Below are positions 1-64,000 of a stretch of 64,000 nt of DNA, in pieces. The stretch comes from Isoetes taiwanensis (Eukaryota > Streptophyta > Lycopodiopsida > Isoetales > Isoetaceae), in contig JAJEKV010000225.1 of assembly GCA_021234155.1 (NCBI GenBank), positions 434,001 through 498,000 of the forward strand. Reading direction: 5' to 3'. Each line of letters opens with the position of its first letter. Within the stretch, counting starts at the first letter, position 1. The translations under genes and the position numbers were made by a program. A model generated the notes under the pieces. The model ran no database searches. It was not told where the DNA came from and saw nothing but the letters and a program-made list of their open reading frames with translations.

Positions 1-389
1 GGCATCACATATGAGATCAATCACCCTGTGCAAGAAAGTGTCGTGGCAGTTGAAGAAGCCGAAATCAAATACAATCCCCTAATGCATCCATTCCATGTGA
101 CATCCCTCACACGCCTGAAGTGAACAATGATGCGCACCCTGAAATTATCATAGTACCAGAGAGCCCTATACACGAAGCTCAAATTCAATTACTCCCACCA
201 CCATCAGCGCAAGTAGCACCTCCACATGGCGAAGACCCTATTGATGTGATCTCATTATGGTTAGTTGGATATATCAATGACATGCGCTCGTCTATGCAAC
301 AAATCCATAATGCATTGAAGTATATCCACGACTTCATCATTGATGCACCGACCAATTCAGGCCCCTACGAACTCAAATTAACAGGCTAA
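1..389 (+). pseudogene. Decayed repeat-borne coding block, copy 1
   Basis: The upper-frame reading is open from base 1 to a TGA at 118-120. A second open frame runs 120-389 (about 89 aa) with a proline-rich stretch (PPPSAQ) and the segment GEDPIDVISLWLVGYI. The same peptide pattern is found on the minus strand at 60330-60560 (PPPSAQ, HGEDPIDV, LWLVGYI), so this is part of a dispersed repeat and not a host gene. In both places a GGGCCC hairpin and a foldback element follow downstream. The function is not recognised. It could be the C-terminal end of a transposon protein that starts outside the window. Confidence 0.5.
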
Positions 390-598
390 GTGCACTATGC
401 AGACTATTCGACAGGCAGATCAATCTATGGTATCTTACATCGCTATCCTCATTGAGGCCTTAAATATGTATATCTTCTATTTCATTTGCTATTGTCAGTT
501 CTTAAATAGATATATGACTAAAATGTTTTGAACATGTGTACAACATCATTACAAACATTTTCTACTATATTTACCTGTGTATACCTATGATTCATTTT

Positions 599-1095
599 GT
601 TAGGGCCCGAAGGGCCCAAAACTTTTCTTAATATAACTATCAACATATAACATTATTAACACAAACCATTGCATCTAACGCATTTAAATTAAAATCCCTC
701 TGATATCCCCTTTGGTTTAGGTGCATATTCACACGGGTGGTTACGTAGGGCAGCGAGAGCCCCTACAAATTTACAATACATGTACAAAATTAACATCATT
801 AAGTACATTCTTTGAAACCTTATAGTATTTGGCAAACCTCAATATACGGTATACAAAAACTTGTACAGGCATACCCCATAAACGAGGATTGCTATATATG
901 GTCCAGATCAAGGAATAAAGGGCAAATATGCCCATCCGACAGCTCTCGATGCTCGGAGTATCCCCCCTGGTGAATGTTGCACCCAAATTAAAGGGGGTTT
1001 CAGGGGGTTTTTATATCATGAAATATAATGAAAATGTTATAAAGTTTGGGCAAAAGCTAAATGAACTATGACTTGGCCCTTAGGCCAGATGATCA
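599..1095. mobile_element. Foldback/MITE-like element, copy 1 of 3
   Basis: The left end has the hairpin GGGCCCGAAGGGCCC (604-618), followed by an AT-rich arm containing CCCCTTTGGTTTAGGTGCAT. The right arm (about 970-1010) is its inverted counterpart, ending near a decayed GGCCCTTAGGCC hairpin at about 1076-1088. The centre (745-960) is strongly similar to the centres of copies at 59980-60320 and 61843-62297. The short minus-strand frame inside (771-986) is shared by all copies but is not clearly a protein gene. Confidence 0.6.
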
Positions 1096-1746
1096 AATTA
1101 GACTTTAAGTTTTATGTAATAATATGTGGTTCATGTTATGTAAATGTAATAAAACCAATGGTAAATGGTCAATGGTCTGGAATAATTGTTGTATATTCCA
1201 CATTTCTCTCGTTTTAGGTAACTCCTATCTATACTTGCAAAGCTGAAAAGGAGAGAGGTCTTCTTGTACTGGTTGGATGTGCATGTTCTTGTTCCATTGT
1301 ACCTTTCCCAGTGGAGAAGTTTGCACTCCCATCTCAACTACGACCCCAATTTTTGCCTTAACATTTGAATTGAGACATCCACTGTCTGTGTAAGTAAAAA
1401 CTAACTGTAAGAGATGTGTCTTTCAAACATCCTTCAGGATGAATACTCTGAATTTGATATCGTAATGCAGGAGGCAAGTATTAGATCTGAGCATCTAACA
1501 CATGAATAAGGTCATAATGTTGCCGTATATCAAGATGTGTATCTCAAAAAATCCCTAGAAGACCCACTCCCATCCAAGATATGTGCTGGGAAAGGTATCT
1601 CTGACACTAGTCATTGAGGACTTTGAATGTGATTTGCATGAAATTTCCATCCCTTCTCTTATGCAAATTGTTGCTAAAATGACGACTCATTGCTCTTGGT
1701 TCTCGATTGCAAAGTCATTTGCAATATTATGCTACTAGTAATAGTG

Positions 1747-1761
1747 CCCAGCGTTGCTGGG
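1747..1761 (-). other. Helitron 3' hairpin next to the CTAG terminus
   Basis: A perfect 6-bp stem CCCAGC/GCTGGG has a 3-nt loop. On the minus strand it is followed by CACTATTA and CTAG|T. A near-identical arrangement occurs at 11196-11225. Confidence 0.65.
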
Positions 1762-1794
1762 GATTAGTTTGAAACTCGTGAAGTTATAAGATAA

Positions 1795-1850
1795 ATGGAT
1801 GGATGGATGGATGGATGGATGGATGGATGGATGGATGGATAGATAGATAG
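1795..1850. repeat. (GGAT)n/(AGAT)n microsatellite
   Basis: About eleven tandem GGAT units are followed by AGATAGATAG. The tract sits between the Helitron terminus and the helicase stop codon. Confidence 0.9.
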
Positions 1851-1855
1851 TACTT

Positions 1856-2290
1856 TTACATCACGCCACATTGGCAGCAACCATGAGAAGAATAAGAAGA
1901 GAGTGTAGTATTAACTCTATATGTGTTTTGCTTTGGTGGGTATATGATGAGTTTAAGGACATTTTCATCCCATGGGATCTCTTTATAGACTACATTTGGA
2001 GTGAACCTCCTATTATTTTTGAGAAATGCTCCTCGTCTTGAGGTGTCTTGAATATAGGCCTCCAATCTGTGTTGTCTGGTGCATCTTGAGAATGCAACAT
2101 AGAGCTGGCAGTGGGCAAAGACTGGCGTTGGTAGATAGATGCAAACAGAGGTCATGGACTGCCCCTGTGACTTATTTATGGTAATCGAGAATGCGAGTTG
2201 CACGGGGAATTGCCTTCACTTGAAGGGGAGGAGGTTGTTGTCCGACGGCTCCAAGGTTATCCCTGGTACGAAGACCCTTATATATAAATC
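1856..2290 (-). pseudogene. PIF1-like helicase C-terminus (Helitron Rep/Hel remnant)
   Basis: The minus-strand reading carries the late PIF1/RecD helicase motifs: a PGITLEPSDNNLLPFK-like strand, then FSITINKSQGQSM (motif V region, Q-rich) and LYVAFSRC (motif VI). In Helitron Rep/Hel proteins this block precedes the C-terminus and unwinds DNA during rolling-circle transposition. A stop and a one-base frame change near 2204-2230 separate the first strand from the 115-residue open frame. Only about 140 residues of a usually more than 1000-residue protein remain, and the rep and helicase N-terminal parts are absent. It is a dead fragment, and its family assignment is secure from the NKSQGQ and YVAFSR motifs. 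Confidence 0.8.
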
Positions 2291-2448
2291 CTCCTATATA
2301 TATGATTATCAGGAACATACATATATTTTATATATACAAGCAATAAAATGCATCTAGTTGTATGCAGTAAAGTGAGCGCTGTAAATATTCGTCAGTTACA
2401 AACAATAACAGTTACAAACAATAATATGCAGGTCGTTGTATGCAGAAA

Positions 2449-2640
2449 GTGAGCCTCCGGTCGTGTTTGAACCATGTAAAACTAAAAAAAAAAAAAAAGT
2501 ATCAGAAATTTATCGCGGCGGCCTCTGTTCAACTGCATCCACTACAGTGAGCACCCAGTCGTGTTTGAACCACGTAAATCTAAAAAATTAAAAGATACCA
2601 GAAATTTATGCGGCGGCCTCTGTTCAATTGCATCCATTGT
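2449..2640. repeat. Tandem repeat, two units of about 98 bp
   Basis: Units starting at 2449 and 2547 share GTCGTGTTTGAACCA, ATCAGAAATTTAT and GCGGCGGCCTCTGTTCAA. They differ by a poly-A length change and a few substitutions. The repeat lies just outside the left end of element A. Confidence 0.75.
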
Positions 2641-2746
2641 GACCTTCCTAACCTGTTCATTTAAATCCACTATAATGTCTAACGGTGAGAACTTCCTAAT
2701 GGAGACCAAACTTCAGACCATTTCTTTTTGTTTAAATACATGTAGT

Positions 2747-2783
2747 GGGTGGATTCACGCTATAGTGGATCAGTTTTGGTGTC
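2747..2783 (+). repeat. Left terminal inverted repeat of element A
   Basis: Begins GGGTGGATTCA. About 24 of the first 31 positions match the reverse complement of 10750-10780. The TAGT target duplication abuts it. Confidence 0.8.
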
Positions 2784-3059
2784 CCCCATGTCCCCCCCCA
2801 AATAGCTTAAAAGTATAGCTTGTATTTGTGGTTTAAGAAATGCATTTGTGGTTTGAGAATTTGTATAACATTGATTACGTTGATGCCTTTTCCAGTAACC
2901 GATGAGTAATTCTAATAATAACCAACCACTTCATTAATCTTTGGAGGGAATTTTTTCAAATGCTCAAAGCGGTGGAAACGTAGAGGGAGTTTGTTCCTCA
3001 TTCTTTTGCTCAAGTATTATTTTGGTAAGTCTACGATTGTGAAGCACATTTTACGAAAA

Positions 3060-6000
3060 ATGGAGGAGAAAGATGTATTCTTAGATATGGCGGATGAAGA
3101 AATCCGGAACATCGGAATGAAGATCCATTTGTTAGAGTGAGTTTGAGATCATTGTTGAAAGAAATTCAACTGGGAAGTTTTAGATTGTGGTTTAGAACAT
3201 GCAACTATTTCTAGTGTCAATCTTGAGAATCGAGATGATATATCAATCGGTCATGATCCTAGTATTGTGGACAATACTATAAAGAATATCAAGAAGAAAA
3301 AAAAGAGAGATACTGAGCAAGAACGTCACGAAGAAACAAAAGACAGAGAAAAAAGACAAAAAGAAGCTAATGAGGCATTGGTGAAGATTGGAGGTCAAGA
3401 TGGGTTGGATAAAAGTGGTGCAACAAAAAGGAGAGTAGTGTTAAACAAGTCAATTCATTCTTGAGGCAAACAAAACAATGAATCTCCGATTAAACGAGAA
3501 ATATTGATTGATGTACTAGAACATAAAGCTATGGAAGAGATAGTTGGGGATCTCTTGAAGAATCTGGAAGCAAAACAACCATAATAGATAATATCGAGAT
3601 TCAATCCATATCATGAAGCAATCAACTAGTCTAGATTGTATGGTCATCGCTAAAAAATCTTGTTTAGCAATGGCAATAGGCAATGAAACGTAAAAGCGAC
3701 TACAGAAAAATGGGAAAAGTTCTTGATGTTCATCCAAGAAATTTGATCTTTGCAAAGAGAGACAAATTTGAGATAAATTGCAATTCGGGAAAATGGGTGT
3801 ACTATAGAAGGGGAAGAAGATGTGATTCCATTTCTCGATTCGTCATTGCTCTTGTGAATGTGATTTTTGGATTTCTAATACTAGGGTCTCTCCAAACACA
3901 AAGGATGTGAAATCTAGGAGACTTGAAAGAAATATCGAGAGAAGAGCATGCTACACATTACTTAGAGCAAAGCCAAGTTAGTTACTACTCTATTATCTAT
4001 CTACTCTTTCAAGCTTGATTTGATCACGGTTTTCTCGAGATCCTCTATAAGCATTATAGATTGTGTATTGTAGATAGTATATTATAGTTTTAGATCCAAG
4101 ATAGATTGCATTATGGTTGGAATAGATTGTGGTTTTGGATTACATTGTGGTTAGATTAAACGTGGTTCAAGTCATATTGTGATTCGTTGCATTGTGGTTT
4201 AAACTTGGTTGTGGTTGTAGATTACATTGTGGTTCTAGATTATGGTTTTGATTAGATTGTGGTTTTGGATTGGAATGTGGTTTTGGTTTCAATTTTCTTG
4301 TGATTGTGGTTGTGGATTATATTGTGGGTCTAGATTATGGTTTGATGGATTGTGGTTTTAGGTTAGATTGTGATTTTAAGGTTTCTAATGGATATTGTTT
4401 TATTTTGTGGTTTGGAATTTCATTATTATAGTTTGAGGTTCATGTTTTGCGGTTTGGGGTTTGAGATTGATAATCAACTATTGTTTTGTTCTTAGATGCA
4501 ACTCTATAAAGCTTTCAAAGCAAAACATCCAAATGTCAAAGTTGGAGCTTCACTTTTCAAAATTTGAAGCCGTGGTTTGTAGTGAAGCTAGCGTAGTATA
4601 ACACTTGTTGTTGCATACATCATGTCAAAGTTACAAATCTTTCTTTGGATGGTTTAACTAAATTAGGGAAGAAGCACTCAAAGTCATGTACTTGTGAGTG
4701 CAAGATTTTTACAGACATCAGTGATCTTTGGAAATGTATTGTTTGCCAGAAGGGTGAGATTGATGAATTCTATAGTAAGGATTGTCTTGACGGTACTTGT
4801 AGTGAGTGTGGGATAAAGAAGTTTGAAATCTGCCCCAAGGAATTAGAGAGTGAGGAGGTTGTGAAATGGGAGTACATCGACTATGAACATGGAGGTGTGG
4901 ATAAACGTGGAGAGCCTAAGAAAGTTTTGAAACACCAATACAAAGAGACCACACCAGCAGTGCTAATAAGCAAACTCAAAGACAGGTTGGAAAAATTTCC
5001 CCTCCACAATTTCAAATACAAATGGCAAGATAAACAGTTTCGTGAAATGCTCGATAATCTCCCTTCAGATGTCATAGTGTCAGTGGTAGATTTTGCGGAA
5101 AATTACACATTGAAAGAGAGAACACAGGTGCAATCTCAATACTGGACAAGCGTGCAGGTGACCATTCTTGTCCACATTACTTATCATGTGGCTAAGAATG
5201 GTGAAGTAGTAAAAGAAACACATTATTATATATCAGATGACCGCAAACATGATACCTTATTCGTGCAGCATTGCTTTAATATGCACTTCAATTATATGGA
5301 AGAGCAAGGACTGAAACCACGTAGGCACTGGGTTTTTTCTGATGGTGCTGCATCACAATTCAAAGCTGCAAGGCCATTTTATTTTATTGCTAGATACTCT
5401 TATCAGACTCTAATTCATATGATGTGGAATTACTTTGGTTCAAACCACGGAAAGGGAGAACATGATGGCAAGGTCTTTGAATTAAAGAGATGGATCAGAA
5501 TGGTCCAACTCCTATATCCCCGATACTAAGATAGAGAATGCACATGATATTGTGGAGGCTGCCAAGGAGTTATTTTCTGGTACAGTTTCTTCTAAAGAGG
5601 AACCAAAAACAAAAAAGAAAGATATTAAAAGATTTTTTTTTGGAAGTTAAAGCAGGAGAAGTCGATAGGCGTAAGGAATGGGGAGCACATACGGTGAAGG
5701 ATACTCAAAAATTCATAGTGTGCCAAGATTCGGCTTGGGATCAACAACTCAATTATGTGTTCAAGATTCTCATGCTTTTGTAGTTTTTGTTTAGATGAAC
5801 ATTGGGATAGATGCGAGAATACGGCATATGTGAATAAGTGGGAGGCGGTGGAAATTGAACCCGCTTCTTCATCTACTTGTGATGCAATTGAGGTTAGAAA
5901 GTCACAAAGGCCCTTATATTCGGTGTTAATATTATTGCCCGGGTCAGGATGTGGAGATTTTTTGCGGTGGCGGCACCAAAAACAACCCCGGAAGGGATGA

Positions 6001-6300
6001 CTTTTGGTTGCTTGCATGTACAAAGGGAGAAGTATGTAGTGGAAAAAGACTTCAAAGATAATGGAACGTGGTTCTTAAAAGGTGAAAGTATATTAGAAGG
6101 AACTTACTTCAAAAAAAATTCCAAGTTCAAAGAGAGGTTATGAATTATGTTCTCAAGAAGGAGCTGCAAGGTTTACTCTACACAAGTATGTGGTGTTAGA
6201 ATTCCACTAATGAAAGGAAATTATGCTATCAAAAGGACATCCCTGTATTTCACCTTCTAGATCCTAAGGATGAAGAAGCGGATCGAGCCAACTTACCACT
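3060..6300 (+). pseudogene. Transposase of element A (Cys-rich, DDE-like), broken
   Basis: Exon 1 (about 3060-3976) is lysine/glutamate-rich and ends in NTRVSP...EQSQ, colinear with element B. The intron is 3977-4495. Exon 2 opens with QLYKAFK and continues through an NTCCC zinc-type motif, a CxCxC/CxxC cluster (4684-4850) and a 294-residue open frame (4645-5529). That frame holds the putative catalytic core: VVDFAENY (first Asp), then ISDD, FSDGAASQFK (second Asp) and NHGKGEHDG (Glu). Further on, out of frame, come SCFCSFC and an acidic tail ending in Asp codons. At least five frame shifts or stops interrupt it. The role is cut-and-paste transposition by analogy with DDE enzymes; the superfamily is not firmly identified. 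Confidence 0.75.
3977..4495 (+). other. Transposase intron filled with TGTGGTT repeats
   Basis: The donor CCAA|GTTAGT and acceptor TTCTTAG fall exactly where element B has a 93-bp intron (after Gln, before QLY). The A intron is 519 bp, and from about 4050 it is dominated by ATTGTGGTT-like units in the sense strand. Confidence 0.65.
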
Positions 6301-6312
6301 GTGTTGTCGGAT

Positions 6313-6405
6313 GATGATGATGATGATGGTGATGGTGATGGTGATGGTGATGGTGATGGTGATGGTGATGCTGATGGTGATGATGGTGATGGTGATGGTG
6401 ATAGT
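6313..6405 (+). repeat. (GATGGT)n microsatellite
   Basis: GATGAT and GATGGT units run without interruption. They sit where element B encodes the acidic (Asp/Glu) spacer of the transposase, so the array probably grew from Asp codons. Confidence 0.85.
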
Positions 6406-6499
6406 GAGTGAACACTTGTTGTTGTGAGCAGATGATGATGATGAACAGATCAAAGCCATCTGGGTTGTCGTGATGATGATTTTCATGTATTGATGTTTT

Positions 6500-7420
6500 A
6501 ATAGATAATGATGATGATGATGAGTTGATATATCTTGTATTCTTCTACTTGTGTTTTCACGTGCTTGTATGATAATGTTATTGTTTAGACTTTATGTTAT
6601 TAATGTTTCATTCATAACTAACATATGTTTAAAAGGTGTGTTGGTTTATTCATTTGATAGATATTGAATGAATAGGTGTTAGGTTCAAATCTAAGGATGT
6701 TAAGTTTGAATTTTGATAATTTTGGATCTATGTCTTACATGGTAGAGTAGTCCAATACAAAACCCTAAACCTAATATCCCACACCAATATCCCACATGCC
6801 AAAGAAGCAAAAGTAGCATGTGTATATAAGATGCACCTAGAAGTGATTAAGTATCATGTGATTGGGCCTTGTTGATCGAACCTTTGGAGACATCCAAGGG
6901 GATGGACCTGTGGTGTGGCGTGGGGATGCCCTACAATTAGTCGAGCCACATTGGTCGAGATCTAACGACCTCGAATCGGATATAATTCGAGGGTTCTCTT
7001 TAAACGGAAATTTCCGTACGGAGATTTACGGAAGGCAGAGGCCGAGATAGGTCCCAATAAAAGTCGGAGTGGATATCCCACTATGATGGCTCACATGATC
7101 TAACCTCTAGGGTGGCCTCCTAGAGGGTGTAACCTCGAGGGTGTATAGTATAGTGTCTTAGAGGTCTTAGAGGGTTGTTGTGAATGATATCTTTGTTGTG
7201 AATGATATGCTTTGGGGGGGGGGGGGTGTTGTGAATGATACATGTGTTGACAATTGAATTTACAGGACAATGATGGTGAATACATCCGAGACGAGACATG
7301 GAACATGGAGGCGCTTACAGGTATGTATAAAGGTATGTATAATCTACATCCAAAATGGTACCATGCATAAAATCCCAAACAACAACTAAAAAAAGAAAAA
7401 GAAAGTGAGTGAGTGAGGTA
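6500..7420. other. Non-coding interior of element A, no gene seen
   Basis: No convincing coding region. It contains GTGTATATAAG (about 6819), a TTGTGAATGATA motif repeated three times (7177-7240) and a poly-G run (7212-7226). A segment from TGTTAGG (6678) to TTTACA (7263) looks LTR-like, but the flanks give no target duplication, so no LTR is called. Confidence 0.4.
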
Positions 7421-7428
7421 GTAGTGAG

Positions 7429-7572
7429 ATGGGGGCTTCCCCTCGAGAGAGTGAGGTCGATGAGTGATGAGTGAGGTGGGGCGCTTCCCCTCGAGCAGGA
7501 TGAGTGAGGTGAGGTGGGGGCGCTTCCCCTCGAACGGTGAGGATGAGTGAGGTGGGGGCGCTTCCCCCATCG
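7429..7572. repeat. Tandem G-rich repeat, four units
   Basis: Four units share GTGGGGGCGCTTCCCCTCGA, with spacers of GATGAGTGAG. Each unit contains the small palindrome GGGGCGCTTCCCC. Confidence 0.75.
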
Positions 7573-7640
7573 CCGTTGAGGGACTTTGCAGCATTAGACT
7601 AAGTCCTTAGAGAGGTCCTTAAAAAAGTGTCCTTAAGAAA

Positions 7641-8215
7641 ATGAACTCCGAACTCCAACTCAAAAAAAAAAAAAACAAACTCCAGACTAACTATACTATA
7701 CAACTCAAAACGTCAAAAAGAAAAACAAACAAACCACAAACTCAAAACTCCATTTCTCAAAACTCCATTTCTCTTTGTGGCTTGTTACTACATAAACTCA
7801 AACTCCACAAACTCAAACTCCACAAACTCAAACTCAAATTCTCTCTTTTGAAAAAAAAAACAAACAAACCACAAACTCAAAACTCCATTTCTCAAAACTC
7901 CATTTCTCTTTGTGGCTTGTTACTACATAAACTCAAACTCCACAAACTCAAACTCAAATTCTCTCTTTTGTGACTTGTTACTACACAAACACAAACTCCA
8001 CAAACTAAAACTCCAATTCTCTCTTTTGTGACTTGTTACTACACAAACACAAACTCCACAAACTAAAACTCCAATTCTCTCTTTGTGGGTTGTTACTACA
8101 TAAACTCAAACTTCCAAACTCTAAACTCCACAAACTAAAACTCCAATTCTCTTTGTGGCTTGTTACTACATAAACTCAAACTCCACAAACTCAAACTCAA
8201 ATTCTCTCTTTTCTT
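7641..8215. repeat. Tandem array of CACAAACTC / TTGTTACTAC units
   Basis: Six occurrences of TTGTTACTACA(T/C)AAAC (about 7782, 7917, 7976, 8035, 8090, 8160) are spaced by CAAACTCC repeats and TTCTCTTTGTGG. The spacing is 55-135 bp. It lies immediately downstream (minus strand) of the RING exon of the A second gene, so it occupies that gene's C-terminal or 3' untranslated part. Confidence 0.85.
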
Positions 8216-8240
8216 CAACAACACTTATCCCTATAACTGA

Positions 8241-10138
8241 AAACAAGAAATTATACACATCAATTTAAAGAGCTTAATGATCAAAATATAACTATTGTTA
8301 AGATCAAAATTTACTTTTGCTCATACCTTAATAATGAGGCCAAACATTGAATATGGTAAAGATGGTTACACTCTGTAGTAACAAAGGCGTTGGCTTCCCA
8401 TCATATTCCAAGAATCTTCTACAATAGGGACATACACGTTCGGGTGAGTCGATAGGAAATTTGTTTCTATAGACTCGGGTAGATAAGGATCTAGTTTAAT
8501 CCCGTTCTCAAGGACATTGCGACCTTCAATAAGCCTTTCAAGACACGGTCCGAAGTTTTTGCAATCTCATCATTGTCCCCTTGCCTCCTCTTCTCAATAG
8601 CATCAAGATCTTCCTCTACAACAACCAATGATGCCACAACTTTAACTACCTCGGCTTCCTTCATATCTACCACCTGTTGCACACCTGCAGCTGCTTCCTT
8701 TGTCATTCCTTGCATCAAGCATTTGATGTCTACAATTTCTTGCATATAATGCTCCTTCTTCTCCCTCAATGATTTGAAGGTTTTCTTCAACTCTTTCCAT
8801 TTGTTATATGACTGTTGTAGCCTACAATCAACCTCTTTCACCTTCAATTCAGTGGACTCCTTCCATTTTGTCATCACCCGTAAGGAATCTGTAATGAAAC
8901 AATTCAGTAAATTAGTTACAGGGATACAAGTATATTCCACAATCTAAAGAAACTTTTATTAAAGGCTCAATCCACAATCTATATTCCACTCACTATAATT
9001 CAGGTCCAATCTATAAAATATAATCCACAAAGCACAAAGTATAAATCCTTAACCACAATTTAACCATCACAAATGCAAAACCACAAACCAGCACAAATGC
9101 AAAACCACAAACCACAAAACACAATATAAAATTCCCCCAATCCACAAACCAAAACATGCAACCACAAACCACAAACTACAGAACACAATATAAAATTCAC
9201 TCAATCCACAAACTAAGACACCCAACTCATAAACCAAATCCATTAACCCCAAACCACAAATCATAAACCACAAACAACAAATCCAAATATATAAACTACA
9301 ATCTAAATTCACAAACTCTAAATCACAATTATATACTACAAATAATATAAATTCACAACTCCAATTTAAGAACTCCAAACCACAATTCTACTAAAGAACT
9401 ACAATTTAATAGCTAGCGACAAAAACTATCACAAAAACTATGACCACAATAACCAGAAAGGTTAGGCTATGAACAAACCAATGATTATTAAGACTCTACA
9501 ATGTTTATCAAAAAGTACTTACTATCAGAATGTCCAAAGGTAAAATCTCCTTTTTGCATCTCCAACTTTGCTGAAACCACCCACATTGTGTTGCGTAAGC
9601 TCATTTGACAAAATGCAAATTAAACAAAATAAAAACTACAACTTGTATTACCATATTTACATCTCTTAGACTCCACGGTTTTAGAATATGATGAAGCCAA
9701 TCGTGGTTAAATTGATGCCTGAATCTTGTATAGGTTTGAGTGCTTTTCTAGTCCCACTATCTTCTTGGATGGGTATATTATCTTCTTCTAGCATTGAAGA
9801 CCTCTTTTTTTTTTTGAAGCATGCTTATAAAAACTCAACCAATCTATATCCTTACCTTTAACATCATGGAAAAACCATGCTACAGACCATAACTTGACTA
9901 ACCTGCCCATTTTGAACATGACTCCTTTCCTCATAGATTGCCCTATAAATGCTCGAGAAAAGCCTCTTTCTTTTTTTTTTTTTTGAGCCCTCAATCTATA
10001 GGATTGTTTATTCTCCACCTTTGGTCCCCAATACTTGCGCATCTCTAATGGATCCACAAACTTTTCCTCATGTTTTAACAAATCCCTGTATGATAATCCA
10101 CTATCATTCAAGACATTTTTTTCCATTTCTACAACCAT
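8241..10138 (-). pseudogene. Element A second protein: coiled coil plus RING-like finger
   Basis: The N-terminal exon (10138-9788, starts MVVEMEK) ends in a segment VAWFF...IDWLSFYKHASKKKR. This matches the element B protein at LAFAWEN...INWASYGA...YKKRR. A repeat-filled intron follows, then a coiled-coil exon (8940-8491) rich in Lys/Glu (KWKELKKTFKSLREKKEH). At about 8440-8335, across one frame shift, lie CPYC and TTECNHLYHIQCLASLL, the first half of a RING finger (C-x2-C ... C-x-H-x2-H-x2-C). The exon closes with R|GTATGAG and a TTTTCAG acceptor near 8241. RING proteins usually act as ubiquitin ligases. Whether this one modifies host factors or the transposase is unknown. Confidence 0.62.
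8941..9560 (-). other. Intron-like stretch filled with AACCACAA repeats
   Basis: On the plus strand AACCACAA recurs more than twenty times. In the sense (minus) strand of the second gene this is TTGTGGTT, the same unit that fills the transposase intron in its own sense strand. Confidence 0.65.
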
Positions 10139-10743
10139 GAAATTTAAGAGACCAAGGATTGAACCAACTCCACAAGGTCAAAAAATCAATCAAAATTGGC
10201 ACTACATACAACAAAAGCTTTGCCACAAGCTCTAGCTATGATCCGACAATCTTTATGCTATGATCCACAAGCTATGATCCACAAGATCCGGTTTGTGCTT
10301 CCATAATCTCTATTTAGGTCTTTTCACAAGGTCAAAAATCAATGGAAACAAAATCGGCCTTTGCATATAGCAAAGCTTTTCCCAAAAGCTTTTCCCATGA
10401 TTTGGCAAGCTATGATCCGCCAATCTCTGTTTGGTGGCTATGATCCACAAGATCTGTTTGGCTATGATCCACAAGCTACGATCCACAAGATCGGCTATTC
10501 TTGGCGGGTCTCTATTTAGGTCTTTTTGGTGTTTTTGGTTATTTTTTGGCGGTCCACGTTATTTTGGTCTCCGTGGCATTTGGCTTGTGTGGCAAATTCA
10601 AAAAGTCCTATTCTCGAGAAAGATATCATGCCAAAGAGAGGGAATTTTATTTTTGCACTATCATAAATGCTAAATGATTTGAATTTTTGTGTGTACAAAC
10701 CACAATCTTGAACTATGTTTTGGACTATTTTTGTGGTGCAAAA

Positions 10744-10780
10744 ATGAGCAAAATTGAGACACCATACCATGAATCCACCC
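10744..10780 (-). repeat. Right terminal inverted repeat of element A
   Basis: Ends ATGAATCCACCC and is followed by the TAGT duplication (10781-10784). The reverse complement starts GGGTGGATTCATG. Confidence 0.8.
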
Positions 10781-10859
10781 TAGTTAGTCTCATTATTAAC
10801 TCCTCATCCTTCTAACCTCGCTCATCTATAGGTTAGAAATGTGCAGATAACTTGAAAAC

Positions 10860-11190
10860 ATGCAAGAGTTGAACCCACACTATTGTTTGTTTTGTGCCAA
10901 TAGGATAGGTAGGTGCTATAGTCGACCACCATGGTATTCTCACTATTATTTGTTTGGCTTTTTTTGTTTTCAACACCCGATGACAGTCAATGGGTTTTGG
11001 GTCTGGATGGGGGATCGCCCATTACCAATGGCTTTACCACTAGGATGTCACCGCGATGCACGTTCTTTTTATTAGCCCCCGGGTTCTTTTTCTTTTATGT
11101 GTATCGGATGAGAGTCAGTGAGCTTTGAGCCTGGGTGAGGAACACCCATTTCGCTTTACCATTGGGCTATCACCGCGATGAACATTCTTT
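10860..11190 (-). repeat. tRNA-derived SINE-like units in tandem
   Basis: On the minus strand two related units begin CGCGGTGA(C/T)A. Each carries an A-box-like TAGCCCAATGG or ATCCTAGTGG followed by GTAAAGC, then a GGGTGTTCCTCACCCAGG-type hairpin (11105-11188 and 10978-11060). Further down, GTGGGTTCAACTCTTGC (about 10870) looks like a B box. The pattern resembles plant Au-type SINEs. The identification is tentative because the boxes diverge and no clear poly-T end was assigned. Confidence 0.4.
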
Positions 11191-11195
11191 TTAAA

Positions 11196-11225
11196 CTAGT
11201 AATGGTGCCCAACATTACTGGGCAT
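11196..11225 (-). other. Second Helitron-type 3' terminus
   Basis: On the minus strand, GCCCAGTAATGTTGGGC, then ACCATTA and CTAG (11199-11196) followed by T. The terminal pattern closely matches the Helitron end at 1735. The body would extend to higher coordinates, where element C1 lies. No helicase is visible next to it. Confidence 0.5.
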
Positions 11226-11388
11226 AAGTTGGGTATATTTAGATGATCAAAGAGAAGAAAAGAGCCAGACATAAACTAACATTTTAATCTTCAAATATGC
11301 TTTTTTGGGATACACTTCAGAGCTGCTTTGTTCTAATATGAAAATTCATGTATATTATTTGGTCAGATGCTTAGTACATTAATTTTCT

Positions 11389-11414
11389 AAGTCGTATTTA
11401 ATTAAAGTGGGACT
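11389..11414 (+). repeat. Left TIR of C1
   Basis: AAGTCGTATTTAATTAAAGT followed by GGGACT. The inverse is at 16472-16497. Confidence 0.9.
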
Positions 11415-11734
11415 CATTCCATTCCCATTTTTTTTCGGAACCCTGTTAATTTACATAAAAAGGAGCACCCCGACCCGAAAACTATCCGTAATTCGAATTT
11501 GTGTCTAAAACTCTGCATCCAAGCTTTGCTCCAGTTTTCTCTGGTTAGCGAGTCGAGAACAAGAACAATGCAACTGAAACAAAGGAAATTCATTAAAGAT
11601 TGAAACCAAAGATCTAGTTGAAAAAGAATTTTTATTAATAAATTGAATAGGTACAATGTATTTTACATCGGACGCAGAGACCATGGCGGTCTTGCTGTCA
11701 CTACAGTTACATCATCGTGGTAGGTGGTCCACCT

Positions 11735-12218
11735 TAGGGGATTAACTTGCGGCGCTTCTTCACGCCGACTGTAAGCCTTGGGGGCAACCTGAAGAGTGTG
11801 GAATGCCTCACGTGGAGGTGCCTCACGGAGCTACCGGGCCGACTGTCCACCCGACTTCTCCACTCGCCTCTCCCGCAGCCTTTCATCGAATATGCTCCTT
11901 CCCCAACCTCCGTGGATGTTATGCAATGCTTGCAAGATGCTTTGAGCTTCCTGGACTGTCTCTTTGTTCTTCGCCTGTTCTTTATCCCCAGGGTGTGCAT
12001 GGCGTCTGAATTCGCGAGTAACCTTATCCCAAAGGCCCGGCAAGAGTGTAGCGTGGGGGATGCGTGCTGTAGCGGTATTTCTTCCGCCTTGAGCGGGATT
12101 CAGGCCGCCTGGAGCGGTCTCGTGATGCCCGAGGCGGGATTTGTGCGGGTGTCGAATCTGTGCTGCGAACCCACGGAGCAAGGAGAGTATGATTAACAAT
12201 TACGGTGCCATTAGTCAA
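11735..12218 (-). pseudogene. Small basic protein gene of element C (C1 copy)
   Basis: The start MTNGTVIVNHTLLAP (12218) is shared exactly with the C2 copy at 50243. The protein is Arg/Lys-rich (DRSRR, RRKKYR), then runs across one frame shift into LLPGLWDKVTREFR, HPGDKEQAKNK and QSILQALHNIHGGWGRSI. Similarity between copies persists through the frame changes, which argues for past coding selection. It has no motif I recognise; a DNA-binding or accessory transposition role is only a guess. It is read in the same direction as the FCP1-like gene that lies upstream of it. Confidence 0.55.
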
Positions 12219-12299
12219 AACGAAGAAAAAAGAATGTTGAAATCAAATTACAATGGAGAACATTCATTCCATACAACCGCATCCAATGACGAGGAAGTA

Positions 12300-12570
12300 G
12301 TGTCTTTCTCATTTCGCGAAGTGGAGAAAGGCCCATAAAAAGTGAAAGTACAACCATTCTCATTAGAATATGGTTGCATCCAATCACACCTGGAAGCATC
12401 TGAATGGTTTTCATCAACGAGATTAACCGATTGCCTTTTCACTCGCGAGTCGAGAAAGGCCCAGGAAACGCAATGTACAAGCATTATCATAATAGATTGT
12501 GGCTGCATCCAGTCACACAATCAAACATACAAATGGTCTCATCAACAGGACAAGCATGCCTTTCTCGACT
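12300..12570. repeat. Palindrome family copies in C1 (decayed)
   Basis: Three copies related to TCGACTCGCGAGTCGA lie between the two minus-strand genes: TTTCGCGAAGTGGAGAAAGG (12308), CACTCGCGAGTCGAGAAAGG (12440) and a half copy CTTTCTCGACTCACATG (12558). Matching positions in C2 (49.95-50.16 kb) are better preserved. Confidence 0.8.
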
Positions 12571-12628
12571 CACATGTGTTCACGTTTGTTTACAATATTC
12601 ACACAGTTTGACTATCTGAAAGCAGAGG

Positions 12629-13287
12629 TCACTCTTCTTGTTCACCAAAATATTTGTCGTCCATAGCTTTCATGATCGCCTTGCTCTCTGGATCGGGTTC
12701 CGTGAGGCTCGGATAGTTCCTAATCACATCGGCGACAAGAATGGCAAAGAGGGATTCCGCCAAGACAGGACACAGTCCGAAGGACAACCACCTATCCGTC
12801 TCATACTCTTCAGGTCGATATGGCTTAGCAATGATTGTATTTTGCGCGTTATGATAGCACTTGTAGGCGGAGTCGTCTATGATCAGCGTGTTGTGTTTGC
12901 CATAGTCCTGGAATTGCTCATAAACCCTGTCCAGCCTTTTCACCATTATAGGCTTCCCCTTTGTGGTGGCTGGATCGAGGTCCGACACATGCTCGACCCT
13001 TTCGTTTCCCCAAACGAACTTGAACTTCAAAACTGGAAGGCCGAGAACACCAAGAACATTGACAATATTTTTCTTTGCCATACAAGACCATATGCCCACT
13101 TCGAATCCCCGTTCCAGGCACCATTCAACAATTTCCTTAGCTCTAGGCCTCGGATACACTATTTTATGCTCCGTTTTGGTCGGGATCTGCGAGGTGTTAA
13201 TCTCGGGGACGTCTTTATCGTGGTATACTGCAGCTAATACTCCATTGACGTCAAATATTACAAGCTTGGCGGGACCAGCTGGATCCC
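12629..13287 (-). CDS. FCP1/NIF-type HAD phosphatase-like protein (C1 copy)
   Basis: The frame is open without a stop from the junction near 13290 to TGA at 12629, about 215 residues. Motif I is KLVIFDVNGVLA (13274-13239), the FCP1/TIM50/SCP-type DxDx(T/V) box with the second Asp replaced by Asn. GFEVGIWSCM follows in the motif II region, then the Lys-containing KRLDRVYEQF and LIIDDSAYK, the acidic metal-binding motif. In the host family these enzymes dephosphorylate Ser in the RNA polymerase II tail or related substrates; Asn at the acid/base position makes catalysis doubtful. No ATG remains, because the deletion junction removed it; the C2 copy shows MVSQTPIGIGGPAK upstream. It is transcribed away from the transposase. 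Confidence 0.8.
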
Positions 13288-13380
13288 AGTTTGTATGGTT
13301 TTATATGGTTCATATGGTTCATATGGTCATATTTGTGGTGTTTGGGGCTATATGGTTTTAATGTGAGCTTTTTCATTCAG
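13288..13380 (+). other. C1 deletion junction and end of transposase intron
   Basis: A short ATATGGTT-rich stretch ends in the acceptor TTTTCATTCAG. In C2 the corresponding intron is 293 bp long, and a first exon lies beyond it. Here the intron is joined directly to the FCP1-like gene. Confidence 0.7.
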
Positions 13381-16301
13381 GGAGCATGTGAGATGAGTAA
13401 AATGGAGCCAAGGAAGTCCAGCAGAGACCATTGCCCTAGGCTCCAATGGAGGAAGATGGGTTGCCTTTTGTTGCACCCTTGCAACCAGACGGTATTTGCA
13501 GAGGGCATAATAACTGCAGTTGATCCATTTGATAGTGTGAATGATGAAAGGCTGGGAGATGAACATCTTGGAGTTGGCATTGTGAAGCTTCTTATCGAAG
13601 TTGATACAATCATGTCCCAGGGAAGCTCTAGTGATTGCATTGTGTGCTGGGGCTCTTTGGAGTCCCAAGCTCGAGTTGAGATGGCCAATTAGATATATTA
13701 CACACAAGAATGGAGATACTCTAGAATGCCCTACTAAACTACACACCCCAAGGCCCACCCAAGACCATGTGGAAGCTTTGGTGGTCGATGAGCATCCTTT
13801 GATCACAAGGAAGAGACGCTATGTTTTTCATAAAAGGCGTACCAAGGGTGCCCAAGAGGCCTAGAAGTGACAAATATTTAGAAAGGGTGGAAAGTATGGC
13901 ACCAACCAGAGAAAACCTAGAGGCAATTAGGGGTCAAGAGTGTTGCAACCTAGATTGCACAGTGCAGTACAATGTGGATGACCTCGTGCAGATAAGGTCC
14001 CAATACATTGGACAGCTTCAAAAAGATAGGATTAATTTCATTTACTCCTTGTGTAGGAATTCCAGCTATGATGAAAACAAAGGAAGGCTACTATATCAAT
14101 TGAGGGGCATGAAGGTATGTATGAGAGCATTGAGATGGATTCTTGGGGTGAGCAAGTCTTCATTTTACTGTGATCTTTGGGAGCAGGTTAGAAAAGGGCA
14201 CGCTTTGTTCCAACATGGTAATGCACTCACTTTGAAACCTAGAGCAAATACTCTCAAGGCCATTGCAGTCTTCGAGAGCTTTGTGAGATACATGGCTCAA
14301 TCTATGCCCCACAAGTCGAAGGTGAACGAGCACGGTGTGCGAGTGGTGCAAAGAGTGTTGCCACAACACTATATCCAAAAGGAGTGCCTTAAGGAGGTCA
14401 ACTCCATCCCGAAACCACCTTGGAGGTAGGCCTCTTTCTCAATCACATTTCAGCAAGTTATGGAGCACTCACTTCTCGGGGCGTGAGTGTCCTACAACAC
14501 ATGCCATTCTCAAAGTGCAACACTTGCATTCAACTCAAGGATACACTTGCATCAACCGCAATAGAGAAAGAAAGAATGGCAATTAGGGAGCAATTTGCAG
14601 ATCACCAAAGGGACCAAATATCATGTAGACAGTTGTATTGGCAAAGTGGATAACATTTTCCGAGATGCCGGACAAATTTTTGTGTATAATTCATGATAAG
14701 ATGGACCAACACAAGACTTTCTTGCCAAAGCTAGATCCTTTACCCAAGCGTTGTCAAAACGCTTTTCGGATGAAAGTAAGTCTCAAGGGTGTCTTAACAC
14801 ATGGTCATGGAACTGGAACATATGGTCATTTTGTGCTTGATCTATGGAGGGATGATCCAAACTTCCATGTGAGCTCTATTTTCAAGTGCTTGAGAACACT
14901 AGAGAAAGGATCGATAGAAGGGAGGAGGTATTCCCCTCAAAGACCCATTTTTGAGGCTTTGATGGATGATCAACCGCTTTGTTACCAAAGGTAGATAAAA
15001 AGCTCACATCCAAGGTGTCTAGTGAATCAAGGAGGACTTGGGATGATTTCCCTTACTTGAGAAAACCCTTCGAGGAGCTATGTGTTCAATTGGACAAACT
15101 GTTGGAAAGAAAACAAGAATAGATGGATGTTTGGGGCAATGTCATACTTGACAGCAGTGGGAGTATTCAAAGTTGTGAAAGTGGGATTCATGATGGTTGG
15201 GCATACGCATGATGATATAGATGGATTCTTTGGAACTTTCTCCACCAAGCTCAAGAGAGAAAACGTGACTAGTCTCCCTGAACTAATGGATGTGTTTGAG
15301 AGCTGCATTGACCCCAACCCAATGGCTTTCTTGATGGATGAGGTTGCAGATTGGAAATCATTTGTAGAGGGATACTTGCTAGATGGTAAGGACCAGTTGA
15401 CAGGACACACAAAGCCACTTCAATTCAAGTTTTGGGTTAGGGATGGAATACCAATCATGCAATATAAGTGGAGACCAGGTGACAAGTTGTGGATGCCTGT
15501 ACAAGGAATCGAGTTATGGCAAAGGGGTGCTGCTGGTGAAGTTCTCATTCCTAAAGGGCAGCCAAAACCACTACCTCCCTTCAAGACTGTCAAAGACTCT
15601 AGCCAACTAGTGAAGGGCATCAAGGATTACATAACGCACTGGGATGATGTTCGAAATGGAAAGCACACCTCCACTCTTAAGAAAAATCAAATGGACTCCC
15701 TAATCAAGTACTGGGAGAAAGTTGTGACATGCTTAGAAACTGAACAACCATGTGGGAGGAAGCTAAGAGACGGGTTCTTGCCAGAGTCAAGATGGGAGGG
15801 TTCTCAAGGAGCAAGCACGTCTAAGAATGTTCACTTGGGTCCTAACAAGGGTTCCAAGTGGTTTGTGGGAAGTAAGGCCTCAAAGCCGAAGTGGTTTGAT
15901 CTTCCTGAGTGGGATCCCTTTGAGGACATCAAGGAAGGATACTTTGTGCTAGTAAGGCCTGATGATGAGGACTGTCCAATATGGTTAGGGGTGGCACTCT
16001 CTGATGTAACCACCACTATGCCTCGATGGAGAGGAGTTGCGCCCCGATTCCAAATTCAATATTGGGAGCCCATTGGGAGACACAAGAAGGGCAACTTGAA
16101 GGAGCAATACACCGACTGGCCGGGAGAAGAAGTGGAGGGCAAATTATCTTTGATTCTCAAAGGAGGGAATTGGTGGAGTGTGTGGTATGGTCATATCCAG
16201 GTTCTCACACTGCAAAGGACAACACACACAAGATCCCAAAAAGGGAGATGGACAAAGCCATGAGCAACCTCCATGCTATATCATTGTATGAGGGTAGATA
16301 A
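13381..16301 (+). pseudogene. Transposase of element C (DUF8039-like plus DUF7869-like), C1 copy
   Basis: After the splice acceptor, MSKMEPRKSSRD leads into a DUF8039-like segment (VFAEGIITAVDP, LGDEHLGVGIVKLL, WPIRYIT). Next is a Cys/helical region (GQECCNLDCTVQY, LCRNSSYDEN, RGMKVCMRALRWILGVSKSSF). The core has IHDKMDQHKTFLPK (14690), an NCWKENKNRWMF segment (15090) and MVGHTHDDIDGFFG (15196-15237), hallmarks of DUF7869 and plausible Asp/Glu catalytic positions. A long open frame (15082-16263) covers the C-terminal part; the last 80 residues, ending SLYEGR, lie in another frame up to 16301. About six indels break it. One is an extra A near 15096, a site where C2 keeps the frame. Confidence 0.78.
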
Positions 16302-16471
16302 TATTGAGAAGCTTGAAAACTTTCTCAACTAGTGGTTTGTAAAATTTATGATGAAAACAAGTAACCCAATTCTTTGTGTGTGATCTGTAATTCTATTCAA
16401 GCAATCAATTCAAAAAAACATTTTATGGGATGTGAGTCCCATTTTCAGTCCGAGTCCCAAAATTCAAGATT

Positions 16472-16497
16472 TGTCCCACTTTAATTAAATACGACTT
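16472..16497 (-). repeat. Right TIR of C1
   Basis: Inverse of the left end (TTTAATTAAATACGACTT), followed by the TTCT duplication. Confidence 0.9.
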
Positions 16498-16501
16498 TTC
16501 T

Positions 16502-17272
16502 CCTTTGATTCTACTTAGGCAATTTCATTTTTTATTCTAGTTAGGCATTTTCATTGTACAAACAATAGAATAAAACTTTATTTTCCAGAGCAGCTCTTGT
16601 TTCTAGGCTTAAAGTTTCTTGTTTCTTTGAACTCCGCTCCAGCTAGATGCATTCTTTTTCTTTTAAAAACGTGGTCGATGATTCCATAAACAATTGGAGG
16701 ATGATTTACATTAAAAGAAAACTAAGCTTCCGTAAACAATTGGAGGATTATTTACATTAGAAGAAAACTAAGCTCCCGTCAACTCAAATAAAATTAAATG
16801 TTAGTAAGAGGTTCTAAAATAACATGCTTCAATGATACAATTTGGGCATATACATTCCAAAATAACTGATCTGTTACATAAAGCCTATGGCTTTAGGCAC
16901 CAAAAACGTTACACAATCTCTCTTAACAATGACAAAAGGATACATCCTTTTGGTTTTTCCGGGGTTCCGAAAACTTTTTGGATTTTTTCTTTAAGTTATT
17001 TTCCTAAGGTTTCAGAGCTTTTACCTGCCGGAAAAAAGTCTCCGTATGCCAAAAATCGGGTTGTGGCGTTTTCCTTAATTAAAAAATTGGCATTTTGGGT
17101 TATTTGTCCAGTTTTGGAGGATTTAGCGGATTCCTTATCTCCGCATCCTCGGCATGGAGGCCACAGAGATTCAAGGTTTCAGATACATCTGGTTGTCCGG
17201 GGAGCTTAAAAATTCGGTCGTCTTCTTGAGCCTTCAGCGTTTCTGCTGTTTTCAGATGTCTACATTATCTGT
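16502..17272. other. Spacer between C1 and B, no gene seen
   Basis: It holds a diverged tandem duplication around 16680-16775 (GTAAACAATTGGAGGAT, AGAAAACTAAGCT) and a small hairpin AAGCCTATGGCTTTAGGC (16880-16897). Open frames here have no recognisable content. Confidence 0.5.
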
Positions 17273-17276
17273 CAAG

Positions 17277-17306
17277 GGGTGTAAATATGATAATGCTACC
17301 CAAAAA
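17277..17306 (+). repeat. Left TIR of element B
   Basis: GGGTGTAAATATGATAATGC followed by TACCCAAAAA. CAAG lies immediately outside. Confidence 0.9.
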
Positions 17307-17575
17307 GCACCGTCCGGACAAGTGCTTTAGGTGCTTGAGGTGCTTTTTACTCGATGAATTTTTGTTCAACGACCTCGGGGGTTGTTACTCCAGAAATAGT
17401 ATGCATGTTCCGGTTGGGGAGGGATCGATGACATGGATGTCCCCGCGCGAATTGCCAGAGCAATCCTCATGTTTGGCGGGATCTCAAGTTGGCGGGATTC
17501 TTGAGGAAAGTTTTCTTTCTTGGATTGTCATTCTTCCCAAGCTCCGTTATCATGGCTGAAAATTCACTGGCAATT

Positions 17576-17652
17576 CTCAATTCTAATTCCAATCCCAATC
17601 CCAATCCCAATTCCAATCCCAATCCCAATCCCAATCCCAATCCCAATTCCAG
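17576..17652 (+). repeat. (AATCCC)n coding microsatellite
   Basis: AATCCCAATCCC units with three AATTCC variants encode a run of Asn-Pro dipeptides near the start of the B transposase. A young length polymorphism is expected here. Confidence 0.85.
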
Positions 17653-18391
17653 TTCTCCATTGCACCTCCATTTTATGGCCAATTCTGAAAGCCTTGATGA
17701 TCAGAAGAGGAGAATTTATCTGGAATTTGAAGCCAACAGGAAAAGAGAATTGAGAAAGAGAATGAAAGAAAGGGAAAAGGAAAACATTCCACCAAACGAG
17801 AGGAAGAGAAAACAATGGCTTAGTGAAAGAAGATTGCAGGAACTCTCAAAAGAGTTAGATGATTCTTTTAATCACATTGTCAGGAACGTTTCTGAGGATT
17901 TGGATAAAGGGAAAATTCTTCAAAGACTTTTCAAGAGAAACAAACATTTGCCATTGCAAGCAGATGTACCAGATCCCAGGGATATTGCTATAATGAAAAC
18001 CATGATTGTGAATGTTAGAGAGACAATGCAGGCACAAAAAATGCAAAGAACAACTGATGTCCTCCAAGCAAGAAAGAGCACCCTTCAAATGGCAGCATCT
18101 TCAATAGGAGGGATTAATCAATATGCAATTTCAAGGGTTATATCTGTTCCAAGAAAAACTATTGCCATGGCATTTAGAAGACATATATTTGCAGAGTGTG
18201 AAGCTGGCCCTTGGTCAATATTTGGAAGGAAGAGAAGAAGTGACGCATTTTCAGCTGAAGAAATATCCACGGTGAGGAAGTTTTGGGATGAAAATACTAG
18301 AGTCTCACCTTATAAGAAACATGTGAGGAAGCATTTGGCTGAAAATGGTGATAAAATTGATCATCCTATTCATTTGCTAGAGACTACACAG

Positions 18392-18484
18392 GTAATAGTT
18401 TCGACCAGAAATTTGGAATGTTGTGCACTAATTCTTTCATTCACTTTATAAAATAACTAAATTTATTATTGTAATTGTGTTCAG
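18392..18484 (+). other. Short intron conserved in position with element A
   Basis: 93 bp, donor ACACAG|GTAATAG, acceptor GTGTTCAG|GTACAA. Element A has its 519-bp intron between the same two codons. Confidence 0.75.
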
Positions 18485-20712
18485 GTACAATTGTACCTTG
18501 CTTTCAAGAAGGAACATCCTAATATAAAGATGTCCCAGCAGGCTTTTGAAAAACTAAAGCCAAGCTATGTAAGAAAACTTCAAGAAAGGGAGACTTGTTG
18601 TTGCCAATACCATTTGCACTTAGAATTTGCAAGGCAGGCCATCAACAATATGAGGACAGATCCTTATGGTGTTCATAAGGATTGTAAGTGTCAGTGCAAG
18701 GTTTGTGGACCAGGTCTAATCTGCATGGCTAAGGAGAACACCATCAGATCAAGTAGTGATTATTGGAGAATGGTGGTCTGCCAAAAGGATGAGAGTGATG
18801 AGTGGCATAAGCATGCGTGTCTGATGCAGACTTGTACAAAATGTGGTTTAAAGAAGTGAGTACAATGTTTCCTTTGTTTCAAACCTATAATTTTGCTTTC
18901 TATTTACCATGTTTGCTATAATGTATTGCAAACTGCCAACATGTCCTAAGGAGAGGAGTAAGAGCAGGACTTACAATGTGAATTGGAAAGTATTTGAGAA
19001 GGTAATGACTTTCAAATTAGATTGCAAAGTGCATTTAGTGACTTCATTAAATATGATTCAATCATATGACTTCCATATCAGGAGCTGATAAATTGGCCTT
19101 AACATGGCAGGTAGAAGTCCAAAGGAAGAAGACATCATCTAAGAAACCTCCAAAGGTTACAAAATTGGCCTACAAATTGGGTAGTCCTTTTGAATTTAAT
19201 GAGCATGCAAGAAAGACTTTGAAATCTTTTGTACCTCATAATTATAGAGCTCATTGGCAAGCCAAGGAATTCAGGAAATGCTTGGCAACACTTCAAGATG
19301 ATACCATTGTTTCTGTCATAGATTTTGCTGAAAATTATGGATTTAAGATCTAACAAGAAGCTCAATCCTGTCATTGGCATACTGACCAGGTGTCAATTCT
19401 AGTGCATATAACCTACAGGAGGATGAAAAAGGAAGAAGAAGAAGAAAGAAAAAAGAAAGAGGAAGAGAACTCATGCAAGAAGAACAAGAACTTGGCCAAA
19501 GAGAAAAGGAGACAAAGTCTCCAAGGTATTGTGAAGGAAACTCATTTCTATATTAGTGATGACAAATCACATGACACAGAATATGTCCAACATTGTCTAC
19601 AAATGCATGCTGATTGGTTGCAAAGTATTGGAGTTGAATATAAAAAACATGTGTTTTGGAGTGATGGATGTTCTTCACAATTCAAGTCTTCGAGACCATT
19701 CCATTTTCTTGGTAGATTTTATGGGAGAATGGGCAAGGATCTTCTATGGAATTTTTTTGCTAGATCACATGGGAAAGGTGAGCATGATGGTGCTGGAGCA
19801 GTTATAAAGCGGATACTAACTCAAGAGCAAATGAAGTATAATGGATGGAAACTACAGTGTGCAAAGGAGGTAGTTGCTTTTCTTAAATGGCACTTTGAAA
19901 ATCATCCATCTGATCATGACATCAAAAGGTATAATTTTGTAGTGTTTTGCAATTTTATTGCAGACATTTCAGCACTTCAAGCTAATCTTTATCCAAAGAC
20001 TTAAAGCACTTGCTTTTCATATTGTTACGGTATTTTCGGGAGGTAGAGTCTTCAAAGATAGATAGATCAGAAAGATTGGAATGCCATACTTTAAAGGGAA
20101 CTCAATTGCTCCACTGCATAAGACCATGTGACAAGGAGAACTCTTTGAAGGTAGCTTACAGACCTTTGTCATGCTTTTGCAACTACTGCATTCAATTTAA
20201 GTGGGACAAATGCATCAATATGAGTCAAAATTGGTGTTTGGGCAACCATTGAGTTGAGGTTGAAGGATCCTAAGAATACAGGTGATAGCAATGATTTGCA
20301 AGAAGATGACGAGTATGATGTTGAGGAAGAAGAAGAGGATGAAGATGATGTAATTAGTTCTATGATAGAAGTGGGTGACAATTTTGCTGTAAATGCTGAA
20401 GAAGGGAATGAAGAAGGGGTAGACTTTTATGTACTTAGATGCACTGAAGCAAAGAATACTTTGCTAGAAGATTATAAGGATGGATGGGGAAATGTATTTG
20501 GGATTGAAGAAGTTATTGTGTCAGGACATTATTATAAACAAATTGATGGTGGTCTAAGGTTTCAACTATTGCAGAATAAGCCAGTGGCCAGTGTATACAG
20601 CCATCTCGTTAGACTTTCTAAATTTGACATGATTGCAGATGAAGATGACTCAGACTTGTATTTCATGGCAGAAGAAACTTGCCAGCAGATCATTTCTACA
20701 GTTTCTACATAA

Positions 20713-21151
20713 GGTAATTTGTACAACATCATTTCTGTGTCAATCTGTCAAATTGAGGCATATCTGCAGTTTAAGACTGAAAACATGAATGAAAACTGAA
20801 AATGTGGCAAATTTTTTGAATGAAAATGTAACTGAATGAAAATGACAGCAGTTTAAGACTGAAAACATTTAAAAGAGAAACAATAATATACAACAATATG
20901 CATACATATCATCTGCAAGATTGAAAGTTTCTAAACAATTTCAGATATCACAAAATTGAGGCATATCTGCACTCGTATAGTATTGGCAATATAAGGTCTA
21001 TAATTTTTTTACATGCCTCTTGTCCAAAATTGAGGCAATAAGTACTTCTACTAAGAATCAGAACAAGTAAATATTCTTCAACACTTCAAATATTTCTGCA
21101 GTAAATATTCTTCAACGCCTCAAATATTTCTCTGCAATTTGCTCCAATCGA
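20713..21151. other. Intergenic spacer between convergent B genes
   Basis: AT-rich, with repeated AAAACTGAAAATG-like motifs (about 20775-20870) and two copies of CAAAATTGAGGCA. No coding region seen; it holds the 3' ends of the two converging genes. Confidence 0.5.
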
Positions 21152-21867
21152 TCAAAACCGAAAAGCATTCCCAAAATCATCTACTAACCATTGAATTTGA
21201 CCCTTGCAGTAGAATTTGACCAATAGTTTATGCTCATCACCAATGTTCTTCTGAAATAGTGCATCGAGAACACCTAGGGATGTTCTTGTATAAGCTTCTG
21301 GCCTAGAATAGTGCTTCAATAGACCAGAAACATCATGAACCTCTGCAGCTTGTCTGAGTATTGGAGGCAAGTATGAATTTAGGATCTCATCTTGAGGATC
21401 ACTCATGAAAGTAGGCACCATGATAGAGGTAAATGGTGGGGACATAAAAGTCTTGGACACTTCATCATCTGCAAGAATAACATTATTTCCATACTGTGGG
21501 AAAGCTTCATACACTTTATGGAGTGGCTTCATGAAAACTGGGTTTGCAGATTCTAGAGGCCAATTGAAAGGCATCTCATCACAATATTTTTGGTCCCAAA
21601 AAAATACAAAATCTTTTTTGTTCATGGGACATAGAACATCAATAACTTCATGAACATTGAAGTTGTTCATGGAGGACCAAATTGCTAAGTCAAACAACCT
21701 GGAAGCTTCTTGCAAGAACCTATGCACACCTGGCCTCAACACAACCATTTTGTTAGTTGTAGATGATCTCAATAACTGAGAACTCAGTCTTCTCTTAATT
21801 GATTGGTTCTTCTATAAGTCTTTACGAGCACGCCATTCAGATCTAGTATTAATAGTTTCTTTTTCAT
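21152..21867 (-). pseudogene. FCP1/NIF-type HAD phosphatase-like protein of element B
   Basis: ATG at 21867-21865 starts MKKKLLILDLNGVLVKTY, the FCP1 motif I with Asn at the second acidic position, as in the element C protein. A one-base frame break near 21800-21815 is followed by a 206-residue open frame. It contains RPGVHRFLQEASRLFDLAIWSS (21 to 42 of that frame), FFWDQKYC, KPLHKVYEAFPQY and VILADDEVSKTF, the last carrying the acidic pair. This is the complete FCP1 fold length. FCP1/SCP relatives remove phosphate from Ser/Thr in RNA polymerase II tails, but activity is uncertain here because of the Asn. It is convergent with the transposase and follows the RING gene on the same strand. The frame break could also mark a missed intron. 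Confidence 0.78.
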
Positions 21868-22236
21868 AGGTACGATTTTGCAATTCAAAGACACCTATTA
21901 AGCAAAAAGAACAATTCAATCAATGAATCAAAAGAAGAGTACAAGTGAAATGTAGAATTATTAACCTCGAAGTTACATTTGTAATTTGCAACTCGGTAGA
22001 CCTAACAGTCATAAAATTAATTAAGTGAATACAGCTTCAATGGTTCCACAAATATTGAATTCAAATTAAAAAGTCATAAATCTATGTCCTCATCACTTGG
22101 GACTACTTTCTTAAACCCTGAACATTAAAACATCATTTATGAATTAGTGCTCTCAAAGAGATGTTTGAATTTCCTCTAAGAGCATCCATAATTGCTGCAA
22201 AATCAGTATTTATACCTTCATTGTGTACGCATTGTG

Positions 22237-23999
22237 TTAAAAAAGATAGGCTCCCTCAGACTTCACTGTTTTCACCTCAGTGGGATCTACACTTGCAATA
22301 TCATCAAGGGTTGTCATTATATTTTCCATAATTTCCTTTTCAACACCCTCTTCATTCACCTGCAAGTTTTCCTCCCCTTCTTCATTCAAATCAATGTGCA
22401 TTCTTCTTCTCAGTGGATACTTTCTTGTTTCCACAACTTTTTTCTTGTTAGTTCTCTCAACCTTTTTTCTTTTTCTTTGGTCCCTAACCCGGTGACTTCT
22501 TGCTACTTGAGTTCCCTTTCTTTTTGCATATTAACTCATCCTTCTTTGGCATTTCCTTTTTTTGTTTCTTCTTGGCTGGAGTGTCTAATATTTGACACTC
22601 AACTTCACTAGTATTCAGATCTGCCTCTGAATCCTCTCCAATTTTTTACCAGCTGCTTCTCAATTGTCTTGGGCTTGTCATCTTAGACTGATCCTGGAGA
22701 ATTTTCTGGCTCGTCCTTGCATGTCTCAACCTTCTCTTTGTGCTAGTAGAAGGGGACTTCAACCGATCAGCAAAACATCTTCAACATCGGGCCGGTAGTA
22801 TTTGATCCCAAACCGCCGAAGCTTTGAAAGCTACTTTAGGATCAAAAGAAGCAACCCTGCTCAATTCTGTTGGAGTACTCATACCAAGTTCAATATAAAG
22901 GTCTTGAGAATGTTCTGGTCCACATTTCAAACATCCGCCCTCTTTGAACAATGCAAAGCATACATTACATGATATTCATGTTCACATTCAAGAACTACGT
23001 AAATCTTGTAGTTATTATGAAAACTTAAACCACAAGCACTACAATAACTTTGCAAAAACACGGAAGCCTTCTTTTGATGGTGTTGATGCGTAAAAGGAGT
23101 CGGTGATTTGCATCAAAAGATGAAGGTTGCTTGCATGTTCTTTTTCTCGGCATTTATCTCAACATCCAATTGAATTAATTCAGCTTCCAATGCCTCCTTC
23201 TTCACAAGAAGATCGGGATCTCCAGGTTTGCAAACAGACTCCAAGGACTCACATGCATATTCTTCAAACATCAATTTCTTTTCTAAATCCCTGATTTCTA
23301 ACTCCACTTCCTTTGTAATAACCATAGCTCTCTTCTTGGCAATAGTAGACTTTAGCTTTTCCATACTGCTTCTTTTTTCAGACAAGGTTTTAAATATTTT
23401 ATCATTGGATTTCTCATCGTGACCGGACTAACAACAATATCTTGCATTTTCTTTCCCATCTCTGCCTTTTTATTCTCAAGCTTCCCTAAGTTTTCTGTTA
23501 CTAATGCAGGTTATGCTTCAAATTAGTCTGATCAAGACTAGGCTTAGGAATACCTTTGGAAGAAATAGCAGGCTTTGATTCAATTTCAGCTTTTGCTTTT
23601 GAACATTTTTTTTCGGCCTGCGTTTCTTGTACATCATAACCTGTGCCCCATATGAAGCCCAATTTATCTGATGACCTTCAGGATCTAGCAGTCCTTCAGG
23701 GCAATTTTCCCATGCGAAGGCAAGAGCCAATTGTTTTCTTACTTCATTATTAGAAACACCATCTGGGTAAAACACACTCAATAAGCTTTCCAATTTTCTC
23801 CTCAAATGTGGTTGAACAAAGGCAACCTTGATTGCAGACTTCGACTTTGAATTAAAACTTTTTACATAAACGGATTCCCATTGTTCCTTAAGTGATTTGG
23901 GTTTGCTAGCCAATTGTATTTCATATGGGGCTGCAGACCCTCATTTGACAACCCGTGCATCTCAAAAAAATCCTCCGCTGTTACTGCTTCTTCTACCAT
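22237..23999 (-). pseudogene. Element B second protein: coiled coil, RING-like finger, basic tail
   Basis: ATG 23999 begins MVEEAVTAEDFFEMHG. After a frame change the 131-residue frame (23913-23518) contains LAFAWENCPEGLL and INWASYGAQVMMYKKRRPKK, matching the element A protein. The next frame (23385-23113) is a Lys/Glu coiled coil. At about 23060-22920 lie YCSACGLSF, LECEHEYHVMYALHC and GGCLKCG, which together resemble a RING/C3HC4 finger, broken by one indel. The C-terminal part (about 22800-22237) is Lys/Glu-rich, disordered and ends in an acidic helix. Several indels or unresolved introns separate the parts. The role is unknown; a ubiquitin-ligase-like accessory protein fits the finger. 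It is transcribed in tandem with the FCP1-like gene. Confidence 0.62.
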
Positions 24000-24199
24000 G
24001 TTGCTTGATTCACGACGATTAGTTCCGGATAAACAATCTATATTGTGCGCCGGAAAGGAATTCGAAACTCTACTAAAGGATTTGCAAAAGGAATGAAACA
24101 GGAAATTGAGGGGAAGTTTCGCGCGCGAGAACTGAGGTGGTTTTTTTTTTCTTTGGAATGAAGGCAACCGAGGTGCTTTAGGTGCTAAGTGCTTTCGCG

Positions 24200-24231
24200 T
24201 TTTTTTGGGTAGCATTACCATATTTACACCC
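24200..24231 (-). repeat. Right TIR of element B
   Basis: GGGTAGCATTACCATATTTA followed by CACCC, then the CAAG duplication at 24232-24235. Confidence 0.9.
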
Positions 24232-24235
24232 CAAG

Positions 24236-25510
24236 GTATTGTGTTTGCCATATAAATTTCTTTGCTTTTGATTTCTGGAAGAGATGACCATTGATAATTA
24301 TAGCACACAGGGAGCCGATTTGGAGACTTTGCCTCTTTTCGATTTTTAGATCAGCATGCATGATTGTGGGCAAAACAATATCGGGATGTAGTTTTTCCCT
24401 ATGATTTCAGATCGGATTCCAGATTATGGTGGATCTTTAGAGGTGGCGATCTTGGTGTGCAGGCTGGCTCATGGATGGATTGAAAGCTCCATGCCAGTAG
24501 CTGTCGGATCCGGACCATGTCGACCACGCCGTAGTTCGCTTCAGTAAGGCCTTATTCATCCGTAAAAATGTACATTATGCTCTTTAAAACAAATGGTGAT
24601 TCGAGGGCAACTATGAAGAGGTCAGGTAATTTCTTGCTTTTAGGACCATAACGGGTGGTTTCCATCGATTTGCAATAAGGCCGGATAATTATCTTTGCAG
24701 ACTTAAGCGCTAATGAATAGGTAATCATGAGATATCATGCTCAATCCCTGTTTTCTTTGCTTTTTATGTGGATAAGAGCAACCGATAAATAGGTAAATGT
24801 TTTTTGGTTTGTTCTTATTGAAAACCAATGCATGCAGGTTGAAGCCCTTGCTGTAATAGTCCTGCAGGTTGTTTTTCTCAAATTAGAGCTTCAAAATTGA
24901 GTTGAGTTAGCTCATGCTTGGAGGTGCCTAATGATGTCCTCATGTACTGCAAAATTGAAATGCATTTCTGCTTACTGTAGCAATTTGACAATCTAAGATG
25001 AAGGATAAGATTGGTTCCTTTACTGTTGGTGATGCCATATCATTATTAGAAGGGGCACAGAATTAGTTTCTTCATGAAGGATTATAGACAACATGCATGT
25101 ATTGCTAGAAATTTTTGTATCCTTTAGCATATCACATATTCTATTCTGCTTATAGAAATGTTATCCATCTATGACAGAAGCTACTACCCAAATCTGTCAC
25201 CTGTCATATTGAAAGTCTAACAATAGGTACGTTTCTTCTTAGATGTTGATTTGGGGGACTTACTGAAGGTGTTCATTCTGTGACGTTCCAAGCCCTACAA
25301 GAAACTCAAGGTTAGACACGCAACTTGAGAAGTTTGTTTGCTAAATTAGAGCATTAAAGCATGCATGCCGCAGTAGTTTCTTTGAGAAATTTAAAAATGG
25401 TACTGCTTTCATAGTTTGTACCTTTCTGCGGCCTCTTCAATGAGTGGCCAGAAGTTCAAAGGACGACCATTTTGTCTATCAATTACCTTAACTCATCATC
25501 TTAGGTCAGA
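24236..25510. other. Intergenic DNA, no gene seen
   Basis: AT-rich, stops in all frames and no recognisable domain. It could be promoter or intron sequence of a neighbour, but nothing supports that directly. Confidence 0.5.
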
Positions 25511-25516
25511 CTTTTC

Positions 25517-26871
25517 TATATTAGATATAGTAGATTAATGATTGGCTACACTTATTTTGACCTGGCAGATATGCATGATGTGAGTTTTCTGAATTAAAGA
25601 TCGAATCACCAATGATATAAAGGTAATCATTTATGTTTGTAACTTTGTTAAGTGTGTAACTTTGCCCAGTCAGCATTGCTCCAGATTATTCTACCTTCAA
25701 TGACTCTTAGCCTATCATATTGTGTAAACCACGGAAGATATTATCCAACATGTCTTCAATAGAAACTCACATGCAAAGGTAATTATAAGTTAATAGATTT
25801 CTATGTTTCAACAGTCTAGGAAAGGAGAAGTATAGGATGCAGGAGGGTTTCTTTATTGTTTAATATTTGTGTCATGTGCAAGCAGTGCAATTAAGGTCGA
25901 TTCATATTCTTTAGTTAGCTATGATTTTATTGTGCTCCTATAATTGTTGTTTGTTAATACCCAAGGAAGAGCTATATTTTGTGCCTTGCATATTATATGT
26001 GTGTTCTGAGTTCAATCGACACTTCTTTGACACTTTCAGTCACACCTTTTATCAGTGCCCAACCTTAACTCCACTTGCTAAAAGTGTTAGCAAGTTATCC
26101 GTAGGATGTGAAATTTGTGAGAGGCAAGCTTTAACATTTGGAGAACAGCTCATGAACTGATATTATTGATTGATTGTGATTAATTTTGATATTATTAAGT
26201 AACATGCACACCATATTAAGCTCCTTGCACTTATTTCTGGATTCTTTTGAGGTTGATGCTGCAAGAATGATCCTATCAGAGGAAAAATTGATCCCTTTTT
26301 GCTGAAAAACATGCATGTAATAGCTATCTGTGTCCGAGATTAATGATTGGCTATACTTATTTTGATCTGGCAGATATGCGTGATGGGAGTTTTCTGCATT
26401 AAAGATCGAACCACCAATGACATAAAGGTAATCATTTATGTTTGTAAGTTTGTTAAGTGTTTGACTTTGCCCAGTTAACATTACTCTAGATTATTCTACC
26501 TCTAATGACTCTGATGCCACTTAAAAATATCATGTATGTGAAGGAAACACAATATTAGATGGTTATTTTTGCAAGCATTCATAAGTAGACTATCGCATTG
26601 TGTTAATACCTAAGGGAAAGCTATATTTTGTGCCTTCCATATTATATGTGTCTTCTGAGTTCAATCGACACGTTTTTGACACTTTCAGTCATACCTTTTA
26701 TCAATGCTGAACCTTAACTCCACTTGCTAAAAGTGTTAACAAGTTGGATGTGAAATTTTGTGAAAGGCAAGCTTTAACATTTGGAGAACAACTCATGAAC
26801 TGATATTATTGATTGATTGTGATTAATTTTGATATTATTAAGTAATATGCACACTATATTAAGCTCCTTTC
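25517..26871. repeat. Diverged tandem duplication of about 0.8 kb
   Basis: ATTAATGATTGGCTA(C/T)ACTTATTTTGA and the following 150 bp at 25533 recur at 26340. The segment 25955-26340 recurs at 26608-26871 and, beyond element C2, resumes at 51066-51250 (TTATTTCTGGATTC, ATGATCCTATCAGAGG, CTGAAAAACATGCATG). C2 therefore interrupts the second unit. The intact first unit at about 26218 serves as a paralogous empty site. Confidence 0.85.
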
Positions 26872-26897
26872 AAGTCGTATTTAATTAAAGTGGGACA
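26872..26897 (+). repeat. Left TIR of C2
   Basis: Identical to the inverse of the C1 right end over the first 60 bp, apart from single changes. CTTTC duplication outside. Confidence 0.9.
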
Positions 26898-27065
26898 AAT
26901 CTTGAATTTTGGGACTCGGACTGAAAATGGGACTCACACACCATAAAAGAAATTTCTGAATTGATTGCTTGAATAGAATTACACATGACACACATAGAAT
27001 TGGGTTACTTGTTTTCCTCATAAATTTTACAAACCACTAGTTGAGATAGTTTTCAAACTTCTCAA

Positions 27066-29989
27066 TATTATGTGCCCTCATACAATGATATAGCATGGAG
27101 GTTGCTCATGGCCTTGTCCATCTCCCTTCTTGGGATCTTGTGTGTGTTGTCCTTTGCAACGTGAGAACTTGGATATGACCATACCACACACTCCACCAAT
27201 TCCCTCCTTTGAGGGTCAGCATAATTTGCCCTCCACTTCTTCTCCCAGCAGTCAGTGTATTGCTCCTTCAAGTTGCCCTTCTTGTGTCTCCCAATGGGCT
27301 CCCAATATTGAATTTGGAATCCAGGACGCAACTCCTCTCCATCAGGCATAGTGGTGGTTACATCAGAGAGTGCCACCCCTAACCATATTGGACAGTCCTC
27401 ATCATCGAAGGCCTTACTAGCACAAAGTATCCTTCCTTGATGTCCTCAAAGGGATCCCACTCAGGAAGATCAAACCACTTCGGCTTTGAGGCCTTACTTC
27501 CCACAAACCACTTGGAACCCTTGTTGGGACCCAAGTGAGCATTCTTAGACGTGCTTGCACCTTGAGAACCCTCCCATCTTGACTCTGGCAAGAACCCGTC
27601 TCTTAGCTCCCTCCCACATGGGCTGTTCAGTTTCCAAGCATGTCACAACTTTCTCCGAAGACTTGATTAGGAGTCCATTTGATTTTTCTTAAGAGTGGAG
27701 GTGTGCTTTCCATTTGAACATCATCCCGGTGTGTTATGTAATCCTTGATGCCCTTCACCGGTTGGCTAGAGTCTTTTTGTCTTGAAGGGAGGTAGTGGTT
27801 TTGGTTGCCCTTTAGGAATGAGAACTTCACCAAAAAGCACCCCTTTGCCACAACTCGATACCTTGTACAGGCATCCACAACTTGTCACCGGTCTCCACTT
27901 ATATTGCATGATTGGTATTCCATCCCTAACCCAAAACTTGAACTGAAGTGGCTTTGTGTGTCCTGTCAACTGGTCCTTACCATCTAGCAAGTATCCTTCT
28001 ACAAATGATTTCCAATCGCAACCTCATCCATCAAGAAAGCCATTGGGTTGGGGTCAATGCGACTCTCAAACACATCCATTAGTTCGGGGGGAGAGTGGTC
28101 GTTTTTCTCTCTTGAGCTTGGTGGAGAAAGTTCCAAAGAATCCATCTATATCATCATGCATTATGCCCAACCATCATGAATCCCACTTTCACAACTTTGA
28201 ATACTCCCACTTCTTTGTCCAAGTATGACATTGCCCCAAACATCCATCTATTCTTGTTTTTTTTCCAACAGTTGTCCAACTGAACACATAGCTCCTCGAG
28301 GCGGTGATTTCTCAAGTGGGGAAATCATCCCAAGTCCTCCTTGATTCACTAGACACCTTGGATGTGAGCTTTTTTTATCGCCTTTGGTAACAAAGCGGTT
28401 GATCATCCATCAAAGCCTCAAAATGGGTCTTTGAGGGGAATACCTCCTCCCTTCTATCGATCCTTTCTCTAGTGTTCTCGGGCACTTGAAAATAGAGCTC
28501 ACATGGAAGTTTGGATCATCTCTCCATAGATCAAGCACAAAATGACCATATGTTCCAGTTCCATGACCATGTGTTAATACACCCTTGGACTTACTTTCAT
28601 CTGAAAAGCGTTTTGACAACGCTTGGGTAAAGGATCTAGCTTTGGCAAGAAAGTCTTGTGTTGGTCCATCTTATCATGAATTATACACAAAAATTTGTCC
28701 ATTTTGCATCTCGAGAAAATGTTCTCCACTTTGCCAATACAACTGTCTACATGATATTTGGTCCCTTTGGTGATCGCAAATTGCTCCCTAATTGCCATTC
28801 TTTCTTTCTCTATTGCGGTTGATGCAAGTGTATCCTTGAGTTGAATGCAAGTGTTGCACTTTGAGAATGGCATGTGTTGTAGGACACTCACGCCCCAGAA
28901 GTGAGTGCTCCATAACTTCATGAAATGTGATTGAGAAAGAGGCCTACCTCCCAATAGTTTCTAGGATGGAGTTGACCTCCTTAAGGCACTCCTTCGGATA
29001 TAGTGTTGTGGCAACACTCTTTGCACCACTCGCACACCAGGTGCTCGTTCACCTCGACTTGTGAGGCATAGATTGAGACATGTATCTCACAAAGCTCAAG
29101 AAGACTGCAATGGCCTTTAGAGTATTTGCTCTAGTTTTTCAAAGTGAGTGCATTACCATGTTGGAACAAAGTGTGCCTTTTCTAACCTGCTCCCAAGATC
29201 ACGTAAAATGAAGACTTGCTCACCCCAAGAATCCATCTCAATGCTCTCATACATACCTTCATGCCCCTCAATTGATATAGTAGCCGTCCTATGTTTTCAT
29301 CATAGCCGGAATTCCTACACAAGAAGTAAATGAAATTAATCCTATCTTTTTGAAGTCTGTCCAATGTATTGGGACCTTATCCGCACGAGGTCATCCACAT
29401 TGTCTTGCCTTGTGCAATCTAGGTTGCAACACTCTTGTCCCCTAATTGCCTCGGGTTTTCTTTGGTTGGTGCCATACTTTCCATCCTTTCTAAATATTTG
29501 TCACTTCTAGGCCTCTTGGGCACCTTTTGGCTGCCTTTTATGAAAGACATAGCGTCTCTTCCTTGTGATCAAAGGATGCTCATCGACCACCAAATCTTCC
29601 ACATGGCCTTGGGTGGGCCTTGGGGTGTGTAGTTCAATAGGGGCAATCTAGAGTATCACCATTCTTGTGTGTAATATATCTAATTGGCCATCTCAACTGA
29701 GCTTGGGACTCGGAGACCACGAGCACACAATGCAATCACTAGAGCTTCCACGGGACATGATTGTATCAACCCGATAAGAAGCTTCACAATGCCAACTCCA
29801 AGATGTTCATCTCCCAGCCTCTCATCATTCACACTATCAAATGGATCAAACTGCGGTTATTATACCCTCTGTAAATACCGCCCAGTTTGCAAGGGTGCAA
29901 CAAAAGGCAACCCATCTTCCTCCATTGGAGCCTAGGGCAATGACCTCCTTTGGACTTCCCCTGGCTCCATTTTACTCATCTCACATGTT
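27066..29989 (-). pseudogene. Transposase of element C, C2 copy (main exon)
   Basis: Collinear with 13381-16301 of C1 at high identity: GSKWFVGSKASKPKWFDLPE (27530-27470), IHDKMDQHKTFLPKLDPLPK (about 28680-28620) and DRLQKDRINFIYFLCRNSGY (about 29360-29300). The last frame ends SLYEGT at 27068. It is broken by more than ten indels, more than C1. At 28270-28290, though, the reading frame through the QLDNCW segment is kept where C1 has an extra base, so the two copies decayed or were mis-called independently. It begins at a splice acceptor TTTTCATTCAG (29999-29990). Confidence 0.78.
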
Positions 29990-30282
29990 CTGAATGAAAA
30001 AGCTCACATTAAAACCATATAGCCCCAAACACCACAAATATGACCATATGAACCATATAAAACCATACAAACATATTAAATATAATCATATTATATCATA
30101 CAACCATATTAACTAAAATCATACAACCATATTAACTAAAATCATATAACCATATTAAAGCATACAACCACACTCATTCTAAACCATATGTAAACATTGT
30201 AAACATATATAACCATTGAAACTATTCAACCATTGAAACCTTATTAAATACATAAGATAACATATATAAACATATAACCTAC
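29990..30282 (-). other. C2 transposase intron with ATATGGTT repeats
   Basis: The plus strand shows AACCATAT(T/A) about fifteen times; in the sense strand this is ATATGGTT. The acceptor is conserved with C1. The donor is GAAAGG|GTAGGTT near 30282. Confidence 0.65.
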
Positions 30283-30420
30283 CCTTTCATATCTTGTCAT
30301 GTCCACGTGGCCTCTTGAGAGGTGAAACCGTGGCCATGTCAACAATCCGCTGCTTGCTTTCGTCATGGAGGGCATGGCCCTGCGTGACAATGGTTTTATT
30401 ATTGCACTTTTACGAGGTTC
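30283..30420 (-). pseudogene. First coding exon of the C2 transposase
   Basis: Minus-strand reading QGHALHDESKQRIVDMATVS followed by PLKRPRGHDK ends at the GTAGGTT donor, with one stop just before it. C1 lacks this exon because of its deletion. The start codon was not identified, so the exon boundary upstream is uncertain. Confidence 0.45.
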
Positions 30421-30429
30421 GGGGTGCGG

Positions 30430-31300
30430 CCGTAAGTCTTTGCACCCTCTTCCTCTCCCCGACCATTCTTCCTCCCTGTTTTTCTCTGATCACTCATCCT
30501 CCCCCTGTTTCCTTAGAGCCAGCTTTACCCGTCGGTGATCGATCGGTAGCGGCGATTCAAGGCCATCTTATGTGATGGCTTGGTCGACGGATCGGGGCGC
30601 TTCAGGCCCGAAGTTCTCATGATTCATTGTTCGAGCGGGCGTTGCTACTGAGAAGAAAGTGAGGCCCTTTTTAGTCTTTGCTTTTTAGTTTTACGTAAGT
30701 CCTTTAGTGCATTTTTACTTATATTACATTTGTTAGAGGCTCTTATTGATCCACGATACAATTCTGACCCAGAAATCCTTATTCACGCTTTGCCAACGAC
30801 TATACCCACATGGAAGGCGAACTTCGGGAAGCCTCCTCCTCATCAAACAAATCTTCGGGTATGTTTTTGTAATATCATACCCTTTTTAATCTCATTTTCT
30901 GCATCTTGTTCTCCTTTGTTCTCTGTACTCTTCTCTCTTGTTCTCTGTTTTTCTCATTGATCTCACTAAATCTCTTCATTTATCATTTTTCCCTTTGTAT
31001 TGTTTTCTGTTTTTGTTATCTTTTTCTTGCTTGTGGTTGAATTGAATACATTATGCGAGGCACAAGTGAGAATAGTCGTTAGAGTAGTAGCAAGCAACCA
31101 GAGATAGAAATCATCGAGAGACCGGGTGTTAGGAACTAAGATATTGCGAGCATTAAGAACATAACTAGGAATGTCTTTCTCCGGCCAAGAACTAAGAATA
31201 GGAATTGCTTCCACGGAATCTCCATTTCTAACTCACGGCAAATCCCGCTGCGGGGAGACATGCGAGAAGGGAGTGGCGAGTTGGGAATACTTCACTTGCC
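30430..31300. other. C2 interior, no assigned gene
   Basis: Contains T-rich, CTCT-rich stretches (30850-31000). Short open frames on both strands resemble no family I know. It may include the start region of the minus-strand transposase. Confidence 0.4.
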
Positions 31301-31538
31301 AGCAGTCCGGGGAAGTACAGGGGCCTTCTTCTCGACTACAGTCGAGAACTCCCGATTTCAGGCGCAGAAGAGGGAGTGTACACTCGGGTTGTTGGCGGTT
31401 GAGGGATTCTCGACTCGCGATTAGGGGATTGCACCGACTACCCAATGTCTTCACATTCTTTAGAACCACTCTTGCAGCCTTCTCGACTCGTGAGTCGAGA
31501 ATGTGATACCGCCAATGGCTCTTTGTGCGGTCGCGAGT

Positions 31539-31616
31539 GCCTCCACCGATCGAGCCACTCTCCTTGAACCATGCTCATCGAATATTGCGAAGAGGACTGG
31601 CTCGGCGGGTGGAGGC
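31539..31616. other. Class I hairpin, copy 1
   Basis: The outer stem GCCTCCACCGATCGAGCCA pairs with TGGCTCGGCGGGTGGAGGC, with a few mismatches. The loop region contains ATCGAATATTGCGAA. Confidence 0.75.
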
Positions 31617-31711
31617 CTCGGCGACTAACCGCGAAGTTGCTGGCCGCTTTCTCGACTCGTGAGTGAAAATCCAGGCTCTAGTGCACTCTAGAGCTGGCAC
31701 AGAGCGATCTT

Positions 31712-31756
31712 AACCACTCTCCTTCTATCTTCCGGACATTGCGAAGGGAAGTGGTT
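31712..31756. other. Class II hairpin, copy 1
   Basis: AACCACTCTCCTTC pairs with GAAGGGAAGTGGTT (12 of 14). The loop contains GGACATTGC. Confidence 0.8.
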
Positions 31757-31810
31757 TTCACTGCGGCAGGCCAACTCTTAGCAACCCAATTCTCTGTGTG
31801 TGGCGCGATG

Positions 31811-31891
31811 GCCTCTACCCAATCAAAGACCGTCTCGCCGAACCATCTTCGCCGAATATTGCGAAGGGGATGGGCTCGATTGGGTGGAGGC
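31811..31891. other. Class I hairpin, copy 2
   Basis: GCCTCTACCCAATC pairs with GATTGGGTGGAGGC (one T.G wobble). An inner stem and the loop GCCGAATATTGCGAAG are as in copy 1. Confidence 0.8.
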
Positions 31892-31989
31892 CTCGGCGAC
31901 TAACCTGAAGGTGCTTGCCGCTTTCTCCGACTTTCGTGAGTGAGAAACGTTTCCAGCTACGCCAACCTCTAGAGGACTGTAAGAATCTT

Positions 31990-32036
31990 AACAACTCTCC
32001 TTCTATCTTCCACGGACATTGCGAAGGGAAGTTGTT
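31990..32036. other. Class II hairpin, copy 2
   Basis: AACAACTCTCCTTC pairs with GAAGGGAAGTTGTT. Relative to copy 1, both arms changed (C to A, G to T), keeping the base pair. Confidence 0.8.
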
Positions 32037-32497
32037 TTGATCTGTGAGGCCAACTCTTAGCAACCCACGTGGAAACCACAGAGCTTGTTGTATGCATTCT
32101 CGGCCAAGGAAGTGGGAATGCCTTACCCAAACCAAGCACTCCATGTGTACCATCCAGGAGTTCTCGATGGCTAAGGCATTCTCGACTTTGGCGTAGTCGA
32201 GAATATAGACAAGCCAACTCCAATGCCGTGGAAACCATAGAGCTTGTTGTGCGCATTTCGCCTCGCGAAGGTGGGGAATGCCTTAACCAACGAACGCACT
32301 TTCGGTGTACTAACCGGAGTTCGGATGGCAAAGGCATTCGACTTGCGAAGTCGAGAATGTAGACAACGGCGATAACGATCGCATTCGGACTGGGTGGAGG
32401 CCTCTACAACTAACCACGGGGAAACCACGGAGAGGAAGCCAAGGCTTGCATTCTCTACAAATCACGCACTTTGTATTCTCTTTTTTAGTCCCAAGTG

Positions 32498-32579
32498 CCT
32501 CTAGCCTCATCTGAGCCACTCTCCCTTGAACCATCTTCCTCGAATATTGCGAAGAGGAGTGGTTCGACTGGGTGGAGGC
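32498..32579. other. Class I hairpin, copy 3
   Basis: GCCTCTAGCCTCATCTGAGC and the following CACTC pair with GAGTGGTTCGACTGGGTGGA and the following GGC, with a G.T pair and mismatches. The loop is CTCGAATATTGCGAAG. Confidence 0.7.
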
Positions 32580-32599
32580 CCCTCAGACTAACTACAAGA

Positions 32600-33465
32600 G
32601 GATGCATTTGAACCGCTTCTCTGGGCCTTAGACCTAGCCTGATCTATGTACAACATTCCAAGAAAACACTCCATGAAAAAAGACACCTAAAAGCGGGCTG
32701 TTCATTAACCCCGATCCATTGTTTCCTTGCTTAGGAGCATCTCTCAACCCGGAGAGTAAATCATCTCGAAGCTGAAAAATCTTTGGACAAAGAAACAATG
32801 AATCCGTCGAGCTTATCGGCCGGTTCCATTATTTAAACACGAGGCGGCATGTTCAACAAAGCGAAATAACATAGGCATCTACGAAACTCACCTCTTCTTG
32901 CGGTAATTCCTTGGGCCTTTGTATCCGCGGATCCGCGACCTCACCTAGAGTCTTTGCTTCTTCTGTCGGTCTCTTCAAGAGTGTATTTCGCATCTAATAC
33001 TTGTATCAGCTGCGATTTCGCGTATCCCCGTTCCATGGCGCCCTTGATGTAGAGTTCCGTATCGGCGGCTCCTCTCGCTTCCTACCTTAGCTCCGTGCTC
33101 ATCGATCAAATCAAGCTGCTTGCAATAGGGCCAGCGGTCGGGAAAAACACATATGCAAATTATTTGTTAGCGGCTTACGCATCGGCGCCATTCCGAAGTC
33201 GCTAACGGTCGATGCTCCCCTCCGAACTTCGAGGTCCCCAATGCATGAGGGAAGATAAACTAGGCTCGCTCACTTAGTCCCTTGATGTGATTAAATTTGA
33301 AATAGTGTTTGGGCGGGCTAAAGCCTACCGTCTTTGTACCCTTAGCAGCTTCTTTTCATAAATGATTGCATGTCCTTAACTTCAAATTAAAGAACCGCGC
33401 TAGATCTTTTTACATGCAGTCCTAAAAACTCACAACGCGGAGGAGACTTAATTCTGAGAGGGGTC
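32600..33465. other. C2 interior upstream of gene Z, no gene seen
   Basis: Mixed-composition DNA with no long frame. It may contain the promoter or first exons of the plus-strand unknown gene that starts near 33473. Nothing more specific is visible. Confidence 0.35.
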
Positions 33466-33472
33466 GAAGAGG

Positions 33473-33791
33473 ATGAGAGGGCATAGAGACATGACTCCGT
33501 CAAGAAAGAAGCGGAGGATGCTTCTACAGCGGCAACAAGAAGAAGAAGACAAACACCCGGGTGAGCTCGAGGTTTTTCTTTTGTCGGAATACCTTATGCT
33601 GATCCATCCTTTCTTCTTGCGGCATTCACCTCGGACTCCTTTGGTGATCAGCGGCGAACTCCATTCTTAGTCATCGAGGGATTTGGAGACGAGCTTCTTG
33701 AAACAGCAAAGCAGATTCTTGGTGGTATGTCGAGGTATCGACAAGTGGGAAGGAGAAAGATCTGTTTCTACACCAAAGGGACAAGAAGAGC
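33473..33791 (+). pseudogene. Unknown C2 cargo gene Z, 5' part
   Basis: ATG 33473 opens a Lys/Arg-rich N-terminus (SRKKRRMLLQRQQEEEDKHPG). After a frame change, another open frame reads FLLAAFTSDSFGDQRRTP, FLVIEGFGDELLETAKQILG and GMSRYRQVGRRKICFYTKGT. That frame continues beyond the gypsy insertion (RRAPETSTRKSV after 45804), which shows that the retroelement landed inside it. No family recognised. Frame breaks may be consensus errors. It is read in the same direction as the FCP1-like gene. Confidence 0.5.
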
Positions 33792-36223
33792 TGTTGCCCC
33801 TTTTTGGGCAACATGGACCATCATGATACCTAGAGTTTCAAGATTGGAAGATACTTGTCAAAGTTTGGAAGACTTGTGGTTTCTTTTGAGGTTTCATCTT
33901 AAGTTACTTTCTCATCACTCATATGGTAAGAGTTAGTGCTATTTTGATCCTGCTAGAGTTTGGAAGAAATTGGTTCAAGTTTGGAAGACCCTTGGGATCT
34001 TGGTTGTATAGCCTAATTCTTTCCTTTGAGGAAGTTTTCTAGTTACATTCTTATTTCTTGAAGACCCGGGCAAAAGAATATTGCAAACTATACAAGGAGT
34101 CATTACCATGTTGCTCATATTCACTCATATGAAACTAAATGGAGTTGCACCCATGATTTGGAAGTCACACATATGAAGATGCACTTAGAAGTGGAATTGC
34201 TCTTATTTTGGCCTTGAAGATTGGAAGACCTTTTTAGAAGTTTGGAAGACCCTAGGGCCTTGAGCAAAGTTATGTTCATCATAAGGTATGATTTGAGCTT
34301 TTGAGATATGATCATGTGCTGGGGGTTCCAGCCTTCATCCATTTCATCCATCCTACATCCACCTTCCTTTCATTTTTTATATACCTCATTTTCACCTGTC
34401 ATGCCTTCTTTCATTACCTCACTACCTATATTTTATTGGCCTCACCTCCACTTGTGAATTGCTCTCAAGAGATCATGAAAAACCTCAAGAGCAAAGAAGC
34501 TTGAATTTTACCTTCATTCTATCACCCTAAATCCTACCATAGCCTTTTTTTTTCCTATTTTTCCACCCTTTTCCTATGATTTTTCACCATTTCAAGGTTG
34601 AAAATTCATTGACCATAGTCAAAATGGCCAAAATTTCAAGTATCTCAATTTGACTGAAAACACTCTAGATTTGAAGCTTGGCAAAAAATAGCTAGGTTGG
34701 CCTTTTCAAAATTCAAAAAGACATGGGAAACCCTCAAATATCATTTCTTGGGATCGTGCCAAAAAATAAAAACCTATTCTAGCCTATCTACCCTATCTAA
34801 TTTTGCATAGTTCAGTCACCCCCATTTTTCCCGCGATGGCGTGTAAGGGGGGCGGAACTGTTTGGGTGTCCCCTCTGCGTGTACGCAAATTTAATATTTG
34901 CTCTGCATTATTCCTTATATACCTTAGCCGCCCGGACTTCGTTTGTGCACATGGGATATATAAGCCCTTGAGAATTTTTGATAAACCCTAAGAAATAGAG
35001 GAACTGCTAAATTCCGCCAATTAGGTGCCTAAACTGATTGAATCCGCCCGCCAATTTCCCGAAATTAGTTCCTAAACCTTTTCGAAACCCCTGGAACCCT
35101 TTGTGGCACTTGATTGATAGAAACTTGCTTTCCAGATTAGGTAGGAAATCATTGAGCCGAATTTGGTTTTGGGAAGGATGATTTTTTAATGGGAATCTGA
35201 GATCATTTTTACCCCCTAGGAGATATACCTCGTGATGCAGGCGATTTCTATATTCACGATATTCTCTTGATCTGTTCTACCTCAAATTACGCTAATCTGC
35301 TTTCGAGATTGAAGATTGGTTTGTATTTTGATTGAAGGCCAGGCTTCTGTTGTGACTTATTTGACATCAAAACTCCCTCTTGCTACTCAAATTATCTTAT
35401 TATTTTCTCTTTACGATAATTTTTGGGTTTTGAAGTTGACAATGCCTTGGGATCTGTTCTCAAGCATTATCACAGGTATTACTTGGCGAGAATTCTAAAC
35501 TCTGTGATATCTTATGATTTGAATGCATATTCATTGCTGGACAAATAGTGTTTCCATCTTCTTTTGTTTCAAGTTGTTACTTGCTGTCTAAACTAATAGA
35601 AACCAGATATTTAAAGTAGAATCAAATTAATAGTCGTGTCCCATTCTTTAAAAGGTTTGAGTATTGCTTATATGTAAAGAAAACAAAGAAAAATAGTTTT
35701 TCCATAAGCGTCATAAAGCTGTGTAAATCGAGACTTTGGCCCATCTCATTAAATATCATAGTGTTTGCTTGTCAAGAAAACCTTATGCACATGATCTAGA
35801 GTTTATTTTGAATTTGTTTATACAAATTCCAACTCAAGATTTATCACCAAACTATATTTGCAAATTTTGGCTCTCTGTTTTGGCATTGACCAATTTTTTG
35901 GTGAACTTTGACATTGATTTTCTTGGTCTTCCCTATCCAAATCGAGACAGGACTTTCACCGAGTGGTTCCCTCTACTTGTCTATAACTCATACCAAAAAC
36001 CAAAACTCAAAAATCTTAAAGGGTGTGGACTGCAAGATTGATTTTTGCTCGGCAGCTTTTTTTACGCCGGGGGATTTGTAGTGATTTTGACAAAACCAGC
36101 ATTTGAAATTGAGTTCTTTTGCTTTATATGATTAAGGATTGATCACCCTAAGTGATCTGGAGGTCTGACAGTTTGTTTACACTTCCTTTGAGGTTAGGCT
36201 AAAATTCAGGTTTTAGGCTAACA
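33792..36223 (+). repeat. 5' LTR of the gypsy element
   Basis: Starts TGTTGCCCCTTTTTGGGCAA (itself a hairpin) and ends TTTTAGGCTAACA. It is aligned throughout with 43352-45803; the first 250 bp have almost no substitutions. Confidence 0.93.
34957..34963 (+). promoter_or_regulatory. Putative LTR TATA box
   Basis: TATATAA within GGGATATATAAGCCC, conserved in the 3' LTR near 44528. A second TATATA lies 40 bp upstream. Confidence 0.45.
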
Positions 36224-36338
36224 TTTTGGAGGTCCTAGAGATCTTTACACGGAAATTGAACTCAATGGCACCAAGGAAGCTTTTGAGTCTGGCTGAACCA
36301 CACGGGGAGACAAATCAACCAGATTTGGTAGGGTAAGC

Positions 36339-36960
36339 ATGAGAGTGGCTACCAGATCTACCACTAATGCTACAAATACTCCCAACTTGCCTATTCCTCC
36401 ACCGGCTCCTCTCTATCGGTCTACAAATATTACAAATATTTCCTCTGTGCCCTCTTCTTCACAAATTCATAAACTTTTTTTGAACGGATCAACACCTTTC
36501 GGTCTGTTCCTCCATCAGCACCTTATCATTTTGAGTTGACTATACTGTTTCCCCCCTTGCTATGATTCTTCCATGAATGCCAACCATTTTCTAAAAACTT
36601 TGAAGACTATTATGAAGAACATGGGAGAAAAGAAGGGTTCGAGGTTTGCGAGAATTCATCAAATGCATGAAGGGTGATGAGGCCGGATCTTGGCTCGATT
36701 TTGAGCTGTCTATAGGTACCAAAGGGGATGAATTGGAACACAAGTTTCTATCAAGGTTTGGTAAGGCTACTTCACCCCGGGATCTTGTCTTTGAACTCAA
36801 CTCATTTTCCATTAGACCTGGTGAGAGTGTAAGCGGTATGTGGAGAGATTTAATTCTTATTTGCTAGTGTGTAACAGGAATCGGGTTACTCATCCAACAT
36901 TGCACCTAGTTGCTTCCTTTATCGAGGAGGTTTGATGTCTAGACCTAGGATCTATAGGAA
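36339..36960 (+). pseudogene. gag capsid region
   Basis: A Pro/Ser/Thr-rich N-terminal frame (36339-36539) is followed, after frame changes, by a Retrotrans_gag-type segment: REFIKCMKGDEAGSWLDFEL, LEHKFLSRFGKATSPRDLVF and ELNSFSIRPGESVSGMWRD. Gag forms the virus-like particle that packages element RNA. At least two frame breaks separate the parts. The core motif order of a charged KGDA segment followed by LxxxFLxRF is typical of plant gypsy elements. Confidence 0.75.
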
Positions 36961-37279
36961 GTTATTAAAATTACAAAAATTTGGTGAGTTGGATTCTATC
37001 CATAAAACATTTGTAAAATTTGTAGATCTGGCGAACTATTAAGCTATCTTCGATGAAGAGATCAGAGATCCATTTTATCCTCCTCATCATGGGCCTGAAC
37101 ATGATTTACATTTTGCTAATGCTGCTCCCTGTTTATGCGATAAAAAGAGAAGAAGAAGTCCAAGGCTGAAGAATTGGATCCTCATGTTTTGAGATGAAAT
37201 CTGAGATCGATAAAGTGTCGAGGCACTTTTGGAGATTACCAAACAACTTCTTGAATTAAAAAGCGGTAAAGATGCCCCA

Positions 37280-37440
37280 CCTCTGAATGCACAAACTGTG
37301 GTAAACCTTACCATAGAGGCTGGCGGTGTTTTGCAAGGCAATGTCCTAAGTGTCATAGAAGAGGTCACTTTGGTAGAGAATGTCTGTTTGCTCTTTTTGC
37401 AAGGAAATAGGTCATGAGGAGAAGTATTGCATGTTAAAGG
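37280..37440 (+). pseudogene. Three CCHC zinc knuckles of gag
   Basis: Three CX2CX4HX4C fingers in a row: CTNCGKPYHRGWRC, CPKCHRRGHFGREC and CSFCKEIGHEEKYC. They are nucleocapsid RNA-binding motifs. The frame with all three is not the longest open frame here, and small indels lie between them and the flanking coding regions. Three knuckles are more than the usual one or two. Confidence 0.8.
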
Positions 37441-37884
37441 CTTATTTTGAAAAACAAGATAAAAGGTAAACAAATGTCAAATATAAGTTTTATTGAGACT
37501 TGTGCGAGGAGAACGGGGAAGAGCAAGATGTTATGGTTGTGTGGAGACCGTGCGAGCTCATCCAAATGCATCTGGGGAGTTACGTTCCACCTCATAAGGT
37601 AACATTTCAATCAGATCCTCAGAATATAGCTCCTCCTCTGCTCAAAGGTATAAGCAGAAAGATTACGAGTTGGATGAATTTGAATTACTTATGAAAAATT
37701 CTAAGGTTCTGTGGATTTATTAACTCTGAGAATTGCACCATCATCTGGGGAAAAGTTGATCAAAAGCACTCCGGATATTGAAGAGGTTCTTTGCTGAAAC
37801 CTGCAACAATATTTACGTGGCTTTACTGAGCAAGCCCGAAGATCAGTGCTTTTACTTGTAGTGCTACTATAGGAACTTCCCATC

Positions 37885-38270
37885 TAGACAAAGTTTTTCT
37901 TTGGATGGAGGTTCTTCTCTTAATGTTATGCCTTATCATGTTATGAAGGCCTTTGGATCTCAAGGTAGAAGATAATACTTCCATTGTTCTAAAATCTTTT
38001 TCAAATGCTAAAGTTGTGCCTAAGGGAATAGTAAGAAATGTATCTGTGAATACGGGGGAATCATTGTCTTTGGCCACATTTGTGGTTGTTGATTTTGAAA
38101 ATGTTAATCAAGCTAATATCTATGATCTATTATTAGGAAGGAGATGGATGAAAGCGGTGGATGCCGGACTGTATGGTGCGAAGGCACTGCACCATTTCAA
38201 TGGAGCAACTTCATCAAACTGGCAAACAAAACTGATCCATCTGCTAACATTAGGTTCATAGATGTGGACA
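37885..38270 (+). pseudogene. Retropepsin-like aspartic protease
   Basis: SLDGGSSLNVMPYHVMKA has the pepsin-type active-site loop in the variant form DGGS in place of D(S/T)GA. It is followed in another frame by VVPKGIVRNVSVNTGE, FVVVDFENVNQANIYDLLLG and RRWMKAVDAG, the flap and the ILGRPWL-type C-terminal motif of gypsy proteases. The enzyme cuts the Gag-Pol polyprotein. There is one indel near 37945. Confidence 0.7.
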
Positions 38271-38367
38271 TACCTGAGGAAGAAGATTTGGGTGTTTACA
38301 ATTTAGGCACGGATGCTAGTATACATGAAGAGGTTGTCAACTTTGCTTACATGCATGTTGAATCTCG

Positions 38368-38934
38368 ATGAAGAAGGCAAAAAAGCCTATCTCTGGTTTT
38401 GATGGAGGTATGTCAAAAAGCGGGGATTGCTTCTTCTTTTGCTATTTTGAAGGATCAGATTTTAAGTTGATGACTAAGATAGGGAGAATTCACCTAATAT
38501 TTCTTCTAATGCAGCAGAATACAAAGCCCTCATTCTTGGGTTTACAAGAAGCAAGGTGTATGAGTATTTCTCATATTGTTATTTATGGAGACTCACAACT
38601 TGTTTGTAGACAAATCTTGGGAGAATATCGAACTAAACATCAAGACATGGAGGATCTGAGTGCTCAAGCCAGAGAATTATTAACTTTTTTTGATCATTGG
38701 GAGATTTTACATATTCCTAGATCTAAAAATTTTGAAGCTGACTCATTGTGCAGAAAAACCCTTATGGAGTATTTGTCTGAAGGAGCTATTCAAGAGGATG
38801 TCTTAGATGAAGAGGAGCTTTCCCAATTCCATCCCATCTTAACTATCAACCTAGCACAAGAGGAATCACTTAAAGAGCTTGAAGTGCATAAAGGAGGTAT
38901 ATCTAGGACCACTGCAAATGGGAGACTTATATAA
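38368..38934 (+). CDS. Archaeal-type RNase H domain upstream of RT
   Basis: A 188-residue open frame. FDGGMSKSGD gives the first acidic residue. A short out-of-frame patch hides the AAEYKALILGLQEA helix (Glu). Then come IVIYGDSQLVCRQILGEY (second Asp) and ILHIPRSKNFEADSLCRK (final Asp). This is the aRNH type found in Tat-branch elements and degrades RNA in RNA/DNA hybrids. In Tat elements I know it sits after the gypsy RNase H and before integrase; here it lies before the RT. The position follows directly from the sequence order. Confidence 0.75.
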   Translation: MKKAKKPISGFDGGMSKSGDCFFFCYFEGSDFKLMTKIGRIHLIFLLMQQNTKPSFLGLQEARCMSISHIVIYGDSQLVCRQILGEYRTKHQDMEDLSAQARELLTFFDHWEILHIPRSKNFEADSLCRKTLMEYLSEGAIQEDVLDEEELSQFHPILTINLAQEESLKELEVHKGGISRTTANGRLI

Positions 38935-39099
38935 TGAAGGTGATCAAGGTAAAATGGTTGAGTTATTTGAGGATTGGGTGGATGTTTTTGCTTGGGAGTA
39001 TTGAACTGAAAGGGTTGATAAAAAAATTTGTGAGTTTGAAATTAAGGTTAGAAGATGCCAAACCTGTTATGCGAGAAGTTGAGAAGAATTAATTCTTCA

Positions 39100-39545
39100 C
39101 TTTTAGATCTTATCAAGCGGGGAATTATTCAAAATCACGGGAATCGGGATTGATAGTTGACATTGTGAACCCCTCTTGGGTTTCTTGTATTGTTCCAGTT
39201 CTAAAAAAGAATGGTTCTTTAAGAATATGTGTGGATTATAGAGATCTAAATAAAGCTACTGTTAAAGATTGTTACCCTTTGCCTTTTTTGGAAGAAATCC
39301 TTTATGCAGTGGCTGGTAAGTCTATGTACTCATTTTTGGATGGTTTCTCTGGTTTTAATCAGATTAGCATCAAAAAGGAAGATCGATCAAAGACATCCTT
39401 CATTACTCCATGGGAACTTATGCAATGAAAAGGATGCCTTTTGGCTTAATGAATGCCCCTGCCACATTTCAGAGAGCCATGGATACTGTCTTTGCAAACA
39501 TGACTCCTGAGCAATTCAGAGTTTATCTGGATGATTTATGCTTAG
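39100..39545 (+). pseudogene. Reverse transcriptase domain
   Basis: WVSCIVPVLKKNGSLRICVD and YRDLNKATVKDCYPLPFLEE (39177-39297) are the RT fingers. MYSFLDGFSGFNQI carries the first catalytic Asp. KRMPFGLMNAPATFQRAM and FRVYLDDLC (YLDD box near 39525) complete the palm. One frame break lies near 39420. It copies element RNA to cDNA in the particle. The motifs are those of plant Ty3/gypsy RT and the catalytic residues are all present. Confidence 0.88.
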
Positions 39546-39699
39546 AATGCTTGATACAAGTGATCATATTTTGAGCTAACAAGAATATTCACATTGTGCG
39601 GACAAAGCTGGAGTTAATCTAAACCCAAAAAGTGCATCTTTTGGCATCCAAAGGCCAGCTCTTAGGCCATGAGGTTTTGCTAAAGGCCTTCAAGTAGTG

Positions 39700-40330
39700 A
39701 AGAGAAGATCATAGCTTTAAAAAGCTTCAAACACCAGGGACAATTAAAAAGTCAAAGGGATTTATGGGAATGACCTCTTTCTTAAGAGTGTATGTGCCTA
39801 ATTTCTCTCACCTTATTAGTCCTATCTCTAAGTTGACTAGAGTAGGCCAAGTTAGTAAAAGAAAGTAAATATAGGCTGTTGTTTGGGTGATGAGTGTGAA
39901 AAAGCTTTTTTGCAGATCATAGAGGCTATTTGTCATTCTACACTTTTAAAAACTCGGACCTTTCATTACCATTTAAAAGTTTACATAACTATCACTAAAA
40001 AGGCTGCTGGAGTTGCCATTTTTCAGGGATAGACACCCTATTGCTTTTGCAAGCAAACAATGGTCTCAAACTGAAGAGAAGTATGCTAAGATAGAAAGGA
40101 GTCTTCTTTGCTCTCATCTTTTTGATCGAGAGGCGGGGTCATCTTTTACAAAATCCCAAACCACTATCTACATCTTGTGAGAACCCCATGCCTTTTTGTA
40201 TGGTAAGAAATTAGAAAAACCCTAAGCTTCATAGGTGGGCTTGTCGGCTTCAATCTTATGATTTAAAGGTAAAGGTTATTCATGTATTGAACAATCAGAG
40301 TTTATACACACTGCTTTGCCTACTTTGAAC
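39700..40330 (+). pseudogene. RT connection and gypsy RNase H
   Basis: In alternating frames: FLRVYVPNFSHLISPISKLT (tether), then HSTLLKTRTFHYHLKVYITI, HPIAFASKQWSQTEEKYAKI and ERSLLCSHLF, the usual RT_RNaseH block of gypsy elements. It is heavily broken by indels. Confidence 0.7.
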
Positions 40331-40499
40331 ATGAGGAGGTGGTACAAGAAGAAGAAATGACTAACCTTGTTGTAAATGAGCGGGGGCGTGTCAACTATGC
40401 CCGACTCAAGGTTGGCAACAACCTATCGAGGAGATTCCTTGATATCAAGAGATACCTTCTGAATTTTCAAAAGCCAAGCTTACAAGTTTAAGTTAAAAT

Positions 40500-41640
40500 G
40501 TTTGACTTACTCATTGGTTGGTGACATCTTGTGCAAGGTAAATAGGGATGGTGTACTCTTAAGATGTGTTGATGAAGATGAAGCTGCCACGGTACTTCTA
40601 TTGAAAATCATAAAGGTGTTTGTGGTGGTCATTTTGCAGCCAGATACAACTGCCAAAAAAATATTAAGGTGCAGTTATTTCTGGCCTCATTTATTTAGAG
40701 ATTGCTATGATGTCATAAAAACTTGCCACCAATGCGGATTTTTGGTAAGAAAATTTTGCATCCTGCCCCTCTTCTTTGGAATTGTGTCCCAGGCCCATTT
40801 CAAGTTTGGGGGCTAGATTATGTTGGCCCTATAAATCCCTCATCTTACGCTTTCGGCATGAATACATTGTTGTGGCTCTGATTTATTTACGGATGGTTGA
40901 AGCGGCACCCTGAGAAAAGCAAATGCATATACTCTTTGCTAGGTTTTGCATGAAAACATTTGTTCTAGATTTGGGATCCCTTTCAAAATTTTGGTGATAG
41001 AGGCTCTACTTTTATTAATGAGGTTATTCAAATTCTTGTCTCAAGCCTCAAGATCGGACATGTGAAAAGCTTCGACCCTATTACCCTCAAGGAAATGGTC
41101 AATTTGAGTCCACTAACAAAGTGCTTAAGGGTATTTTCTGAGAAAGCGGTTTGCCAAAACCAAAAGATTGGCATTTGAAATTATATGATGCTCTTTGGGC
41201 TCATAGAATCTTTGCTAAAACTGCCACTAATGCTTCTCCCTTCAGTTTGGTTTATGGTGTTGAAGCGGTTATTCTGTTGAGTTGGAGATCCCCTCTTTGA
41301 GGATGGCACTCAAGTTGGATTTGGAGTTTTCTTGAGGCATTACAACACAGGTATGAGGTTTTACTAAAGTTGGATGAGGATAGATTTGGTGCGAGAAAAC
41401 TTCAATCTACTTAAGAAGGCTAGGAGTGCAGTGGCTTTTAAAGCGACTCACAAGCTCCGGGATAAATTTGCTCCATTGGAACTCGTGCTCAAATGGGATC
41501 TTTGCAAATGAAGGTAAGTTGTCTAAATTTGAAAATCCTTGGGAAGGCCCTTACAGTTGTAAGAGAATTTGGTACATTCATCTTATTGGCTTAAGGATCT
41601 CAAACAGGTTTGGAATTACCCAATCCTACAAATATTGACA
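40500..41640 (+). pseudogene. Integrase
   Basis: YSLVGDILCKVNRDGVLLRC and the HHCC zinc domain (HKGVCGGHFA ... KTCHQC near 40715-40735) open it. Then follow GLDYVGPINPSS with the first core Asp, YYPQGNGQFESTNKVLKG (41075-41128) with the Glu region, and WAHRIFAKTATNASPFSLVY followed by GVEAV. A C-terminal segment with KFENPWEGPYSCKRI resembles the GPY/F module. It inserts the cDNA and made the AGAGC duplication. There are at least six frame breaks. Confidence 0.8.
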
Positions 41641-42013
41641 TTTGAAAGATATTGGCCTCAACATGCATGTTTAGGCCTTTTGCTCCTATATGAACATCTA
41701 TTTTAACTTAAAATAGGTTAATTCTTTGTTGGAAGTTGGAGATTTAAAATTCTTTTGATTGATTTTGTTTATTTCCTTGAGGCTTAAAATTTTGTAGATT
41801 TTGGTTGGTTGGAATTGCTAAATTGTTTAGATTAGTTGTACTCAAGTTTCTTTATACTTGTGCCATCAAGACCATTTTTCCTTTGAGGTGAACTAATTGT
41901 GTGTTACGTTTTGAAGCGAGAAATATTTTTTCAAGATCGGACATTTTCAAAAGAGCAAGAGAAAATTCTATTCATCAAAAAAAGGTACACAAGTTACAAA
42001 AGAGAGGATCCTC

Positions 42014-42780
42014 TCATAGAAAACCAATGCTATCAGCATTTCCTGAAGGGATAGTAGGAATCTTGTCTGAAGGAGATCCATCTGCAGCATCTAAGAGACT
42101 GTTATATCTGGTAAAAAAATTGTCCATGGTACCAAACACATAATGATCTTCACTCGGAGATTCTCTCTCGGGGAGTTTGAAATGCATCTCTTTTATCATG
42201 AGAAGCATCAAGTAACCATAGCTATCTGCTAGCATCACGTGGGAGTAGTATAGCGCCTATACATCAAATTGAGCATCTGTCGACTCATGATGATGCTTAC
42301 ACAAAAAGTAGTGCATATGTAGCATCTCGAATGCATTCCCTTGTAAAAATTCTGGCCCCTGAGGCCTTTGTGTTACGATACATGTTGATCTTTGCTAGTT
42401 TCTCTTGATAAGTCTTTTGCCCAAGGAAACACTCCATGGCAAGGTGATCATGGTTCATGTCTTTTTGTAGAGTTCCTTTTGGTCGGGGTAGTTTTGGTCA
42501 ACATTTTTGCCTTCCCATATACGCTTTGCCTCGAGAAATGCATGTGCTTGAGTAAATTTCCACGAGGAAGAGGTTCTTCATTAATTAAAACATTGTCCCA
42601 TTACGCATCGTATGCATTTCTTGCCTGCAGTCACGATTACACCATAAGGAATAGGTACTCCACAGCTGGATCAAGCTCGGGGAAGCACTCCTAAATTGCT
42701 TTCGGATCATTTGTTACATTGTCCCGGATAGGTGTATGGTAAGAAAAAGGAGCCATGATCGGCAAGGGAGGTCGAGTTTT
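42014..42780 (-). pseudogene. Antisense frame between integrase and 3' LTR
   Basis: The minus strand starts around MAPFSYHTPIRDN (42760) and continues in pieces: FPELDPAVEYLF, WDNVLINEEPLPRGN, and a 74-residue frame MLADSYGYLMLLMIKEMHFK (42235-42014). It reads like a decayed protein, and Tat-branch elements are known to carry antisense frames here. I do not recognise its domain. Confidence 0.45.
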
Positions 42781-43324
42781 CCGAGCACGGCGGAGGAGGA
42801 GGAGCAAATTAGGGTTCGAGCTTCGATGGTTTGAATTTTTTGGTGTGAAGGTTTGAATTTTTAGTTTGAAATACATTCAATGGTTGTATGAGCCAAATTT
42901 CTTGAATAGTAGAAGTTTAGTTAAATAGGGTAGAGATTTGCTATGCTTTAACAATTTTGAGTGTTGTCATTTCAGGTCCATTTGCTCATTACTCTTATTT
43001 GTCTTAAGTTGGCCTCTTTCCATCTAGCCCTTGCTTCCATATGAAATTTTTGAGTGCTAATCCTACATTGTTACTCATCCCTTTATTTGGCACTCATGCT
43101 AATTTGATTATCATTGTCATATGCGAGGTTCATCCACTTCTTCTCCATATTCACTGTCTTGAGTTGTCCTACCCTCCATTTGATCTTATTTTCTTATCAC
43201 TCTCTCCATTACCTTATACTCTGCCTCATATTTCCCACCACTGCAGAGTAATTCTATTCCCCTCCACCACTTGTTGATATTTTGAAGACCTTGGTTAGCA
43301 TTTCTTTCCTTTGAGGCTGGGGGA

Positions 43325-43351
43325 CCAGCCTCATTCTTTCCTTTGAGGAGA
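43325..43351 (+). other. Candidate polypurine tract region
   Basis: GAGGAGA abuts the 3' LTR start. It is short for a polypurine tract, so the call is positional. Confidence 0.4.
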
Positions 43352-45803
43352 TGTTGCCCCTTTTTGGGCAACATGGACCATCATGATACCTAGAGTTTCA
43401 AGATTGGAAGATACTTGTCAAAGTTTGGAAGACTTGTGGTTTCTTTTGAGGTTTCATCTTAAGTTACTTTCTCATCACTCATATGGTAAGAGTTAGTGCT
43501 ATTTTGATCCTGCTAGAGTTTGGAAGAAATTGGTTCAAGTTTGGAAGACCCTTGGGATCTTGGTTGTATAGCCTAATTCTTTCCTTTGAGGAAGTTTTCT
43601 AGTTACATTCTTATTTCTTGAAGACCAGGCAAAGAATATTGCAAACTATACAAGGAGTCATTACCATGTTGCTCATATTCACTCATATGAAACTAAATGG
43701 AGTTGCACCCATGATTTGGAAGTCACACATATGAAGATGCACTTAGAAGTGGAATTGCTCTTATTTTGGCCTTGAAGATTGGAAGACCTTTTTAGAAGTT
43801 TGGAAGACCCTAGGGCCTTGAGCAAAGTTATATGTTCATCATAAGGTATGATTTGAGCTTTTGAGATATGATCATGTGCTACTGGGGTTCCGCCTTCATC
43901 CATTTCATCCATCCTACATCCACCTTCCTTTCATTTTTTTATATACCTCATTTTCACCCTGTCATGCCTTCTTTCATTACCTCACTACCTATATTTTATT
44001 GGCCTCACCTCCACTTGTGAATTGCTCTCAAGAGATCATGAAAAACCTCAAGAGCAAAGAAGCTTGAATTTTACCTTCATTCTATCACCCTAAATCCTAC
44101 CATAGCCTTTTTTTTTTCCTATTTTTCCACCCTTTTCCTATGATTTTTTCACCATTTCCAAGGTTGAAAATTCATTGACCATAGTCAAAATGGCCAAAAT
44201 TTCAAGTATCTCAATTTGACCTGAAAACACTCTAGATTTGAAGCTTGGCAAAAATAGCTAGGTTGGCCTTTTCAAAATTCAAAAAAGACATGGGAAACCC
44301 CTCAAATATCATTTCTTGGGATGCGTGCCAAAAAATAAAAACCTATTCTAGCCTATCTACCCTATCTAATTTTGCATAGTTCAGGTCACCCCATTTTTTT
44401 CATGGCGGCAGTGGGGGGGCGGTTTCTTGGTTTGGGTGTCCCTCTGCGTGGTACGCAAATTTAATAGCTGCTCTGCATTATTCCTTATATACCTTAGCCC
44501 GCACGGACTTCGTTTGTGCACAATGGGATATATAAGCCCTTGAGAATTTTTGATAAACCCTAAGAAATAGAGGAACACGCTAAATCCGGCCAATTAGGTG
44601 CCTAAACCTGATTGAATCCGCCAATTTCGCCCGAAATTAGTTCCTAAACCTTTTCGAAACCCACGGAACCCTTTGTGGCACTTGATTGATAGAAACTTGC
44701 TTTCCAGATTAGGTAGGAAATCATTGAGCAGAAGAGCTGGTTTTGGGAAGGGCAGTTTTTAATGCGGGAATCTGGATCATTTTTACCCCCTCGGAGATAT
44801 ACCTACGTGATGCAGGCGATTTCTATATTCGATATTCTCTTGATCGTTTCTACCTCAAATTACGCTAATCCTTTCGAGATTGAAGATTATTTGTATTTTG
44901 ATTGAAGGCCAGGCTCTGTTGTGACTTATTTGACATCAAAACTCCCTTTGCTACTCAAATTATCTTATTATTTTCTCTTTTCGATAATTTTTTGGGTTTT
45001 GAAGTTGACAATGCCTTGGGATCTGTTCTCAAGCATTATCACAGGTATTACTTTTGAGAATTCTAAACTCTGTGATATCTTATGATTTGAATGCATATTC
45101 ATTGCACGGACAAATAGTGTTTCCATCTTCTTTTTGTTTCAAGTTGTTCTGCTTTGTCTAAACTAATAGAAACCCGGATATTTAAAGTAGAATCCAAATT
45201 AATAGTCGTGTCCCATTCTTTAAAAGGTTTGAGTATTGCTTATATGTAAAGAAAACAAAGAAAAAATAGTTTTTCCATAAGCTGTCATAAAGCTGTGTGG
45301 TGAAATCGAGACTTTGGCCCATCTCGGTAAATATCATAGTGTTTGCTTGTCAAGAAAACCTTATGCACATGATCTAGAGTTTATTTTGAAGCTGTTTATA
45401 CAAATTCCAACTCAAGATTTATCACCAAACTATATTTGCAAATTTTGGCTCTCTGTTTTGGCATTGACCAATTTTTTGGTGAACTTTGACATTGATTTTC
45501 TTGGTCTTCCCCTATCCAAATCGAGAGCAGGACTTTCACCGGTAGTTCCCTCTACTTGTCTATAACTCATACCAAAACCAAAACTCAAAATCTTAAAGGG
45601 TGTATTTTGCAAGATTGATTTTTGCTCGACAGTTTTTTACGCTTGAGGATTTTTGTAGTGATTTTGACAAAACCGGCATTTGAAATTGAGTTCTTTTTGC
45701 TTTATATGATTAAGGATTGATCACCCTAAGTGATCTGGAGGTCTGACCGGTTTGTTTACACTTCCTTTGAGGTTAGGCTAAAATTCGAGGTTTTAGGCTA
45801 ACA
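43352..45803 (+). repeat. 3' LTR of the gypsy element
   Basis: TGTTGCCCC ... GGCTAACA, matching 33792-36223. Differences are mostly one- to four-base indels (homopolymers, GCTG/CGG insertions), with few clean substitutions. Confidence 0.93.
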
Positions 45804-48800
45804 AGAGCTCCGGAGACAAGTACAAGAAAATCGGTGTTGTGCTCTCGAGTCTCTGCGTGATTCAAAGCATTTAACACTACATGTCGAGGACTGCCCGGAA
45901 GAGTAAGTTCTATCACACCAAAAATTAGCGGTTTCAAATTATTCTCACTCTTCCATGAGCAAGGCTAAAGGGCAAAAAAAAAGGCCGGCGCCTTTAAATT
46001 GTCAGAACCTTGGGTGGAAGGATCTGGAAGGGATGAAGGAGGCCGGAACCCTAACATCCAGGGAGCTTGGTATGGAGATTTCCAGAGTCAGGGAAAAACT
46101 GTTCAATACGGGGAGCTTCACTTCTCTTTGTCTTTGAAGACTCTACAACACTCTACGATGGGGAATGAAGTTGTGGTTCATACACAAAAAAGTCCACCAA
46201 AAAACAAAGATGGGGATGATGACACCACACGGGAGGAATCAGATGACGAAGGAGACGAAGATATGGTCGAGTCCCCAATAATGGATCCAGATGATCAGAT
46301 CAGGATTTCGCGAGAGGGGCCACGTAAAATGGAGCGTCTAGCTCAGTATTATCCGATTGGGAATATCACCTAAGCCGCTGGACATTAGGCGGCTGAAGGT
46401 TTGCACGGAGATGCCGCGTCTTTGTTCAACCACGTGGAATTTAATCCAAGACACATCTTTGGAGATTCAAACGATGGTGCGACATCCCCGCTGCGAGATC
46501 CAATGCTCGATGGATGTCATACCTTTTAACAGATCGACCGGTGAGCCGTTCACCGAAGTCCGAGGAAGATCCGCGAAGGAAAAGACGCCCCGGTTTCGGG
46601 TTGTAGGCGGTCAAGATTCGATGAGGGCGGCGCAAGTATTGCAGGCGGAGAAGGAGGTGCCGCGAAAGGATCAAGGATAGATATGCCAAGCGAGTGCGAG
46701 TTCTTTCGGAGACGCCAAGAACCGAATCCGCCGGATTAGCCAACGCCTTAACACAATAGCGGCGAAAGTGCCATTTCACGTAAGGTAAATAACTCTCGAG
46801 ATTTTTCCATTCACCGACTCGCGAGTCGAAAGCCCTACCATCCTAACATTTTCCCCGATTATCTTTGGGGTTTTCGACTCGCGAGTCGAAAGCCGAGTAA
46901 TTACTTTAAAATCAAAGGATGTAGAGCTTTTCGACTTCGCGTCAGAAACCCGAATAAGTAAAAGAAAATTAGGCGTTCAAGGGACTTTTTCGACCGCAAA
47001 GTCGAGAAAGCCCTACCATCCTAACATTTTCCCGATTATCATGGGGTTTTCGACTCGCTTGAGTCGAGAAAGCCGGTAACACGAAAAATCAAAGGATGCG
47101 AGAGCTTTCTCAACTCGCGAAGTGAAAACCCGGATAAGTAAAAGAAAATTAGGCGTTCAAGGGACTTTCGATTTCGCGAGTCGAGAAAACCCGGCTACTA
47201 TTTACTTTGTTTATTGCGAGGTTTTGTAGATGCTTTAATGCTCGACATTGGTGCATTGGACCGAATGCACCTTTATCGACCAGATCATACACGCTAGGCA
47301 ACGGTGGAAAGCATTGGGTTGTCCTCGGCGTCCTAAAGGAAACGTGGGGCTCCCCGGATAAGTGGAAGACCTTTGAGAAACTATGCGGATATGTGTTCAG
47401 CGGAGGGATGAAGAAGATGATGAGGGAGAGGAAGAAGAGGAGAAGAAGAAGAGAACACCAAGGAAAGGCGGGGGGAGTCTCTCGGACCAATATGACCTCA
47501 TTCTTAGCACCGAAGGTCCGGGAGAAATGGACAGATATGGGCTCAATGGACAAGAGGCAAGGTGAAGGACAAGCAATGGAGAATTTCCATCCAGGCCGGA
47601 CCCCAAGTTGTTTGACAAGCGGTTCATGAAGAGGATACAAAGGGCCTCACGGACAAAGAAACGCTTGACACGCAAAGGCGTAATCTTGGATGGAACAATC
47701 TCGCTAAGGAAGACTAGGAGTTCTAAAATGCGGGGCGCAAAGGATTATGCCACAGTCCTAAAGCGGCGGCGTCGTTAGAAGAAGGCATCATCGGAGTTCA
47801 ACGTTGCATCTAATGAATACCATGACTTTGATTTTTACAAGGAAAAGGCTGCCCTTGATGAGGAAGACATGAAGGAATTGAATCGTCTATGTCAACCCTA
47901 CATCAACACGGCTGAAGCGTAAGCGTCAAAACCCTTCCTTTCCCCGAGCGTGCTATGGCAATTACTCAAGAGGAAGCTTGGATTCGGGTGGTCCCATTTA
48001 AGGCCCGACGATAGCTCCCCCCATTTACGGTAACTTTGGGACACAAGGGATTTGGTGGTGAAGGCGGCACTGGACCCGGTGGCACTATTTGTCATCAATA
48101 TGATCAAGACCCCACCCTTTTTATGACAAAGTGACATAGAGCGGTGGTACAAGGCGTGTTCGGACATGACCGAACTGGATACTTTCGGTTTCCTTGTCTT
48201 TTTTTTGCATCTTTGGGCAATCGGACAACTCTTTGTCTCCCAATGGGCGGTGATATTAACTTCACCAACAAGATCATGTACTCCATATCTGAACTTGATC
48301 ATGACTTGGCTTCCCAAGGCACCAAGCTTTTGCCAACATAGTTTTGGTTTTGATTTCAAGATCGGTACCGTGAGACACGGATAAGTGGTGGTCTAGCGAG
48401 CATCATTATCTCGACAGGTTCATGATCTCTCAAGAGCGAGATGGAACCCCCGGAGGGGGGGGGCAGATTTATGGAGGATGTTCCATCGATGGACAAGGTC
48501 GGCAAAGATGGTGCGACAGTCCTATACATAGAATTCCTATCCAGGCCAAGAGTTATCAAGTACTTCATAACCAGCACCTGGTCGAGGGAAGATCAAATTG
48601 TATCACGAGTGGTACATGAATGGCCTGTTTTCTCTCGGGGGCTATCTTTGTTTGGAATGAAACCTATATCCGTGGTTGGAAATAAGGACATGGTTGAAAC
48701 CATTCGGTCATACACCGGATCCGCTTCATGAGCATTTCAAGGGGAGGAAGACAAATGGAAGCGATGAAAGATGGCGAGGGGCAGGGAGACCAAGGCGGCG

Positions 48801-48880
48801 TAGGCGTGATTGTCGAAGGTTTAGACAAGGATCTTTGCCGAACACATTCTTGAGAATCTCGAGATTGAGGTGAGTTTACT
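45804..48880 (+). pseudogene. Unknown C2 cargo gene Z, main part
   Basis: Continues the interrupted 5' part. Segments in shifting frames include a basic start (AKGQKKRPAPL, 45962), an acidic run (DGDDDTTREESDDEGDEDMV, about 46210-46270), a donor-like CACGTAAGG (46778) and an intron holding palindromes. Then follow FNARHWCIGPNAPLSTRSYT, an acidic/basic stretch (DEEDDEGEEEEEKKKRTPRK), FDKRFMKRIQRASRTKKRLT, FYKEKAALDEEDMKELNRLC and, near 48480-48730, GATVLYIEFLSRPRVIKYFI with FGMKPISVVGNKDMVETIRS. It probably closes at IFAEHILENLEIE|GTGAGT (48870). It looks like a real protein of several hundred residues, but no family is recognised. Confidence 0.5.
46810..47190. repeat. Two 178-bp tandem units, each with palindromes
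   Basis: CCCTACCATCCTAACATTTT at 46833 recurs at 47011. Each unit holds copies of TTCGACTCGCGAGTCGAAAG-like palindromes (46815, 46871, 46928, 46990, 47047, 47104, 47166), most with small defects. The array sits in the putative intron of gene Z. Confidence 0.8.
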
Positions 48881-48889
48881 TTGCTCTAT

Positions 48890-48985
48890 CGGTGTTTCTC
48901 GACTCATGAGTCGAGAAAACTCGTTCCTTTCAATACCTTTTTCTTTTCATTCTCGACTTCATGAGTCGAGAAAAACTCGCTTCCT
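48890..48985. repeat. Two palindrome copies after gene Z
   Basis: TCTCGACTCATGAGTCGAGA (48896) and CTCGACTTCATGAGTCGAGA (48953), each followed by AAAACTCG(T/C)TTCCTTTC. Confidence 0.8.
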
Positions 48986-49005
48986 TTCGGTGAGGATGTC
49001 ATCAT

Positions 49006-49188
49006 TTGAGGGAGTTCCATGTCAACGACTCCGGATCATTGTCATTGGATACCGGGCGGTTCACGTCGCGAGGAGGAGAGTGCACTCCACAAAGACAATC
49101 CGAGCAAGACACCGCTCCACGGCCTTTAAAGGACCGAAAAGATAATGATCCGCGTGATTTGGATCCCGATGAACCGGAAATATGGTGA
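49006..49188 (+). pseudogene. Possible exon just upstream of the C2 FCP1-like gene
   Basis: An open frame with MREFHVNDSGSLSLDTGRFT and, at its end, DNDPRDLDPDEPEIW. It stops just after the FCP1-like ATG. The sequence ATATG|GTGAGCC could be a splice donor, so this may be a gene Z exon or an N-terminal extension. No homology recognised. Confidence 0.35.
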
Positions 49189-49854
49189 GCCAAACTCCAA
49201 TCGGGATCGGTGGTCCCGCCAAGCTTGTAATATTTGACGTCAATGGAGTATTAGCTGCGGTATACCACGATAAAAGCGTCCCGAGATTAACACCTCGCAG
49301 ATCCAGGCGTAAGCGGGCATAAAATAGTGTATCCGAGGCCTAGAGCTAAGGAAATTATTGAATGGTGCATTGAGCGGGGATTCGAAGTGAGCATATGGTC
49401 TTGTATGGCAAAAGAAAAATATTGTCAATGTTCTTGGTGTTCTCGGCATTTCAGTTTTGAAGTTCAAGTTCGTTTGGGGAAGCGAAGGGTCGAGCATGTG
49501 TGGGACCTCGATCCAGCCATCACAAAGGGAAGCCTATAATGGTGAAAAGGTGGGGCGGTGTTTATGAGCAATTCCAGGACTATGGCAAACACAACACGCT
49601 GATCATAGGCGACTCAGCCTACAAGTGCTATCATAACGCGCAAAAATACAATCATTGCTAAGCCATATCGACTGAAGAATATGAGAGGCGGATAGGTGGT
49701 TGTCCTTGGTTGTGTCTGTCTTGGCGGAATCCCTCTTTGCCATTCTTGTCGCCGATGTGATTAGGAACTATCCGAGCCTCACGGAACCCGATCCAGAGAG
49801 CAAGGCGATCATGAAAGCTATGGACGACAAATATTTTGGTGAACAAGAAGAGTG
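49182..49854 (+). pseudogene. FCP1/NIF-type HAD phosphatase-like gene, C2 copy
   Basis: ATG 49182 (MVSQTPIGIGGPAK, preceded by an in-frame TGA) leads into LVIFDVNGVLAAVYHDK, so this copy preserves the start that C1 lost. Frame shifts near 49290, 49420, 49540 and 49650 interrupt the rest. The peptide segments VYPRPRAKEI, GFEVSIWSCMAKE, YKCYHNAQ and ILVADVIRNYPSLTEPDPES match the open C1 copy, ending at TGA 49854. Motif I again has Asn at the second acidic position. Combining start evidence from C2 and body evidence from C1 gives a protein of about 224 residues, normal for a single FCP1 domain. Confidence 0.75.
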
Positions 49855-49954
49855 ACCTCTGCTTTCAGATAGTCAAATTGTGTGAATATTGTAAACAAAC
49901 GTGAAATGTATTGAACATTTTGTAATGAATATACTTGTATATTGAGTTTTTGAT

Positions 49955-50165
49955 GCCTTTTCGACTCACGAGTCGAAAGGCATGCTTGTCCTGTTGATGA
50001 GACCATTTGTATGTTTGATTGTGTGGACCGGATGCAGCCACAATGTATTATGATGATGCTTCACGCGTTTTCACGGGCCTTTTCGACTCGCGAGTCGAGA
50101 AAGGCACTGGTTGTACTTTCACTTTTATGGGCCTTTCTCGACTCGCGAGTCGAGAAAGACACTAC
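49955..50165. repeat. Best-preserved palindromes of the C family
   Basis: TTTTCGACTCACGAGTCGAA (49958), TTTTCGACTCGCGAGTCGAG (50080) and a fully symmetric TTTCTCGACTCGCGAGTCGA continuing GAAA (50133-50156). They lie in the 3' region between the FCP1-like and small basic genes. Confidence 0.88.
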
Positions 50166-50242
50166 TTCCCACGTCATTGGATGCAGTTGTATGGAATGAA
50201 TGTTCTCCATTGTAATTTGATTTCAACATTCTTTTCTTCGTT

Positions 50243-50705
50243 TTGACTAATGGCACCGTAATTGTTAATCATACTCTCCTTGCTCCAGGTGGTTCAGGCA
50301 CAGATCCGACACCAGCACAGATCCCGCTCAGGCATCACAGAGACCGCTCCAAAGGGCGAGATCCAGCTCAAAGGCGGAAGAAATACCGTTCGGGCACGAG
50401 ATCCGTCCACGCTACACTCTTGCCCGGCCTTTGGGATAAGGTTGCTCGGGAATTCAGAGGTTGCTCGCTACACCCTGGGGATAAAGAACAGGCGAAGAAC
50501 AAAGAGAAAGTCCAGGAAGCTCAAAGCATCTTGCAAGCATTGCATAACATCCACGGAGGTTGGGGAAGGAGCATATTGGGATGGAAGGTCTGCGGGGCGA
50601 AAGTGGAGAAGTCGGGTGGACAGGTGGGCGGTAGCTCCAGAGGCACCTCCTCCACGTGAGGCATTCCACACCCTTCAGGTTGCCCCCAAGGCTTGGTCGG
50701 CATGA
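50243..50705 (+). pseudogene. Small basic protein gene of element C (C2 copy)
   Basis: Same start as in C1 (MTNGTVIVNHTLLAP). One frame is open for 138 residues to 50659: DRSKGRDPAQRRKKYRSGTR, LLPGLWDKVAREFRG, HPGDKEQAKNKEKVQEAQSI and LQALHNIHGGWGRSI. A 147-residue alternative frame overlaps, but conservation with C1 supports the first. Not recognised. The high Arg/Lys content suggests nucleic-acid binding. Its reading direction and order after the FCP1-like gene are conserved. Confidence 0.55.
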
Positions 50706-51039
50706 AGAAGGCCAGCTAGTTAATCCCCCAAGGTGGACCACCTCACGAAGATGATGTAATCAGTAGTGACAAACAAGACCACCATGGTCTCTGCGTCCGA
50801 TGTAAAATACATTGTACTGTTCAATTTATTAATAAAAATTCTTTTTCAACTAGATCTTTGGTTTCAAACTTTAATGAATTTCCTTTGTTTCAGTTGCATT
50901 GTTCTTGTTCTCGACTCGCTAACCAGAGAAAACTGCAGCAAAGAAAACTCGCATTGTTCGAATTAAGGATAGTTTTCGGGTCGGGGTGCTCCTTTTTGTG
51001 TAAATTAACAGGGTTCCGGAAAAAAGTGGGAATGGAATG

Positions 51040-51065
51040 AGTCTCACTTTAATTAAATATGACTT
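51040..51065 (-). repeat. Right TIR of C2
   Basis: CACTTTAATTAAATATGACT followed by T; one change from the C1 left end. The CTTTC duplication follows. Confidence 0.9.
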
Positions 51066-51250
51066 CTTTCACTTATTTCTGGATTCTATTGAGGTTATAG
51101 AAAGTAAGATGGAGAAAGCATGAGTTCCTTGGAATAAACATCTTTCATAGGCTACAAAGAAATCAACCTGGTGTCGCAAGAATGATCCTATCAGAGGTAA
51201 AATTGATCCCTTTTTGCTGAAAAACATGCATGTAATAGCAATCTGTGCTT

Positions 51251-53935
51251 GATGAATGAATATTGTTTTATGCCTGACCAGTTTTGCACTTTAGGTGGTC
51301 GTGCATACAAGAAAAATATTGTTTAAGCAAGCAGGGAAGCTGGCAACATATATAGATCAATATGGACATTTTCTGGATAAGGTAAAATTGTCATATTCTG
51401 CGTATTCACTATGCAAGATGTGTGAAAAAATTATCTAATGTAAAAGGGAAACCCTCAAACGCGTGATATTATATGAGTCTTTCTATCATTCAACATGCAG
51501 TTGGTTCTACAATTGTTTTGCAAATTGAATATTTGTAGTCTTCTATTTCGAGATCTTCCAGTCAATTGTTTCCATTGAGAAGAATACAGCTGCACCGATA
51601 ATCAAACACTTACTGCACTGATAATCAAACACTTACATTTTATAGGGCCCCAAGATATTCCTTATTTATACTGCATATTTTTTTATTGGAATTGCTCCAT
51701 TAAGATGGATGTACTAATGTGTTAGAAAATGGCATTAGTATCTGTTTATAAGTGGAAAGTAAATTGTCATCATACAACTCTTATGGCTATTTAAATGGCA
51801 GTTTCACCACTTATAATAGGCCACAAAGACTGACGCTTTGAATGCGGTCTTTGTAATTACTAGGGCTAGGACAATGTTGTTCAATGCACATATGATACAA
51901 GTACAATATGCTTATTAAACACAGAGAATCAAAAGCTACCTCTAGCCTTTTAATTTGCTACAAAGAAAAGGAAAGAATGTACCAAATATAACGCTGAATT
52001 CTTAAGAAACACACACAATGTTTGATGCCATTTTCATTTGCATGTATCAAACTATACAATAGTTTCAAAAGGCATTATTGACAATATGCTTAAAATGTCA
52101 ACAAACCCCAAGGGAATGTATAGGGGGTTGCCATCACCATTGTACATGCCAAACTTAGAGAAGGCCAAAAAGCCCTCGGTTGTATCAAAGAAATGCTATT
52201 ACTGACTTTTACTTTTGACAAATGCTAAATGTGTGTAACAAGCAGACTTATGAGCTTATGGCCTCTATTGTCTCTTGACAATCAGTCTACCTAAGCTCAA
52301 CTCTAACCATTGCAACTTTACTTTAAGGTCAAGCACAGTCTAGAGCTCTTAATTTGGCCTAGGCAGATGCAGAGTAATTATGACTAAGCAAATTTAATGA
52401 TATTAACCAAAAGCAATTAATCCATAGACAATTGCCATCTCCACTGCAAATGATAAGGATATTGAAGCGCAGACAAATGATGCTCGGGGCCGAATCCCAC
52501 TGAAAGTCTACAAGTCTTAGTAACCATGGCCACAAATGCAAACTAAGAAAACTAGTCCGAAGGGGAAAACAAGGCATCATAATAACAAGCATTACATATT
52601 CATCAAGTCGGTAAATGTACACCTGGCACAAGCCACTAACGTGGTACTGCACAATAACCTGATTACACACAACAGCAGGAAGATAAAGCTCTAGTTCATA
52701 GGTTCCCCAAATACAGCCCGCCTGATGATGGCATCAAGCTGGCGGATCTCCTGGGTCACCAGACTCCTAGCAAGGGTCATGTGTGGTCTTAGTGCATACA
52801 ACTCTGACATTGGAACCCAAAGTTGCTCCTAAGCAGCACTAGAAATCGCCGAATCATAGCAGCATAAAAACCTGTCAACTGCCTCCTCAAGATCGTCGGT
52901 ACCTGCACAATGTTTGATATGAACTCCTCTGCACTAAGGGCGATCCCCTCTCATGGGATGTGCCTTATTCCTGGATGAGCATTAGTAGGGTCTTTTCTTA
53001 CTAGTGATGCACACTTTAGCATATCGCGACACAGCTGCTTGTTTAGTGTTGATTGCCCTTCAAACTACCCTTCATTGTCCTTCAAAAAATATTGGGATGT
53101 TCTTTAGTTAGGTATAACATAATGAGCATATTGGCAATGTGATTGCTGATCACACATGTTATTTATGAAGGTGCCGATTTAGTGCTTGAATTTCATTTTC
53201 TTGTGCACCACTAGCAAAAAAGCACTCGGCATTGCGTTGGGATTCAATTTCCCAGGCTCATTAATGGTCTTCATGCGTTGTATTATAGGTATTGTCCTTC
53301 GCCATGGCAAGCGCTATGTATAGGGATCATCAGATGCATGCCATTGACCATTGCAACTTGGAGTGGCAGTCAGTGGCACGTGTCTGATCGTTCCTATGCA
53401 TAGGATTATTGTAACTATGAGGAAACGTAGCATGAACAAGTGAGCCGTGAGAATTGGATTCGAATTGGGGTTCGGGTCCCTAGGCTCATGTCACATTGGG
53501 ACGCTGCTGTTATGCTAGGGGTCTACAATTTGGTGTTGTATTTGTATGACGTCGTGTTGTATACACACCATAATCTTTGTGTACAATGCTAACCAATGGA
53601 GCCTGGTCTTTAGGCACCCCCTTTAAAAGCGGGTCAACAGGGGTTGATTTAACCCCAAATTTACTTGGGAAGAGCACACAGGATCTATGGAGAGAGAATA
53701 TCCCATGAACTATGCCACAATAGTAGGACCTACAAAAAATAATACATGCTCTAGCAATAATACACGCTCTCAAATGAAAGGGAAATGCAAAAGGCAAAAG
53801 GCACATGCTGAAAAAGGCCGCCCTAAATAGAAATCTGCATTCTGCCCTAAATAGAAAACCATGAAGATGTAAATGTTGAGCTAGAAACTGCGCAAGATGT
53901 TTATATTTGACCTTCTCAATCTTTGCACAAGGTAA
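51251..53935. other. Intergenic DNA, no gene seen
   Basis: After the tail of the 25.5-26.9 kb duplication (to about 51250) the DNA is AT-rich, with short frames only. A direct repeat TAATCAAACACTTAC occurs twice near 51600-51640. No domain recognised. Confidence 0.5.
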
Positions 53936-54084
53936 GGTTATCGGTCTGGCCGAGGATGATAACCAAAAATACGTGACCAAGGCTGTACGTCCGAGGCCAG
54001 ATATTTGCATGTAAGGCTGAGACCGAGGACGTACAACCGAGGCCACGCATTTTTTGTTATCAGCCCAGGCAAAGAACGATAACC
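53936..54084. repeat. Foldback MITE-like element with GATAACC arms
   Basis: GGTTATCGGTCTGGCCGAGG, TGATAACCAAAAATACGTG and GTACGTCC on the left arm pair imperfectly with the inverse on the right (GTACGTCC.. CACGCATTTTTTGTTATCA .. CGATAACC). More GATAA motifs follow to 54160. It explains the long minus-strand frame in this region. Confidence 0.65.
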
Positions 54085-54164
54085 ACTTTATCGGGCTAAT
54101 AACCAATTATCTCCAGTACTGATAACTAGTTATCATTCCTAGGAGTGATAATTATCAGACTCTC

Positions 54165-55860
54165 CCTTTACACTAGAGATTGTGATAAGGTATGTCCCCA
54201 CCCACCATAGCCACAATGCAAATTTTTGAGATGATGATGAATTTTTGAGGACACCAGTTCTCATGCACATATTAGCAAAAATGTGGATCATGATGCTTCT
54301 GGCTTTGTTTTCGGTCGATTCTATCATGATGCGATGCAGAATCATTTCTCTGAGTTACTACCATAGAAGCTAGTAAGCATGGGATGGTTAGAGTTGGAAA
54401 CATAATGGACATAAATTATTACGGTCTTTTGCCAGATGGGACTTGAAATAGGTCTTTCAATAAATTTTTAAATTCCCACGGCTCTTATGATAAGGTCCTT
54501 TATATTTTAAGATCCTCTATCTTGCTGTGTCTTCACTTCCTCTGGGTGTTGTATCTGGGTACCTTTCTCACGGAAGATTAATTCGGAAGATGAAATGACT
54601 ACAGGCAACATAAGGAGTAGGTGGTCCCGGAGTATCCTTTGTTTTCAACTCTCTTGGTACCTTAGGATGTTTTTTTGATGATCCAGATCTGAAGAATAGT
54701 CAAGTTAAGCTCCTCCTAGTCTAGTATTTGATGTTATAAATGAGAAACAGTGGTAGCTCTCGCATTACAGAGTGTGTCTATAGACTAGAGACTAGAATTG
54801 GCCATAATTGGCCGAGCATACTTAATCGGTAGTACAGCAGAGAATAAATAACTGAGCAATAACTTTTCTGCCTTGACATTGCTATAAATTCTATTATGCT
54901 GTGAAAGAAAAATCGATGTAAGTTTGCATGTCAAAACTTTTTTTAGAGGAAGAAGCTTGGACATGCTCCAGGGCTTGCATTACATTCTTAATCTGCAGGT
55001 TTGATACTTGCCTTCAAATGTTCTTAGTAACATGTGTACACTCAGAGTTTTGAAGATGTCAAATCAATTTTACTGTTTATTTGAAACACAGCAAGCATTT
55101 AAGCAATCCATAATTTGTGAGCTTTGGGCAAAACAAAGGCCAGATGTGGCCATACTTCTTCGCTGTTGTCGATGCTTCTAAATTGCTTACCATGGCCTCC
55201 AGTTTTTGCTAGGCTGCCATAGACTGGAAGCATGCATGGCAATCACAAAATAATCTAAGCCAGCAACTATGGATGTAAATTAACTGAGTTGCATAGCATT
55301 CATTTAAACTAAACTTTGGATCCTACTATCAACTATGGTCTCCAACAAGTTAATGGATTCTATTAAGGCTGCAAACTCACTGTACCATTTCCAGCCACTT
55401 ACTTACTTAGGGGAAGCAGACTTCCCCGGCTAACAAATTTACATGCTCTATAACCGTTACAAACCAAGTTCTGATAGTAAACAGACTGATTAGATGAATT
55501 ATTGTATAAACTTATGCTAATTATGCTAAGCTGGAGTATCAGCTACTAAAAGACTTTTAAAAACCATTTCAATCCCTTCTCAGTGTGTAGCTGTGGAAGC
55601 ATATGCAAAAGCCTGCACATGTTATTTCCTTTGCTCAGTCAATGTGTGTGCAATGCTTATGAATTCTAGGTCATCTTGGTGGCGAAGCATTTGACCCTGT
55701 CAATCAGCTATGGAGGGCAGGAATTACACTAGAGAATGAGAAAGAAACAACAACCCAATGGTTGAGAAAACACGAGTTTTAGCTAGCATAGTTTACATCA
55801 CAAATTGCTCTCTAAGTTACTTTGATCATAAATTATTTAGACTCAATAACATATACACCT
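54165..55860. other. Intergenic DNA downstream of the Gly/Ser-rich gene
   Basis: No coding region or repeat recognised, other than AT-rich simple stretches. It is the 3' flank of the minus-strand gene. Confidence 0.5.
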
Positions 55861-55863
55861 TAG

Positions 55864-55869
55864 TTTATT
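55864..55869 (-). terminator. AATAAA polyadenylation signal
   Basis: AATAAA on the minus strand about 105 bp past the stop codon of the Gly/Ser-rich gene. Confidence 0.6.
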
Positions 55870-55975
55870 GACTGAAGAAGATTACACAAGCTATGTAGAC
55901 TAAAACTATATAATAAGATAGGTCTAACACATAAAGGGAACTTCTAGTAACTTAACCCCCAACATAAAGAAAATT

Positions 55976-56869
55976 CTAGTAACCTGACCCAGGGGGACTA
56001 CTATATCCAGGGTTGGAAGGTCCGGAGCCAGACCCGGGACTACCCCCATACACAGGATGGTTGTCGCCGGGCCCGGAGCCAGACCTAGGACTACCACCAT
56101 AGACAGGGTGGTCAGAGCCGGAGCCGGAGCCGGAACCGGAGCCCGAGCCTGAGCCAGACCCACTTCCACTACCATATCCTGGTGGAGAAACATAGGTAGG
56201 AGGACTTCCACCATATGTGGGAGGGGAATACCCACCAGCATGACCTGATCCCGAACCAGCGCCCGAACCACCCCCGGAACCGGAACCCGAGCCCGAACCC
56301 GAACCTCCATTATAGGGTGCAGGGCCTGATCCAGAGCCTCCCCCATATGGAGCGGGGCCTGATCTCGAACCTCCACAACCTTGTCCCGAACCACAATTTG
56401 ATCCAGGGGCAGATCCCGAGCCATATCCCGAACCAGACCCACTGCCCGAACCAGATCCATAACCAGAGCCCGAGCCAGATCCAGACCCTGAGCCCGAGCC
56501 CGAGCCTGACCCTGAACCCGAGCCTGATCCCAAACCTGGACCTCCCCCATGGCCTGTGCCCGAACCAGAACCTGATCCCGAACCACTACCCGAGCCATAG
56601 CCTGAACCAGAACCGGGAGTTGAAGGTGACCCGTAGGTTGGGGTTGAAGGCGATGACCCTCCATATCCGGTTGAAGGTGGAGATGATCCATACACTGGGC
56701 TGGTTCCATAACCTGGAGTTGAAGGTGTATCTCCAGAGCCTGAGCCCGAACCTGACCCCGAGCCTGATCCCGCCCCAGACCCATAGCCCAACTCCCTTGC
56801 AGCATCAACGGCCCAGATTGTGGTGATACACAACCCCAATATCAGCATCGCAGATATGTTTCTACCCAT
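55976..56869 (-). CDS. Secreted Gly/Ser-rich cell-wall-type protein
   Basis: Intact single-exon gene of about 297 residues. I choose the Met at 56869 (MGRNISAMLILGLCITTIWA) because it opens a classic signal peptide with likely cleavage after VDA, before ARELGYGSG. A longer start at 56914 would place the hydrophobic core too far inside. The mature protein is low-complexity: (GS)n blocks alternate with GYGS, Pro-rich STPGYGTSP and SPPTYGGSP motifs, and it has one Cys pair near NCGSGQGCGG. It ends SPPGSGY. Such glycine-rich proteins are exported structural wall components, and Tyr residues may cross-link. It has its own TATA box and poly(A) signal, so it is the clearest host gene here. Confidence 0.85.
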   Translation of the reverse strand: MGRNISAMLILGLCITTIWAVDAARELGYGSGAGSGSGSGSGSGSGDTPSTPGYGTSPVYGSSPPSTGYGGSSPSTPTYGSPSTPGSGSGYGSGSGSGSGSGSGTGHGGGPGLGSGSGSGSGSGSGSGSGSGSGSGYGSGSGSGSGSGYGSGSAPGSNCGSGQGCGGSRSGPAPYGGGSGSGPAPYNGGSGSGSGSGSGGGSGAGSGSGHAGGYSPPTYGGSPPTYVSPPGYGSGSGSGSGSGSGSGSGSGSDHPVYGGSPRSGSGPGDNHPVYGGSPGSGSGPSNPGYSSPPGSGY

Positions 56870-56947
56870 TGCTTCAGCGCAACGCAGATCTCTTTGGAAA
56901 ATTTGAAGACCCAAAACGAAGTGCTTGCTGCTGTGGTTTTGGGTTGA

Positions 56948-56955
56948 ATTTATAG
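56948..56955 (-). promoter_or_regulatory. TATA box of the Gly/Ser-rich gene
   Basis: CTATAAAT on the minus strand, about 80 bp before the chosen ATG, predicting a 5' leader of roughly 50 nt. Confidence 0.65.
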
Positions 56956-57382
56956 GAATTGGGCTCCTTCGCCTCGAAGATTCTTTGGGTCTTCTGCAGT
57001 GTGGCAGAATTGGTAGGTGGATTGGCGTGCATGGAGTCCATAACGCCCTACGTTATCAGAGTTTGCATGGATTAAATTTAGGTTTTGTCAACCTTCGCAT
57101 GTGTCTGCATTCAAGTAGCTTTGGAGTTTTTCGTCCCTTTGCATTCATTCGCATTTAGCCGACCGTTTTCTTCACCTCTATGTGTATCTCATGACACGTA
57201 GAGTGTATTTCCCTGCCACGTTGTTGCTTTCCAACTCTGAAATAAGTCAACACAATCTCTAGATTCCACTCTCCAATCAATCAAGACTTTGTGAATCTCC
57301 AATCAAGACTTGAAGTCCAATTACAAGACTTGGATGATGTAAAAGGCACTATGGATTGGCAAAATCTATAAACATGTATAAT

Positions 57383-57564
57383 ACGTAAAGTTCAGGGGGA
57401 AGATATTTCGCCATATTTCAGGCCTAGATTACAACAGATAATCGCTTCCTCTCCTCCGATGTTGGCTTCATCTCCTCCGATGCTGGCTGATAACGGAGTA
57501 ATCAACTTTTTGTGGCTACGATGGCGCCACGTGGCAAGAAATATCTTCCCCCTGAACTTTACGT
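57383..57564. repeat. Hairpin MITE with 26-bp perfect inverted repeats
   Basis: ACGTAAAGTTCAGGGGGAAG (with ATATTT) at 57383-57408 is inverted exactly at 57539-57564. The interior has a duplicated CTCCTCCGATG(T/C)TGGCT. It lies upstream of the Gly/Ser-rich gene promoter. Confidence 0.85.
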
Positions 57565-57662
57565 GAGGAAATGTTCGCCCGCAGGCCCTTACGCGGGGTG
57601 CGGACCAGGCGAGCCCGGCAGGTCCTTACCCCGCGTAAGGACCTACGGGCGAACATTACCTC
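57565..57662. repeat. Second hairpin element, abutting the first
   Basis: GAGGAAATGTTCGCCCGCAG is inverted at 57643-57662 (imperfect). Inside it, GGTCCTTAC / GTAAGGACC forms another stem with a CCCGC loop. It is GC-rich, in contrast to the surroundings, and directly abuts the previous hairpin. Confidence 0.8.
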
Positions 57663-57867
57663 TACCATAATATGCTTGTTTTTATTCTTCAATTCGCTTT
57701 CCAATTAGAGCCACGTCTTTATAGGATAAAAAAAGGGCAAATTTAAATTTCAGAACAGAAAAAAAAAAGAATGGGTATGTCGACAAATGTCTAAAATTCT
57801 TGCCAAGAAAAAATTCTGTGTTTCAAATCTTAGAAGGTCATATTGTTTGCTTTGGAAAAGAACTATC

Positions 57868-58135
57868 GCTACAAGAAAAGGGTACGTATAGTGTCTAAAA
57901 TAACGTCAAAATTTTTGACACGAGCCGAACCTATCAAACCCGAATTATTGTCACAACCTTGACGCTATACTTGTCGTGATCGTTTGTCACAAATACACCA
58001 CAATACGTCAGCAGTTGTGTCAAGTTTGTGGCTTCTGTCATAATATTGATGCAAAGTCAAATTCCAGCTACATGGTAATCTAGAAAATGTCAAACTTGTG
58101 ACAATATTTTAACAACAATTGTGATAAATAAACAA
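57868..58135. repeat. Possible CACTA-type transposon end
   Basis: CGCTACAAGAAAAGGG resembles the En/Spm terminus CACTACAAGAAAA with one base change. The following 250 bp has repeated TGTCACAA / TTGTGACAA motifs in both orientations, as subterminal repeats do. No other end or transposase was found. Confidence 0.35.
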
Positions 58136-59680
58136 AATCCATAGGTATCATGTGTTTTTTTTTTTTTTTTTTTTTTGAATTAGGAGCTATTGTTAATAGG
58201 GCCATGCTTTCTGCAGATAGCGTCGTGTGCTGGTGCGATGAATCTCTGTATTTGAAGTGTTGTGAGCATATTGTTTTGGATATGGTGGGGATAGTCTCCC
58301 TCTCCTTCAATAAAGTGTACTTGTGAGACACATGCACGAGAGCAACCATACATAGTATGCCACCAGTTATTACATGCATTTATATGGGATGTAATACGAA
58401 ATCCATCATTTCCACCATGGTCTTCTGCGATCTACCCTTAATTTGTTGCAACTTCTCCTTATGGGGTTTATGTGCAAAGGATGCATGTGAGGTGTCGAAT
58501 TATGTTTTTCAAGTATTGATCTCTATAAACACTAGAATACCATATATCCTCTTCTCATTTATAAGGAATAGCCTATGTGGCTTATCGATCAGTTCTAATG
58601 CAGATAAGATCCATTGTGATGTCCCCAATTGTCCGTTCCTAAGCATTCAAAGCAAAATTTCACTTATTTTCTTCCACCTTAATGGTAAGATTTGGTTGTT
58701 CATGCAATTGCATTGATCAAAGGGCTCAAGGAATAATAAATTTGGTTTCTTGCGGCTCACAAAAAGATGATTGCATAACCAAAGATTTAGCTGTGTGAAG
58801 GTGCAATTTTTGGGCTATATGAGCATCAACCTATCAAAAATCCATTTGTTGTGAATAATGGAATTAAAGGAGGAATGCACAACCATAACTCATATGCCAT
58901 TGAAGCATTCATTCTGTATTTCATGTTCACCCCTTCACTGTTGCAATGCCTCAATCAGTGTTTCTAGACCTCCCATGTCTTTTGTATCTAATTTTTGCAT
59001 TGACAACATGATTACTTCGAAGCAAGGGGCCAAAAGGACATCACTTTAAACATGCACGTGGTATTGAGTGCCTCGTCATTACCTAGCGATGATGACGATG
59101 ATGGCGAAGACTCTCACTCTCTTGATACTGGAATTGAAAACCAAACTAATGAGATTGACCTCTCCTACAATGTACAATTCAGGAAATTATCCAAATTTGA
59201 GGTATGTAGTTAGTGTGCTTCTACTTAAATTTATTATTCCCTTTCCCTTTAAAAACTTGTAGATTTAAGTCTGAATACTCCTTGTATACCCAGGAGACTT
59301 TTGTTGTTTGATCTTAGAGATATTCTATTTTTTTAGGAAATGGTTCTTAAAGGGAAATTATAGACAGTTTCAGTTCCAAGGCCATTGTTTTAGTTTTTAT
59401 TCCTAATGAACAAATTTGGTCCCAAGGCCTTTGTTTAGATGACGACTATAATGAACATAGATGACCATAAATTACTTTCCAGGCATGTCAAATAATGCAT
59501 CTGATTATGCTGGTAGCAACAATGGATTTGAACCTATTAGAGAATTGCTCATATCAAGATTTGGAACCTTCTAGAGCCCGGTTGCATGTCCATTACAAAG
59601 TGATTTTTTGCTGTCACACATTTCTCTTTTAGTTCTTCCATCACTTGTTTCATTGTAGGTCTTGTTTTATAGCACTTGTT
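58136..59680. other. Unassigned stretch with a poly-T tract
   Basis: T(22) at 58153-58175 could mark the poly(A) tail of a minus-strand retroposon, but no LINE or gene protein is recognised upstream. Several plus- and minus-strand frames of about 100 residues lack known motifs. Confidence 0.4.
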
Positions 59681-59683
59681 TCA

Positions 59684-59870
59684 TTACACTGTCTTCATTA
59701 CGCTATAAACATCACTCTTATCAGTCACTTTATAAATCTCATGGTATTTAGAATCTATGGAGCCAGGAGTACCCCTTGCTAAAATTGAAACATGTGTAGC
59801 ATTAGCAGAAATAAGACTGATAGGCCATGAAAGATTTACAATATTATTTTTGTCAGCAACCGTGAATGAT
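59684..59870 (-). pseudogene. Receptor-like kinase fragment (activation loop)
   Basis: Minus-strand THVSILARGTPGSIDSKYHE followed by IYKVTDKSDVYS matches the activation loop, APE-equivalent region and following helix of plant wall-associated/LRK10-type receptor kinases (usual form ARGTPGYIDPEYY...TDKSDVYSFG). Only about 60 residues are kinase-like. The upstream part of the frame (to 60028) merges into foldback copy 2. It is probably a host gene piece captured by a transposon. Confidence 0.65.
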
Positions 59871-59979
59871 TTATGCATTATTTTTGTGAACAGATACACT
59901 GGTAGAAAGGAATAGCTCCATTTCTTAGCCCATCCATAAAACGTTGTGCCAATTTGTGGTCTTATTTTATTGTTCGCAT

Positions 59980-60322
59980 GTGTGAATATATTGTACTGAG
60001 GACTCCCAAAATAGTATAATACATGCATGAAATCAACAGAATTGAGTACATTGCCTCAAACCTTATAGTATCTCGCAACTCTCATTGTACAGTATAAAAA
60101 ATGTTGTATAAGCATACCCCACAAACGAGGATCGCTATCTACGGTTCAAATCAAAGAATAAGTCGTGAATATGCCTATCCAACAGCTCTCGCTGCCCTGA
60201 GTTACCCCCCGCGTGAATATACACCAAAACCAAAGGGGGTTTTAGGGGGAATTTAATTTAAAGTGTAGGATGTAATGGTTTGTGTTAATTAACAAATGTT
60301 TTGGCCCCTTCGGGGCCTTGGG
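59980..60322. mobile_element. Foldback/MITE-like element, copy 2 (one arm)
   Basis: The centre (ACCTTATAGTAT, GCATACCCCACAAACGAGGA, GACAGCTCTCG-like) and right arm (CCAAAACCAAAGGGGGTTTT) match copies 1 and 3. It ends in a GGCCCCTTCGGGGCC hairpin (60305-60319). The left arm is absent and is replaced by the kinase-like sequence. Confidence 0.6.
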
Positions 60323-60329
60323 GATAGTG

Positions 60330-60560
60330 TAGAGACAGATGAAGAAAGTTGATGTATCCAACCAACCATAATGACAGCACATCAATAGGGTCTTCGCCAT
60401 GTGCAGGTGGTGGTTGCGCTGATGGTGGTGGGACTAATTGAACTTGATCTTCATTTATAGGGTTTACTGGTACAGTAATAATGTTTGGATCAACAACATG
60501 TTGACTTTCGGTGTCGGAGGAATGTCATGTGGAATTGATGGATTGGGAGATTCTATAGTC
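60330..60560 (-). pseudogene. Decayed repeat-borne coding block, copy 2
   Basis: The minus strand gives PSIPHD, VPVNPINEDQVQLVPPPSAQ and HGEDPIDVLSLWLVGYIN, matching the block at 80-310. As there, a GGGCCC-type hairpin lies immediately downstream, so block and hairpin are parts of one larger element. Not recognised. Confidence 0.55.
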
Positions 60561-60599
60561 TGCATTAACATAAAGGAAAGAAATTGGTTAGATTGATAT

Positions 60600-61490
60600 T
60601 AATTTAGAAAATAGAACTTTAATAGCGAAATAAAATTGAATCAAATAAAAGCTTTTGACACGATGCTCTACAATAATGTTTTATTTACAAGGCTTTAGTA
60701 GTGAAATAAAATTGAATCAAATAAAAGCTTTTGACATTGATATATGCTCTACAATAATGTTCTATTCACAAACATTGCATGAATATCAACGTCACTCTGC
60801 AGTAACAATTGGTGAGGTTCATAAAGAACCAGTGACACTTTCTCACGGGTTGCCTGGCTTTGGTTTAACAGGTGAAGAGAATCAGCCAATTTGGTGATGT
60901 GGAGTAGGTTTCCTGTAACGGTCGGTGAAGCGAGATCAAAGGTAAAGATTTTGAATTAAGCTTGCTCTGATAGCATTCCACATATTGTTACTTCAGCTAC
61001 AACTATTTCTCTTTCACAATGAAACCATTGTTTATCAATCCATATGATTTTGGATGCTCCATCTCTAGCTTAAAGGTAATGCATGAGATTAAAGTTCCAA
61101 ACTACAATATAAATGCATTCTTGTGGCCACTGTTTGACTGATCTGCGTGACTCGAAAAAGGGCATGGAATAATCCTCCTGTTGTGTGCGCAAAAATCCGT
61201 TTGTTGATTGAAGCTAAAGGCTGGCTGCTATAAACAATCCGGCAGGCCAGGAATATCCAAGAGTTGGAAGCAAACAGAGGGCCTAAACTCTAAATTCTTT
61301 TTGAATCTGCAGCAAATCTTAAGACAGATTAAGGAAAGGAAACAAAAGTGGGTTTTGCAGCACTACATTGTAGAACCAAGAAACCAATACCTTGTAAAAA
61401 AAACATTATGCTAACTGAAGAAACATTAAAAAACAAATACCTTTGTAAGCATCTCGTGGTAGCAAAACTCCACTCCGGCAACAAGAATCC
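60600..61490. other. AT-rich spacer with a short direct repeat
   Basis: GTGAAATAAAATTGAATCAA-type segments at 60626 and 60699, each followed by ATAAAAGCTTTTGACA, form a diverged duplication with period about 75. No gene seen. Confidence 0.5.
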
Positions 61491-61499
61491 AAGAGGGCA

Positions 61500-61665
61500 A
61501 GTGCACATGCACATGCACACATGCACACACATGCACACATGCACATGCACTTGCACTTGCACATGCACAGTACACACGCACATGCATGTGCACATGCACA
61601 CACATGCACGTGCACATGCACATGCATACACATGCGCAGTGTTCATGCACAAACACATGCAGAGA
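61500..61665. repeat. CACATG/TGCACA microsatellite
   Basis: Imperfect (CACATG)n over about 150 bp. It explains several spurious His/Thr- or Cys/Met-rich frames on both strands. Alternating purine-pyrimidine throughout. Confidence 0.9.
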
Positions 61666-61842
61666 AAGACAACAACCCTCGGATTGTTCCAACCAACGAA
61701 AATCAACAGCCCATAAAGTGTGCACTCTAGAAATACTATTTAGTACACCTCAACGAATACGACAACGAAATCATAGAAAAACCATGTGAAAAAACGTATA
61801 AAAATCTAAAAGTAACCCCCTGTTATTGTGCTAGATATTCAC

Positions 61843-62297
61843 AATATGACAACCAATACACAATTACTATTAGCATTAATTAACGTAAACCATTGCATTC
61901 AACACATTTAAATTAAATCCCCCTTAAAACCCCCTTTGGTTTGGGTGCATATTCACATGAGGGGTTACGCAGGGCAGCGAGAGCCCCTAATACACGTACA
62001 AAATTAACACCATTAAGTATATTCCCTCAAATCTTATAGTATTTTGCAAATCTTGATATACAACATACAAAAACTTGTACAGGCATACCCCACAAACGAG
62101 GATCGTTATGTACGGTCCAGATCAAGGAACAAAGGGCAAATATGCCCATCTGACAGCTCTCGATGCCTGGAGTAACCCCTCGTGTGAATATGCACCCAAA
62201 CCAAAGGGGGTTTTAAGGGGGATTTAATTTAAATATGTTGAATGCAATGGTTTACGTTAATTAATGCTAATAGCAATTGTGTATTGGTTGTTATATT
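61843..62297. mobile_element. Foldback/MITE-like element, copy 3 (complete)
   Basis: Arms of about 125-130 bp: AATATGACAACCAATACACA... on the left and the near-perfect inverse ...TGTGTATTGGTTGTTATATT on the right. Both arms include CCCCCTTTGGTTTGGGTGCA. The 205-bp centre matches copies 1 and 2. The hairpin GGGCCCTTCGGGCCC follows at 62311-62325. Confidence 0.8.
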
Positions 62298-62310
62298 AAA
62301 AAAAAAATTT

Positions 62311-62325
62311 GGGCCCTTCGGGCCC
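62311..62325. other. GGGCCC hairpin of the foldback family
   Basis: GGGCCCTTCGGGCCC, then TAAC. The same hairpin flanks copy 1 (604-618) and, altered, copy 2 (60305-60319). Confidence 0.7.
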
Positions 62326-62564
62326 TAACAACCTTAAAAAACCTTAAAGACCTTAGGGAATTGATATACCGAATCGGGGTTTAGTTTGAAGAAGAAGATG
62401 GAGTTTATTAAAATATAAGGGTAGCAAGAAATGTGCATATGCAATTTAACCTTGAGCTATATGTGTCTTTGAGGCAATCTCAGTAACACATTTTAGGGGA
62501 TTTAAACCCATTACATATCTTAATTAAAAAGTTTTGCCTTCGAATGTCCCCGGCATTGAATAAC

Positions 62565-63300
62565 GTGAACAATGTTCCACTTCTATTATCCACAGAGTTG
62601 GAAAACAATGTTAAATTGGCATCTAGAATGAGCGTGAAGAATGTTCCACTTCTACTATCCACCGAGTTGGAAAACAAAGTTGGAAAACAATGGCTTGAGT
62701 TGGAAAACAAAGTTGGAAAACAATGGCTTGTAGCAGGAAGCATGACCACTACAGTTGTGTACAAGAAAACAAAATGCGCCTCTACCTGAGCATATGAGAA
62801 AAGTGCAGAGCATCTCAGATATACAAGCAATGTGTATGCAATCTCTTAGTTTCTGAATGGCAAACAAATAGAAGCAAAGCCACAAAAAACTATGAGGATA
62901 TTTGCGCAAAAGGATGTACACAACTTGTCCTATTGCAAGTGAACCAAAAATAATAACAAGAAACAAAGCAAAATAAAGGAGAAACTATGGAGCAGATGGA
63001 GTAGTTTTAAACCAAAAATAATAACAAGAAACAAAGCAAAATAAAGGAGAAACTATGGAGCAGATGGAGTAGTTTTAACGCCATTTTTTATATTTGGTCT
63101 GAAAACCCACACAAATATCATAATGGACAATGCATTCTGGAATAGAGGAGATGTAGATAACAATCTTAGTTTGTCAAATCTGGCTTTAGGCCAGCAATAG
63201 TTAACTAGAAGGACAAACATAGTTAGAGCTCAAATCAGAGTGGAACATGAAAACCACATAGTTAGAGCTCAAATCAGAGTGAAACATGAAAAACACAGAA
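62565..63300. repeat. Cluster of short tandem duplications
   Basis: AATGTTCCACTTCTA(T/C)TATCC repeats at 62571 and 62640, and AGTTGGAAAACAAAGTTGGA at 62664 and 62698. A perfect 68-bp duplication is at 62942-63009 / 63010-63077, and a 40-bp one (ATAGTTAGAGCTCAAATCAG) at 63219 and 63259. Confidence 0.85.
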
Positions 63301-63304
63301 TAAT

Positions 63305-63892
63305 TTGATCAACGTCTTCCTATCTTGCCCGGATGAACGTCTTCCTCTGCTGCCGATTATGGGAAACCCTGCAGTGAATATGACAGTGATCATCTACTCT
63401 TTTCCTTCCATACCTACAATGCAATGGCTGGACGTTTGCATGCCCGACCTCTACATATGCCCCTGCTTCTTTGGAGAAGGGCGGTACAAAACCCACCCGG
63501 TTGAAGATGAGAATGAAAATGAGAATGGCGACCCTTGGCCTTTGCAACCCGGTGAAACATCTCAAGGGTCTTTGTGGGAGGAGGAACCAAAGATGGATGT
63601 GCAAGTAAATGCGAGTGTAAAACAACTCGGAAAAATGAAGCGAGAACACAAGATGCATCTACGATCTTTTGAGAAAGCCGCACAAGAGGCGAGGCCAAGG
63701 AGAAAACAAGTAAATTTAAAAGCGAAAATGCATAAAGGCAAGAGAGCCATGTTTCGCGGAGAGACCCGATCCTCAAATTTGATGAAGTTCGTCGTGCTTC
63801 TCACCTTGCTCCCCTCGGTCGTGCGGCTCTTGCGAGGCAATGAAGACCTCGAAAAGGAAATATGCGAGGGCCTTATCCATGGTCTGTTTTGA
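63305..63892 (+). CDS. Unassigned 195-residue ORF
   Basis: An open frame from ATG (or a downstream Met) to TGA at 63892. Composition changes along it: a hydrophobic N-terminal third, an acidic stretch (VEDENENENGDPW), a Lys/Arg-rich middle (KMKREHKMHLRSFEKAAQEA, RPRRKQVNLKAKMHKGKR) and a hydrophobic segment LMKFVVLLTLLPSVVRLL near the end. It could be an exon of a gene running off the window or another transposon remnant. The usual start context is not informative. No family recognised; antisense frames over the same bases are weaker. Confidence 0.4.
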   Translation: MINVFLSCPDERLPLLPIMGNPAVNMTVIIYSFPSIPTMQWLDVCMPDLYICPCFFGEGRYKTHPVEDENENENGDPWPLQPGETSQGSLWEEEPKMDVQVNASVKQLGKMKREHKMHLRSFEKAAQEARPRRKQVNLKAKMHKGKRAMFRGETRSSNLMKFVVLLTLLPSVVRLLRGNEDLEKEICEGLIHGLF

Positions 63893-64000
63893 ACCGATTC
63901 GATCTTCACAAACCTAGCAAATAAAACCGATTCGACCTTGAAATTTCCATGCTTTCGTCCGATGATGCTTACTCTCGCCCGGATCCGCTAAAAAGTTTGT

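Follow-up and report, generated by a model that had tools for sequence, protein, structure and literature searches.

A NIF-domain gene with an altered catalytic motif belongs to two families of DNA transposons in Isoetes taiwanensis

Genes resembling FCP1/NIF-type phosphatases occur three times within one 64,000-nt window of the Isoetes taiwanensis genome (GCA_021234155.1, JAJEKV010000225.1, 434,001-498,000, forward strand). The window is the whole stretch of DNA analyzed, and all coordinates below refer to it. The questions raised by this locus are whether such a gene belongs to the transposons in which it lies, where it came from, and what it might do for them. An earlier note had described two transposon families with terminal inverted repeats (TIRs), B and C, and had suggested that each recruited the gene separately.

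Results

Structure of the elements

Elements C1 and B (Table 1) had been described as TIR transposons carrying the NIF gene antisense to the transposase, and both descriptions were borne out. The C1 TIR AAGTCGTATTTAATTAAAGTGGGAC matched exactly at both ends and was flanked by the duplication TTCT, with NIF on the minus strand and the transposase on the plus strand. The distinct B TIR GGGTGTAAATATG, with one mismatch once the end is taken as 24 bases, was flanked by an exact 4-bp duplication (CAAG), and NIF was again on the minus strand. When matching TIRs with 4-5 bp duplications were sought around other copies, 6 of 8 regions cut around B NIF matches proved to be bounded by the two B ends with a 4-bp duplication. 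For C, 2 of 8 regions were closed by both ends and a 4-bp duplication, and five more had one end. B and C are class II TIR DNA transposons that make 4-bp target duplications. This is also the duplication length of the Sola superfamily; no Sola model was among the Pfam matches.

Table 1 Features of elements B, C1, C2, and C3 in the window
Feature	Position	Strand	Description
Element C1, whole	11389-16497		25-bp TIRs at 11389-11413 and 16473-16497; TTCT at 11385-11388 and 16498-16501
C1 NIF domain	12629-13285	-	Open frame through LVIFDVNGVL; motif pattern at 13236-13258
C1 transposase pieces	13821-16263	+	ORFs 13821-14429, 14638-14994, 15082-16263; DUF7869
Element B, whole	17277-24231		TIR GGGTGTAAATATG at both ends; CAAG at 17273-17276 and 24232-24235
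B transposase exons	17489-20004	+	ORFs 17489-18451, 18491-18859, 19390-20004
B NIF domain	21152-21867	-	LLILDLNGVL; motif pattern at 21827-21849; one small frameshift near 21775-21820
B accessory gene, upstream exons	23518-24308	-	ORFs 23518-23913 and 23862-24308
C3, part of a further C element (transposase half)	26872-30071	-	Terminus 26872-26898; 94% to C1 13300-16497
C2 NIF pseudogene	49203-49854	+	Frameshifted; motif at 49230-49252
C2, C-element remnant	49203-51065		Terminus 51039-51065, 2 mismatches; left part of C1, reversed

C1 is an internally deleted copy: its bases 1903 and 1912 were separated by 3.5 kb in another copy (L003) and by about 7 kb in two more (L004 and L005). The C2 remnant matched C1 11389-12356 and 12432-13287 at 87-88%, and a search allowing up to 5 mismatches to the C terminus motif did not locate its far end.

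The transposases also differed, as the note had held. DUF7869 was matched in C1 ORF 15082-16263 (E = 9.9e-32) and, below its cut-off, in ORF 14638-14994 (E = 1e-4), whereas the Pfam scan of the B transposase gave nothing above the curated cut-off; C1 ORF 13821-14429 had no match in Pfam. We found no mention of DUF7869 in open-licence PMC papers. A common transposase for B and C found no support in a profile comparison (probability 0.1%, alignments of 3 rows each). Pieces of the B transposase were also read in three other loci (L009, L013, and L015), and ORF 19390-20004 had at least 150 matches in the genome.

Two further types, D and E, carry NIFs of the same clade as those of B and C. The transposase of D is of the B type (one exon, in L017, was 55% identical to B 18491-18859), and that of E has DUF7869 (E = 8.5e-41). 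For D and E, the best TIR scores (12 and 11) were within the range given by shuffled sequences (20 shuffles per type, reaching 13 and 15), and the terminus motifs of B and C located no ends in L016 and L008. In L019, which holds the NIF of type F, the sole strong TIR pair was a separate one of 1.57 kb. The DUF7869 piece there lies downstream of NIF on the same strand and was therefore not counted as F's own transposase.

Association of NIF with the transposases

The top 50 transposase matches of each family were set against the 150 NIF matches listed. A NIF match lay near 36 of the 50 in B (chance, 0.05) and near 16 of the 50 in C (chance, 0.23); all 36 B pairs were convergent and all 16 C pairs divergent, the arrangements proposed from the window. 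The remaining transposase matches (14 in B and 34 in C) had no NIF among the 150 listed. When loci of this kind were inspected, three of five in B had a degenerate NIF and two had none within 4.5 kb. One of three in C had a degenerate NIF; of the others, L042 stops short of the expected NIF place, and L043 shows none, although the place would be expected near its edge.

NIF thus recurs inside other copies of both families, which would not be expected if these were single host genes with fixed positions or if other copies of B and C lacked them. On the grounds of copy number, ends, and orientation, chance cargo and fixed host genes were both rejected. The antisense NIF-domain accessory gene belongs to both the B and the C family.

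The NIF domain and its catalytic motif

The Pfam NIF model (PF03031; gathering score, 21.8 bits) matched minus-strand ORFs in B (21152-21772; E = 1.9e-15, 57.4 bits) and C1 (12629-13159; E = 1.8e-7, 31.4 bits), and reached 75.6 bits in L019 and 72.4 bits in L017. The 23-base motif pattern was present at all three NIF loci reported in the window, and in B and C1 the catalytic motif lies just upstream of the matched ORF. In C1, LVIFDVNGVL falls within an open 223-residue frame; in B, LLILDLNGVL is in a different frame from the NIF ORF because of a small frameshift; and C2 is frameshifted, with no single frame that holds it. The description as a single-domain protein of about 220 residues needs correction: the NIF frames of B and C2 in the window are interrupted, and the domain was probably one part of a longer protein.

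In every transposon copy with a readable motif, the second catalytic Asp is Asn, so that the DxDx(T/V) motif is absent and DxN stands instead. Across the genome, the DxNG pattern gave 1003 matches (pattern matches, rather than individually confirmed NIFs) vs. 5 for the reversed-pattern control, and the DxDG pattern gave 17 vs. 14. D10, N12, K118, and D138 were invariant in 15 aligned rows, which thus retain the nucleophile Asp and the Lys as well as the first Asp of the DD pair. Asn need not abolish activity, since HAD enzymes that have a different residue at the position of the second Asp are active.

The predicted structure of B NIF (pLDDT 88.9) has a HAD fold like that of SCP and FCP1. It aligned with SCP2 (2q5e) at Z = 20.8 (rmsd 2.3 over 162 residues) and with SCP, CTDNEP1, and FCP1 at Z of about 17-21. 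In addition to this fold, the transposon domain shares with FCP1/SCP a Pfam NIF score above cut-off; it differs in the Asn and has about 16-21% identity.

Origin and relatives

In the tree, all transposon NIF rows carried DxN and formed one clade (98/96), apart from the host rows, namely 15 SCP-like genes and two UBLCP1; transposon copies fill the match lists. The FCP1-like L020, on a long branch, was dropped from the tree, and L035 had no readable motif. The B-type branch (66/62) and the C-type branch (78/44) within the clade were both weak, and the AU test rejected neither the grouping of the B-type nor that of the C-type with UBLCP1 alone (P = 0.064 and 0.20). The sampled canonical SCP-like host genes were rejected as the source. 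Because the transposon NIFs form one clade away from the sampled host paralogues, two recruitments from host FCP1 were not supported.

FCP1 also gave way to UBLCP1 as nearest solved relative by sequence. UBLCP1 was the sole phmmer match to B NIF among solved structures at E ≤ 0.01 (E = 1.8e-4) and the best of 6 in a profile search of solved structures (E = 5.7e-11), whereas C1 NIF alone had no match there at E up to 1. B NIF and UBLCP1 have in common the stretch around IWS, K-P-L, and the D-D region. They differ in that UBLCP1 of this genome has DIDYTL where the transposon copies have DxN, and in that the transposon NIFs are placed separately in the tree. The scanned accessory exons, short of a full protein, gave no match to a ubiquitin-like domain.

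The rest of the accessory protein

NIF is probably the last, C-terminal module of a longer accessory protein, splicing and fusion having been judged by eye from acceptors and shared order. In five of six B copies, and also in E and F, a site resembling a splice acceptor precedes the NIF motif by 27-46 bases. Against fusion, an in-frame ATG 6 bases before the motif in five B copies makes a separate NIF protein possible, and in L014 a stop codon lies in frame 15 bases ahead of the motif. Pieces resembling the upstream accessory exons of B were also found in L009 and L013; ORF 23862-24308 extends beyond the TIR merely as an open frame.

Upstream in D is a RING-like match (E = 2.6e-4, under the curated cut-off), whose Cys/His stretch is common to a B copy, L015 (E = 7e-13); the two scanned B ORFs had no RING match in Pfam. 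Of 12 near pairs of a ParB-like exon and NIF (the best 40 matches of one search against 150 of the 151 of the other), 11 had the exon upstream on the same strand. The ParB-like signal was weak and confined to C copies (PHROG E = 0.007-0.04), with no such match in the E and F exons; structure prediction was poor (pLDDT 40.6), and a PDB profile search returned nothing significant. From these sequences, we infer that the upstream part in C is weakly ParB-like and that E and F have a homologous part. A methyltransferase-like middle part, suspected by eye only, was discarded when no model matched in the exons scanned. Phage records gave no match to the ParB-like exon of C (E limit 1) or to B NIF (E limit 0.01).

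Selective constraint

Four B pairs (L009 and L011 vs. L012 and L013) gave NIF dN/dS of 0.17-0.20 at dS of 0.62-0.69; dS was saturated in 9 of the 15 B pairs. All 17 C pairs with dS over 0.1 had dN/dS of 0.21-0.56, and in three close C pairs, all involving L004, the ratio exceeded 1 with just 1.5-2 synonymous changes. Because the copies were selected for similar proteins and open frames, dN in these ratios is biased downward. Full-length NIF frames were open across a wide identity range, and many copies, those of B and C2 in the window among them, were broken. In L012 and L013, the transposase half and the accessory half of B diverge differently, and thus the two parts are not tightly matched.

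Discussion

The recurrence of an unusual active-site motif about a thousand times suggests that the transposons use NIF as their own tool. In our reading, the domain is conserved and encoded by the transposons, and it either binds phospho-proteins or is a slow phosphatase. The explanation that we favor, with moderate confidence in it as a whole, is a family-owned DxN NIF forming the C-terminal module of a nuclear accessory protein that acts as a phospho-protein trap or reader aiding the element. The larger protein would have a RING-like finger upstream in B and D and a weakly ParB-like part in C, and its NIF module would bind phospho-Ser/Thr sites on a protein of the host or of the element. 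Lacking the usual acid/base Asp, the domain may turn over slowly or keep a persisting aspartyl-phosphate, a behavior closer to that of a trap or reader than to that of an ordinary phosphatase. The element would most likely benefit through expression despite silencing, or through regulation of the complex that carries out its own transposition.

An active CTD phosphatase that dephosphorylates the tails of RNA polymerase II (or tails linked to plant Pol IV/V), and thereby blocks silencing, would account for the FCP/SCP fold (Z of about 17-21 to SCP, CTDNEP1, and FCP1) and for the retained nucleophile Asp, Lys, and first Asp of the DD pair. We consider it improbable, however: the second Asp is missing, replaced by Asn in all readable copies and nearly all genomic motif matches, which speaks against an ordinary CTD phosphatase, and the nearest sequence is that of UBLCP1, which acts on the proteasome, rather than FCP1/SCP. 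It is rather unlikely, in our judgment, that the accessory protein instead serves transposition itself and has no role in silencing; it might, for instance, bind the transposase or a repair factor, or remove phosphate from either. Such a role would agree with the constraint on NIF and with its fixed arrangement beside unrelated transposases in two families, but not with the unequal divergence of the two halves in L012 and L013.

As for origin, two independent captures of a host gene, one per family, are unlikely as well. The weak grouping of NIFs by transposase type, the AU results, and the differing flanking parts (RING-like vs. ParB-like) are in their favor, whereas the single clade of all DxN rows is against them, and the common Asn would need either two origins or one unsampled host lineage. 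Passenger gene fragments acquired by chance and without function, as in Pack-type elements, would explain why many copies are broken. This reading is already largely refuted, and we give it very little credence, since about 1000 motif copies exist, full-length frames remain open over a wide identity range, dN/dS is well under 1 at high dS, and orientation is fixed.

The anti-silencing protein of VANDAL elements is named VANC, and we know of no sequence relation between VANDAL anti-silencing proteins and the transposon NIF. No transposons with a phosphatase-fold accessory gene were found in open-licence PMC papers, among the matches listed. Known cases with other accessory genes offer partial likenesses. 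Sola1-1_Ec32 of Ectocarpus is described as a DNA transposon with an antisense ParB-methyltransferase gene (PMC12477816; the word phosphatase is absent from its main text). As there, the accessory gene of B and C is on the strand opposite the transposase, and the C accessory exons are weakly ParB-like; a difference is that no methyltransferase model matched in the accessory exons scanned. In fungal TET/JBP DNA transposons, as outlined in PMC12730594, one accessory family occurs with several transposase superfamilies, as in B and C, and transfer is suggested; there, however, it is a DNA-acting dioxygenase in fungi, whereas B and C carry an FCP-fold protein in a plant. The same source mentions the VANDAL proteins of plant MuDR elements as transposon-encoded and anti-silencing (PMC12730594), the likeness being an accessory protein, encoded by the transposon, with a proposed action on silencing of the element itself.

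More tentatively, and with real doubt, the plant DxN FCP-fold clade may be a dedicated transposon gene that has moved among transposase families unrelated to one another, has been joined to different modules (DNA- or ubiquitin-related), and encodes a phospho-protein trap that would turn host silencing or transcription to the element's favor. Annotation of such genomes could mistake dispersed NIF copies for CTD-phosphatase genes of the host. With Asn fixed at a catalytic position, the roughly one thousand natural variants would offer a large set for studies of pseudophosphatase function. If the NIF protein acts against silencing, it would point to a phosphorylation step that plant transposons must overcome.

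Ends and structure of the elements

We searched the 1.658-Gb assembly (1110 contigs); the window corresponds to 434001-498000 of its contig C124. Chlorophyll a/b-binding genes were present (12 matches with E of 1e-20 or better), on which ground we treat the host as a green plant. The earlier note proposed looking for matches to the NIF gene (the phosphatase-like PF03031 domain encoded antisense to the transposase) between matching terminal inverted repeats with duplications, and a number of them did lie there, with 4-bp duplications. Of eight 10-kb regions cut around B-NIF matches (39 to 98% identity), six contained both B ends, flanked by perfect 4-bp duplications (GACA, ATAA, TTAT, TATG, AATA and TATA). 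L012 retained the right end, the first bases of the left end being lost at the cut edge, and the B ends were not found in the 10 kb of L016. Among eight 10-kb regions around C-NIF matches (78 to 99% identity), the C end on the NIF side was present in seven, and two elements were closed (L001, GAGT; L003, AATA). For five, no second C end was seen inside the cut region; in L004 and L005 even the transposase half extends past the cut edge. Neither C end was found in the 10 kb of L008. Compared with longer C elements, C1 lacks the middle: its bases 1-1903 match L003 432-2379, and bases 1912-5109 match L003 5846-9050.

Window elements, with their ends and flanking bases
Element	Positions	Ends	Flank, both sides
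C1	11389-16497	exact 25-bp inverted ends	TTCT
B	17277-24231	GGGTGTAAATATG	CAAG

The B copies L012 and L013 were approximately 96% identical to the window element in the transposase half and approximately 76% in the accessory half; relative to copies L009 and L011, dS was 0.62-0.69 for NIF and 0.04-0.09 for the transposase. This unequal divergence suggests an exchange of halves between B subfamilies. Outside B and C1, the window holds a direct 2.4-kb repeat (33785-36223 and 43345-45803; 95% identical, 9.56 kb apart).

Copy number, pairing and constraint

Pfam NIF scored above its cut-off in both B and C1. Of the genes that the earlier note placed at three window loci, only the C1 frame was open through the motif; that of B had a small frameshift, and that of C2, a C remnant, was broken. 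Genome searches gave at least 154 matches for B NIF (150 scored of 4516 candidates) and at least 150 for C1 NIF, all of at least 305 bits (150 scored of 5864 candidates). The best 50 transposase matches of each family were compared with the 150 NIF places entered per family. NIF lay within 6 kb of 36 B transposase matches (chance, 0.05) and within 25 kb of 16 C matches (chance, 0.23), and the orientation noted before in single elements was constant: all 36 B pairs were convergent and all 16 C pairs divergent. The remaining 14 B and 34 C transposase loci may still hold NIF, because the lists comprise best matches. When eight unpaired loci were cut, degenerate NIF was present in three of five B loci, and no NIF was found within 4.5 kb in the other two. 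Of the three C loci, L044 had a degenerate NIF, L042 stops short of the expected place, and in L043, where that place should fall near the region edge, NIF was not found.

The NIF copies compared for constraint were picked for their similarity and their open frames, a choice that tends to lower dN; dN/dS was 0.17-0.20 between L009/L011 and L012/L013 (dS 0.62-0.69; B set without L010, L014 and window B) and, for nine C copies, 0.21-0.56 in the 17 of 36 pairs with dS > 0.1. Closer C pairs ranged from 0.05 to 1.36. Nine of 15 B pairs, those involving L015 or L016, had saturated dS and gave no ratio.

Active-site motif

Each transposon NIF with a readable motif had Asn two residues past the nucleophile Asp (DVNGVL, DLNGVL, DINGVL or DMNGVL; DLNGML in L014). 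Three residues never varied across 15 aligned rows: the nucleophile Asp, the Lys and, in the DD pair, the first Asp; the second Asp of that pair was nearly invariant. DxN was read in six of eight further NIF matches, L053 and L054 being broken ahead of the motif. The SCP-like host genes read had DxD, and host UBLCP1 had DIDYTL. A degenerate DNA pattern, (I)(L/F)Dx-N-G, gave 1003 genome matches (517 and 486; reversed control, 2 and 3), which are pattern matches, not each checked as NIF, those listed including three in the window and several known copies; its Asp version gave 17 (10 and 7; reversed control, 7 and 7). This recurrence, with Asn in each readable copy, argues that Asn is the founding state of transposon NIF, not decay of single copies. 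Two more dispersed DxN families, DLNSVL (L047, L049, L050) and DINNVL (L048, L051), may be further transposon families.

Fold and closest relatives

The AlphaFold2 model of B NIF (pLDDT 88.9) matched SCP2 best (Z 20.8; rmsd 2.3 A, 162 residues), followed by CTDNEP1 (18.5-19.1), TIM50 (17.8), UBLCP1 (17.6) and FCP1 (16.9-17.2). The second Asp of SCP1 is its acid/base residue; an SCP1 D98A structure was also among the matches. By sequence the best solved relative was UBLCP1 (phmmer E 1.8e-4 for B NIF; profile E 5.7e-11), and C1 NIF alone had no match among solved structures. A UBLCP1-fragment search of the genome gave 87 matches, host UBLCP1 exons on top and then dozens of NIF matches, many coinciding with places from the B-NIF search. 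Approximately four UBLCP1-like exon pairs form a tandem array at C1064:1995892-2001708, and canonical SCP-like NIF matches cluster at C1018 22.9-26.8 Mb and C1078 2.0-2.3 Mb (of these, the examples L022, L023, L025 and L028 read DxD).

A 32-row tree placed every one of the 15 DxN rows in one clade (98/96), with UBLCP1 and SCP-like genes outside; the separate recruitment by B and C suggested earlier is not supported. The order within the clade was weakly supported (B-type 66/62, C-type 78/44), and forcing the B and C types into one group that excludes the two extra families cost 0.77 log units (p 0.44). FCP1-like L020, omitted from this tree for its long branch, fell outside the transposon rows in a first tree. 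The former FCP1 identity is not supported.

Further families and a probable longer accessory gene

Carriage of NIF by two families proved sound and wider than reported. Family D (L017) had NIF, an exon with 55% identity to the B transposase, and a RING-like finger (zf-RING_2, under the model's cut-off at E 2.6e-4) common to B copy L015 (E 7e-13); the Pfam scan of two B ORFs gave no RING. Family E (L018, read with its neighbour L058) had a DUF7869 transposase (E 8.5e-41; 44% identity to that of C1 over 71 residues) divergent from a gene ending in NIF. Family F (L019) had accessory exons homologous to those of E, and its own transposase was not found there. Terminal inverted ends were searched in D and E and not found. 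Beside the F accessory gene lies a 1.57-kb TIR pair (L019:1234-2804; AACCATCATTCA...) with TATT on both sides.

The earlier note described a single-domain protein; we now read NIF as probably the final module in a longer accessory protein. The exon upstream of NIF in E was common to F (E 2e-74) and three C copies (E 1e-10 to 8e-16), with weak ParB likeness in the C copies only (PHROG E 0.007-0.04). Among its best 40 genome matches, 12 had a NIF match within 20 kb (chance, 0.14), on the same strand and downstream in 11. A splice-acceptor-like site lay 27-46 bases ahead of the NIF motif, with no intervening stop, in E and F and in five of six B copies; L014, a B copy, had a stop ahead of the motif, and in L016 and L017 the frame was open 160 bases upstream. 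An in-frame ATG 6 bases ahead of the motif in the five acceptor-bearing B copies counts against fusion.

Possible function

In fungi, TET/JBP genes occur in DNA transposons from several superfamilies, with suggested transfer from one superfamily to another, and SET and Vandal cases are also named (PMC12730594). Sola1-1_Ec32 of Ectocarpus is a DNA transposon with an antisense ParB-methyltransferase gene (PMC12477816); the word phosphatase has 0 occurrences in the main text of that paper. Among the papers listed in literature searches, none was a relevant report of NIF or CTD-phosphatase genes in transposons. The direct observations on NIF (presence, arrangement, constraint, fold and Asn) are best read, from sequence, as those of an accessory protein that the element encodes and that is under selection. 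Its NIF module would bind phosphorylated Ser/Thr sites and turn over slowly or not at all. The target would be nuclear, and the element may gain by escaping silencing or by controlling the transposition complex.
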